In this document: positions 1 to 64,000 of the stretch, piece after piece
Layout: every line of letters starts with the position of its first letter
Position numbering within the stretch: position 1 is the stretch's first letter
The notes under the pieces: generated by a model
What the model saw: the letters and a program-made list of their open reading frames with translations, nothing else
Told to the model about the DNA's origin: nothing
Databases searched by the model: none
Made by a program: the position numbers and the translations under genes
NCBI GenBank assembly: GCA_026545225.1
Contig: CM048848.1
Location: 47,710,306 to 47,774,305, forward strand
Source of the DNA: Cornus controversa
Lineage: Eukaryota > Streptophyta > Magnoliopsida > Cornales > Cornaceae
Direction of reading: 5' to 3'
DNA: 64,000 nt

Positions 1-1077
1 AAAAAGCCTTCTTTTTCTTCCATTAGTTGGCTACGTTTTGCTGTTACCATACAAGGTGCTAAGCAATTACCAAAGTAAGTTGCAGGTATGGGTGGATCCA
101 AAAGTTCTCGACACTCTGCTGTAAAACCAAAGCGTTCCAATAATTCTTCTTCATCATCTTCGTTGTCCACCCTAGTGCTTGCACGTGAGTTTAGAATGCA
201 AACGCACATGTACGCACATGTCACCATGAATGTCGATACATGTAATGATACAGTCGAATTTTGTCGCCATGGATGGGCCATAACTGATTCCTTGAGTCGT
301 TGAACATCACTTTGGGCTATGACAAATGTGGCTCGAACATTCTTAGTACACGGCTGTTGAAATTTACCCTCAGAAAGTTGGCTCCAAAATAGAGTATCTA
401 GCCCATTTGGGTCCCTTATAATATTCCTGTCACAAAATGGGAGGTACCCACCAGCTAACAATTCTGCATCACTGCCAAATTTAGCAATGGAAGCCCATGA
501 CTTAAGGAAACAGTGGAATGCCTTACTGTCGGCCAGAAGATGACTGTAGGCGAACCTGAAACAAATGCCAGAGTCCGGAAAAAGTGTGACCTGAAGAGCT
601 GCAAGTGGAACTACTACTACTTCTGTTCCCGAATCGAACACATTGGTATATCCCTCGGACAAGTTAGGGATGAGAGGATAAAAATTGATCAGCATTTCGT
701 GCTTGATTTCCGGTGAGGTAATTGAAATCGTCACCTGACTCGGCAAAGGTCAGTGAAACTGAGTCACCATCTACGTAACGAATTTGGGGCTTACTAGAAC
801 TTGATAACGGAATTATCATGTTACCAGCGAGAGGGAAAAAGTGTTTGAGAGTGAGAGAGAGTGAGTGTTTGAGACGAGGAATGAGGGTCTCTGTGAAATG
901 GGTCTTAGAGTGACGGAACTCATAGAAGATAAGCTTTTGCATAGGAGGTAGTTGTAGCCAGTAAAGGTCGAAAAAAGTTAGGGGGAGAAATTGATCGACC
1001 ACCGCACCTGGTGGTGGCGAAACTTGGCAATTTTCCATCACTTGCACCAAATTTGCTGCCGGAACAATGTGTTGCAT
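1..1077 (-). pseudogene. BAHD acyltransferase paralog, frameshifted and cut by the window edge
   Basis: The reverse strand starts at an ATG at 1077 (MQHIVPAAN) and matches the intact BAHD gene at 32738-34183 along its length. Compared with that copy, a T run on the coding strand (plus-strand A run at 680-684) is one base longer. This shifts the frame and gives an early stop near 664. After the shift the reading frame stays open to base 1 and encodes the catalytic HxxxD as HLLAD (the intact copy has HVLAD), the VPLAALQVTLFP block, and the YFGNC motif near the edge. The DFGWG region lies outside the window. About 60 bp upstream of the ATG are also shared with the intact gene. I infer a recent inverted duplicate that has lost function, or a sequencing error in a homopolymer. 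If whole it would transfer an acyl group, probably malonyl, from CoA to a phenolic or flavonoid glycoside in the cytosol. Confidence 0.88.
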
Positions 1078-2023
1078 ATTGCTATATATCTAGAAAGAGT
1101 ATTGCTGCCGGAGCAATGTTATATATCTGTTTTCTTATATTATGTATATAAAATTAGAGTTAATGCCATTGGTCCGTTACTTTCAAACACCCATTTAATA
1201 CATGGATTGCATTCCTCCATGTCGAAGCCGGATGTCCACTTCTGTCAACTACTTATCATACAGCAGAACGTCACGTAGGAGAGCTGAATCTCAAAAAATA
1301 AATTATATATCAGTGCAAAGTTAACAATGTTGCTTTTCTCTGGATATTTATAAAAAAAAAAAAATCTGTTTGCACTAAATGACTTACTTATATGTTCAAT
1401 TTTACTCATATAATTCAATTGTATAATCAAACTATTCTTTTTTATGTATTTTTAAATCAAATGTGAAATAATATTTCTTTGTTTTTCGTTCATTTTACTT
1501 TCAATTCCCTTGACCTAAACAATAATATATTTCACAACTTTATTTGATCATTCTGAATGCAACCAAACAACAACAGGTAATTTACAGTCGGTTGTTTTAG
1601 ATACTAATTTGTATTGTGTGCAAAAGAACAGAGGTGTTAGTTGTAGATCATATTAATTATAAAGGCTACCTCATGATTCATTGACTATTAAAAAATTGGC
1701 GATGAAGGAGGAAAAGAGGAGTTCTTAGTACCTTGAATAATAATTTTAATTTCTTAGCTATAAAGAAATGCAATGGAAAAAAAAAATCAATAAATTTAGT
1801 GGCTCATGGCTAACTGTTATGGGTTCTTGCCCCACATCAGATTCGGATAGAAAGAGTGTTAAGTATATATAAGTGGGTATCCGGCACTACCCAATAGTTT
1901 AAGTTTTGGGGTCAGAGAGCATGCATTGACTAGTTACAAGTCTATCACAACTTGACCCAATCCTAGAAAGTGTTCGGATCTCCTCCGGGGGGGGTGACCC
2001 GACCACAACATGGACGTTGCGAG
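1078..2023. other. BAHD 5' flank and AT-rich intergenic DNA
   Basis: The first ~70 bases hold the promoter-proximal sequence shared with the intact BAHD gene (a TATATAACAT block, then CTCTTTCTAGATA and ATATAGCAATATG read on the minus strand). The remainder is AT-rich with no coding signal. Near 1980-2015 there is a GC-rich patch with a run of eight G that hosts the hAT MITE that follows. I see no gene here. Confidence 0.5.
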
Positions 2024-2540
2024 CTAGGATGCACCGATACTTCTACAAGAGTAACGTACTCGTATCATAGATACTCCCGGATACATGTCTGATACTTCCT
2101 AAACATATTCATAATTTTAAAATATTTTTTTTTTATTTCTAACACATATATCCGATACTCATCACATCAGATATTTCGACCACGTATCCGATACTTCAAT
2201 ACACATTTTTAACATGTTTTGAACATGAAAATGTAATTTTTCCAAAAATAATATCATATTATAATTGTTAAGAAAAGTTTAAAATTCATTTAACAAGGAA
2301 GTGTTGAGATACATATCATGATTTAGTACAAAATTTATCCATACTAGTTATACAATAACTCTTAAACTCTTATTTTGTTCGATAATGATAATATTTTATA
2401 AAGAAATGTTAATAACTTATTTTTTGCATATATATAAATATAATTTATTATCTTTATATTGCAGTAACTTGTTTTTTTTAGATTTATCGTATCGTGTCGT
2501 ACCTGTGTCCCATATCCGTATCCGTATCCATGCTTCCTAG
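2024..2540. mobile_element. Non-autonomous hAT element (MITE) with perfect 8-bp target duplication
   Basis: The ends are CTAGGATGCACCGATAC and, reading inward from the right, CTAGGAAGCATGGATAC. They form imperfect terminal inverted repeats. The element is flanked by an exact 8-bp direct repeat GTTGCGAG (2016-2023 and 2541-2548), the length made by hAT transposases. The interior is AT-rich with subterminal copies of a CCGATAC/CCGTATC motif and no reading frame of note. It would need a hAT transposase from elsewhere to move. Confidence 0.85.
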
Positions 2541-2548
2541 GTTGCGAG

Positions 2549-3278
2549 TTTAGGTGAATCAAAATGTAATTCCAACCTGAATGTTCACGAATAAACGATG
2601 ACACTCATCCTCGAGTTTAGCTACGTATAATGTAAAATATAAACTGATGTAGAAATTCCATGTAACAAAGTTTTACCCTCATCACAATGTCTTTTGACGT
2701 GAAACCTGAAGAGAGAAAAATTGTTGACATATTTCAATTTTCTAACACTAAATCAAGGACTGGGTTTAGCTTTGATACCAAATGTAACAAGTCGGACGCT
2801 TGCCTCTAACCCAAAAACCTAAGTTATTAGGTAATGTTGCATACCCATCATTATATGCTCACGTCCTTCCACATCCGGATATGATGTGGAACAAATTAAC
2901 CCCTCTAACACTACGACACTAGACATGTAAATAAGATGGTTATAGTACAAATTCAAATCATCACATGGCTACAAACACAAAAGCTATAATGATTCCCAAA
3001 GCATACACCCGGCAATCATAGCTCTGTGTGTACAATACGTGCTGTGGACTCCACCGCTCGTGTTGTGCATGTAAGACTGTGATGCACCAGGTGCACCGTG
3101 CGCCAAGCGCGAATATCTTCTCATCCCTGTTTACTTCGGAGGCCCGTGAATTAAAAGTTGATCGATGCTTAAATATATATATATTAGATGTTGGTCACAC
3201 AATAAGTTCAAATGGTTATTTCACATAGATTTGACAATGCAGGGAAAGTTATAATGATTCCCAAAGCATTGTCAAATC
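2549..3278. other. Non-coding DNA with weak LTR-type remnant and local copied hairpin
   Basis: At 2769-2782 the minus strand reads TTTGGTATCAAAGC, close to the initiator-Met tRNA primer site of plant LTR elements, next to a possible LTR end (TGTAACAAGTCGG on the plus strand). I could not find a partner LTR. At 3227-3240 and 3266-3279 a 14-base arm is repeated in inverted orientation. The phrase TATAATGATTCCCAAAGCAT appears at both 2986-3005 and 3250-3269. No gene is visible. Confidence 0.35.
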
Positions 3279-5136
3279 TGTGCATGTCATAAGTACTTTC
3301 GTACTTGTCAGAAATTGATTATAGAACAAGTCACATTCACAGGCTTGCCAACTATAGTCATGTAAATTTTCCCTCTCTATATAAAATGGATTCCACAATC
3401 ACAAAATCATCAAACTTTCTCTGATCACCACCTATATAGTCTACCTCCGTTCATTTTTCTTTTCTACTAGAAATTCATATACTCACTATGGCCCTATGGG
3501 GAGTTGAGTGTTTTAAATATTGTCCGTTGAAAATCAATCACTATTTTGAATCACGAATCATTCCTTGATCTTCCATTGTTGATGTCCATTATCAAAATTA
3601 TAATGTTCCTTACTTGTCGATTCTTTAAAGCATTCAAAACTATTGAGAAACAAGTCCCCAATCATGAACCACCAAATATTACGATGTGATGAAAAGTAAA
3701 CAAGCACAAAAAAAAATTTGCAAGAACACACCAAAAATTATATGTGGTTCGGCTAAACAAGCCTACGTCCACAGAGAGCCCGATTTCACTATATAGATTG
3801 TAACAAGACAAGTTGAAAGATTGTATGAAGTGTACGCTCAACTCTCAACCCTTAAACCTTGTACACCCAATCTCACTCAAAAAAAAATCACAAATTCTAA
3901 ACAAGAATTCTCTCTCTAAGTGTCCTCTCAATAACAATGAAAGTATTACCTCTACGCGAGAGTTGCCATCTCAAAACAATGAGAGTGACCTCTCAAATAC
4001 AATGAGAGTATTGCCTCTTTTCTTCTCACTCATCTTAACCCATAACATATGTAACTATTTATAGAGCCCAAAACTCAATTCCTTGGTGAACAAGGATTAT
4101 AATTCCTTAGAGCCTAAGACTTGTCTAACAAGTATTTTCCTTCCTTGAGACCAAGACTTGCCTACCAAGAAATTACCTAATAAGATACAACTCTATAATA
4201 GAAACATAATCACAATACAACTCTGTGCATGTCACAAGTACTTTCGTACTTGTCAGAAATTGATTATAGAACAAGTCACATTCACAGGCTTGCCAACTAT
4301 AGCTATGTAGATTTTCCCTCTCTATATAAGATGGATTCCACACTCACAAAATCATCAAACTTTCTTTGATCACCGCCTATACAGTCTTCCGCCGTTGATT
4401 TTTCTTTTCTACTAGAGATTCATATACTCACTATGGCCCTATGGGGAGTTGAGTGTTTTAAATATTGTTTGATGCAAATCAATCACTATTTTGAATCACG
4501 ACTGATTCCTTGATCTTCCACTGTTGATGTCCATTGTTGATGTATATTATCAAAATTCTAATGTTCCTTACTTGTCGATTCTTTATAGCATTCAAAACTA
4601 TTGAGAAACAAGCCCCCAATCACGAACCACCAAATATTATGATGTGATAATAAGTAAACAAACACATTTGCAAGAACACACCAAGAATTATAAGTAGTTC
4701 GACTAAATAGGCCTACGTCCACGGAGAGCCCGATTTCACTATATAGATTGTAACAGTACAAGTTAAAAGATTGTATGAAGAATACGCTCAACTCTCAACC
4801 CTTAACCCTTGTACACCCATTCTCACTCAAAAAAAAATTACAAATTCTAAACAAGAATTCTCTCTCTAAGTGTCCTCTCAATAACAATAAGAGTATTACC
4901 TTGACGCAAGAGTTGCCCTCTCAAAACAATGAGAGTGACCTCTCAAATACAATGAGAATATTGCCTCTTTTCTTCTCACGCATCTCAACCTAAAACATAT
5001 GTAACTATTTATAGAGCCCAAAACCCAATTCCTTGGTGGACAAGGATTACAATTCCTTAGAGCCCAAGACTTGCCTACCAAGAAATTACCTAATAAGATA
5101 CAATTCTATAATAGAAATATAATCACAATAGGAATT
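3279..5136. repeat. Tandem duplication of ~945 bp including a copia LTR and its flank
   Basis: The block beginning TGTGCATGTCA at 3279 recurs at 4224 and runs in parallel for over 900 bases. Both copies hold the same host flank (ending TTCAAAAC) followed by the same end of a copia LTR at 3641 and 4599. The first copy breaks off inside the LTR near 4217, where the second begins. One small indel (about 13 bases, a local repeat of a GTTGATGT phrase) changes the spacing. Because the duplicated unit spans the junction of flank and LTR, the duplication happened after the element inserted. Confidence 0.85.
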
Positions 5137-6785
5137 TGAGCCAACCCAACAAATCTCTCCCTTGGCAAAAATTTTGACAAGTCTTCAATGCACGAGACTC
5201 CTGTCTGCAAATCCACAAACGATCCATCAGCCTTTCAAACTCCAGCTACATAACCCGACTCAATAATGAAACAATACTCCCCTTGATTCAAACTGCCAAT
5301 GTATTCATGCAATTGTATCAAGTCAACACTATCAAGTGACTTTGGAAGGGGGCTTCGATGCAAACCTTCTCCAAGCAGGAACTTTCATCTCACCCATGTC
5401 TGTCTAGAAACGTGTAATCCGTGTCTTTGATAAATCAAACGAAACACGTCTCAAGATCTTGTTACCATGTGCACTCCGTTTCCTATCCAAAATCGAAGTC
5501 TGAGTGCCATTGGCACTCCCCACCAGACGATACAAACCTCCACTCGGTTCTCATTGCATTAATACTATGCAGCCCTTGGTGAACTTCATGATTGCCATTG
5601 CAATGGAGCACTTGCAGCCCATAAAGTCCAACTGGCTCAAGGAAATTAGATCACACCGCAGCTTTGGTGCGTAAGGAACATATCCCAAAGTGCGTTCCAC
5701 CCCATTAAATATTTTGAACTTCACCGTTCCCACGCCCTCAACGGCACACTTGTCACCATTAGGTAATATCAAAGAACTACCATCAAGTTCTTTAAATGAA
5801 TCAAAACATTCTTTCACAGAGCAAATATGGTTCAATGAACCCGAATCTAAAAACCACTCATGTTGAGTAAGAGTGTCAACTTTGAAAATTGTGAGAACAT
5901 CCCCAATACAGAGTCGAATAATGCTGACACACCTTGACTCTATATCCTGCCAATCATCAACTAACATTTTTCCGATTTTCCATCCTTCCCTTTCAATGCT
6001 TGCGCTAAGCCTTGTTGAACTAGGATGTTCTTCACCCTCCTTTGCCATAGGATGAAGCTACCCTTACCATAAAATCTCTCTACCTTGTATTGTGTAGCAA
6101 TATTACCGACTATGATTGTCACAAGTACCCAAGACGAACAACACTCATGTTATGTAGGAAAAATCTAAACAAGATTTTTATCAAACACCTTGTGTGAATC
6201 TTGAAGCTCTGATACCAATTTGTTGAGAAAGTAGCCCCCAATCACGAACCACTAAATATAATGATGTGATGATAAGTAAACAAGCACAAAGAAATTTGCA
6301 AGAACACACCAAGAATTATATGTGGTTCGGCCAAACAAGTTTACATCCACGGAGAGCCCGAATTCTCTATATAGATTGTAACAATACAAGTTGGAAGATT
6401 GTATTAAGAGTATGCTCAACCCTTAACCCTTGTACACCCAATCTCACTCAAAAGGAAATTACAAATTTTAAACAAGAATTCTCTCTCTAAGTGTCCTCTT
6501 AATAACAATGAGAGTATTACCTATATGCAAAAGTTGCCCTCTCAAAACAATGAGAGTATTGCTTCTTTTCTTCTCACTCATCTCAACTTATAACATAGGT
6601 AATTATTTATAGAGCCCAAAATCCAATTGTTTGATGGACAAGGATTACAATTCCTTATACCCCAAGACTTGCCTAACAAGTTTTTCCTTCCTTGAGACCA
6701 AGACTTGCCTACTAAAAAATTACTTAATAAGATACAACTCCATAATAGAAACCTAATTACAATAAAAATTTGAACCAACCCAACA
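4599..6785 (-). mobile_element. Ty1/copia fossil, short, with both LTRs and target duplication
   Basis: On the minus strand a 5' LTR (6785-6221) is followed by an initiator-Met tRNA primer site (TGGTATCAGAGC, 6218-6207), a short internal region, a purine-rich tract just before 5151 and a 3' LTR (5151-4599). A 5-bp duplication AAAAC flanks the element (4594-4598 and 6786-6790). The LTRs are about 550-565 bp and include a GTGGTTCGGC phrase common in plant copia LTRs. The interior is only about 1 kb and keeps one recognisable piece (5551-6048) around the WFLDSG protease-type motif. Most of gag and pol is gone, so this is a deleted, broken copy. The LTRs differ at many sites, suggesting an old insertion. 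Confidence 0.85.
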
Positions 6786-6790
6786 AAAAC

Positions 6791-8363
6791 TATATCATTT
6801 TTAACTCCTTGTACTTGTGGCCCTAGCATGCAATGTTGTAATCCCTGATGGAAAAGTCACTCCTAATAAGGGTCTCTTACAGGTCAATTCTTTAGCATGC
6901 CATGCAAAGTTGTCTCAGGACCATTTCATTGTCGACTTCAATAACTCTTGGTACAAGCAATGATGTCTCAATACCAATTCACTTTTGTGCAAGAAAGAAC
7001 CTTTGTGCACTCGAGTACCACCTTTTGTGCATCTACATACCACCTTTTGTGCACATCATTCTGACGAACGGTGATAAAAAAAAAAATTTGAACTAATTTT
7101 TGAGTGCCAGTTCTCAATGGGACAGAATGTTTGACAACTATTGACATCAAGTACTAAAAAATTAGTTCAATTTTTTATCATCAGTCATCAAAATAGTTAG
7201 TGTTATTTTTCGCTAGAAATTCAGCAAACATAAAGTGATCTATGGAACAAGAAGGACACCCTAAATTCACAACCAGAAGACATGAACCAAGACAGGTTTC
7301 ATTTTTAATTTCAATAGTAATTAGTGTGAGACGTTTACATGAATTAGGAGCTATTTCATAAAGCAAAAAATCAAGTGTTGAACATGAGTACTGAATTTAT
7401 TAAAAGTTATTTTTTTTCTTTTATCCTGACAAGATTAACTCTCACAATGTACTTGGAAAGACTCAAACCCTTTACCCTTCACTTTGAAAGGAGAGGAAAT
7501 ACCACCACTAGGCCATAGGTCTCGTGGTAATTTATTAAAAGTGATTGATTCTACAAAATATTGAAGACAGAAACTATTCCATTTTCAGTTCTACACCCAT
7601 AATCATGGAATAAATAATCTAAAGGCATAAAAACTGTTCATATATGTTCTCTGCATATGAAGTTTCCTGGTAGTTTCTGAGTTGAAGAAATACCACAGGC
7701 CTACAACCCTTTGTTCCAAAAAACTTCTTAGAAGTAACCAAATGTCGTATATTCAAAGATGGTTTGACACTAATAAATATTAGAGTTTATCAACATTGAA
7801 AAGTATGCAATTTTCCAAAACCAAAAAGAATTGGAAACAAAAGGAAAGTCAACAGTTAAAAATGTTGGCATTCATAACAAAAATACAAACGTATTATATA
7901 GCTAGTGTGCCCAAGAATCATTTTCCTCCTTGTTTATTATTTAATGAAAAAATGTGAAGACAGGTGTTTTTTAATATATCAATTTCTTCAAACTAACAAC
8001 ATGAAGCATCCAGGAAGGATCAACCATGGAAGCAGTCAAGTTTTTAGCTTGGACATAAGGACAAGTCTTTGAATTTTCTTATTATGGAGCTTACGTGACT
8101 AAATATGAATGAAATGTTGGTGCTGTTGAATATAAGGACCAAGTGTTTCTAATATGCACTACAAGACATATATATATGCACACTTGGAAGATATATGATC
8201 GAAGAACAAACAAGAGTTCTAAATTCTTTAAAATGATCAGATATTGGAACTCAATAAAGCCAAAATCTTCCCAAAACTAAAACCCAATAAATCAATTTAG
8301 GCTTGTTGAGCTAAATTTCCAATTCCTAACTTGACCTGTAAACCTAAAACTTGTAGATTTCCA
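6791..8363. other. Intergenic AT-rich DNA, no gene seen
   Basis: I find no coding exon, RNA gene or clear element here. Around 6980-7040 a phrase of the type CCACCTTTTGTGCA is repeated. Two TTAGTTCAAATTTTTT-like blocks face each other at about 7079-7097 and 7160-7178. These are probably decayed transposon remains. Confidence 0.3.
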
Positions 8364-8540
8364 TTAATTATATATTCGCACAATCACCATCCTAACTATT
8401 TCAAATAAAGAAAGAAGAGAACACCCACTACTCCAAATAAAGTTAATAAACAATAAAAATAAACAAACCGACTTCAATGAGGTAAAACATCGAACATTTG
8501 CTGTGTATATACAAAAATTACCTGCTGGAGTGCTGGGTAA

Positions 8541-8640
8541 AAGTGCTACCACCTCCGACAGCCAAAAAAGACAACACAACCCGACCAAAGCTAACTGAGT
8601 CAATCTCTGAAAGGACAAACTTGGGGTCACTGCCTTTTTT
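8541..8640 (-). other. Possible exon or gene fragment, unidentified
   Basis: On the minus strand one frame reads KKGSDPKFVLSEIDSVSFG and continues for about 40 residues of ordinary-looking protein composition. It ends at a possible GT splice donor near 8541 (GTAATTTTTG on the coding strand). I do not recognise the family. No partner exon could be placed with confidence, although a short frame at about 8880-8945 (MNPQRPLMKFQHQ) followed by a GTAAGT donor lies upstream on the same strand. It could be a decayed host gene fragment or chance. Confidence 0.22.
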
Positions 8641-8949
8641 AGGTAAGAGACAAAATTTTGGTTATATAAGGAAAAATTACAAATAATTTATATTTTTACA
8701 GTGAGCAGCTTGATACACCAAAATGTATATTTTTAACTAAGAAAAGAATGGGTTGGTTTTATTTGATGCTTTTAATCATCCTGTGATAATAACAACTAGA
8801 TTCTGTTATCTAATTGAGCCTTTTATCAATTTGAGTTTTTTTTTTTTTTTGTTCGGTAAATAACTTGCATTCAAGTTACAACTTACAAGTTATCACTTTG
8901 ATGTTGAAATTTCATCAGTGGACGTTGGGGGTTCATGGAGAATGACAAA

Positions 8950-10160
8950 TCCTTGAAGGTAAAAAGAAGTATGCAAACAAAATCAAAATGATAGCAATCA
9001 AATCCTTGCATCAATTTTACAAGATACCAAATCGGACATTTCTCAATTTCAAAACCCAATTGAACGTATAAAACCCTAAATTCCAGTTTGAAACAAAACC
9101 CCAACTCATATACATACACATATATAAATAGAAGTATATATATTATATACAGAGACATACTTTTATATGTATAGATATATAAATACATATATATTCTGTA
9201 TTGAGGCAGGAGAGATACTAAGAAAGATTGAGAAGCGAACCTGAGGAAAGCGATAGAGACTAAGCAACGAATGGTCGTATTAAACTTCAGCGATTCAATG
9301 ACCGCGAACTAGCCCTATAGATCCGGTGAAGTAGAGCGTGACAGTGACTGGAATGGATGCGGCGGTGATACCTTCTAGAGGGAAAGGGAGACAATAATGT
9401 CTTTGGTGTCAGAGACGGAGGCTTCAGATTTCGTTAGGCCTTGATGTACGCCAGGAGAAGTAGTAATGGAAGCCGTGGATACACTTCCGGTACAAGAAGC
9501 CGTGGATACACTTCTTGATAATGGAATCGGCGGACAACCAATGAGGGACGGTCACAGCCTTTCACTGGAAAAAAACAAAAAAAAAAAGGTCAGAATGGGG
9601 AGATGGGATGATCCAGATTTATGGCACCTCTCCAAGAATTTCAATGTTTGAATCATTGGATAAACAGTAGAGATGCAGGCTCGAGTGATTTGGAAAGGAT
9701 AAGGTGACAAATAAAAAAAAAATGTCATGGATAAAAATCATTAAAAGAAAATAAAGGATAAAGAAGGAAAAATTTGCGTAAGTAATAATTTCATAATTTT
9801 AAAATTGTCATTAATAATTAGAAAGAAAAAATTGTTATTTCATTCATATCTCATAAATATAAAAGGATATAATTGTAATTTGGTCTTATCCTCTCTCTCT
9901 CATAACTTATCCAAACAATAATATTATCTTCTCATTTCTTTCATCTCCTATTTGTTTAAACATTAATAGAGCTTGTTACTATCCTTTCATCTCCTTTCTT
10001 TTCTTTCATAACTAATGTTATCATCTCATTTCTCGTGTCTATCCAAACGAAAGAGTAAAAAAAGGATAATATGAAAGAAAAGAAAGGATAGTGTATTCAT
10101 TTTTGAATGGAAAAGAAAAGAAAAAAAAGGGTAATATACTCATCTTTGGATAAATTAGAA
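8950..10160. other. Intergenic, with polypurine/polypyrimidine low complexity
   Basis: At 9465-9512 a 19-base phrase (GAAGCCGTGGATACACTTC) occurs twice in tandem with 27-bp spacing. From about 9690 to 10150 the sequence is rich in AAAGGATA and TATCCTTT runs that face each other, as in the interior of a small foldback element. I could not define the ends. No gene is supported. Confidence 0.3.
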
Positions 10161-10203
10161 AAAAAAAGGGTAAATATCATTGACACCTCCTGAAGATTGA
10201 ATC

Positions 10204-10894
10204 TTAGGGATGGCAATTCGTATTTCCGTGTCATGTTTGTGTCATGTCGATCTATGAGTATTCTACTAAATGGTTCAACTCTAACTCGACCCGTTTAATA
10301 ATTGTGTCAGACACTCTCAACATTAACTCAACATGTTTATTAAATGTGTTATTCGTGTTAACACGTGTAACTCTTTTAATAAACATGTTATATAATGGCA
10401 TGATTTGTTTAATAACATTTGTAATCTGTTTAACCTATATCATATAAGTTTCGCCACCCTTAGAAATCTATCTAAAGATTATATAAAAAATAAAATGCAT
10501 ATCAATACATAAATCCTAAAATTAAACTATATTATAAATTTTGTATCTATATATAAACTCAAAAACATACTAAGGTGATTCAACAACTGGGAAGACACCT
10601 TAACAATCTCATCCTTGTATTTTATAGTTACGTCAATCATGTAAACAAACAAATAGATTATAAACAATTGCAATATATATAACTATGTATATATAAGTTT
10701 GTATAAAATCATAATATATGAATAACTCATTTGTAATCGTGTTACGGGTTAGACAGTTTAAATCTAAACTCAACCCAATTTTTGCATGTCGTGTTCATAT
10801 CGACCCATTTATTAAACGTGTCAGCTTACCTCAAACCCAAACTCGCTTAACTCGTGTCGTGTTGTCATGCCGTATCCAATTTTGCCACCCCTAG
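10204..10894. mobile_element. hAT-type non-autonomous element nested in the left TIR of the composite
   Basis: The left end reads TTAGGGATGGCAATTCG and the right end, inward, CTAGGGGTGGCAAAATTG. This GGGATGGCAA/GGGGTGGCAA type is common in plant hAT elements. The interior holds inverted repeats of the CGTGTTAACACG type and phrases such as AACTCGACCCGTT. A second, internal GCCACCCTTAG end at about 10452-10463 suggests one copy inside another. The flanking 8 bases (ATTGAATC, GTTTGATG) are only loosely similar, so the duplication has decayed or the ends are off by a base or two. Confidence 0.55.
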
Positions 10895-11860
10895 GTTTGA
10901 TGTAATTTTATGCAACTACAATTTTGTGAAATTTCGTCGCAAACACCTTTTGTCAGCTTTTCCATCCAAATGGTGTCAGAACGGTGTTAAATTTGACATG
11001 AAATGTCACAATTGCCTTTCATTTTATAATAATTTTTAAAAAAATGTATATGAAAGGACCATATTACCCCAATAGTATTTTTTTCCTCTCCGAGCCCCAC
11101 CCCTCCATCTCTTCCCCCTTTCCACTGTCACAACCAACCCCTCCACCACCCATATCCATCCCCATTATTTATATATGCACTATTCATCATCTCTATTTAA
11201 ATCTACATATAAATGAATGTAAGAGAGGTGGGCGATGGTGGACTGAACAAAACCAATGCCAGCTTTAACCTTAAAGAAAGCTTTGATCCTTCAATTTCAT
11301 CGCTGGCACCACAGATTCTCTCTCTATAGATGTTTATGGCCTACAGGCTATATCTATCATTCATGACCCAACCTCCTAAATTACTACCAACGAAAACAGG
11401 ATTTGTTCTAAATTTCTCATATTATTGTATTCAAAAGTAGTATCAAATGTACAAATTAAATTTGTTTAGGATATTTATTAATATATTTATTCTTTGCCTT
11501 CTTTCTTTTTTCGTGGTATGCATGCATGTGCACAAGTGTGTCATTGGGGGATTTAAGGTTTCTACCAGATGCCAGGATATTCTTATATAAAGTCTCAGTC
11601 AACGCAACAATTACATATACGTGGCATGATGATCATAGCATTAGGGATTTGTTGTGTCTTACATTTTAGATGGCTATCTATATAGTATAATACATCTTGG
11701 GGCACTATTTTTGAAGATGGTTTAAGCAATTTACAGAATACCATGTATCTTTCTATACAGTAATACATCTTGGATCATACTTTTATATGCATGAGTCCAT
11801 GTTTATGATATATATATATATATATATATATATGTATTATTCATCATCTCTACCATCATC

Positions 11861-13060
11861 CATCCTCACGGTCGAGCTCAACCTACGTCATCACCGAAAC
11901 TAAGCTCCATCATCATCTTCCGTCATGACCATAGTAAGCTTTACAGCCACCGTCCATGAACTCCATTGTCGGAAACAGTAACCAGCCACCACGGAGCACC
12001 ATTCCATCACCACCATCTTCCTCACAAACAAACCACTGTCAACACCACCATTACAACTTCAACCAATGAAGCTTCCAATCGAAAAAACCCATCACAGTCC
12101 ACTACCCATCATTCGTCTTCACGGCCAAGCTCAACCAACGTCATCACCGAAACCAAGCTCCACCATCATAAGGCTCCATTAACGAACAGACCCATGATCA
12201 TAGCAAGTTTCATAACCACCGTTCATGAAGACCCAAGCTCGACCAAACCATTAACTCTACTGCCAGAACAGTATCCAACCACCATGGAGCACTATTCCGT
12301 CACCGCCGCCGTCCTTACAACAAACCACCATCAACACCACCATGCAACTTCAACCAATGAAGCTTCGAACCGAAAAGACCCATCCCAATCCATTACCCAT
12401 CATCCCTCCTCACGACTGAGCTCAACCGACATCATCACGGAAACCAAGCTCCACCATCATCAAAGCTTCATCAACGAACAGTCCCATGACCATAATAAGC
12501 TTCACAACCACTCTCCATGAAGACCCAAGATCTGATGAATCATGAACTCCACTATCAGAACAGTAACTAAGCACCATGGAGCACCATTCTGTCACCACCA
12601 CCGTCCTCCCAGCAAACTGCCATCAACACCACCGTGACAACTTCAACCAACAAAGCTTTAAATTGAAACAACCTATCACAGTCCACTGCCCATCATTCGT
12701 CCTCACAGTCGAGCTTAACCGACGTTATCATCAAAAACTGTCACTAAAGTTCCATCAATTAACAGACCCACAACCATAACAACCTTCACAGGCACTATCC
12801 ATAAAGACCCAAGTTATGCCAAACCATGAACTGTAGTGCTGAAATAGTAACCAACCACCATGGAGCACCATTTTGTCACCACTATAGTCCTCCCAGCAAA
12901 CCATCATCAATACCACCATGACAACTTCAACCAATAAAGCTTCCAACTAAAAAGATCCATCACAGTCCACTGCCCATCATCCGTCCTCACGATCGAGCTC
13001 AATCGATGTCATCACCGGAACTAAGCTCCACCGTCATCAAAGCTCCATCAACGAACAGAC
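11861..13060. repeat. Satellite-like tandem array, period ~253-294 bp
   Basis: A motif of the form CGTCCTCACGGTCGAGCTCA recurs at 11861, 12114, 12404, 12698 and 12982, in register with other shared phrases: ACCATGGAGCACCATTC, CAACTTCAACCAATGAAGC and CACAGTCCACTGCCC. The array therefore holds four-plus units of about 290 bp that have drifted apart. Its composition (CAC, CATCAC, AACCAC) gives a long His/Thr/Ser-rich frame at 11966-12520. I regard that frame as a by-product of the repeat, not a gene. Confidence 0.8.
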
Positions 13061-13583
13061 ACTGGTGGTCCTCGATAACGGTAGTTCCGGTGATGGCGTG
13101 GTCTGGCAGTGGAGAAAGAGACTCATTTGGGTTGGTGGATCTTGTTGTGTATCATGTTGCTCGCATGGTGTCCGTGCATGGTGCTCGACTGTGAACAGTG
13201 CTCAGCAATGGTGGAGTTATGGACATGGGTCTGTGCATGGTGAGGTAGCTTGGGCAATGGAGTTGCTTTATGCGACAGTTCAGTTATGGGTGGTTTCGAC
13301 TCTCTGTGCATTTTTCAATGTGCATACATATATATATATATATATATAGATAGATTGATAAAGAGGCATGAAGGCATTTTACAAGTCAAGTATGTCTTTT
13401 TACAAGTCAAAATGGGCATAAGATCATTTTATAAGGTGTCAGAGTCCTGATGTGTTGTCCAATAGACGACACGGTGTATATGTCAAACGTTGCAAACTTT
13501 AGGGGGTGTTTGTAGTGAAATTTTATGAAGTTGTAACTGCGTGAAATTTAATCAAATCTCGGGGGTGTCACTGATATCTACTA

Positions 13584-14225
13584 AGAAAAAAAAGAATAGT
13601 ATTTTCATCTTTGCCAATCATCTCCACTCTCTCTATCATTTGTTACGAGTGATTTACCCCATCATTGAAAGACACCAAGTACATTGACATGAAATGTAAT
13701 ACAAAAGGAAGAGAATGGCTTTCTAGAAATCATATACCAATTGATCAATTTGTTCCAAGTATGTCCAAATTTAGTCATTTAATCTTAATTCCAATTTAAA
13801 AAATGAACAGTATTTTTCCAATCTATCCTGGTGTACAAAAAAAATTTGTTTTCAGCAACGTGGTTGAACATTAAAACAAAAATATATATGATTTGTTGTG
13901 TTATTAATATTAAATGTGAGATTTGTATCATTTACGAGGATAATATTGGACAAAGCCATTTTTGTTCTTGTACAAATAGAGTTGTTGCTTAGTTTTGCAT
14001 CATCATTATGAAGATACTATAATCATGCCCTTAAATGATCAAATGACCTTTACATTGATATAAAGCCTATATTATGTATGTACGTATGTAGCTCCTCAGT
14101 ACTGTTGCAATGCATGCTGAGTATATTTTCATATAATTTCACTACATCATATCATATTTTCTAATGTATATCTGTTATTTATTTGTAAAATGCAAGTTGG
14201 AGTGGTTAGTACTTGGTACTAAGAT
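13584..14225. other. Intergenic, no gene seen
   Basis: AT-rich sequence with no exon, RNA gene or element end that I can support. Confidence 0.3.
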
Positions 14226-14795
14226 TGTAATACCCCGCTCCAACACATGGTATGATATTGTTCGCTTTGGGCCTAAGCCCGCACGATTTTGCTCTTGAGT
14301 TTTACCCCAAAAGACCGTATACCATTTGAAGAGAACACACTACATATAAACACATCCCTTTCTCCACACCCAGGCGATGTGAGATTGAGCACCCTATACC
14401 CTGTCAGTGTGGTAGTTCAGCCCACTGTCTGTCTTCGCACCTGCCCACTCACACCCGTCCACAAGGGTTACTACAATCCACCCTCCTACGAGACTCGACG
14501 TCCTCGTCAGTACACTTTTGGCTGGGTTCAAGCTCTGATACTAACTGTAATACCCCGTTCCAACACATGGTATAATATTATCCGTTTTGGGCCTGAGCTC
14601 GTACGGTTTTACTCTTGGGTTTTACCCCAAAAGGCCTCATACCATTTGAAGAGAACACACTACATATAAGCACATCCCCTTCTCCACACCCAGGCGATGT
14701 GGGATTGAGCACCTTGTACCCTATCAGTGTGGTAGCTCAGTCCAGTGTCTGTCTTCGCACCCGTCCACTCATACTCGTCCATAAGGGTTACTACA
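14226..14795 (-). mobile_element. TRIM (terminal-repeat retrotransposon in miniature), complete structure
   Basis: Two 250-bp LTRs (14226-14475 and 14546-14795) enclose a 70-bp interior. Read on the minus strand, the LTR begins TGTAGTAACCC-type and ends GGTATTACA. It is followed by a tRNA-Met-type primer site (diverged) and a purine tract. An exact 5-bp duplication AAGAT flanks it (14221-14225 and 14796-14800). There is no coding capacity, as in all TRIMs. The two LTRs differ at roughly 30 sites by eye, mostly C/T and G/A, so it looks like the oldest of the family here. Confidence 0.9.
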
Positions 14796-14800
14796 AAGAT

Positions 14801-15823
14801 GGGACTTAAATCTCTTTAAATATTTTTCTCTAAAATATTGTGGGCATTTTAGATATTTAGAAAACACTACTTCTATTCTTTTTCTTCAAATATTCTCATT
14901 TTTAGAAGAATAGCAAGTGAATGATTTTGAAAGATAGCTTATCCTTTCGAAAAATTTCAAATTCTTTATTTTTTCTTTTAAATAGCAATCCAAACACAAA
15001 AAGTCTTATCCTTCTCTTCTTTTTTTTTTTTTTTCTTTCTAAATCCTTCAATCCAAACGAAACTTTAGAAAGAGAAAATGGTGGGTGAGTGAATTAAGTG
15101 GAAAGGTATTTTAATGTTTTTAGAAAGGACAGATCGGGCATCAAATTAATTTGCACGGTATATTTTCATTTCCACAACAATTTTTGGATCAATTCCATTT
15201 TCTCAAAAAAATCAAGACTTTGACTCCATCAAAGGGCAAATTACCCTCCAAAAATTCATTGTATATGTAATAATCCCTTTCTATTAATTCCTTGCCTCTT
15301 TGATGTTCTGCGTATATATGCTTTTACTTAACTAATTCAAAGAAGTCATGAAATTTATATATATAGGAGCGTCGGGTCTATTAGGACAGTGGAATCACTT
15401 TACAATGTGCCACATGCTGAAGGGTATTTAGTTCTGTCAATATATAAATTTTCATGACTATATATATATATATAAAGATAAACTACACTCACCCTCTTTG
15501 AAATTTAGACAAATTAGACTTCACTGAGGTTTGAGGCATGTGCTCAATGACATCTCCACACGTTTTCTTCCTGTTAGAACCCTTGACTAAATTTTTAAAA
15601 ATGACCATTTTACATTATCCTTCAATGTTGGCTTATATTGAAATATATTAAAATATTAAAAATAAAAAATATATATTTTGCACTATAACTTAGTTTCTGT
15701 TAGAAGTTTAATATCGACAAAAGATATTAAAGAAATAATAGTCAAACGATTGCATGATTATGTGATTTGTTAAATCTCATAAGACTTGGGGATAATTTAC
15801 CTATGTATAAAGGTTATCTCACG
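14801..15823. other. Intergenic, decayed element pieces
   Basis: About 14815-15075 is a T-rich segment with AATCCAAACG-type phrases often seen in plant small elements. At 15477-15600 a segment (AAACTACACTCACCCTC, then ACTGAGGTTTGAGG) resembles a diverged single TIR of the Mutator-like family seen at 44677-45911, without a partner. No gene. Confidence 0.3.
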
Positions 15824-16262
15824 TCTCTACGAGGAGCTATAACAATTAGTAGGTCACCCCGTCTATGAAAGTTCTGTAGGTTCCATCTGTATCTTCAGTA
15901 ATATACAAAGGCCAAATGAAAAATGACAAAACTAAATCAAAGATTATATCCTTTATTCACTGATTGGTTCTCTGTTTTCATTATTTGTCATCTATAATAA
16001 ACATGAGACAAATATAACTTGCTAAAATATTAAAAATCGCATGTAATGTTTTTTTTTTCTTTGGTAGAAAATAATCATTGGTGGAATGGCAACTGCTGTG
16101 GAGAAACAATTCGTCCCATCAAGTCTTGGTGACTAAACAAAAGATTCAGACTAGACTATGGTTTGTTTCTGACTTTGTGTCAACTGACCACGTACAAAAA
16201 TAAATTTTACAATGAGTATGTGAATTGGTATTTAAAGGAGATGAACAATAGTGATGAACAGT
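15824..16262. repeat. Segmental repeat, second copy at 41949-42150
   Basis: The stretch from CTCTACGAGGAGC through AATATACAAAGGCCAAAT to GATTATATCC is closely repeated at about 41949-42082. A further block (GAGTATGTGAATTGGTATTT to GAACAGTGAAGTA) at 16205-16262 recurs at about 42096-42150. In the 42-kb copy the two blocks are almost joined, whereas here about 240 bp separate them. The unit is non-coding and unidentified. Confidence 0.75.
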
Positions 16263-16439
16263 GAAGTAGTGGATAGCTATAAAGAGTGATGGACCACTAA
16301 ACTTGGTATAATTACTCGCTTCCAGGCGCATTCAGGAATTGTCAGTGTTGTGGGTTAATATTAAACATAAATTTAATAACACAAATTTTTTTTAAGAAAA
16401 AATTATAACATAATCTAGATAAATATTTGAATTCAAATA

Positions 16440-16916
16440 TTACAATATATTTATCTCAGTTTTGATCGACAAGTTTTTAAAGACTCGAATTTGTCAAAAA
16501 TGGATTCCAAGTCAATTTTTTAAACAAAGTCTCATTTAAGGTTGATGGTCATGGAATCAGAGAAAAAATTCATCTCTCATCGTGCTACGCATCGTTGTTT
16601 TAATGTGTCGCATGCATAAAAATGCTCTCTCCATAGTTGTTGTAGAAACAAGAAGAGTCAACACAAGACGGATCAATCTGTCAACCAAAGGGTAGTACTC
16701 AAACTTCCATCTTACAACTAATTTCCTTTATAAATCAGTAAGAGAAAAAATATTCTGAAACTCGGGATCACTTGGTACATCAAGTTGATAATGCATCAAT
16801 TGAAACTTCAATGTTTTAACATCTTGACCAGTGAAATCCCAATGACAAAATTTCTCAGTAAGATTGCAAAACTTTTCCACGTGGGCAAAGGGAAAAGGCA
16901 CCTCTAGTGGTAGCAT
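16440..16916 (-). pseudogene. hAT transposase C-terminal fragment (TTF-type/hAT dimerisation family)
   Basis: The minus strand encodes PLEVPFPFAHVEKFCNLTEK followed by FCHWDFTGQD and LMHYQLDVPSDPEFQ. This matches the region just before the hAT dimerisation domain of plant TTF-type zinc-finger/hAT proteins. Further along, in other frames, are PLVDRLIRLVLTLLVSTTTM, ERAFLCM and IKTTMRSTM, which is the dimerisation core (typically VSTATTERAFSAM). Frames change between these pieces and there are stops, so it is a broken remnant of an autonomous hAT element. It has no visible start, zinc finger or TIRs. Such a protein would bind hAT ends and cut them in the nucleus. Confidence 0.75.
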
Positions 16917-16929
16917 ATCATATGAGATA

Positions 16930-17289
16930 CTCGACTCAAGGTGGGCACATGAAAATTGTCAAGCATTGAATTGAGTTTACTAGTATTTCACTTTTATTAT
17001 ATTATTATAGTTTTAATTACTAAGTATTAGTATATTGGAATAGGTATTGAAAATATGACATTTGGGTTTAAAAAATCATTGGCCTTTGACCGTATTGGGT
17101 TTGTGTAATTAAAGCCTAATGATTTTTTTTTTGAGTGGGCTAATATTTGGATGGGCTAATATTAGTCATAAATTTTTTTTGGATTGGGCTAAAATTGGCT
17201 ATAATAATAGAATTTTTTTGTTGGGGGTGGGGGCTTGAGCCCACCAAAGCCCACCCTTGGCTTCCATGCTATAATTTTTTTTTAATCAG
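16930..17289. other. Non-coding, probable hAT-element interior
   Basis: AT-rich spacer followed at 17140-17275 by repeated GGGCTAATATT/GGGCTAAAATT phrases and a GC-rich tract (GGGGGTGGGGGCTTGAGCCC). It lies upstream (minus sense) of the hAT transposase fragment and may be its intron or an earlier exon. Not resolvable by eye. Confidence 0.25.
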
Positions 17290-20200
17290 AATTGGAGGGC
17301 AATACTAGATCCTTCCAAGTAGTTTTTGTTTGATAAAGTTGCGGTTCATTAAAAAATCATCTCTCTCTATGTTCAATGTATTTAGTTTGCTTATAACATG
17401 TTATTTGTGTTCCATTTCTTCGGTTTCATTAGTTTTGGACTGTTTTATTTTTTGGATCCACTCAATCACAATTAGTAATACATTTTACGGGCCCACGAGG
17501 CCTGCGCCCCTTGGTTGACTGGACCCAAAAAAGTTAACTTTTGCTAAAAGCTCCGAAAACTTTCCCAAACCATAGATATGTTATCTAAACATGTATTTCA
17601 CATTTAAAATACATAAATAATCATTTAAAACACTAATATGATAATTAAATTAAAATGACAAAAAATCGTGTAAAAGTGGTCACAGTTCTTACAACCTACC
17701 CAACTTAAAAGGATTTCATCCCCGAAATCAGCCTGTAGGAAACAAGTCTGGATACTTAGAACGAACTTCCTGCTCTCGATCCCAAGTAGCCTCCTCAACA
17801 TTGTGGTGATACCACAAAACCTTGACCAACGGGATGGACTTACCTCTCAGAACTTACTCTCTAGCATTAAGAATCTGAATTGGTCTCTCTTTATAGGTGA
17901 CATCCTCATCAACCTCAACATCTACCCAACTCAGAACATGTGATGGATCAGTTTTATATTTCGTCAATATCGAAACATGGAATACATTGTGACCCTTTTT
18001 CCAGCTATGGTGGCAAAGCAATCTGTAGGCCACCTCACCAATATACTCAAGGATCTCAAATGGTCCAATGTATCTCGGTGACAACTTGCCACTTTGCCCA
18101 AAGCACATCAATCTTTTCCATGGTGAAACCTTAAGGAACACATGGTCTCCCACCTCAAAGGATAATGGTCTCCTCATTCGATCGATATACATCTTTTGTC
18201 TACTTTGAGCGGTCAACAATTGTTGCCTAATCAACTTAATCTTCTTTGTAATCTCATGCACAATATCTGGACCTAAGGCTGGGTCTCGCCCACTTCAGTC
18301 CAACAAACTAAAGACCTACAAAGTCTGCTGTACAACACCTCAAATATTACCATCTCAATATTGGCCTGATAACCATTGTTGTATGCAAACTCCATAAGTG
18401 GCAAATGGTCCTCCCAACTACCGCCAAAATTAATAATACAAGCACGAAGCATATCCTCCAATATTTAAATAGTATGCTCCGACTGTCCATCTGTCTGAGG
18501 ATGGAATACTGTGCTAAAATGCAACTCGGTGTCCAACACCGTCTGGAATCCCTACCAAAAGCTCGAAGTGAACCGTGGATCGAATACTAGAACCCCATGT
18601 AATCTCACAATATGCTCTATATATTGCTTACTGAATCTCCTCACATCATCATTCAGCCTTATAGGCAAAAAGTGAGCTATTTTTGTAGTAACCCTTGTGG
18701 ACGGGTGTGAGTGGGCGGGTGCATAGACAGACACTGGGCTGAGCTACCACACTGACAGGGTACAAGGTGCTCAATCCCACATCGCCTGGGTGTGGAAAAG
18801 GGGATGTGCTTATATGTAGTATGTTCTCTTCAAATGGTATGAGGCTTTTTGGGGTAAACCCAATAGCAAAACCGTGCGGGCTCAGACCCAAAACGGACAA
18901 TATCATACCATGTGTTGGAGCGGGGTATTACAATTTTGGTCAACCTGTCCACAATAACCCAAATTGTATCATTGCCTTTGCTCGATCTCGAAAGATTCGT
19001 AACAAAATCTATGGTGATATGTTCTCATTTTCACTCCGCCACTAGTAATGGTTGTAACAACCCAGTTGGCTTTTGGTGTTCCGCCTTTACCTGTCGACAA
19101 GTAAGGCATCTAGCTACAAACTGTGCTACCTCATTTTTTATACCCTGCCACCAATATTGGCGTCTCATGTTGTGGTATATTTTGATTCCACCAGGATGAA
19201 CTATAAAACGAGAATGATGAAATTCTTGTAGTACATCATCACGACACTCAGAAAAAACTACCATCAATTCTCTGAATCGTAGACCCCTATCAAAATACAG
19301 GGTCTAACCCATCACTGTCGTACCACCAACAATTTGTGAGTGAATAGACTCCAACCCACTATCCCTTTTTTGTGCCTCAATCACCTTGCTCAAAAGCATA
19401 GGTTGAGCTACCAAACTAAACAACATAGCTGGCTTACTATCGTCATTGAAATACAATCCCAACTTCGAGAAATCTTCCATCATTTTCCATTCCCGAATGG
19501 CTATGCTAGCTAAAGTCTCATGAGACTTTCTACTCAATGCATCTGCCACTACATTTGCTTTTCTCGGATGGTATTGCAAATAAAAATTGTAATCCTCCAT
19601 GTATTCAACCCATCGTTTCTATTTCATGTTCAAGTTTTTTTGGGAGAAAAGGTACTTGAGATTCTTGTGGTCCAAATACACTTCAAATTTCTCACCATAC
19701 AAGTAGTGTCTCCACCCTTTCAAGGCGAAGATCACCGCTGCTAACTCTAGGTCATGCGTAGGATAATTATGCTCATGAGTCTTTAATTGTCTAGACCCGT
19801 AATCAACTACTCCGTCACATTGCATCAACACACAACCTAGCCCGCTCCTCGAAACATTACAATAAATCACATACCCCAAGCCATGCTCAGGTATCACCAA
19901 AATAGGAGCTATAGTCAACCGTTTCTTCAATTCACAGAAAGCTAACTCACATGCTTCATTCCACACTAACTTCACACCCTTACGAGTGAGTCGTGTCATA
20001 TGAGCTGCAATACTAGAGAAGTCTTCCACAAACCTCCTATAGTAGCTTGCCAATCCCAGAAAATTCTAAATTTTGAAAACACTCTTCGGACTCTCCTAAC
20101 TCATCATGGCCTCAATCTTAGATGGATCAACTGAAACTCCACCTCTATAAATAACATATCCAAAAATTCACCTCTTGGAACCAAAACTCGCACTTCTCAT

Positions 20201-20885
20201 ACTTGGTGTACAATCGGTGCTCTTTAAGGATTTGCAAAATTATCCTCAAATGTAACTCATGTTTCTTTTCCGAAGATGAGTACACGAGTATATCATCCAC
20301 AAATACCATCCCAAAAGTATCAAAGTACTCATGGAATGCGCGATTTATCAAGTCTATAAATGCCGCTGGTGCATTAGTTAAACCAAATGGCATAACCAGG
20401 AACTCATAATGTCCATACCGCTTACGAAAAGCTGTTTTGTGATTATCCTCATCCTTCACCCTCAATTGGTAATATCCCGACCTTAAATCAATTTTAGAGA
20501 AGTAGTGAGGTCCTTTTAATTGATCAAACAGGTCATCTATCCTCGGTAATTGATATTTGTTATTGATTGTCACATGATTCAACTTTCGGTAATCAATGCA
20601 TAATCTCAAAGAACCATCATTCTTCTTCGCAAACAACATCGGTGCTCCCCACGGTGATACACTCGGTCTAATGAAGCCTTTAGCTTTCAAATTATCCAAT
20701 TGATGTTTCAATTCCACCAACTCTGCCGGTGCCATCCGATATGGTGTCATAGAGATGGGCGCCATATCGGGTATAAGATTAATCCCGAACTCTACCTCTC
20801 TCTTGGGAGGCAACTCTATCAAATCCTCCGGAATCTCTTCTTCCTCAACCAAAAGACTAGCCAAGATAAAACTGTGTCACCGTGA
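17290..20885 (-). mobile_element. Ty3/gypsy chromovirus fossil, 5'-truncated, with a TRIM solo LTR inside
   Basis: On the minus strand, in order, there are reverse transcriptase (about 20864-20145, with a VDDIL active-site block and the [10 protein letters not shown] motif), RNase H (about 20053-19304), the integrase zinc-binding and core region (about 19267-18270) and a chromodomain-like tail (18261 to about 17720). A probable 3' LTR piece follows, starting near 17694 (TGTAAGAACTG) and running to about 17290. Gag, protease and the 5' LTR are absent. The copy has several breaks in every domain and is clearly dead. The RT plus chromodomain-like tail fits the chromovirus lineage, probably Tekay/Del. 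It must predate the TRIM insertion at 18684-18932. Confidence 0.88.
18684..18932 (+). mobile_element. TRIM solo LTR inside the gypsy fossil
   Basis: A single 249-bp LTR (TGTAGTAACCCTTG to GGGGTATTACA) is flanked by an exact 5-bp duplication ATTTT (18679-18683 and 18933-18937). The internal part and second LTR are missing. That is the product of LTR-LTR recombination after a complete insertion. It interrupts the integrase region of the surrounding gypsy copy. Confidence 0.92.
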
Positions 20886-21480
20886 AAGTCTTATCATTTG
20901 AGGGTTGTTGCCTTATTCAACGATGAAACATTTGAGTATTAGTGATACTGGTGTGAGGTAGAGTCTCAGAGCAATCACTATATGAAATATTTAGTCTTCC
21001 CTTCTCAGGACCCTGTTGAGGTGGACCAGAATTGGGTGATGTTCCTTTATAGGTACTAGGTACACCATAAAAAGCTCTAAATTGAATCAATGTTGGTTCA
21101 GGCATAAATAGGGTTTTAAAGAGAACAACTGTGTTTTACCAAAAGGACGAATGTAGAGTCAGAAATGCAAGTTTCTGAATACAACCTTTTGGAGTATGGT
21201 CAATTATAGAAGTGACATTTGGTGTTTGGTCACAAAACAAGGCTGAATACATCTTATATAGGCTGTGAAAATGGACATCTTCAACAAATATGTTTTATAT
21301 TTCAATGCATAGAACAAAAATGTTTAAAAATTATTTAAGTGCGTTGAAACTAGAAATAATGATGTTGAATAGAGATTTCAACACAATTTAAAATGTGTTA
21401 AACTGGGTGTTTCATTTACCTACTAAAAACAAAAACGTTTATCCAGTAAATACTATACAATATACATATATATATAGTAC
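20886..21480. other. Junction DNA between gypsy fossil and UGT85 fragment
   Basis: A minus-strand frame at 20917-21105 begins MPEPTLIQFRAFYGVPSTYK and is 62 residues long with ordinary composition. I do not recognise it and cannot tell a host exon from a transposon piece. From 21120 to 21480 the DNA is AT-rich and would be the intron side of the UGT85 fragment, beginning GTAC at 21480 on the minus strand. Confidence 0.25.
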
Positions 21481-21800
21481 CTTTTAGTGGTACAAGGCCT
21501 CTGTCCACAAGAGAGCAGAACTGATAGAAGCCCATGAAACCACAAGCAGCAAGTGTCCATAAAAGTACTACAGGTAGTCCAAATTCTTCACCAGCAGTGA
21601 TAGTCAATGTCATGAATCCATCAGATAGAATGGAAGTGATAGGAGGGTTGTCTGAAGATGCAGAGTTATTGAGTTTGGTAAGGAGGTCACGAAATGGAGC
21701 CAAACAATTCTCTGTAATGGACTTGTCAAGAGTAGGTGAGTCTTGGGTTGAGTCAGAATCGGAGGGAGGGAAAGCTGGCATTATAATTTGGTGAAACCTT
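21481..21800 (-). pseudogene. UDP-glycosyltransferase UGT85 family, exon-1 fragment
   Basis: The minus strand encodes MPAFPPSDSDSTQD, then NCLAPFRDLLTKLN, SDNPPITSILSDGFMTLTIT, AGEEFGLPVVLLWTLAACGF and MGFYQFCSLVDRGLVPLKG. This is the N-terminal-half signature of UGT85-type enzymes (IPDGLPPSD... CxVSDGxMxFT... GLxPLK). It ends at a GT donor at 21480, exactly where UGT85 genes have their single conserved intron. Homology begins only around residue 80 of a normal enzyme. Upstream the frame closes with a stop, so the first ~80 residues are missing. The second exon, with the UDP-sugar binding PSPG box, is not found nearby. It is a gene fragment with no expected activity. Confidence 0.78.
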
Positions 21801-21899
21801 CACAATAATTGATAGAAAACAATTAAAATTAAGAAATGAAACAGCATTAATGTAAATTAGAATACACTCTTCAGTTGTTGTCCTGCCTGTAGAAGCTCT

Positions 21900-22427
21900 T
21901 TAAGATGAAGCAACAAACCCAGTGGAGTTGAACAGTATAAATGACCTGCTTACAATGGAATCGAGTCCTTTCACTTGGAGGGTGCCATTCGCAGCATAAT
22001 TATAGGCGTAGCGCTCTTTGAGAGTTCCACCAAGGAGACTAAATGCTGCTTGGTAGGTTATTTTTGCGACCAGTGAGGCCATCAGTAACAACACACCATA
22101 TAGACACTCCCTTTTGGGTTTGATGATGGCGTTGATTGAATTATGTGATGGCTTGTGGCAGCCCCCTCCTCTACTATCATAAACAACATCATTGTCATTG
22201 TCATTGGCGAGATCTCTGGCTTTCAAAGCTCCAGCTTCTCCAAGCATTTTTCCAATTTCTGGATCTATATCCCCATCATTTGATACAACATGTTGACTGT
22301 CCGGTGCGGTGAAACCACCAGATTTCATGCCATTCATATACACTAAATAGTGAATGTTTGGATTATACTTAGAGGTGAGTAATCCTTTCATTTTTTGCAA
22401 AACAATCAAAGTTTTAACAGAAAACAT
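21900..22427 (-). pseudogene. PGG-domain protein fragment (ankyrin/PGG family)
   Basis: An open minus-strand frame of 175 residues ends with a membrane-type segment (VLLLMASLVAKITYQAAFSL, LGGTLKERYAYN, SFILFNSTGFVASS). This matches the PGG domain, whose usual form is a hydrophobic LxVxATLIATVTFQA followed by PGG and a second hydrophobic FNTxGFxAS. The PPGG signature is degraded here (LLGG). The frame stops at FVASS, where family members normally continue through further membrane helices. The N-terminal part (NGMKSGGFTAPDSQHVVSND...) has no ankyrin repeats. I infer a fragment of an ankyrin/PGG plasma-membrane protein, cut at both ends, next to the UGT85 fragment. Confidence 0.55.
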
Positions 22428-23967
22428 GTCTCAAAATTAACCACATTCCTTTTCTCATAATTGATCAGTCAAAAATAAATAAATAAATACTACCATTCGA
22501 AGGGAACTCTTTCTACAATCTAGAAGGCAAGTCATGTCTCCTCTCTCTGCCTCTCTCTCTCTCTCTCTCTCTGTGCAAGCATGAAGTTCAGTTGAAGAGT
22601 CTAGACAAAGAATAGCACGCATGTTCTCTGTTCTCTCTGTTTCTTTTACACAACAATATCAAATAAACTAATGTCCACTGACCTCTCAACCTGTTTCTGG
22701 GGCAGTACACGATTTTGTTGGTTGGATCAATTACAACTCTCAAACTCGTGCCTGCAATTTATATATCGGAGATATATTTCTCTTTTTTACTTTCTAAAGC
22801 AAATGAATCAAATTTCAACCATTTTCACACATATGATCAATATGAAGAAAGTGATCATCTAAAGAATTAGTTTTGGAAAGCGTCTGTGGTTGAACTCTAG
22901 CTGGAGTATATTGATTCTGGATCAATATGATCAATATGGTGTAATTTTGGATCTAAGGGATAGAGTGTGACATTAATAAATATATTTAAACTAAATTTGT
23001 TCCCAATCTAAAAAACCCTCAAAATTTTAAAGTACACCTTAAAGAAAAATAAATAGAAAAGGATATCCAATCACATTACGCTTGAATAAATAAATTACAA
23101 TCCATATCAACTTCTCAACTCCAATTCATTCAATCATCTCTTCAGGCTTCATTCTATAATTGGTTGATTTTAGCTTTGTTGTTACTTGGTTAATGTTATA
23201 TAAGTGCTGTTAGTGTAATGCTTTTTTTGCCTTCTCTATTTTTGTTAAACTTTTAAGGCTTAGGGAAAAATGGTGGTTGATCATTGTTGTCATTTTTATG
23301 GAATTGATTCAGGCTACCAGTATAGTCGAGGTGACATTTCAAAATAGCTGCCTTAGGGACACGATATAGAATAGATAGGGACTGCCAGCCTCTTCTCGTT
23401 TGCGATCGTAAAAGGAGAAGGCAAACAGGAACAATAGATATCAGACCCCCATTGTAATTACTGATATCCTGAACCTATATGCCCAAAACTCTTTTCTTGA
23501 AAGCATAAATTTAGCTAAGGAAAATACGCCACCACACTTGTACAATAACATCTACCTGTTTATCATTTGTAATAGGCTTTGTCTTACGTTTTCTTAACTA
23601 CATGGTTTTTAATACTCTCATCTTTCTATAACTTACTTTATACCAACTAACTAATTAGGGTGAAAAAAAACAAGAATTTGTGGGTCAACTCTATCATTGA
23701 AATACATATAGTGTTTTTTTTTTTTTTTTTGTTTAGTACATATGGTATTGTAGTAAGACAATTATTACTTAAGTCGACATTCCTAAGTTTCAATAGTACT
23801 TTTAGTATGTATATATAAATGTATGTATATATATATATATATATATATATTAACTTAAATATATTTTATAAATTTGAAGAATATCTAGAATATAAGTGTA
23901 ATTTATATTCAACATGCATCAAATATTTTGTATCCATAATTAATTTGACTTTCTTTGAACCAGTTAC
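22428..23967. other. Upstream region of the CACTA transposase gene, left end of element not found
   Basis: Contains a CT microsatellite (about 22541-22572), a TA microsatellite (about 23823-23851) and AT-rich DNA. The left CACTA terminus, expected as CACTACAAGAA with GTGACGG subterminal repeats as on the right side, is not present between the PGG fragment and 23968. A GC-richer stretch at about 23310-23470 (TAGGGACTGCCAGCC, GTTTGCGATCG) is unidentified. Confidence 0.45.
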
Positions 23968-26900
23968 ATGGACAAGTCTTGGATTCATCATCACACAAGG
24001 GGTAGTCGAGAGTATTATAAAGGCATAAGAGACTTCATTAAGTTGGCTAAAAGACATACTGACACGCTAGGTAGGACCAAATGTCCATGTCGTCATTGCA
24101 AAAATAGAAAGTATATGCCAATTAAAGAGGTTGAGAATCATCTATATAAGGATGGGATGTACAAAGAATATACTAATTGGGTATGGCATGGGGAGGCTCG
24201 TCAAACCAATGGTAATGTTAACATTGAACCTAATGTTAGTGGGTATAATGAAGATAGAAATGAAGACAATGTATTTGAACTATTGGATAACGTACGGAGG
24301 GGAACATTCACTAATGCAGAGGAGCAAGAAGATTTGCCTCAAGTTGATGTGGGAGGAGAAAGTTTTGATAGATTGTTAAATGATGCACAATGTGAATTGT
24401 GGCCAGGATGCCAAAAACACTCTAAGTTGTCAGCAATATTAAAGTTGTTCCATTTGAAGGTTATGAACAAATGGTCCAACAAATCTTTTGACATGTTGCT
24501 CGAGGCATTAAAGGATATTCTTCCTGACAATAACACGTTGCCAAAGTCCCATTTTGAGACTAAAAGCTTGTTGCGTGATTTGGGTCTCGGATATGTTCCC
24601 ATCCATGCATGTAAAAATGATTGTGCTCTATTCTGGAAGGAAAATGAAGGTAAAGAATATTGTCCACAGTGTGGTGAGTCGAGGTATATGCCTCATGAAG
24701 GTAAGGGTAAGAAAATTCCTCAAAAAGTTCTTCGGTACTTCCCATTGAAATCAAGGCTTAAGCGGTTGTTTATGTCAACAGATACAGCCGTAGACATGCG
24801 GTGGCATAAGGAGAAACGTGTCAAAGAGACAAACGTGTTGAGACATTCGGCGGATTCAAAAACTTGGGAGGAATTTGACAATAAACATAGTTGGTTTGCA
24901 AGTGATTCTCGTAATGTTCGTCTTGGGTTAGCATGTGATGGATTCAATCCATTTGGTAACATGAGCAACGCTTATAGTATGTGGCCTGTGATTATTGTGC
25001 CCTACAATTTGCCTCCTTGGAAATGTATGAAGGAACCATATATGTTTATGTCATTACTTATTCCTGGTCCTAAATCACCTGGTAATGACATTGATGTTTA
25101 TCTACGACCACTAATTGACGAGTTAAAAGAATTGTGGACGGATGGTGTGATGACATATGATGCCTACAGTAAATCTAACTTTAAAATGCACGCGGGATTG
25201 ATTTGGACTATAATTGACTTTCCTGCCTATGCGATGATATCCGGATGGATGACAAAAGGTTATCTGGCATGTCCAAACTGTAACAAAGACACTTGTTCTT
25301 GTTATTTGAGTCATGGACATAAAATATGTTATTTGGGAAGTCGTCGATTTTTGCCATCCGATCACAATTACAGGAAGCGTTACAAGCTATTTGATGGAAC
25401 GAAAGAAGATAGAGTGCCACCGAAGTAGTTGACAGGCGATGATATTTTGGAACAACTTAATCTTATTCCTGAGGTTAGTTTTGGAAAGGGACCAAATAAT
25501 AAGAAGCGGACTCGTGAGGTGATAGAACTTAACTGGACAAAGAAGAGTATATTCTTTGAACTACCTTATTGGCGAACACTTTTGTTGCGGCACAACTTAG
25601 ATGTTATGCACATAGAGAAAAACATATGTGATAATGTGTTGGGGACATTAATGAACATCGAAGGAAAGACAAAGGACACGTTCAAAAGTCGGTTGGATTT
25701 AGAAGCAATGGGAATTAGAAAAGAACTTCATCTTAGGCATAATGGTGAGAGATTTGAAATGCCATATGCGCGCTACACATTGTTAAAGGATGAAAAAAGG
25801 CAAATGTGTGAATGGTTAAAGTCGGTGAAGTTCCCAGATGGCTATGCGTCGAACATAAGTCGGTGTGTGAATGTTAATGAATGTAAGATATCTGGATTAA
25901 AAAGTCATGATTCACATGTTCTTTTACAACGTCTCCTCTCTCTAGCTTTACGGGGATTATTAGCCGAGGATGTTTGTACTGCAATAACAGAGCTTGGTTT
26001 ATTCTTCAAGGATATGTGTTGTCGGACCCTTAAACTAGATATCTTAGAGGCACTGGAAAAAGATACTGTTATATTATGCAAGTTAGAGATGATATTTCCT
26101 CCATCATTTTTTGACATAATGGTGCACTTAGCTGTGCATTTGCTGTGCGAGGCAATCATCGCAGGACCTGCACATTATCGATGGATGTACCCTATTGAAA
26201 GGTGTTGTATATTTATAATACAAAAAATTATTTTCTTTTATGATAAGTTTATTTTGGGGGCATTACACTACACTTAATTATTTTTAAATATTTTGATACG
26301 TATGTAGGTTTTTACATACTCTCAAGTTGTATGTGCGTAATAAAGCACGTCCTGAAGGGTCTATTGCCGAAGCTTACGTTGACAATGAATGCCTCACATT
26401 TTGCTCAATGTTTCTTCGAGGGATTGAGACACGATTCAATCGAGAAGAAAGAAATTATGAGGGAGGCTATCAGACCAATTGGTCCACTTTTTCACAACTA
26501 AGGCAAGTGGTTCGTCCTTTAGGGTCTGGAAGTTTAGAAAGACTGGACATTGCAAGCATACAGAAGGCTCGATTTACCGTGTTAAATAATTGTCCAAAAA
26601 TTGCGCCATATGCAGAGTAAGTTATATGCCTTATATGTCATATTTTATATCTTTTTTTTAATACTATATTTGTAATTATGAAATGCATCTTAACATCACA
26701 TATTTGTTTAGTCAACACAAGGTTGAACTCGAGGAAAAAAATACACATAATGTACAATCAACACATGCAAAAGAATTTCCTATGTGGTTGGGAACACGAG
26801 TAAGTCAATGTACTTGACAGTCATGTCATTTGATTTAAATGTTGTATCCTTGTTCATTTATTTAATGTTCTCTATATTTTTCTATAGATAAAGGAATTGC

Positions 26901-27649
26901 GTCATCAACACGACTCAACAATTAGCGATGACCTATATTCATTAGCGTGTGGACCTGATTGTCGGATAAAACGATATTCTGGTTGCATTGTAAATGGAGT
27001 TAGGTTCCATACAAAGGAAAGGGAGAGAAATCGAAGAACACAGAATAGCGGTGTGTTTGTCAAAGGAGAAAGCTTAGATTACTATGGTGTCTTGACAGAT
27101 GTCATTGAGTTACAATATCCTATGAATAGAAGGGTTATCCTGTTCAAATGTGATTGGTTCAACACAAGGACTGGTATTCGTAAGGATACTTATTTCAGGA
27201 GCATAAACGTAGCAAATAAATGGTACAAAGATGAGCCTTTTGTGTTAGCTAATCTAGCAAAACAAGTCTTCTTTGTCAAAGACACCAAATTACGAGGAAC
27301 ATGGGAGGTCATTCAAGATATAACACATAGAAGCTTTTATGATGTACATGAAGTGGAGGATGATAGTAGACTTGAGGATGAAATTTCTACTACAGCATAT
27401 CAAGAGGATGAACAATACATTGTGGATAGGGTTGTTGAGGCGGCTGACTTCGACATGGATGTACTCCCTTTGAGCAGGGATGGCTTGGAGGTTGAAAGTC
27501 TTGATGCTGAAATAATTATACAAAGTAATCAAGAATCACGTGATCAAATTGACTTTCCTCAAAATGATGATGAAATCTACAATGAAGATAGTTCAAACGA
27601 GGAACAAGAATTGCTTAGTGAAGATGATACTGATTTGGATGATACGTGA
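23968..27649 (+). pseudogene. CACTA transposase (TNP2-like), four exons, one in-frame stop
   Basis: Exons 23968-26201, 26308-26616, 26712-26799 and 26888-27649 splice at GT-AG sites and keep phase through 1131 codons including the natural stop. The start MDKSWIHHHTRG is the usual opening of the transposase-associated domain (residues ~1-75, with CPCRHC). A CxxC...C zinc-like cluster lies near 215-240. The TNP2 catalytic region follows (about 290-465: HSADSKTWEEFD, LACDGFNPFGNMS, FPAYAMISGWMTKG, ACPNC). Next come a DUF4218 block (about 700-790, AVHLLCEAIIAGPAHYRWMY) and DUF4216 (about 935-1000, FKCDWFNT), with an acidic tail. A single TAG at 25426-25428 interrupts the frame between PPK and LTGDD, where the family has a residue followed by LTG; a CAG-to-TAG change would explain it. 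Otherwise the frame is open. It would cut element ends in the nucleus. Confidence 0.88.
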
Positions 27650-27992
27650 AATTAATTTGTTGAACATATTGAAATCTACATTTACTTTGACATGTTGAAG
27701 TTGTTTAATTTTGTCTTCAATACTTGAACTTTGAGTTTTAAAATATGAGTTGTTTTGATCCTTTTGAGTTATTATTACTCTCTTTTGCATTCTCATGGCA
27801 TACGTTATACATTAGAAAGTCTATTATAAAGATAAAAGACTAAACATTAATAATTTTGTTGTTATACTTTCTAATTGCTAAATTCAGTTAGGAGTTTTTA
27901 ATACTTTGCCCCACTACTTCATTGTTAGTCTCTAACCTCTTTGTTTCATGACTTGTTATAAATATTTGATTAGCTTATTGTTGTGATCTACT

Positions 27993-30900
27993 ATGGCGTC
28001 TAATGCACCTCGTCGCTCCTTGAGGTCCAATCATGAACTCACCCAAAATACTCTTGTACTGTCCCAGCCAGAACCACTAGTGGAAGGTTATCATTTAATG
28101 TCTTTACATTTACTAAACTTGGTCCTTAATTTTAATAAAATAGTGTTCAATGTTACTTTCATGACTTTTACTTTTCAGGTTTGTCAAGTGAACTAAAGAG
28201 ACGTGGCAAATCTGTAAACGAAAAAAAATACAAAGTGAAAAAGGAGAATGGGGGGATTGTCCCGATTCAGTTTTCGGAAGATTATTTGAAACCGGTGGGG
28301 GAACATTCAGAAATATGGGATACTGAACTTGGAATCTTAGCTCGTGAGAATATTCCACTATGCTTTGGGTCTTGGCCGAAGGTCCCAGAATATCATAGAC
28401 AGTGTTTGTACCAGTTTATAAAGGTCATAAAATTCATTCCTTTGTTTTAACTTATATTTAATTTCATGGGTCTTTGTTTGATCCAATCTTAGAGAGTTTT
28501 AGCTTAAGTCATTACCTTATATTCATGAGTCTAATCTTGCTCCTTATACCTTTTCAAAATGATACTTTTTTTCTGTCTTATTTATGTGAAAAATTACAGA
28601 CGGACTTTGGAATTGATTGCAATACCGATTCAAAACTAAAGAAGCTGGTAAATACAACATTGGCCAATGATTATAAGACTTACAGGTACACTATGAAAAA
28701 ACATTTTAAAAAGTTTGAGACAGAAGAAAGTGGACGCAGCCACCCATACCCTTATGTGACTAACGAAGACTGGCAGATGTTGTGTGATAGGTGGACTTCA
28801 ACAAAATTTCAGGTTAAGTTCTTTACTCAATGTTTAATTATTAGATATACTTATATGTCTTTTGCTCATTCTTTTATTCTCTCTCATTTGTTGTTTATTT
28901 TTTCATCTACATTGTAGGAAATTAGTGCCAAAAACACAACAAATAGAGGAAAGTTGAATGTCGTACATTGTGCTGGGTCAAAGTCCTTCGCTAAAATTCA
29001 TTATGAGTTGGTAATATATAACACTATAGTTTGGTTTTTATTTTTATTTTGTTCTCATTCTAAAATAATACCCTGTCATATATATAAAAAAAATGCAGAA
29101 AACCTCTTCAATTAATGATGAAGATAGTGATGAAGACCAGGAGCATCATCTCCCAGGACCTGCAATTCAAATGTACCGTAAAACACATTATAAGGAAGGG
29201 ACTGGATGGATTCATGAGGATGCTCGAAAAGCATATGTAAGTACTTGATATTTACTTGTGTTATAGATGTTGAGGTTGGTTTATCAAATAAGGCTTGTGT
29301 ATATTATTTAATTTTTGTGATAATACGAGGTTTAGTCAAGTATTTTTTTTCTCGGTTTCACTTGGTCACTGTTTTTTTTTTCTTTCTTGTTATCGATCTG
29401 CTTCTACATCTCTTTCATTTGTGGTGCCTAGGACCATCATTTTTGAGTTTAATCAGAGCTTCCAAAATCCCTGCATTTTATATATAGAGAATGTAGCCTT
29501 GAGTGAAACCTGGTCCATTAATAAATTATGAATATATATTACCAACTGCAGGTCATATCTTTCTTTAGGAGTGAAAATAAACTCATGACTACTACATGGC
29601 CTTTCATAGTGTAGTGTAGCTTATTCCTAGTACGTTCAGGCAGTATGCTTAATTTTTGTAGCTTGCTTGTTGTATGTAAGAGTCCGTGTCTGTAGGTATG
29701 GAGCTGAAAGTCTTCATCAAGAAGTAGTTGCTTGAATAAGGTAGTTTCAACTCTAGCTGACAGTGAAAGTAGGCATGAATCTAATAGTCAGTTCCAATTG
29801 TACGTTGTTGAAAGGAAAGCCTGTGCATGAGGTTTTTTTATTATTTTATTTTTTCCTGGGTGTATATATATATATAGCTCAATTAGTTATGAAAAATGAT
29901 GGGAAATGAGATGCATCTTGTCAAATACTAATTCTATTTGCTAAGGAACTCTGATGATGATTCATATAGCAGCCAATAGCCATTTAGTTGAATCTGGATG
30001 AACCTTAAGCTTGATTTGAGCCAAATTATACTTGAGCACCAATTAAGTTATATTATTTTTAATTGCTCTATAACATGGCCTTCTTATAGCCCTTCTGTGG
30101 TAGCTTATATTTTAGTAGTAGTAAACAACATTTGATGCACATTCTGGCCTAATTAGACAGTTATATACAATTATTCTCTTCCAAATTTAGATAGTAGGAA
30201 TTATTTTCTTTCTTTCTTTCTTTTAACTTTTTTTCTTTGTTGCATACTATAAGGACAGTCCATAAATTTAGTTCATGTAATTTAATTCTTGGTTATTGTA
30301 ATTTGATCACCTCAAACAACAGCTGAACCTGCAACAATTTACTTAACATTAGATTACTGAAACGAAACAGATTAGTGCTCAAGTACAATCTAAAATATAG
30401 TTTTTTATGACTATGTTCCAAAGGTGGTGCCATCCTTTATAAATATGCTCTTTAATTGATGGCTTTGGTTACATTAATTTGTATTTTATTATTATTTCTC
30501 ATTCTTATGTTTTTTATGATTGTGCATTCAATTGTTCAAAAATGCAGGAGGACATGGTGGCGGCCCAATCATCAGAAGGATCCATTAGTTGTGATATTGG
30601 TAGTTCAGTCCCTATAGACGAGCAAATATTGGAGAACCGTCTTGGAATAGCTAAGGGTCAATATTTCCGCGGGTTTGGCTATGGGAAGGCTCCATCTTGC
30701 TTGAGTCGTAAGAGGAAAACAACTGGAGAGTTAGAGGCTGAAAGGAGGGCTGAACAAGCCGAGCAAGAACGTGATGCAAGTAAGGAAGAATTGTCACAAT
30801 TGAAGGAATCCATGACCGAAATGAAAGCAAATTTTAATACATTGTCCTCAGAGTTCATGGAATACAAAAGGATGTCATCCCAATTCATATCCACACCGTT

Positions 30901-31039
30901 CAGCGCATATGGACCCTTATTTGGCAATCCACAGCAACAACAGCCGCCAACTTATGGACCCTTTGGCAGCCTTCTAAATCTACAACCAGCATTTGGCCCT
31001 TATCCACCATTTCAGTCACAACCATCAACTGATCAATGA
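27993..31039 (+). CDS. CACTA accessory protein (plant En/Spm transposase_24 family), six exons, open
   Basis: Exons 27993-28086, 28179-28423, 28600-28812, 28918-29010, 29099-29236 and 30548-31039 join at GT-AG sites. They give 425 codons including the stop with no break. The start is MASNAPRRSLRSNHELTQ. Residues ~65-260 carry the transposase_24 pattern (YRYTMKKHFKKF, VTNEDWQMLCDRWTSTKFQ, NRGKLNVVHCAGSKSFAKIH, GPAIQMYRKTHYKEGTGW, DARKAY). Exon 6 starts with the usual acidic stretch, then RGFGYGKAPS, a predicted coiled coil (about 321-375, GELEAERRAEQAEQERDASK...), and a Pro/Gln-rich tail. The last intron is long (about 1.3 kb). The product is likely a DNA-binding partner of the upstream transposase, analogous in position to TNPA. 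Its intact frame suggests relatively recent activity or selection. Confidence 0.85.
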
Positions 31040-31428
31040 TTGCTTATGTATTAATTCAAACTTCTGTTTAGATAGCTATTTTATTTAGAATGCTCTTATT
31101 ATTATTATCTACTAATTTAGAACAGAATGATGCAACTGCTAGATTTGAATTTGTTGTTTAAATTGTTTTGAACAGAATGATTCTAGTGTTAGATTTGAAC
31201 TTAGTTATTAAATAATGATTATTTAAATTTAGCTTTTTGATTACTGTTGTTGATATCAATGTATTTTCTTATATAGTAGTTTTAATGGTTGCAGCAAAGA
31301 ATCACCATTCAAAGCAATAATAATAATAATAAAAGGGCCCTAAATCCGGGTTTCATGCACCATTCAAATTAGCAGTAAATAAAAAAACAGGGAATCACCG
31401 ATCAAAGCAGTAAAAAAAAAAAAAGAAT

Positions 31429-31752
31429 TAGTGACGGAAGTGTGCGTCACAAATATGAATTTGTGACGGATATAAATTCTGTCATAAAAACTACTTGTGA
31501 CGGACTATTTTTTTGTCACAAAACTATTTGTGACGGAATTCCTTCTGTCACAAATAATTTCCCTACGGAAATGAATTCCGTCACAAATAGACCGTCACTA
31601 AAGACCTCCGTCACAAATAGTCCGTCACTAAAGGCTTTTGTGACGCCAGTTTCTGCAACGGTTTTGCTTACCGTCACAAAAGGAATTAGTGACGAAAATA
31701 CTACTTTTAATGACAATTTTTTTCGTCACTAACACTCCTGATTCTTGTAGTG
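31429..31752. repeat. CACTA right subterminal repeat array and TIR
   Basis: More than a dozen copies of GTGACGG or CCGTCAC in both orientations, often as TTTGTGACGGA, lie within about 300 bp. The segment ends at the TIR ATTCTTGTAGTG (31741-31752). In CACTA elements such arrays are the binding sites for the TNPA-type protein. The three bases after the end, ATT (31753-31755), would be the target duplication, but the left partner cannot be checked. Confidence 0.85.
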
Positions 31753-31905
31753 ATTAAAGGTTATCCCTTATAAAAATTCTTCGAGTCCGTCGCTAAATTT
31801 GATTATTCAATTGTTTGGTTGATCCTATAAATAAGATTGTTTTCAAAACTATTTTTTTTGGATAAGGAGAATTTTTTTATAGTGCCGTGGACAATACGCT
31901 AGTAT
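31753..31905. repeat. Segmental repeat, second copy at ~41566-41690
   Basis: The flank immediately right of the CACTA end (ATTAAAGG, CCCTTATAAAAATTC, TTGATTATT, AATTGTTTGGTTGAT, GATAAGGAGAATTTTTTTAT, CAATACGCTAG) is repeated at about 41566-41690 without a CACTA element beside it. That copy begins GTGTATTAAAGG, so it may represent the same sequence before insertion. Confidence 0.7.
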
Positions 31906-32140
31906 ATTATATTTATATATATAAATATGTTTCCAAGCCCACACTAACCCATATATTATATTTATATATAAATATGCTTGCCGACCCACACTATCTCATA
32001 TATTATACATATTCTTTTTTCTTCTCATTTCTCAGTCATGCTTGTCGGCCGTGCTAACTCATATATTATATTTATATTTATATATATAAATATGCTTGTC
32101 AGTCCATACTAACCCATATATTATATTTATAAATATAAAT
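31895..32140. repeat. AT-rich tandem repeat upstream of the BAHD gene, unit ~60-70 bp
   Basis: A unit of the form CATATATTATATTTATATAT, AAATATGCTTG, then a CCACACTAAC-type segment occurs about four times with variation. It sits 600-840 bp upstream of the BAHD start codon. It may be a simple slippage array. A regulatory role is not shown. Confidence 0.65.
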
Positions 32141-32669
32141 AATATACATATCTATAAATAATATACACAGCCAAATCATCTTCCCAGATGTTAAGACTGG
32201 AGGGCCTATACTAACAATTATTCATCAGCTCCTTCATTTAACAAAATCAACTTCCCTTTGAATATGCCAACAAAGTCAAGTAACCACCCAACGAGAGTTG
32301 TACACCCACCAAAAAATTTAATTCAAGAAAATTTTGGCATATTTTTGGTAGGTGCTAAGTGGTGTTCTGAGAGGAGATGAAGAAGATTGACTTTAATTCT
32401 ATGTACTATTATTTTAAATGTGAGGATAATAAAGTTTAAATTTTGAATTTAGGTGAGAGTTACTATCTTAAGGTTTAAATTTGAATTTAAGTAAAAGTGA
32501 ATGGTGATCGTTAGTTCGTAAATAAAAGTAGTAATTTTAGATCGTAAATAGACATAAATATTTTGAATCTTAAAATTAAATTTTTAAGCATTTTTTACCT
32601 TTATGATGAATTTTTTTTTTTGAAAGAAAATTCAAATACAGCTCAAATGTAATATAGATATGTATATAA

Positions 32670-32737
32670 TATGAAACATCGTATATATATAACATACCCG
32701 AAAGCAGTGCTCTTTCTAGATACGAGTATATAGCAAT
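32670..32737 (+). promoter_or_regulatory. Proximal promoter block shared by both BAHD copies
   Basis: TATATATAACAT at about 32684-32695, CTCTTTCTAGATA at 32710-32722 and ATATAGCAATATG ending at the start codon also occur upstream of the inverted paralog at the left edge. The TATATA-type block about 50 bp before the ATG could be a TATA box. This is retention of duplicated sequence and a plausible core promoter. No specific factor site is claimed. Confidence 0.35.
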
Positions 32738-34183
32738 ATGCAACACATTGCTCCAGCAGCCAATTCCGTGAAAGTTATGGAAAACTACCGAGTTTCGCCG
32801 CCACCAGGTGCGGTGGCCGATCAGTTTCTCCCCCTCACCTTTTTCGACTTTCCTTGGCTACAGCTACCTCCAATCCAAAAGCTTCTCTTCTGTGAATTCC
32901 ATCACTCTAAGACCCATTTCACAGACACCCTCATTCCTCATCTCAAACACACACTATCTCTCACTCTCAAACACACTTTCCCTCTCGCTGGTAACTTGAT
33001 AATTCACTCGTCCAATTCTAGCAAGCCCAAAATTCGTTACACCGAGGGTGACTCAGTTCCACTAACCTTTGCTGAGTCTAGTAACGATTTTAATTACCTT
33101 GCATCAAATCAAGCACGAAATGTTGATCAATTTTATCACCTCATCCCTCAGTTGCCACAGAGAGATACCAATGTGACCGATTCGGAGACACTAATAGTAG
33201 TCCCACTTGCAGCACTTCAGGTCACACTTTTTCCTGACACTGGGATTTGTTTTGGCTTTGCCTACCACCATGTTCTGGCCGACGGTAAGGCCTTCCATGG
33301 TTTCTTGAAGTCATGGGCTTCCATTGCTAAATTTGGCAGTGATGTCGAATTGTTAGCTGGTGGGCACCTCCCATTTTGTGACAGGACTATCATAAAAGAC
33401 CCAACTGGGCTAGATACTATATTTTGGAGCCAAGTTTGTGAAGAGAGTAAAAAAGAAGAGCTCTGCCAAACTCCGTCCCGGCTTGGGATGGCCAACAAAG
33501 TTCGAGCCACATTTTTCCTAGCCCGAATTGATGTTCAACGACTCAAGGAATCGGTTATCACCCATCGTCGGCGACAGAATTCGACCTTACCATTACATGT
33601 ATCCACATTCGTGGTAACATGTGCCTACATGTGGATTTGCATTTTAAAATCACGCGCAAGCACTAGGGTGGACGAGGATGACGACGACGACGATGATGAA
33701 TTGGATCACTTTGTTTTCGCAGCAGATTGTCGAGAACGTTTGGATCCACCCATACCTGCAACTTACTTTGGTAATTGCTTAGCACCTTGTTTGATAACGG
33801 TAAGACATAGCAAACTAATGGATGAAAAAGAAGGCTTTTTTGTAGCAGTGGATTCGTTTGGAGAGGCTATTGACAGAAGGCTTCACAGTGGCGAGCCAGA
33901 GGCAGTGTTGAAAGGCTCGGAAAATTGGCTGTCCGATTTTAAAACTGTGAAAGTTGACCGATTGATGTCGGTGGCAGGATCACCCAAAATCAGCCTCTAC
34001 GAACCGGATTTTGGGTGGGGAAGGCCACGAAAGAGTGAAATTGTTTCAATAGATTTTACGGGGGCCTTTTCCATCAGTGAGTGCAGGGATTCTCAAGGAG
34101 ATGTGGAGATTGGTGTGTCCTTCCCAAAGATCACAATGGATGCTTTTGCTTCCATTTTCGTCCACGGCCTTGAGCTTCTGTAA
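32738..34183 (+). CDS. BAHD acyltransferase, anthocyanin/flavonoid malonyltransferase type
   Basis: A single exon of 481 codons, which is typical length for clade I BAHD enzymes. It has the catalytic HxxxD (H178-V-L-A-D182), the clade I motif YFGNC (about 343-347) and the structural DFGWG (about 424-428, DFGWGRP). The N-terminal pattern PLTFFDFPWLQLPP and FPLAGNL also fit anthocyanin or phenolic-glucoside malonyltransferases. Such cytosolic enzymes move malonyl or hydroxycinnamoyl from CoA to sugars on flavonoids or other phenolics, aiding vacuolar storage. The acyl donor and acceptor cannot be read from sequence. Odd points are a run of Asp and Glu (about 312-322, VDEDDDDDDDEL) in the crossover region and a duplicated C-terminal coding segment just past the stop. 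The start is supported by the same MQHI start in the left-edge paralog. Confidence 0.93.
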   Translation: MQHIAPAANSVKVMENYRVSPPPGAVADQFLPLTFFDFPWLQLPPIQKLLFCEFHHSKTHFTDTLIPHLKHTLSLTLKHTFPLAGNLIIHSSNSSKPKIRYTEGDSVPLTFAESSNDFNYLASNQARNVDQFYHLIPQLPQRDTNVTDSETLIVVPLAALQVTLFPDTGICFGFAYHHVLADGKAFHGFLKSWASIAKFGSDVELLAGGHLPFCDRTIIKDPTGLDTIFWSQVCEESKKEELCQTPSRLGMANKVRATFFLARIDVQRLKESVITHRRRQNSTLPLHVSTFVVTCAYMWICILKSRASTRVDEDDDDDDDELDHFVFAADCRERLDPPIPATYFGNCLAPCLITVRHSKLMDEKEGFFVAVDSFGEAIDRRLHSGEPEAVLKGSENWLSDFKTVKVDRLMSVAGSPKISLYEPDFGWGRPRKSEIVSIDFTGAFSISECRDSQGDVEIGVSFPKITMDAFASIFVHGLELL

Positions 34184-34217
34184 GCCTTTCACAATGGATG
34201 CTTTTGCTTCCATTTTT
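34131..34217 (+). repeat. 58-bp-spaced direct duplication at the BAHD 3' end
   Basis: The phrase TCACAATGGATGCTTTTGCT plus TCCATTTT occurs at 34131 inside the coding sequence and again at 34189, just after the stop codon at 34181-34183. It is a short tandem duplication of the last codons that did not alter the encoded C terminus. Confidence 0.85.
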
Positions 34218-37090
34218 CTTTTTCAAATTCCAAAAATAAAATAATAATAATAATAAAAAGTTGATGAAGATTATGTTTACCTAATTTGTTGATGTCCTTT
34301 GAGTCATGTCTGGCTACTCTGAATTGATGATGTATGTATTGTTATAAATGTATAACCTAATGTCATAATCATAAATGTATAACTTATTTATTATTTTCGT
34401 CGTAGCCTCCTTGAATGAACAATAATTGAAGGCTAATCATCCAGCCATACTGAATACGTGGTGACCCTCCTCAACATCCAACGGGTATGGGTCATTAATG
34501 AGTGTTATAAATATTTTATTTAAAATGAACAATTTATCTATGTTTCGTGTCATTTTTTAATTACTCAAGAATTTGGAACATAGGGTGATATCTTGGAAAA
34601 AATCTATGCAAGTATTGGCTATTGAGTGAGAAAGCCCTCCAAATTGTGATGAGTCAAGTAAATATCTAAAAGATTTTAGTCATTTGCGAAGAGTTAAAGT
34701 TTTTATGATAAAAAAGTAATGACTTTTATCAAATAGGTGGACAAAATATTACATCATGATTATGTCAAATGAAATTAGGTTTATGTCTCGGGTGAGTGGG
34801 GGCCTGAATGGTCTGTTGTAAGTTAACCGGTAATAGCACCCCTAGCAGTTAAAACAATCTTGTGATATTACAAAATGGATTTGCTAAAGAAAGAAAAAGA
34901 AACTTAATAAAATAATATTATAACTCTTCTCAACACTAAAGTGCAATACTATAGAAAAGTAATATAATAATATTATACTTTTTTTAAAGAGTATGAAATG
35001 TAGTAAAATAATATTAAATATTAACTTTTTATATTTTCACTTTTATAAATTCTCACTCGAATTTTAATTGTGTTGAATCTATATAATTTATAGATATTTA
35101 TTTAAACTTTCTTTATCTCTCTAAATCTGTATATATACATATATTATTTCCAAAAATATATTTAAAAATTTAAATTGAGTTTTGAAAAGAGAAATTAACT
35201 CATTGAAAATAGAATTGGAGTCATTAAGATGGCGAACTATGTTATTTATTTATGAAGCAACTTTAATTTTAATTTGAAAACTTAAAGAAATTAAATACGT
35301 TGAGAAAAAAATGAAATATGGTGAATTGTGAACTAAATGACCAATAACTTTTCAAATTTTTATTTCAATCAAAATAAAGAAACATTAAATTCAATTAGTC
35401 AATTTTAGAAAATTCTTTAATGATTGTGTAAGATCCTGAATTTTATTTAAATTCTTTATTTGCTGTATGAGTTTATTAGCATATTTAGTTGAGTAGTATA
35501 AAAAATATTCAATTAAAAAAAAATTGTTAATGTCATTTCTATGCATCACAAATTTTAGTAGTGTGATTTTAGTGAATTCAATTTAAGAAAATTGAGGTAA
35601 AAGAAAATAAAGTACAAAGGAAAGAAAGTTAGGTGATGTGTCACACATTAGTAACTAGGGTTAAATTCACTAACCTCCTTTAAGGTTATGTCAAATTACA
35701 CTCAAAGAGAACGTTTGACTTTTCTTTTTTTCACCTTCTTTAAATCAATTTTTTCGGTGACGGGAATAAATTCTAAGTGTGAAAAGATAATTTTGCCCTT
35801 ACATTATTATATCACAATATATTTTAAATAAACTAAAATATAATGATCTCCCCTGAGATTTTCCATAATTGGACTGACCTTTGCTATGATGATTTGAGAT
35901 TAGATTTTAGGATGATTTTATCATTATACCCCAAATAATTTAATAATATAAAATGAATTTTTATTTTTATTTTTATAATGACTAACCACTACCGTCACCA
36001 CCAATGATCTTTGATCTTGCTCCTAAGATATCTAATCAATTGCCAAAAATTCTATTACAAATTCCTTCAAAGATCTTTGATCATGGTGATACACACACAC
36101 ACACATACATAGGATCGAATCTGTGGGCTGAGTTGTTGGATTTTTTCGTGAGTCACAGATACGAGTTGAATTCGTTAGGGGAATCCAAGTTCGGTGGTTC
36201 AACAATATTATTGGTTTGATGATGACGATTAGATGGAATATACCGATTGGTAGTGAAGATAGCCAATGGTTCAGCAATGGGATCATAGTGGATTGTTAGT
36301 ATGACTCAGACCTCTAATCGACTTTGCCGTTATTCATGGCAGATTCAGGAGTCAAAGAAGTGTATTCACACTTGTATTATTGATGTTTGGTCGATCGTTA
36401 GTTGATGTTGTTCATATCGGTGAAGAAGATAAACAAACCTTGTTTGACTGTTGATTTTTGCACACCGATCAGATTTGAAAATTAACGATCCTCTGCTCAT
36501 TGGGTTGTTGTTCTTGCTGACCGATCAATGGCGATGAAGGTACTGATTAGAGGCGTCCATGATCGGTATTGATAATTCAATTCGTTGGTATTATCTCGAT
36601 CAGTGGTTATAAAGATTGATTCAACCAATCTAATTATAAATATTGTAATTGATGATGAAATGTTTCAATTTGTGATGGAGTTTCTGATTCAAAGCATGGA
36701 TTTAGGCACCCGATTGGACGACATCCAAATTTGCACCACCATTTCACACTAAACAGTCGGTGTTAATGAAATACTCCCTATTTTTCAAGCATAATTTGGC
36801 CAGTCTCATACATAAAGCATAAGGAATAGTCACACATTGATAGCATACAAGCACATAATACAAGAACAAAAGAAGGAGAATAATAAATGCCAAAAGGAAA
36901 TTCTAAATGAGATAATAAATAATAATAAATGCCGAACAATACAACTTGAAATTCCTGTAACTCAAGGACTCCTTAACTAAAAATAATAAAGGTAAAATAC
37001 TTTAGAATAGTATCCCAAAATAATCCACATCATAAACATAATTTAAAAAGAATTAAGTCCCTACACTAAAGTCTAGTAAGAACAGATGGT
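34218..37090. other. Long intergenic AT-rich region
   Basis: No supported gene. At 35653-35700 a segment (GGTTAAATTCACTAACCTCC, then AAATTACACTC) resembles a lone, diverged TIR of the Mutator-like family at 44677-45911. A short CA microsatellite lies at 36091-36105. From about 36000 to 36780 the base composition is more balanced and holds repeated GATGATG and CGATTGG-type phrases, but no frame holds. Confidence 0.3.
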
Positions 37091-39295
37091 TGTCACGCTC
37101 TACGAACTCTAACACTCTAACCTCGAGGTAGAAACAGCCTGGGACCTAAAATATCAACAAAGTGGGTTAGACCCACGAGCAAGTTCCCTCTACTACCATA
37201 CCCTCTTTATGAGGACATTGCTATTGCATATATATAACATTTTCTTATTTAATCTACTGTCCCAAAAAAAACAAAACAACTTCACACATTCTACCATCCC
37301 ATTTGTTATTACAATAAATGTAGAAAACGTTTTCTTAGTTCAAACTAGAGGCAATCCTAACATACTAGAACACATAGTAAGTAATTTTTCTTATTGGGTA
37401 GTAGGTAATCTTGACATGCCTTCATCCATATTTTACAAATACCTTATTAGGTATTAGGCAATCCTAACATATATATATATCAAATAACTTATTAGGTATT
37501 AGACAATCCTCATATGCCTTCCCAAATTCTCTTAAAAAAACAACATACTTAAAAGCATGATTGATAATATAATGAAAACGCAGCAATATCCACATAAATA
37601 AATCAAGAAAATAAAATAACCAAACCAGAATTGTTCTTTTACTCTGTTTGCAACACCATTCACTTTGTAAACACTGTTGATATCCAAAGCAATAAGTAAA
37701 TAAATAAATAAAACATATATACTCAACCGCATATATATATATGATTGTCAAAAAGAACTAAAATATATATATATACACAAAACATCCAAACCTTAGAAAC
37801 CTACTTTATTTGTGCTAACTATACAACTAGCGTAACTAACTCTAGCTTGAACCTATGATTCCATGCATATTCTGCCCTAAAAAGACTAATGTGATTTTTC
37901 GAGAATTTTCTAACATTTTTTTGGTATTTTAAAGTATTTTTCCTAATTTTTCTACATTTTAAAATATTTTAAAAATATAAAAAAATACTTTTATTTACTG
38001 GACTGGGCCAAAACTGAGCCCAGAGGTTGGGCTCAGCGAGTGGGACCAAAACATCAATTTTCAGTCCCAGCCGACCACTGGAACAATACCGACGCTCCCC
38101 CACGTTTCGGCAGCGCACATATGCTTTGCACTAACCTGTGTCACCTTCTTCCCCAACGCCTCCTGTTATGCAATACACACCAGTAGTGCGCACACTTCTC
38201 TGCCAACTTCTCATGCTATTTCCGGCCACCAAACAACCTTAAATCGACCCAATTTTCTTATCAATCAACTCCTTTTAGGCTCAATTTCATTTTGGTATTA
38301 AAATCTCCGCCAAAAACATATTAAATTAAAAATCCCCAAATTCTAAATTTCAAGGGTTCTTACTCTAAAACCCCAAATTCTCTCAAATTTCACAACCAAT
38401 CACACCCCAAAACTCAAGGATTATTTAAAGGAGTTAGACTAACACATTAATCGGATTATATTCCGTCAAAACACCGAATCACCTATTCATATGTGATTAT
38501 ACAAGTTTATATATATATAATATACCTACACACACACACACACATATATATATATACACATATAAATCCACAGTCTATCCACATGATTTTACCTTTATAA
38601 TCAAAACAAAACAAAAATCACAATACTTTCATATTTATGCAGAAACATAGATATATGTATGTACACATATAACCATCATACAACAAAAAAAAATTTTAAT
38701 TTATGTTTATAAACACAAAGGGGAAGTGTAGAACATGAACTTGCCTTATGATCTGAACAAGAAATCGCTCCTTCTCTCTCCCTCCTCTCTTGTGCCTATT
38801 GTTTTCTCTCTTTGTGCATGAAAATAACTGAACCCCTTTTTTTCTTATTTATTTATTAAAAACCCTAGAATTACCAATAAAATACTAAAAGAAATAAAAA
38901 ATATATATATATATATATAGCCCAACATCTAAACAATTATAACAAAACATGTATAGGAATGATCCAGCCCAAACTCAATAATCTAACCCAAACTGCCCCT
39001 AGCTCAACCTGAAAAAAATTAATAATAATAAAATAAAATACAATAATATGGTCCAATCTAGAAATAATAAAATACCCACATATTTTTACTTATTTAAAAA
39101 TACATTTAAACAAAAATTGCATACTTATTAAAGGCAACCAACACTTAGTATAACATAAATCAAACATCTACATTGAACATAAAAAAAAATACATTGACAA
39201 AATTTTACCTAAAATATTTAAAGCACTCATAAAATAAACAATTTAAACAAATGAAAAACTAAAATTAAATAACCTAAAAATTACGAGGTATTACA
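37091..39295 (-). mobile_element. Gypsy-like solo LTR or LTR remnant
   Basis: On the minus strand the segment opens TGTAATACCTCGTAATTTT and ends TAGAGCGTGACA, both typical of plant Ty3/gypsy LTR ends. The interior has a GGGCTCAGTTTTGGCCC-type patch and a purine-rich GAGAGGAGGGAGAGAG tract that fit such LTRs. The size would be about 2.2 kb. The flanking five bases (ATGGT, GTTAA) do not match, so one boundary may be wrong or the site has been rearranged. No internal domain accompanies it. Confidence 0.45.
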
Positions 39296-41141
39296 GTTAA
39301 CGGATTGGAGCATGGGCCTGACCATTGAGCAGCAAAACAGCAATATGGGTCATGACGAGAAGGAGTGGCTCATCAGAGGTGGTGAGGTACCGGTCCGGGC
39401 AGCTCTTGAAGCTCATGATTTGATCTTCTCTTCCTCGATTTTCACCGTTCAACTAGCTTTCTGTGGAAAGTTATCAAAGCTTTGCCTAATGATTTGTTCA
39501 TCGTCGGTGATTAGGCATTTGTGAAGATGGCTTCGAAGCCGAACAACTTTGGCTTCATTGAAGAATTTCATGCTTGAACGACTTTGTTTGTTAGGTAGTT
39601 CATGGCTACAAGTATATATGATTTTATACATATACAATGCAAATAGAGATACATGTTTCGATGCATACATACACAATTGCATATATACACATATAAATGG
39701 AAAGATGATCATCGATTAGCTTTGAATAGAAAAGGAAACGTATATTTCTTATAGAGACTCACTAATGAAGGATCTGATCGAACGGATTAGATTTCGTGCC
39801 AATTTTAGTTTAGAGAAATTGCCAGAAGGCTCGCTCGGATCATGTTAGACTTTGACAACGCTTTTGTGTATTCCCTACTAAAGCGGCAACATTCCGATGA
39901 CTGGCCTTTGAATGTAAATTAAGAGGAATGACCTTATTCTTCTCGAAGGGGAAAACACCAACATAAAAATTGTGAAAGGAATGAGAGACTCGTGATGAGT
40001 CGGAAACGATTGAATTCATACTCGTTTCCCACAGACGGCATCAAAGTGTAGATGCAAAAATTATACTCACTAATTATCAGAAGTAGATAGAAGGAATAAA
40101 CACTCAAAAATAGATGATACTGAGGTTGACACATAGGATTTACATGGTTCGGCACAATTTGGCTTACATTAATGGATGAGAGGAGACTTTTGTATATATT
40201 TCATGAGATATTACAAAAACTCAATATATCTCTTTTTCTTTCTAGCCTAGCCATGGCTGAATACAAGAAACAATATTTCTTTCCCCTCTTTCCCGTGTCC
40301 TTTTTATTGGAATTTCTATACATATTTATACGAGTAGTGCTACCATTGTAGTGATGATTTGGTGTTGATTATTCAATGATTCGCCCTTGATTTGAGGCTG
40401 ATTTGTACCAATCCTTTCTCTTAAGGAAAGAATCTAATCATTCCTATTTTGAACCTGATTTGATGATATCTCACTCTGACTGGTTGACTGTAGTTGCCAC
40501 ATATAATGTTGATGTTGATGAAATTATTTGGCACATGTCATTCCCAATAATGACCTAAATCACGACATGCGTACCATGTTAACTTTTTTTATGCTCAGGT
40601 GCATGTCTTCTTCCTATTTGGTTGGAATTTTTCCCTACACACTTTTCATTTCCTGTCTCAAGACATCTGTTTCATATGATAGATTAAAAAAATTGATTAT
40701 AAATCACCTTTCTTCCTCTTCACTTCTACTTGTGAAATGTCTAATTTTGTATTAATTCATGCTTATAAAAATCAATCACCTGAAACCAGTTTCTTGCACC
40801 TCCACCTTTCAGTCCCTTCACCTTTCCTCTCCTCTCTTCACACATTCAAAATAGTCGTAGTAGCCAATGCTTTTTGTATGTTTATATATATATTAATGCC
40901 CACTATGGAGATGGGGATCGAAACCTACCCGACCTCCCATTTGGGACTTGTGCGAATGACTTGGTGCTGATATTTTTTTCATTGTTAATGTACTCAAATT
41001 TTATTTCTGTTATTATTGATTGGCCAAAACAGGTTGTTGAATTTACAATGTATAAAATGGAAATGAAATATTTGAGAAAAATTAAGGATCAATTTATTTT
41101 CAGGTTGATCATAATAAGAGGTGGAGTTGTAAGAGATGAAG
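39296..41141. other. Intergenic, unidentified low-copy sequence
   Basis: Begins with a less AT-rich stretch (39300-39540, a frame starting MGLTIEQQNSNMGHDEKEWL) that I cannot assign to any family. The rest is AT-rich with no exon structure. It could be a decayed gene fragment flanking the solo LTR. Confidence 0.25.
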
Positions 41142-41440
41142 TTTTTGATTGTGTAAAAAAAGAGAGAGAAGAAGAGGCCTAAGTGGTTTTTGAAAGAAGA
41201 GTGGAGGGAGAAAATTAAAATAGCTGTCAAAAAATGAAAAAAAAAAAAGTAGAAATGGAAAGAGAACTAAAACTTGGCAGGTTACTATCATTTAAATTAA
41301 AGAGCACTACAACTTTTTGATTGTGTAAAAAAAAGAAAGAAGAGAAGGCTGTTAAAATATGAAGGAAAAGAAATAGAAATGGTAAGAGAAAACTAAAACT
41401 TGACAGATTACTATTATTTGAAGGACCATGCTACTTAGTA
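41142..41440. repeat. Tandem duplication, unit ~172 bp
   Basis: The phrase TTTTTGATTGTGTAAAAAAA starts at 41142 and again at 41314. The following AGAAG, GAAATGG, AGAGAACTAAAACTTG and AGGTTACTAT-type segments keep the same order. It is an AG-rich, non-coding duplication with a few indels. Confidence 0.75.
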
Positions 41441-41565
41441 AATGAAGCAAATATTTTTATTAAAGTAAATATTAAAAATTCTTGATACATAAAAGTAAAT
41501 GTTATCAATGAATAATGATAAATTTACTCATTAAAATTATTACGATGGTTTGAAATTTTTTTTTG

Positions 41566-41690
41566 TGTATTAAAGGCTGCCCCTTATAAAAATTCATGGG
41601 TCGCTGGATTTGATTATTTAATTGTTTGGTTGATTCTATAAGGATAAGGAGAATTTTTTTATAGGTACGAGCAATACGCTAGCATATATA
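41566..41690. repeat. Segmental repeat without CACTA, partner of 31753-31905
   Basis: Shares CCTTATAAAAATTC, TTGATTATT, AATTGTTTGGTTGAT and GATAAGGAGAATTTTTTTAT with the flank just right of the CACTA end. The phrase GTGTATTAAAGG here spans the point where CACTA starts at the other site. Confidence 0.7.
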
Positions 41691-41699
41691 TATATATAT

Positions 41700-41911
41700 G
41701 AGAAATGCTAAACGTCACAATTTTATTTCACAAATTTTAATTCGAATCTATGTGGCAGGTGATAATACTATAGGGACTCCATGTATGGGGAGAATCCCAT
41801 CAATAATAACTTACCATTTAATTTTATCTCTTAAAATAATGGACTATATCACCTGTCACATAGATTCGAGTTAAAATTCATGATATTTATTCGAGACGTG
41901 TAGCATTGCTC
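41700..41911. mobile_element. MITE with ~60-bp TIRs, inserted in a TA microsatellite
   Basis: The left arm starts GAGAAATGCTAAACGTC and the right arm, inward, GAGCAATGCTACACGTC. Both continue through GAATCTATGTGGCAGGTGA-type sequence. The element sits in (TA)n on both sides, so the target duplication (TA?) cannot be measured. A related copy lies at 48880-49061. Confidence 0.75.
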
Positions 41912-41948
41912 TATATATATATATATATATATATAGAAAGTTTCTCTC

Positions 41949-42150
41949 GCATCTCTACGAGGAGCAATAACAATTAGTAGGTCACCCCCTTCTATGAAAG
42001 TTCTCTGGGTTCCATCAATACCCGCAGTAATATACAAAGGCCAAATTAAAAATGACAAAACTAAATCAAAGATTATATCCTCTATATTTTACTACGAGTA
42101 TGTGAATTGGTATTTAAAGGAGATGAACAATAGTGATGAACAGTGAAGTA
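41949..42150. repeat. Segmental repeat, partner of 15824-16262
   Basis: Carries the CTCTACGAGGAGC to GATTATATCC block and the GAGTATGTGAATTGGTATTT block seen near 16 kb, here almost contiguous. It is non-coding. The adjacent 41566-41690 repeat suggests this 41.5-42.2 kb segment is related by duplication to two other places in the window. Confidence 0.72.
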
Positions 42151-42899
42151 TCCCCAAGTAAGCAAGATAACAAATTCTCGAGCAAGCAAAGATGTTTTTT
42201 TTCCGTGGAAATCTGGATCGGACTGAGACTTGGTGGTGGAGGAAACTAGATAGCTAGGGACATGGTTGAGTTGAAAAGATGTATATATCCTGCAATACAT
42301 GTATGTATACAGTGACGCAGTGGGGGCGACATTGAATAAAAATCAGATTAAAAAAGATTTTGAACCAAGATAATAAATACAAATATATAAATGTTGATTG
42401 ATAATATTTTCATTTTATAGTTGATAATAATTTTTACCTTTTGAAAATGTTGTATCTCGTTTTCAATGTCATTAAATATGTCTCTGTGGCATGTATATAT
42501 TATATATATTGTGACAAATTACATGTGAGTTTGAGATTTTAGATTGAGTTATAATTCATTATTGTACAGTAAGTATTGGACAAAGGTGTCTTCATATTTA
42601 TTTGAAAGGCATATTTGTCATATGAAACTCAAAATTTGGTTAAATCAGCGTTGATCGTCTCTGACTTTCAGCTCTGTTCACGATCCGAATATATTTGTTA
42701 TAAACGTGCAAATTAAAAAAAGTAACTGTAATATGTCAAAATACAAAAAAGACTATATAATAAACTCTAACAAGCGGTATGTGTAATTTACCCACAATAG
42801 AACAAATATACCAGTATAATATGAACGGTACTTGTGTTCATATTGAACCACCAGTTTAACTTTTGAAGGGTACATAAAAGTACTACTTCTCCACTTCAT
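42151..42899. other. Intergenic AT-rich, no gene seen
   Basis: No coding or element signal that I can support apart from short TA runs. Confidence 0.3.
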
Positions 42900-43662
42900 C
42901 TAGGGATGGCAATTTTTTCCGTCCTGTCGGGTTTCTGCCCCATCTCGCCCCGTATAGAATGGGTATGGGAGTCAATTTTTTTCCGTAGGGGCGGATATGG
43001 TAAAAAAATTCAAAACCCGGTGTGGGTACGGGACTCTATAAGTACCCGCCCCGCCCCGCCTATATATTTTATTATTATAAATATATTTATATGTATATAT
43101 ATATATTATATATATATACAAATTAAGCCTTCTTAATTGTTGTATCTGAACGATGTTTTCATTTTATTTTTTGGTTGTATTAAGATTTATGTTTTCGTTT
43201 TATCTTTTGGTTGCATTAAGACTTCTTTAATTGTTGGATCAAACTTGTTACTGAGTTATTTAGTTGTGGAATGTATTTTTTGTAATAAGCTATTTAATTG
43301 TGGAATCTTGTCATTTTACTTCTTAAACAAGGGTTATACTACTTTGAATTTTATAGTATCAAACTTGGTACTAGCCACTAGGCTCGTATCTTTTGAAAAA
43401 ATTAATTTTTGTTAATGTTTGATATGGTTACAATTTTGTGGGGAGGGGCATCGCCTTGCCCCGGTCTCATTCCGCCCCTTTTGAAATTTTAAACGGGGCG
43501 GGGCGGGGACGGGGTGGGGTTTCTTCCAACGGGGCGGGGATGGGTTTTGAAATTCCGTCCCGTTCCAAACCCGCGGCGGGTTTGAAAATTGTGTTGAAGG
43601 CGGCGGGGCGGGGACGGGTTTAGGCAAACCCGTGTCATACCCGCCCCGTTGCCATCCCTAAG
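42900..43662. mobile_element. hAT non-autonomous element with GC-rich subterminal repeats
   Basis: The ends are CTAGGGATGGCAATTTTTTC and, inward from the right, CTTAGGGATGGCAACGGGGC. A nearly exact 8-bp repeat flanks the element (ACTTCATC at 42893-42900 and TCTTCATC at 43663-43670). The right part (43440-43650) is rich in GGGGCGGGGA and CCCGCCCCG phrases, and the left part has CCCGCCCCGCC. The centre is AT-rich. There is no reading frame that looks coding. Such GC-rich subterminal repeats could serve as transposase binding sites. Confidence 0.72.
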
Positions 43663-44020
43663 TCTTCATCTATCACCAAATAAGTAAATAATAAATAAAA
43701 AAAATATTTTATTGATATAATGGAAGAACCCAAAATGATGAGCGGATTAATAAAAAATAATAACATTTTAATTTAACTAGATTTTTTAAGCGAACACACA
43801 ATGTTGTGAAATTCATGCAATTGCTAGTGACTATAAGTGGGCAAATAGCCTCGGTGATAGAACATTTCCTCACCAATGGAAAGTGAGGGTTGGAGTATTT
43901 ACCAAGAAAAAATACTAGTGACCTTACTTTTAAGATAAAAAGATAATGGCACACGTTCATCATACAATTTAAAACAATTTAATTATTGTAATTATTTATG
44001 ATAGAGTGTTTGACTCCAAT

Positions 44021-44361
44021 TGTGACACGTGTAAACGTAAAAGTTGAGACTGACCTGATGTGGGCAAAAGGTATATTTTGACCAAATTTTCTTTCTCCAG
44101 ATAAGTCTGGAGAAGTAAAGAACCAGTCTCATACTAGGACACATTTTGATTTGATTGTTATAAATACAAAGACGATCCATATACTAGGTATGCAATTAAT
44201 ACCCTCTGAGTGTCTTTCTAATTTCAATAAGTCTTTCTGATTTCTGACTTGATCGTTGGAGCGCAGTCCGCCAGCACCACGCCGATGTCCTTCATTACTC
44301 TTCTCTTGTCTTTTTTACAGGTTGACATTTGACCAGCTCGGGATGAATTTTTGCTTCATCA
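44021..44361 (+). mobile_element. Possible solo LTR fragment (gypsy-like)
   Basis: Contains a TATA-like GTTATAAATAC, then CTTGATCGTTGGAGCGCAGT and a segment ending GGTTGACATTTGACC and TTTTTGCTTCATCA. These phrases are reminiscent of the 3' half of plant Tat-type gypsy LTRs. No matching partner or target duplication was found, so the call is tentative. Confidence 0.3.
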
Positions 44362-44676
44362 ATTTAACTTAATTATTGTTTGATAACTCAATTAAATACT
44401 AAATTCGAAAGTGTTGGGAATTCCAACAATCCTGTCCAATTAAAATGAGGATACAATGTCATTAAATCCAGAGCATGACGATATAAAGGTGTTGTATTTT
44501 TGATTTAATAGTCTTGCTTACCACTATCATGATAACGAGGTGCCCTCCATTCACATGCTTTACAATGTTGTTCTCGCATTTAAAATATAAAATTTAGCTA
44601 TGATTTTGAGGCCAAACTTTGAATGAGAGGAGGTGTGGGCCCATCATTGCCTCCAAACAATTTTTCATAAAAAAAT

Positions 44677-45911
44677 GGGTAAAATACACTGACCTCCCTT
44701 GAGGTTTAACCTAATTACACTCAGCATCAAACTATTGTATTTTGTTACAATGACCTCCCCTCAGGTTTGCTCCGTTAGACAAAGACCCCCCTCCGTCCAA
44801 AATTCTGTTAGTTTTGTCAAAAAACTTAGGGTAATTTACACTGACCTCCCCTGAGGTTTGGCCTAATTAATATTTAATATAATATATTAATTTTTATAAT
44901 ATAAATATATAAATATTTATTATATATAATATTTTAATAATATTATATATAATATTAAGATGTAATTATTAACATTATATAATATTATATAATGTTAATA
45001 TAAAAAAATATAAAGGTAAAGGCATTTTTGAATCAGATTTTTCTTGACAATTTAGATTTTCAAAATTTCCATTTTGTTCTTGAAGCATATGTAAAGACAT
45101 TGTTATCCTCTTGAAAATTCTTCTGAAATTACCTAAATACCCTCATTCTAACAAAATGCAATGAGCGAAAATATCCTCATTAACAATTTAAAAAGTCTTT
45201 CTCTTCATCTTCATCTTGTTGGCCTTTACAGATTTCGATCATGGAGGATTTGAGTTGGTAAGAGAATATTAGAGAGAGGAGAAGAGAGTTTTAGAGAGGG
45301 ATTGGCATGAAAAAGAAAGTAAGGAATAAAAGATAGGGCATAATGGTCTTTCTGTTTTATACGATTTGTTTTTTAAAAAAATTATTAAAAAATATTAAAA
45401 TAATAGAAAAATAGAAATATATATATATATTCTTTTTTAAAAAAAGAATCCAACCTTGTGAACATATATTATTTAAATCTAAGATGAGTGAAATGTCTAT
45501 TCTACCCTTAATATTATATTGATATAAAAATTAGAATATTTATATATATAATATTATATAATTAAAATATACTTTTGCCCATCTTAATTATATATATACA
45601 TATAAATATTTTAATTATATAATATTATATATATATAATAAATATTTAATATTTATATTATAAAAATTAAAATATTATATTAAATATTAATTAGGCCAAA
45701 CCTCAAGGGAGGTCAGTGTAATTTACACCAAACCTCAGGGGAGGTCAGTGTAAATTACCCTAAACTTTTTGATAAAACTAACAGAATTTTGGACAGAGGG
45801 GGGTCTTTGTCTAACGGAGCAAACCTCAGGGGAGGTCATTGTAACAAAATTCAATATTTGATGTTGGGTGTAATTAGGCCAAACCTCAAGGGAGGTCAGT
45901 GTATTTTACCC
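44677..45911. mobile_element. Mutator-like foldback element with perfect 9-bp target duplication
   Basis: The terminal inverted repeats start GGGTAAAATACACTGACCTC and are near-identical for tens of bases. Weaker complementarity extends 250 bp or more into AT-rich arms. A second nested pair of the same motif (GGGTAATTTACACTGACCTC at about 44831 and its mirror near 45756) gives a repeat-in-repeat structure. An exact 9-bp duplication TAAAAAAAT flanks it (44668-44676 and 45912-45920), the length typical of Mutator transposases. No transposase is encoded. The interior has a short unexplained stretch (about 45180-45330) with GATTTCGATCATGGAGGATT. Confidence 0.88.
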
Positions 45912-46531
45912 TAAAAAAATTGTATTAAAATTCCAGTCGAATTTCAGAACACATCAAATAGCGAGCCTTTTCTTATCCATGTCGTAACCCACCTCATTTT
46001 TGCACCATTGACGCTCCACTAAACATTTTTGCTCAATCTTGGATCCCAAACTCGTTCATTATGGTATCGTAAGAACCAGAATCTTATATTCAATTCAATC
46101 CATGTGAGTTGTGGAGTGTGAAAAGTTTCATATCATATAAAAGACCTAGAGGGAGTCAATAGATCTTCCTGCTCAATAGATTGATTTTGGAATTATTTTA
46201 ATTATACTCAAATTAAAAGTGTTTGGCTCACAAAATTTTGTTATGTAGAAGTGCGGGTGAATCTGGAGTTTAAAAAATTCCAAGAAAGTAAGCCTAACAA
46301 TATTTCATAATATTATTGGAAGGTTAAAATGATCCGGCGATTATGAGAGATTCTAGAATGGCCACTCTAGGACTTCGAGATAAAGTGACTGAAATTGAAA
46401 AGAATTGAAAGTATAGTTATAGAAAGTAAGTACTAGAAATGTAAATTACATTAATGAAAGGAATTGAAATACATTGCAGAAATATAATATACCAAAAATG
46501 TGAAGTAATTAAAAGACGAGTGCAGTGAAAA
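45912..46531. other. Intergenic, no gene seen
   Basis: AT-rich DNA with no supported exon or element. It ends at the TRIM target site GAAAA. Confidence 0.3.
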
Positions 46532-47104
46532 TGTAATACCCCGCTCCAACACATGGTATGATATTGTCCGCTTTGGGCCTGAACCCGCACGGTTTTGCTC
46601 TTGGGTTTTACCCCAAAAGGCCTCATACCATTTGAAGAGAACATACTACATATAAGCACATCCCCTTTTCCACACCCAGGCGATGTGAGATTGAGCACCC
46701 TGTACCCTGTCAGTGTGGTAGCTCAGCTCAGTGTCTGTCTATGCACCCGCCCACTCACACCCGTCCACAAGGGTTACTACAATCCACCCCCCTACGAGGC
46801 CCGACGTCCTCGTTGGCACACTTCTTCCGGCTGGGTTCAGGCTCTGATACCAACTGTAATACCCCGCTCCAACACATGGTATGATATTGTCCGCTTTGGG
46901 CCTGAGCCCGCACGGTTTTGCTCTTGGGTTTTACCCCAAAAGGCCTCATACCATTTGAAGAGAACATACTACATATAAGCACATCCCCTTTTCCACACCC
47001 AGGCGATGTGGGATTGAGCACCCTGTACCCTGTCAGTGTGGTAGCTCAGTCTAGTGTCTATCTATGCACCCGCCCACTCACACCCGTCCACAAGGGTTAC
47101 TACA
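46532..47104 (-). mobile_element. TRIM, complete, youngest-looking copy
   Basis: LTRs 46532-46781 and 46855-47104 (250 bp each) enclose a 73-bp interior. On the minus strand this holds the primer site TTGGTATCAGAGCC directly after the LTR and a purine tract (GGGGGGTGGAT) before the other LTR. An exact 5-bp duplication GAAAA flanks it (46527-46531 and 47105-47109). The LTRs differ at only about six positions by eye, so this insertion looks much younger than the copy at 14226. It has no coding capacity. Confidence 0.95.
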
Positions 47105-47599
47105 GAAAATGTAAAGTAATTAAAAGATTCATTGCACATAATTAAAAATAATTGAAATGTTGTTGAGTGGTTGTGTTAACAGGATTACATATGACCCCAA
47201 GTTCATCAATTTATAGAGTTCCTTCGGCTTATAGTTGATGGTTAAACCTTCTACAGATTCCTCCACATCTTTTCAATAAAATGTCGCCAATTTCGGAAAT
47301 AAATCTTCAAAGTTAATCCGACTCCTCTATATCTATCCGTATTTCTGTTCATGTCCATTAACTGCTGCAATTCTTCCTTATTTTTAGTACTAATCCAACA
47401 AATTGATCCATTCAGCCAAGTGTTTCAATCCTAAGAGGCCAAGTGTTCTAAACCAACTTTCATTTTAAAAAAGTCAAATTTTTCTAAGTGTAGCTCTCTG
47501 ATTTTCCTGCCTTTAAAAGTATGACACCTCTTGCCAAATGAGCCCTTTCAAACAATAAAACTACATCACAACTCTTTATCTAGTGGTCTATTCCACGAG
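47105..47599. other. Intergenic, no gene seen
   Basis: AT-rich sequence without a supported feature. Confidence 0.3.
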
Positions 47600-47786
47600 T
47601 AGATATTGAGTGAGCCGGGTATACAATGTCATTTGTATACCAAGCCAATTAAAATGCATCATTCAATGAAATGTTCAATGAATGGGTCCCACTTACATTA
47701 ACAACTACTCTCAACCAACTTGAATGTTGCATTTTAATTGGCTCGGTATACAAATGACATGGTATACCCGGCTCACCCAATATCTA
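47600..47786. mobile_element. MITE-like hairpin with ~60-bp TIRs
   Basis: The left arm TAGATATTGAGTGAGCCGGG, then TATACAATGTCATTTGTATA, is mirrored at the right end (TAGATATTGGGTGAGCCGGG inward), followed on both sides by CCAATTAAAATGCA. Only about 70 bp separate the arms. The target duplication is unclear: TTCCAC occurs on both sides but not adjacent to identical ends. Confidence 0.7.
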
Positions 47787-48879
47787 TTCCTATTCCACAC
47801 CCTATCCTTCTTCCACTAATTTCTTCGACTGGCCTCATGTCAATTCCTCATTGGCCAATAATCATTGCATCACCTTCGTTTAATTAGACCACTCCTCATA
47901 TGAACAGTCTTCCTTTTATCACCACTGTTTGGTCATCGGCCAATCACACAAAGTAGCAAATATAACGTAAAAAAGTAAAGTAAATTAGAGATGACACAAA
48001 AGATTTTTTTACGTGAAAATCACATAGGGAAGAACACAAGACTAGTCGTCACTAGCTAAACAACCCCTATGATGAGAAAGATTACAACGAGTTCAAGTGT
48101 CTTCAAAACCACCGGTCATTAATTTATCTCTACTCAGTGTCCTTTGTTACCAGTGCATTTGGAACCACAAGTATCACTAATCTATGCCAACATAATCACT
48201 TCACGATGATTCACTTATTTAAGTGATTGAACTCGCATTCATTTCACTCACAAACGTAAAGAAGGAAAAAAATATCATAACAGATGGAATAAGATAATTT
48301 ATATAAAACTCTGTACTGTCGATCGTCGGAAAACATCACCCTAAAATAATGAACGTGTAATAGTGTGTGCTCCCAAATAATGGTGATTTTTCTGTTAAAA
48401 AACTCTCCGAATGAATTTTTTTTTTAATCTCTCTTACCTCTGTTGAGCAGGAGAAAAGGACTGACAAGGCGGTTCAAGTCAAAGTAGGAAAGTGTTGTCA
48501 AAATTCTATTGCACATCTCAAGTAATTTAATTGAAAAGGAGTATAAAATCTATCCAAAAATAATGTGTACGTCTCCATCAGGATATGTGCAACCAGTTGA
48601 ACTCTGAAGGTAGGCCAAGTGGCAAATTATCGAGAGCACTCCAAAACACAAAATTTGCCAAACTAAACAATATATCTCATTCTCCTAACCATTCACAATA
48701 TCTCTGAGTAATCATTCTTGGCTGGAATGTCTGATCTCTCCTTTGTCTTCTATGATAAACATAGCATTCATGTTACCATGTGGGCTAGGGTGGAAGCAAC
48801 TAAGGCCCACAAGGGACATTGCGTCTATTCATGTATTATTGAGTAAGAAGAGTTGTCAATTCCTGTAATCTTTCTATTA
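47787..48879. other. Intergenic, no gene seen
   Basis: Mixed AT-rich DNA with no frame, RNA gene or element end that I can support. Confidence 0.3.
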
Positions 48880-49061
48880 GGGAAATGCTAAACGTCATAA
48901 AATTTTATTATGAATTACCATCATGAATGATGTGGCAGGTGATAATATCATTGGAATTCCATGTATGGGAAGAATCCCACCAATACTAACTCACCATTTA
49001 ATTGCCACATCATTCAAGATAAGAATTCATGAAATATTTTCATGACGTGTAAAAATGCGAT
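48880..49061. mobile_element. MITE, second copy of the 41700 family
   Basis: It opens GGGAAATGCTAAACGTC, has ATGATGTGGCAGGTGATAAT and the central ATGTATGGG-AGAATCCCA phrase of the 41700 copy, and closes with the mirrored GACGTGTAAAAATGC. It is flanked by TA on both sides (48878-48879 and 49062-49063), consistent with a TA target duplication. Confidence 0.68.
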
Positions 49062-49299
49062 AGCATCATGGTTGTCACAGCCGACGCTTCGCGATCATGA
49101 TATTATCCCCTTAATTAATAAATATTTCCCTCTTAAATCATTGGATTTATGAAATTTAAATTCTAATTTTATTTTTGTTCCATTAGATAATTTTCTTCCA
49201 TTATTTATCTCCATCATTTAGATGCATTTTTTTAGTCTTAAAAATGCGATAACATCATGGTTGTCACAGCCGACGCTTCGCGATGATGATATCATCCCA
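49051..49299. repeat. Pair of ~60-bp direct repeats 188 bp apart
   Basis: The string AAAATGCGATAGCATCATGG, then TTGTCACAGCCGACGCTTCG, at 49053 recurs at 49241 with few changes. Each copy includes a partial palindrome around GATGATATCATC. The first copy begins at the right end of the MITE at 48880-49061, so a tail of that element plus flank has been copied. Confidence 0.8.
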
Positions 49300-49999
49300 T
49301 TGTTTCGCTTCTGCATTCAAAATTCTTCATGCTATCAGATTAGGTCAGAATTAGTACCTTACTTTCACTTGAGTGCTGACTAGTTTCACCTTCCAACGAC
49401 AGAGATCTCCCAAGACAGTTAGCCTCATAGTAAACGCCACATTTTGACCCACCCACTATTTCTCATCATTCGGATTTCATAAACTCCATTAATAGGTGCA
49501 ATCAAGTAATTTCAAAGATTCCACATCCACCCCAAAGGTGAAATTTCATCATTATCATTGGTTCCAAGTCGATTCCATTATGGAATCGCCACCAAATTGG
49601 GCCCCGATTAGGATTTTTTGGTTCCCTGATTTTGGAACAGGTTGACATTAACGAGTTCCAAAGACTCAAAATCCCCCGAATGGAGGGGGGTTTCTTTATT
49701 TTCTAACATTTCAAATCTTTCGAACGGTTGAATTGTACAATTGAATCTAAATTGGAGGGACAATCTCTCATAAAAATTAATAAATTGGTTCAAAATATTA
49801 ATTTGAATCATATATAATCCATCCAATTGTACCATTTGATTTCGAATCGCGAAATTAATTAGGTTATTTTACCTTGAATTCCTCATTTTTTTCTTTCGAT
49901 TGGGCTACATTCCCTATTGGATCGGATTTGGACTACCGGAGTCATACGATCGTGGGTACTAACTTCTAAACTTTCAAATCCTCATGTTGCCATCATCAA
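49300..49999. other. Unassigned sequence before the copia fossil
   Basis: Less AT-rich, with a TTCCATTATGGAATCG palindrome near 49572-49588 and a G run near 49684. It may include unrecognised 5' parts of the copia fossil, but no LTR could be delimited. Confidence 0.25.
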
Positions 50000-52900
50000 A
50001 TCATAACATTGATGATTCTATCTTGAAATTCAGCTCATTTTATGAAAAAGCCCTCAAAATTTCACTCTGATTGGGTTACTTTCGCCATATCTAATGTCTT
50101 GTACTGTGTGCCATCCTTGAAACAAAATTTAATTTATGTTTCTCAGTTTTGTAAAACAAATAAAACATCTATTGAATTTTTTCGTTGTTCCTTTGTTGTT
50201 AAGAATCTAACCACGGGGGCATATCTCATTCGTGGGTGAAGCGGGAATGATGTATACAAGTGGCCTTGCACTAGCACGATGAAGGCAGTTGCACCATCTC
50301 TCAAACAAGCATGTGTTAGTGTAAAAACATCACTCGTTAACTGGCATAACTGGCTTGGACACACATCTTCCAAAGTTCTTCGTTTCTTAACTCAAACTAA
50401 AAATCTTCCTGTTTGCCTTTGATTCGTTTAGTACCTTTGCTAGTGAGTCTTCGTTATGTAATAAGAGCCACAAACTGCCCTTTGGAGTTTCAACTTTACA
50501 AAGTCGTGGCCCTTTTGATTTAGTTTATACCGATGTTTGGGGACCCTCTCCTATTTGCTCTATCGATGGATTCGTTATTATATTGTCTTTGTTGATTATT
50601 TTACTAAGTATGTTTGGTTGTTTCCTTTGGTTTATAAATCTAATGTGTTTTCAATCGTCCAAAAATATAAATCCATGGTAGAGAAATATTTTAAAACACC
50701 TTTGGTAAGGCTCTATTCCGACGGAGGCAATACGAAAGGCTAAACTAGTTTTTTTTAGTCTCAGGGTGTTCAAGATCTTGTATCTCCTTCATACACACCA
50801 GAACACATTAGTTCAGCCAAATGACATCACCGATATATTGTCAAAACTGGCCTTATTACATAAATCGTTCTTACCACTCTCATATTGGTCCCATGCTTTC
50901 CTTGCTTCCGTTTATCTCATAAACAGGATTCCCATATCTCCACTCGCAACTCATTCTCCTTTTGAAGCTATTTTCCACAAAACACCCAATTATTATAAGC
51001 TTCAAGTCTTTGGATGTTTATGTTTTCCTTGGCTTCGTTCCTACACTTCACATAAACTTGAGCAGCTCTCTAAACCTTATCTTTTCATTAGTTTTTCTAA
51101 TATTCATAATGCATACAAGTGTCTTGATCCTTTAACTAAGAGAATATACATATCTAGACATGTTCAGTTCATTAAAACCCAATTTCCTTCATCATCTAAC
51201 TTCACACCTACTAACCTTGATTCTACTGTCTCTACTTGGGCAGCTTGCTCTTGCACTTGCCTCAATTCAACCTCCTCACTTTGTCATTCCGTCTTCATCC
51301 TCATTGCCTTTGCCAGCTCAATGAGTGTTATGTACTAATGCATGTATTGTTCAAAAGCATGTGCTACCAACATTTGATGCTGGATCAAGTTCACCGGTTG
51401 CATCACCAGCTTCTCCACGCGAACGTGAAACTGTCTCCAAGAATGATTCCTCTTGTTTATCTACATTTCCTTTACCTTCTTTATCTCTTAATTCTTCACA
51501 TCAAGACCTAACAATATCAACGAGCCTTCTTCAATTGGCTCCTCATGGCATGTCATCTTTATTCGAGCTTGCTTAGCCTAATCCTCATTTAACCCAAAAC
51601 TTGACAATATCAACTGAACCACCAAGTCATGTTGTTACTTGTTCTCAAAATAATGCCCTCTGTCCCAAACAATTTCCTGACTACAAAATATTTTTTCATG
51701 TCACCAAACGCCCATTGCCCTCCTCTCTTAAACCCACAACAGTTACACAGGCTCTTCAAGATCCAAAATGGCGACCTGCCATGAATGACGAGTTTTCTAC
51801 CTTGGCTTACAATTACAACTGGGTTTTGGTTCCCCCCTCCTCATCTCATAATATCGTTGGGTGCAAATGGGTATTTTATATTAAATGAAACTCTGATTGT
51901 AGTGTTACTCACTATAAAGCATAGTTGGTTGCTAAAGGTTTTCATCAACGCCCTATAATTGATTACCATGACATGTTTAGCCCGGTTGTTAAGCCTACCA
52001 CTATTCACACAGTTCTTTCGCTTGCTTTTAGACGTGGCTGGAATATCAATCAACTTGATGTTAATAGCGCATTTCTTTATGGCACGTTAAAAAATAAAGT
52101 ATATATATCTCAACCTCCCGGGTTTGTCGATGAATAAAGGCCTCATTATGATTGTTAACTCCAAAAAGCTCTTTACGGTTTGAATCAAGCTCCCAAAGCT
52201 TGGTATAATGAACTTCGGGATTTTTTGTTTGGTTATGGGTTCATTAATTCAAAATCAACCAACAATTTATTAAGCAATTTATTGGTGATCTTGCTCGTCA
52301 TTTTTTTATTAAAGACCTTGGGCATTTAAGCTACTTCTTAGGTGTTGAAGCAATCAATACAACTGATGGGCTACACCTGTCCCAACATAAGTATATATGT
52401 GATCTTCTTGAATAACATAAGTTATCTGGAATCGTTATCGACTCCAATGTCCTCAACTAGTAGTCTTCAAGATGGAACACCTCCTGCCAATGCAAATGAT
52501 TTCTAAAGTGTTATTTGTAGTTTGCAATACTTACTACTCACAAGACTAGATATTGCTTTTGTCATGAATAAACTGGCCCAATTCATGCATGCTCCACGGA
52601 AAACTCATTGGACAGTAGCAAAACGTCTCTTACGTTATCTCAAACACACTCTTCATTTTGGCCTTTTTCTTTCGTTAGCATCAACCATTTCACCTTATTA
52701 CTTATTCTGGTGCCGATTGAGCAAGGGAATAAGGATGGTTGTTCATTAATTACCATCTACATTCTCTATCCTGGTAACAATCCTATTTCTTGGTATTGTA
52801 AAAAGCAACGGATAGTTGCCTGCTCCTCCACCAAAGTTGAGTATAGAGCGGTAGTTACAATTATGGCTGAGTTTATTTGGGTTTCTAACTGGCTGTATGA

Positions 52901-53440
52901 ACTTGGTGTGAGTCCTCCTCGTCCTCCTACCATACTTAACTTATGACAATTTAATTAAGTGCCACATATCTATGTGTCAATCTTGTTTTTCACTCCAAAA
53001 TGAAACACATAACTATAGACTATCACTTTGTGCATGAAAAGGTTGCAAATGGCTCACTTAAGGTTTCCCATGTTTCTACCTCAACTCCAGCTCACAGACA
53101 TCTTGACTAAATCCCTCCCTAAAGCTCAGTTCATCTTGTTCAGATCCAACATTGGTGTTTTCGATAGAACCACCTTCTTGCGGGGGCATATTGGAACAAG
53201 TCAAACCTAGCAGATTTTGTGTTATCTTATCCAACTAATATTTGTATTTGAATTTCTAATTCTAGTTATTATGCTTATATTTTAACCACACCATATTATG
53301 TGAAAGTATGTACAATTTGTTATATTTTTAATTTTTTATAAATGTACTTTGTAAATGAATGAAATATATCATTTTGTCAAACTCTCTTCTATCATATAAA
53401 TGTACCTTGTACTTTGAATTTTGTCAAACTCTCTTCTCAA
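50000..53440 (+). mobile_element. Ty1/copia fossil, broken, 3' LTR piece
   Basis: Plus-strand pieces appear in the usual copia order. They are a pre-integrase segment (about 50042-50400), integrase core (about 50500-51340), reverse transcriptase (about 51720-52140) and RNase H with the family's C-terminal block (about 52520-53170). A purine-rich tract at about 53179-53186 precedes what looks like the start of a 3' LTR, which continues to about 53440. No 5' LTR was found. There are many breaks and part of RT is missing, so the copy is old and dead. Its 3' side abuts the LINE. Confidence 0.85.
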
Positions 53441-53445
53441 TCAGT

Positions 53446-56400
53446 AATGATAAGGCCCCTGGGCCCGATGGTTATAATGCACTCTTTTTTAAGCAAGTTT
53501 GGCCTATCATAGGTCACGACATTACCCGTGCCATTAAGGAATTCTTTTCATCAAGCAAACTGCTAAGAGAAATCAACAACTCCTCTCTCTCCTTGGTGCC
53601 CAAAGTCCCCAATCCAGTCTCTCCCAATGATTTTAGGTCAATCTCTTTTGCTCGACCTTATATAAGTGCATTGCCAAATTGCTGGCTAATAAGCTCAAAC
53701 CTTCTCTCCCCTATATCATTGGCTCATCTCAGTCAGCTTTCATCCAAGGTAGAGTAATCGATGACAGTATCCTTATGGCTTAAGAGCTTCTCAATGGCTA
53801 CCACAATCACTCATCTTCCCCAAGATGCGCAATGAAACTTGATTTAAGGAAAGCATTCGACTCTGTCTCTTGAGACTTCCTCATCGACACCTTGAAGCTC
53901 ATTAGTTTCCCACTAAAGTTCATTGGCTGGATTTCTGCCTGTATCACGTCTCCTTCCTTCACCATTTCAATCAATGGAAAGTTTCATAGATTCTTTAAGG
54001 GGGTCAAGGGCCTTAGGCAGGGTGACTGTAGTAACCCTTGTGGGCGGGTGTGAGTGGACGGGTGTAAAGACAGACACTGGGCTGAGTTACCACACTAACA
54101 GGATACAGGGTGCTCAATCCCACATTGCCTGGGTGTGAAAAAGGGGTGTGCTTATATGTAGTATGTTCTCTTCAAATGGTATGAGGCCTTTTGGGGTAAA
54201 ACTCAAGAGCAAAACCGTGCAGACTCAAGCCCAAAGCGAATAATATCATACCATGTGTTGGAGCGGGGTATTACAATTGGTATCAGAGCCTGAACCCAGC
54301 CGAAAGTGTGCCGATGAGGACGTCAGGCCTCCTAGGGGGGTGGATTGTAGTAACCCTTATAGGCTGGTGCGAAGACAGACACTGGGCTGAGCTATCACAC
54401 TGACAGGGTACAGGGTGCTCAACCCCACATCGCCTAGGTGTGGAAAAGGGGATGTGCTTATATGTAGTATGTTCTCTTCAAATAGTATGAGGCCTTTTGG
54501 GATAAAACCCAAGAGCAAAACCGTGAGGGCTCAGGCCCAAAGCGGACAATATCATACCATGTGTTGGAGCGGGGTATTACAGTGATCCTCTATCACCTTT
54601 CCTATTTGTTATTGCTATGCAAGTCTGTTTGGCTATCTTAAACATGACGACCTCTGAAAATAGCGACTTTAAGTTTCACTAAAGATGTAAAAAGTTATCC
54701 CTTAGCCATTTTTGCGGATGACCTTATGTTGTTCTACTATGGCAGCCTCAATTCGATCCATCTCTTTAAATCAGCCATTGACAAGTTCTCTTTTCTCTCT
54801 GGCCCTCCATCTCAACCATAACAAAAGCCGCATTTTCCTCTCTGGTTTAAGCGCCACTATCGAGTCCAAAATTATTACTCTGACTCGATTCCAATTGGGT
54901 TCCCTTCCAATGAGATATCTGGGGGCACCCCTTATATCTTCCGGCCTGAAATCCGTGCACTGTAAGGCTTTAATAGAGCAGATTGTGAGGAGAATCAGCC
55001 ATTGGACTATCAAATGGCTTTCATTTGCTGGTCGTGTCCAGCTCATCAGAGCTATTCTTTTTAGTACCCAAATCTACTGGAGCTCCAAATTCATTTTACC
55101 CAAAAGTGTGCTAAACGAGCTCATCTATATTTTTAGAAGATTCCTCTGGACTAGCACTGACCTTAGCAAGAAGAGTGCAAAGGTCTCTTGGTCTTCCATC
55201 TGCCTTCCTAAGCCTGCAGGTGGCCTGGGGATCCCTAACCTTCATTCCTGGAACAAATGTGTCATCCTTAAGCATCTCTAGAACCTTATCACTATTAAGA
55301 AAGAGATACTTTGGGTGAAATGGGTTCACACTTACCTTCTTAGAGGAAGAAGTATTTGGGAGATAAATATTCCTAGCAAATGCTCATGGAGCTGCCAACC
55401 ATCTTCCTCTTGTCAAACTTGAAATTGGGAATGGAACCAGCTCTAATTTCTAGTTTGACAGGTGGTCCCCCTTTGGGCCTCTTCATTGCAGAGTCTCCTT
55501 AAATGAACTCCATGTAACCTCATTTGGCCCAAAAACTAAGCTCAGTACCTTCATTGAGGGAGGTGCATGGTCATTTCCACCTTCAGTTCTTAGAATCCTT
55601 CCATTTCCTAGTAACCCCTATCTTCTGCCTCCCCCTTATCCAACAAGGAATGACAGATACATATGGATTCCATCCCCTTCTGGGAAATTCTCTATAAGTC
55701 TCATACTCAAGGCAGCCAATGAACTTCATCCCACCCTGCTATGGTCGAACCTAGTTTGGTCTCATCCTTCCATTCCAAAACACAACTTCATTCTTTGGCT
55801 TGCTTCTCATTATCGTCTCTCTACCCTTGACAGGACCTCAAGGAACCATGCGAATTTCCTGAGAACATGCCTCATTTGCTCATCTCTCCCAGAATCGCAT
55901 GATCATCTTTTCTTTGAGTGCTCGTTCTCCTCTCCCATATGGTTATTTTTACAAACACATTGTGGATTCCACATCCATCCTTCCTCATGGCAATCTTTGA
56001 TCTCCTGGTGTGGCAATCACTGGAATACTAAACGGACTAACTATTGTTCTACTATATGCAAGCTCTCACTTGCGCCTGTTGTGTACTACATTTTGCGAGA
56101 AAGAAACCGTCGGTCAAAACAGAGGAAATCAATGTCCTGGGAAGCTGTCTTGCAACAAACCCTTGAAATTCTACGAATGAATTTGGCGACCATATCATTC
56201 ATCGATTCCCCAAGTGCAAGACTGATTATCTGTGACTGGGACTTGCCAGCCAGAGTTCTTTGCCCTCCGGTACGTCCCCCCAATTGAGAGTATGATGATG
56301 ATGTTGGGCTTCCATGCCAAGTTTTTAGATGCCAGATCAAGGGTCCCTCGTGGTCATGTCTTTCTTTTCAAGGTTGAGCAACTTTGGACATCTTCAATTG

Positions 56401-56502
56401 GGCTCTTTGCCTTTTGCACTGTAATTATGCTTGGCCCATCTAGCCTCAGTATATTTCCTTTTCTTCTATACATTAATTTTACCTTTCAAAAAAAAAAAAA
56501 CC
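53446..56502 (+). pseudogene. L1-type LINE, 5'-truncated, interrupted by a TRIM, poly-A tailed
   Basis: Plus-strand frames show the non-LTR reverse transcriptase: NDKAPGPDGYNALFFKQVWP, LVPKVPNPVSPNDFRSIS, QSAFIQGRVIDDSIL, MKLDLRKAFDSVS, GLRQGD and DPLSPFLFVI split by the TRIM, FADDLML, MRYLGAPLISSGLK and a zf-RVT-like end. The endonuclease and upstream parts are missing, so the copy begins inside the RT fingers. It ends in a run of A at 56488-56500. AATGATA occurs at both the 5' junction (53446-53452) and just after the tail (56503-56509), which may be a short target duplication with microhomology. Multiple stops and frame changes show it is dead. Confidence 0.88.
54027..54581 (+). mobile_element. 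TRIM inserted in the LINE reverse transcriptase
   Basis: LTRs 54027-54275 and 54346-54581 enclose about 70 bp. The interior begins with the primer site TTGGTATCAGAGCC and ends with a GGGGGGTGGAT purine tract. The flanks GTGAC (54022-54026) and GTGAT (54582-54586) are a 5-bp duplication with one difference. It splits the RQGD/DPLSP motif of the surrounding LINE. The second LTR is shorter by about 13 bases. It has no coding capacity. Confidence 0.93.
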
Positions 56503-56509
56503 AATGATA

Positions 56510-56733
56510 GTATTGGAGGAGGGATATCTGATGGATTTTTCATTACATCTTATCTTAAATATCAGGTCTTACATATAATTAATGGATTGAAACAAATCAA
56601 AACTCATCCACAGTTCTGTTAATTCCAATCCAACTGTATTTATATTCATTAAATCATTTAATATATTACTATAATTCTGTCTGTTACTGTCTGCTTCTAC
56701 GTACTCTTAATATTAATGCAGCCTAACAAGGAA

Positions 56734-56793
<60 letters not shown>

Positions 56794-57547
56794 ACAATGC
56801 TATTCAGACCTAATCGAATTGAGAACTCTATCGGAGGCTTTTTTATCCATTGGATGAATTCAGTAAGACCAAAGTTGTTATGTTATCCAATGAATAAGAA
56901 ACTCTTGATGTGAGAATCATAATCCATATATATATATAGTATATTAATTCTAGATATTGAAGGCATGAAATTTATCACAGATGATTATACATATAATCAA
57001 TCTAGATGTTGTACAATTGGGAAAATTGAGCTGATCAGTTTTAGTTTGAGTTGTGAACCAAACCCCAGTTGTGGAGTTGTTCTAATTTAATTTCCAGGTG
57101 GTTATTTCAAGTTTTAATTAGTTGTCTCTTTTCATTCAATGGAGTCTTTTTATAAACTATGAATGTCATGTCAAGAATGAAAATGAAATAATCAACCAGT
57201 ACTTGAGAATTAAATAAAAATGATCAATTTGTTAAGTACTTTGTAAAATATTCTTTTTAGAATATTTTCCCCTTATTGCCAGATTATTTTCAGCATATAC
57301 TTGATTGGGAAGAAGAAATGTTGGACCTCTTCTCCTTGACTGCACAAGTACCATTACAACATCGATCTGCCCCAACACATACTAAAGTTACATGACCAAT
57401 TTCTCAAACAAAACACCTACTCATAATATTGTCCCCAACTGGACTAGAACACTCAAACTCACTTTTGATCGAGAATGAGAAATTATACCATCTGACTAGT
57501 GCCATCGATTACCCTTGTTGATATTGAAACATAAAAAATGACTAGCA
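56510..57547. other. 3' flank of GPAT with long TA microsatellite
   Basis: A TA dinucleotide run of about 55 bases lies at 56737-56791. The rest is AT-rich intergenic DNA. The poly-A signal of the minus-strand GPAT gene would lie here, for example a TTTATT-type hexamer, but I cannot single one out. Confidence 0.5.
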
Positions 57548-60093
57548 TTAGCATCCCGTTACTTTGTTGATGTTGGCAGCTTTGAGCAGAGGTTTCTCCA
57601 CCACTGAACCATCATTTCCGGCGAGTGCCCGGTATTTATCTTTCCTGGTGAAGGTAGTGCACTCGTACGAAAGAGTCGCGGCGATCACTCTCTGTATGTA
57701 ATTCGCTACTTCATGGCTAGTCTTCCCAGAACTGCATGTTAGCTCCTGTGGCAACTTGTTCAAGAATGTGACTTCATATACAGGACTAGGGTTCATGAAG
57801 AAGTAAAATGGATCCATCCCCTTCCACCCCCTCGCGGTTGTCCCGTGGAACATGCTCATCCGGTTCACCATTGCCACCGGCACGAGCTGGTCGGTTAGTT
57901 CAGCGAAAAGAGCCGAAAACCTTAGAAGAAACGGCTCGCGACAAGTGGTTCCCTCGGGGCATATGGCTAGGTCACCTTCTTGTAGTAGCTTCTTTATCAT
58001 GGATGCGTCGGTGGCTCGGTCCCGGCTAAGACGGACGGTCTTGATCGGCGAGATGATCTCGGAGAGTCGGGACACGGAGTATGTCACGGCGGGGATGGGA
58101 CGGCCGAGCGCGGTGGAGAGGAATATTGGGTCAAGGAGGGTTCTGTGGGAGCAAATGAAAAGGACACCGGACCGGCCGGTAGACTTCTTCACCGGCGGAG
58201 GTGGGTTACCCTTGACGGTTACGCGGACGCCAAGTGCCCAGAAGGCGTAGTAGACAACCGGCATGGGGAGGAGTGAACCGGCGGCTATTCGCAGGCAGGC
58301 GAGGATGAAGCCTATGGGGATCCAGAGGATAATGAGGAGTGCCATGAGGGGTGTCGGCTTTTGGACGAGCCGGCTGTCGTGGAAGATGACGGGCTTGGGG
58401 AGCTTGTCACTTGTCACCGCCTTAGTCTCTGGCTTGGGTGGCACAATGTAACCCTCCTACATTTCGAATTCGGATATTTAGAAAATAATTAATGAGAATT
58501 CTAATTTTGTACTAACAAAAAAGAATAATGATACTCTGTCCGATTGAAAATGGTCGATTAGAGTCCGAGTCCAGCTGCTCACGTCAGCTAAAAAAATAAA
58601 AATAAATAAAACATACAGAGTAGCTGAAACGTTCTGTATTCTCTCTCCAAGATTCTCTTCTCTCCCTCTTCTTCTTCGTTTCTGTTTTTCTTTCACCAGT
58701 TGCTCAATTCTTCTTCTTTCTGATCTCGCAAAATCGAAGGAATAACAGTAGTGTTCTATCTAGGTGGTATGAAGGAAATATTAGAATTAAGTAATTGTTC
58801 TACACTCATGTCCGAGAAATCCCAAATTCCATTCAAGTAATTATTCGATCTCTCTCCCTCTCCTCTCTCATTTTTTTTCAACACCCAACTCTCTTTCCAC
58901 CCCACCAGACCCATCATCACCTTCAATCTCAACCGTTCCTCCACATCAATTTCACATCATGGTCCTTTGTGAGAGAAATTAATGGCAGAGCACGTTGGAC
59001 TCGGACTCTAATCGGCATTTTTCAATCGGACAGAGTATCATTACTCAACAAAAAAATAGTTGTATATCAAAATGGTAGCAAATTCATGTACCCAATCCTG
59101 TGACAAATGTGACTAGAGTTGGAAGTGAGAGTATATATACTTATATTGGACAATACTTACCTACTCACCGGTGTGTAGGTGAGCCCTCCTGACCACTGAT
59201 GTGTCCCAATAAAAAATCAACACATCAGCTTTAATTACAAAATTAAATTTAAAATATAATAAATAAGTATAATAAATGAAGTTTAAAATGTAATAAATAA
59301 ATATAATAAATGAAGTTGACCTCATTTATTATACTTATTTATTACGCTTTAAAACTGACGTGTTCAATTTTTATTAGGACACATCGGTGGTCAGAATGGC
59401 TCACCTAGACACCGGTGAGTAGGTAAGTATTGTCCACTTATATTTAGGTTTTACAACAATTATATATGAACAAACCTTGCACAATGCCATGAAGGGAAGA
59501 TCAGTATGGCGGTCCCCGAGCCCTATCTCCGGCTGAGTCTCGCCGAAAGCCTTCTGAAGAGCATCAGCCTTCTTCTTCCCTACAAGCACACCTGGTTGAC
59601 AAACAAACCCTGTTGCCCTACCCTTATAAGTTGCTATCTCAGTCCCCAAAACCAAATCAGCCCCCAAGAAGTCCTTCAAAAATGCCTCCACCATAATCGT
59701 TGGATTCGCGGTGAGCACGCAACGCCTCCCACAAGCCGAGAACACACGCCACGACTCCGGGTGGAGGTCGCTGGAGTAAAATTTGGGCAGCACGGCACTT
59801 GCCACGGATTCAATATCGCACACCCTCATTCCAGAAAATGTTGCAAAGATGAGAACTTGGATTCCAGCGGACTCCGAGACAAAGTAGTAGAGGATTCCAG
59901 CAAGTGGTGAAGCCAACAGCAAGAAGAGGAGCCTTAGAATCCCTCCTACCTCGAATGCAACTAAGGCGAAGTAAGGGAACGAGCTCCGGCCTCTAAGTAG
60001 GGTTCCGTCCATGTCAGCGACCGCCGTGTGCTTTTCCCGGCCAATCGATGCACAGTTTTCAATATTGGGAAAGGTTTTGATTTTTATAGCCAT
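57548..60093 (-). CDS. sn-glycerol-3-phosphate acyltransferase, RAM2-like GPAT
   Basis: Two exons on the minus strand, 60093-59476 and 58456-57548, join at GT-AG sites (intron ~1.02 kb) and give 508 residues, the normal GPAT length. The N-terminal HAD-like domain has DMDGT (D27-x-D29) and GDRHTD near 193-198. Hydrophobic segments lie at about 45-72 and 243-270. The acyltransferase domain has HX4D (H310-RTLL-D315) and [20 protein letters not shown] (373 onward). Land-plant GPATs of this type transfer acyl groups from acyl-CoA to the sn-2 position of glycerol-3-phosphate in the ER, making monoacylglycerols for cutin, suberin or symbiont lipid export. The sequence, for example [20 protein letters not shown], is closest from memory to legume RAM2, which feeds lipids to arbuscular mycorrhizal fungi. 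Exon base composition is much GC-richer than the surroundings. The intron holds two TIR elements. The subfamily is inferred and needs a tree. Confidence 0.92.
58526..59043. mobile_element. TIR element (MITE) inside the GPAT intron
   Basis: The left arm TAATGATACTCTGTCCGATT, then GATTAGAGTCCGAGTCCA, is mirrored at the right end (TAATGATACTCTGTCCGATT inward, then GATTAGAGTCCGAGTCCAAC). The spacing is about 400 bp, with CT-rich tracts in the middle. No clear target duplication was found, so the exact ends are uncertain. The arms are about 60 bp. Confidence 0.7.
59148..59435. mobile_element. Mutator-type MITE with exact 9-bp target duplication in the GPAT intron
   Basis: The ends GGACAATACTTACCTACTCA, then CCGGTGT, are mirrored with only small changes. 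The arms extend through a GTGAGCC and GACCAC-GATGTGTCC block. The flanks ACTTATATT at 59139-59147 and 59436-59444 are identical. The centre repeats a TAATAAATGAAGT phrase. It lies about 40 bp from the 5' splice site of the GPAT intron. Confidence 0.85.
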
Positions 60094-60404
60094 GTTGGGT
60101 TTTTGAAGCTGACCAGATTAGCTCTTTCTATGGGAAAGAAATGACAAGTTGTTATATACACAAGTATTACTGGGGCTTCATGTTTTCTGAGTTCTGGGCA
60201 TGTATAGATATATATATATATATATATAGATTTCATCAAGCAAAACAAAGTGGAAGATACGTAAGGGACAAAATGGAGTGGTCTATGTGAGCAATAACGA
60301 TGGTTGCGCCGAGTTTTCCTAAAGACATTGGCAGCCCTCGATTCGCCTAGGATTGTCCAATTCTTCTCTGGAGGAATAACAAGTCCTTGTACTCAATTAT
60401 GCAG

Positions 60405-60418
60405 CTTAGTCCGGACCG
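60405..60418 (+). promoter_or_regulatory. AW-box match upstream of the GPAT gene
   Basis: CTTAGTCCGGACCG fits the AW-box consensus CNTNG(N)7CG bound by WRINKLED-type AP2 factors. It lies about 310 bp upstream of the GPAT start codon. In legumes, WRI5-type factors act on RAM2 and other mycorrhizal lipid genes. By chance, roughly one such match is expected in 400 bp on two strands, so this is suggestive only. Confidence 0.3.
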
Positions 60419-60497
60419 CCATTTCTTTGTTTTTTCTTCAAATTTTGTCTCATATCATGAACATTAATTATTAGCATGATTGAGCTAATTAAAACTA

Positions 60498-60675
60498 GGG
60501 TAAATTACACTGACTTTTCCTGAGGTTTGATCTAATTACACTCAGCATTAAACTATTGAATTTTGTTACAATGACCTCCCTTGAGGTTTGCTCCGTTATG
60601 ACACAGACCCCCTCCGTCCAAAATTCCGTTAATTTGGTCAAAAATTTTAATTGAAAAGACCAAAATGCCCATCAA

Positions 60676-60713
<38 letters not shown>

Positions 60714-61350
60714 TATATATAATATATATACATATATATACACTATTCCGGTCATCTTCTCCGGCGATGTGCACTATTCAAGTCATCTTCTCCGGCGAAT
60801 CTCCGGCGACTTCACGGGTTCCGGTCATCTTCTCCGGCGAATTCCGGCGAGCTGCAAGGTTCCGGTCATCTTCTCCGGGGAATTTCCGGCGAGATGCACT
60901 GTTCCGGTCATCTTCTCCGGGGAATTTCCGGCGAGCTGCTCTGTTCCGGTCATCTTCTCCGGCGGATTTCCGGCGAACTGCACTGTTTCGGTCATCTTCT
61001 CCGACGAATTTTCGGCCACCTTCATTTTTCCGGTGAACTTTTCGGGAAGTCAATTTTGGCCATTTTTTACCAACTCAAACTGGTTCCTAGCTAAATGGAC
61101 CATTCCGGACGCAACTGTGAAGTCTGTTTTTTAGAATTCAGCTTCGATTTGTCAGATTTAACATCCAAGTGTTGTGATATTAATAAAATATATTAATATA
61201 ATATTAATAAGGGTATAATAGACATTTCACCCAAAAATTAACCTCTGTTAGTCAATTTCTGTTAGAGGGGAGGTCATTGTAATAAATTTCTTTAGTTTAA
61301 TGCTGACTGTAATTAGGGCAAACTTCAGGGAAGGTCAATGTAATTTACCC
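60498..61350. mobile_element. Mutator-like foldback with 42-bp minisatellite cargo and exact 9-bp duplication
   Basis: The ends GGGTAAATTACACTGACTTT and, inward from the right, GGGTAAATTACATTGACCTT belong to the same TIR family as 44677-45911. The next blocks are shared too: GAGGTTTGATCTAATTACAC, CAATGACCTCCC and GTTAG/ACAGACC-type sequence. The identical 9-base flanks TTAAAACTA (60489-60497 and 61351-61359) show a Mutator-length duplication. The interior has a TA microsatellite (about 60679-60710) and a GC-rich 42-bp tandem array. It encodes no transposase. Confidence 0.88.
60744..61040. repeat. Minisatellite, unit 42 bp, about seven units
   Basis: Units of the form GTTCCGGTCATCTTCTCCGG, then GGAATTTCCGGCGAGCTGCA, repeat with small changes. 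The outermost units are more diverged. Because 42 is divisible by three, every frame gives a 14-residue repeat (for example FRSSSPGNFRRDAL on the plus strand). I see no start context or neighbouring exon that would make this a gene. Confidence 0.88.
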
Positions 61351-61359
61351 TTAAAACTA

Positions 61360-61799
61360 ATATATGCAGTGGAGTAAAAGAATTTGTGACTGCGTAGTAC
61401 TCTCATAATCATAATATAAAACTATATAACTCATTATTAGTCGGTCATTACATTGTCAGTACTTCAAGTTATTCAATAAATACTACCTCACGCCCCTTAT
61501 ATGAAAAGGGCCCAATCGATTTGCTCACATAGGAATTAATTTTAATTTTGGATAATGAGTTAAGGTGTTAAAATATTATGAATTAGAATGGGCTTTTAAT
61601 ATATATTAGATTAGAGATTCAAAGACAATAATCATTCTAAAGAATGAAGGTGAAATTATAATTTAGTAAGCAAAATTGGAAGAATAATTACAGTGACTAT
61701 TGTAATTGTAAATTTTGGAACCTTCTGAATGTTGTTTGATCATTTAGCACTGTTTTTGGGAGGATTAGAATTCTAGACCAGTACGTATATCTGAATGCT
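61360..61799. other. Intergenic AT-rich, no gene seen
   Basis: No supported feature. Confidence 0.3.
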
Positions 61800-62830
61800 G
61801 AAAAGAATGGATTTGATTAATTGAAGTCTCCCTCCATAGGATAGTGTTCTCCTGGTCTAATGCTGAGTTTTCTGTTGGTAGGAATTTTGCAATCCGCTAG
61901 TTTCAGCCTAGTTGAGATCAATGGACTGCTCAAGTGCCTAATATAAAGTGTTCCTTTGTCAAACCCCAGCAGAGATTGGATGTTTGCTTCAATGGTAGGG
62001 CTGACTCCCAAGAAAAACACATGGCTTATAGACTGATTAATTAAAGCGCAGAAATGAATGCAAATTGGTCTATATGGCTGATTTGAAAGTTTGGATTGGG
62101 TTTAGGCTACCATGTGATAACAAGAGGAAATCATCTGCAAAAATTAAGTGAGGGAGAGGAGCTTTTCGCATCTCCAATGAAACTTGAAAGAGGGGTTGTC
62201 AAACACCAATCTGTGTGTATTGGAAGAGAATATTTCCATGACAATAACAAAGAGGAATGGGGAGAGAGGATCAGTCTGTCTCAGCCCTTTAGCACCATTG
62301 AAAAATTCATGGAATTCACCATTAACTGAGATGGTGAATGAGCTGGAAGAGATGCGTATGTGGATCCATGAAATGAAAATGGGAGGAAAGCCAAGTAAGT
62401 GGAGAGTTTCAACGAGAAAACCCCAAGAGACTGAGTCAAATGCTTTCTTTAAATCAATTTTAAGGACACGTCTAAGAGATTGCCTATGATAGCCATTGAC
62501 AAGTTCTTAGGCTATTAGAATGTTATCTTCAATTTTTCTTCCCCCAACAAAAGCTGACTGTGAATGATCAATGATATGAAGGAGTATGGGCTTAAGCTTG
62601 TTTAATTGCTAGCAATTTAGCAATGCATTTGTAGATGATAGAACAACATGAAATAGACATATACTCATTGAGAGGGAATGAATGAATAGGTAAGAACTGT
62701 TTGCTGGATGAAAGGTCTAAACAATTCTCTGTTTGAATTGTGTGAGAATTTCCAATTTAATAGCTGACTCACTCTCCAATTGATATATCATCATTGGCTA
62801 ACAGTGCATTCTACCTTTGGACTTTTGCAA
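61800..62830 (-). pseudogene. L1-type LINE reverse transcriptase fragment
   Basis: The minus strand carries, in order and in several frames, SAFVG-like and VLKIDLKKAFDSVSW, WIHICISSSSFTISVNGEFH, GLRQTDPLSPFLFVI, FKFHWRCEKLLSL and FFLGVSPTIEANIQSLLGF followed by PLISTRLKLADCK. This is the same RT order as the LINE at 53446-56502, but the copy lacks the 3' part and poly-A tail and has many stops. It is a separate older insertion of a related family, in the opposite orientation. Confidence 0.8.
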
Positions 62831-64000
62831 TCCAATTGATCTTTTGTATGAGAAAGTAACAAAATTACCCTCAAAGTGTAATAGTTTTTCTTTAGATAAT
62901 TGTAGAACGAGTGTGTTTTTAATGTAATTATGTCATTTTCTTTTTATATAAACAAGATGAGTATAGTACCAAAATACGAAAGTGAAGTGGAGATATAATT
63001 TTTTGTTATTAAATTATAAATTTTTTAAAATACAAAAAGAGGTTTTTGAGAGGGGGAACCTTTATAATTACTAAAAGATACGTATATTACAAAGAGTAAA
63101 AACTAAGAAGTAAATTGAGCGGGGACAATGCCCAATATGCCTTAATTGACATCGTATTTATTTAGATTGACTTTTCAAACGCTACTTTTGATTTTTGGAA
63201 CTCAAAAATCGTTTGTTGAGGTGTTTGGATTGCTCTGTTGAAGAACTTTTGCCTTTTTTAAGCTTTTTAGATTCCAAAATGTTGTCCCAAAAGATTGTTG
63301 GTAATCTCCAAATTTTCATTCTCCAAATCATATATTCATAAACTAAATACACGTATATATATATTATATATATAATATTACATGAGGATCGATGTCAATT
63401 TCTTGGCAACACAAAAAGAAAGTTTTGATTGGATATTTGAAGGTTTTTCTAATTGAAATTTGCTTTTCTCTTAGTTTTTGATTGTAATGCAGGTTTCTTC
63501 TAGGGTTTTTGATCTGTAGTAGTCAATTTGTGAGGCTTGAATTTTGTTTTTCTTCTAATTAAATTTTGGTTTCTAATTGGAATATAAGTTTCTCCACCAA
63601 TTCTGTTAAGCGAGGACAGAGGCAAAAATATTTAAATCAATGTTAAACATTTTGTTTACTTGTATGCTCGTGATATGTCTGATATGATGCCTGAATGGTT
63701 TTTGATACATGAATATATTTGTGTGTTTATATGTATTGCTCTAGTGTTACAAAAATATTCTATATAGAAATATGATTCTTTGTTGTGATGGTATGCAATG
63801 GTATCCATCTATGGATGTGTTCTATGCATAGGTAAAAGACTAGTAATCTCAATGTTTATGAATTTTATTCAATCTATCAAACGAGAAAAAAAACTGTTAT
63901 TGTATTAGAAACTCTTATAAAATACTATTTCCAAACACTAAGGGTCAATTTGGTAGCAAAGAAATAGAAGGAAAAGAAAAGAAAGGATTTGGAGGGTTAT
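62831..64000. other. Intergenic AT-rich, with a possible small-element start at the right edge
   Basis: No gene seen. The last ~60 bases (GGGTCAATTTGGTAGC, then GGAAAAGAAAAGAAAGG) look like the left end of a plant MITE of the type found in other small elements, but the partner end is beyond the window. Confidence 0.3.

Follow-up and report, generated by a model that had tools for sequence, protein, structure and literature searches.

A probable one-ended CACTA transposon copy with a four-exon transposase gene and a TnpA-type gene in Cornus controversa

Two genes in a CACTA-type arrangement

The window analysed here is a 64,000-nucleotide stretch of contig CM048848.1 from Cornus controversa, and all positions are counted from its first letter. 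It contains two genes on the forward strand, followed by a block of subterminal repeats and a CACTA-type terminus (Table 1). Concerning the first gene, the four exons joined by script from the raw sequence gave 1130 codon positions and a terminal stop (1131 codons), with a single TAG in frame, reproducing the four-exon, 1130-residue transposase of the initial annotation. Between 23968 and 27649 the longest stop-free frame extended over 486 codons, whereas 200 random sequences matched to it in base-to-base frequencies had a mean of 110 and a maximum of 211; the length of the frame is not due to chance. GT..AG boundaries were present in all eight introns of the two gene models, three of which display the donor form GTAAG. 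Upstream of the transposase, we observed PGG-domain coding sequence at 21900-22430 and retroelement coding sequence, Ty3-type by its domain names, at 17.8-20.9 kb. The gene content of the window appears to be that of a flowering plant.

Table 1. Features of the CACTA copy and their positions in the window
Feature	Position	Strand	Basis and remarks
Transposase (TnpD/tnp2-type) exon 1	23968..26201	+	Script splicing; Transposase_21 and Transpos_assoc matches; in-frame TAG
Sole in-frame stop, TAG, codon 487	25426..25428	+	Script splicing; within Transposase_21 match (residues 289-498)
Transposase exon 2	26308..26616	+	Script splicing; DUF4218 (residues 684-794) across exon 1/2 junction
Transposase exon 3	26712..26799	+	Script splicing
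Transposase exon 4	26888..27649	+	Script splicing; DUF4216; terminal TGA
TnpA-like gene exon 1	27993..28086	+	Script splicing; no Pfam match
TnpA-like gene exon 2	28179..28423	+	Script splicing; no Pfam match
TnpA-like gene exon 3	28600..28812	+	Script splicing; contains start of Transposase_24 match, residue 169
TnpA-like gene exon 4	28918..29010	+	Script splicing; Transposase_24 at 24.2 bits alone, below cut-off of 28.7
TnpA-like gene exon 5	29099..29236	+	Script splicing; within Transposase_24 match of joined protein; none alone
TnpA-like gene exon 6	30548..31039	+	Script splicing; contains end of Transposase_24 match, residue 305; none alone; terminal TGA
3' subterminal region, 15 GTGAC/GTCAC repeats (6 and 9)	31429..31732	.	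Repeat count
3' terminus, element end, CACTACAAG	31744..31752	-	Exact match
3' flank	31753..31920	+	69% similar to 41569-41699, match beginning exactly at element end

The joined transposase matched Pfam Transposase_21 with an E value of 8.7e-102 (339 bits, residues 289-498), as well as DUF4218 (6e-48), DUF4216 (1.2e-22) and Transpos_assoc (1.3e-19). By the Transposase_21 match it is a tnp2-type transposase, as found in the CACTA (En/Spm) superfamily. Two of its introns interrupt codons 745 and 848 and the third follows codon 877, giving spacings of 103 and 29 residues. The ancestral CACTA transposase outlined by Buchmann et al. 2014 (PMC4158355) has at least four exons and three regions of conserved exon boundaries, with 98 and 30 residues between the closest boundaries of neighbouring regions. 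With four exons in both cases and spacings of 103 and 29 against 98 and 30, the gene model fits the ancestral exon scheme as it is given there.

The second gene, also as initially annotated, was reproduced by script splicing as six exons encoding 424 residues without an internal stop. The joined protein matched Pfam Transposase_24 above the curated cut-off (E 5.1e-12, 46.6 bits, cut-off 28.7, residues 169-305), as a TnpA-type second gene does. When exons 3, 4, 5 and 6 and the joined exons 1-2 were scanned apart, Transposase_24 was recognized in exon 4 only, and the further weak Pfam matches of single exons were all below cut-off. The increase from 24.2 bits for exon 4 alone to 46.6 bits for the joined exons lends some outside support to the junctions from exon 3 to exon 6. 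On the other hand, no Pfam match was obtained for exons 1-2 (residues 1-113), for which the model follows solely from the open frame and the GT..AG boundaries. A scan against NCBIfam gave one weak match, MukB, at 13.2 bits against a cut-off of 699.

A 3' end and the search for its 5' counterpart

At the 3' end, a CACTA terminus is present as an exact match on the minus strand beside the subterminal repeats. Allowing at most one mismatch, CACTACAAG occurs 16 times in the window against 11.8 expected, 16 or more matches were found in 14 of 100 shuffles, and a second exact copy is located at 8157. By itself, the nine-base terminus is not beyond chance. Our call of the 3' end is based on the adjacency of the terminus to the repeats and on the similarity of the flank. 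The last 340 bp contain 15 repeats, a span in which 20 random sequences of 64 kb never had more than four. The sequence similarity starting at 31753 hints, independently, at a true boundary between 31752 and 31753. Taking these features together, the 3' end is clear. The triplet directly following it is ATT, which in a 3-bp target-site duplication would recur just before the left end. The element had initially been given the span 23968..31752; the end of this span coincides with the 3' terminus, but its start is the transposase ATG rather than a terminus. Both the CACTA identity and the arrangement of two genes that had been proposed are supported by the Pfam domains, the gene models, the 3' terminus and the subterminal repeats. 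We assign the superfamily on the transposase and the 3' end, and regard the copy as an incomplete member.

The 24 kb upstream yielded no convincing inverted CACTA terminus to match. Forward-strand CACTACAAG with at most one mismatch is absent from 8166 to the 3' end, and a search with the 16-base terminus, in which three mismatches were allowed, recovered only the terminus itself. When the reverse complement of the last 333 bases was compared with the window by BLAST, only chance-sized matches were obtained upstream, the best consisting of 14 bases (E 0.065). The closely spaced direct and inverted repeats typical of the superfamily are present on the 3' side and not on the 5' side, where the 1.5 kb before the ATG (22430-23967) includes only two GTGAC/GTCAC motifs and no subterminal block.

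We also scanned the first 24 kb for CACTA/CACTG sites, recording the preceding triplet. Six of the 55 sites passed the filter, and only one of the 55, CACTGATTGG at 15958, was preceded by ATT; it was rejected as a left end, with only 7/13 bases like the terminus. We also discarded the exact CACTACAAG at 8157, which has 10/13 and 13/29 terminus-like bases and no repeats within 400 bases. The site at 12550 (9/13 bases, four repeats, preceded by CTC) was discarded for its location in a tandem array of 284 bases, and 20976 (9/13 bases, two repeats) is likewise a poor candidate. The best ungapped matches to the 29-base terminus upstream reached 17/29 and did not start with CACTA. Using 41000-41575, the sequence before the similar flank copy, we looked for a left flank partner and found none convincing upstream of the element. 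Among the matches, 23694-23738 is a T-run (E 0.29), and 8344-8421 (E 1e-4, 69%) is A-rich and was judged low-complexity.

A CACTA element may have a long 5' side that differs from its 3' side, as in the soybean element Tgmt*, described with 6,122 bp ahead of the first exon (PMC2613891), and subterminal repeats are reported to be one-sided in raspberry RiCACTA1 (PMC11790086). Taking these precedents into account, a lack of 5' repeats is no proof in itself. The absence of a 5' terminus is the stronger point.

The in-frame stop and the state of the copy

Two glutamates of the transposase are candidates for the third catalytic acid, residue 744 in YPIER and residue 550 in MHIEKN. Buchmann et al. 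2014 place the first boundary region at or close to the glutamate of the catalytic motif (PMC4158355), and this remark on the intron favours residue 744 as probably the catalytic one; the assignment is our judgement and not the output of a tool. Whether the residue is 550 or 744, the TAG at codon 487 precedes it. An autonomous, active element has an intact transposase including the acidic triad, and here the frame is interrupted at codon 487. As the stop comes before the likely third catalytic acid, the copy would not be a source of transposase, and very probably a full-length transposase cannot be made from it.

We considered whether the transposase might nevertheless be whole, the TAG being located within an unrecognised intron or representing a sequencing error. 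We tried 32 GT..AG pairs enclosing the stop, each at least 60 bases long and of a length divisible by 3; 28 of them would keep exon 1 open, and the sequence alone permits such an intron. However, the Transposase_21 match spans the position, so a hidden intron would cut into conserved domain sequence or its margin. No donor in this set starts with GTAAG, which is weak evidence, and with either a hidden intron or a sequencing error the 5' end would still be missing. We regard a whole transposase as very unlikely.

Under neutral decay, a single stop over 4668 coding bases is equivalent to a substitution level of about 0.45% per site, at most about 2.1% (ts/tv of 2), or to 0.39-0.53% with upper bounds of 1.9-2.5% across ts/tv values of 1-4, in a model of substitutions only. 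The near-intact frames indicate little neutral decay, a weaker statement than activity. Near-intact coding had been taken in the initial annotation as a sign of recent activity; what it bears out is the slight decay (one stop in 4668 bases) and not activity itself. For this copy, recent activity is unsupported, with the 5' end not found and the stop before the likely catalytic glutamate. Shortly before the copy lost its function, the family was probably still active. As for the copy itself, it is very likely dead and very probably unable to move.

The same slight decay bears on a different reading, that of a complete, recently active element whose 5' end is present but diverged and whose stop is very recent or allelic. 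A single stop and no frame breaks in 4668 coding bases, consistent with the 0.45% substitution, speak for such an element, and its one-sided subterminal repeats would have the precedent reported in PMC11790086. Against it, 24 kb of upstream sequence held no convincing terminus, the closest candidates (8157, 12550 and 20976) being poor, and PGG-domain and Ty3-type retroelement coding occupies 17.8-22.4 kb. We consider a complete element to be unlikely.

Reading of the copy and comparison with known elements

According to published work on En/Spm, a whole element depends on two proteins: a DDE transposase that works on the terminal inverted repeats, and a TnpA-type protein that attaches to the subterminal repeats and assists excision. 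Transcripts of En/Spm start from a promoter at the 5' end of the element. Judging from what was observed, namely the frames, the domains, the 3' end and the absence of a 5' end in the window, it is highly probable that the locus holds a plant CACTA transposon (En/Spm superfamily) of the autonomous type, in a copy which is without its original 5' terminus, is immobile in cis and is not a source of transposase. We infer that the loss, as an event, would have left a copy retaining both gene bodies and the 3' end without the 5' terminal repeat or the 5' subterminal block. Lacking its 5' end, such a copy would be immobile in cis and, if transcribed at all, would supply at most the TnpA-type protein in trans.

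There is also the question of what the second gene might do. The 5' promoter used for tnpA/tnpD transcripts in En/Spm would be lost here, which argues against the possibility that the second gene was domesticated by the host as a DNA-binding protein from an immobilised CACTA copy. The gene is unbroken over six exons, in contrast to the transposase with its stop and to the left end that was not found, which speaks for domestication. Nevertheless, with a single stop over about 4.7 kb, the decay is so slight that selection is not required to explain an intact frame of 1.3 kb, and we regard domestication as extremely improbable. By analogy with En/Spm, in which TnpA recognizes the subterminal repeats and transposition needs both proteins (PMC2613891), it is possible that the second protein could bind the subterminal repeats of relatives. 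It is nonetheless highly improbable that this one-ended copy still expresses its intact TnpA-type gene for action in trans on the subterminal repeats that relatives carry, or that the gene, situated upstream of an acyltransferase gene, is turning into a DNA-binding gene of the host. The tnpA and tnpD products of En/Spm are described as alternatively spliced transcripts (PMC2613891); with transcripts shared in this manner, a copy that lacks its 5' end may have lost the promoter too.

Returning to the copy as a 5'-truncated CACTA element, its domain layout corresponds to conserved-domain type 3 as presented in PMC8978399, with Transpos_assoc (=TAD), Transposase_21, DUF4218 and DUF4216 in the first gene and Transposase_24 in the second. 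It differs from that type in having no 5' end found and a stop in the transposase. Relatives were searched for with a query of 209 transposase residues (window 24799-25425) in non-plant collections, where misses are uninformative for plants. Viral contigs gave no pattern match and plasmids no match, and of three pattern matches in bacterial and archaeal genome contigs none was confirmed. Among the literature matches listed, none was, by its title, a paper on a CACTA element.

A one-ended copy has been reported in lettuce, where the absence of one terminal repeat, the 5' one, rendered LsC2 inactive (PMC8195511). Like the present copy, LsC2 has the 3' terminal repeat and not the 5' one. Neither LsC2 (1.1 kb) nor the non-autonomous LsC1 (3.9 kb) is reported in that account with two genes, unlike our copy. 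As far as the cited accounts go, the domain layout (PMC8978399), the exon layout (PMC4158355) and a one-ended copy (PMC8195511) are all already published, and the copy is an ordinary, damaged representative of a known element type. Its value is mainly for annotation, as a well-preserved layout of a four-exon transposase together with Transposase_24, and it cautions that near-intact reading frames do not prove activity once an end is missing.

The soybean element Tgmt*, as described in PMC2613891, resembles the present copy in having a tnp2 transposase and a second, presumed subterminal-binding product, as well as asymmetric subterminal repeats. The second transposase-type domain of Tgmt* is TNP1 (pfam03017), whereas that of our copy is Transposase_24, and Tgmt* is 20.5 kb long with both ends present, compared with the one end found here.

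Fifth intron of the TnpA-like gene

In our model of the TnpA-like gene, the second gene of the CACTA element, the fifth intron is far longer than the other four (1.3 kb vs 88-176 bases). A nested insertion may account for this length; no repeat partner of the intron was found in the window.

Sequences flanking the CACTA element

The 3' flank, which begins exactly at the 3' end of the element, was 69% similar to a downstream segment, the last bases of which also form the beginning of an imperfect inverted repeat. About 1 kb beyond the same end lies the first of two paralogous, mutually inverted stretches of acyltransferase coding sequence (Pfam Transferase family, HXXXD-type). This stretch contains an open frame of 487 codons, and within the window the two are 82% identical at the DNA level.

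Repeats and RAM2-like coding elsewhere in the window

The pieces of a dispersed repeat family, some of them dimers, are ~250-570 bases long and 86-97% alike within the window. The RAM2-like coding sequence lies in two separate open frames.

Features located in the window
Feature	Position	Strand	Description
Fifth TnpA-like intron	29237-30547		1.3 kb
CACTA 3' flank	31753-31920
Segment similar to flank	41569-41699
Imperfect inverted repeat	41684-41928
Acyltransferase stretch, first	32720-34183	+
Acyltransferase stretch, second	1-1150	-
Dispersed repeat family	14214-14800, 18680-18940, 46528-47108, 54008-54583	both	four places
Tandem array	11954-13060		284-base unit, 3.8 copies
Tandem array	60760-61034		42-base unit, 6.6 copies
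RAM2-like glycerol-3-phosphate acyltransferase coding	57548-60117	-	HAD_RAM2_N and Acyltransferase domains
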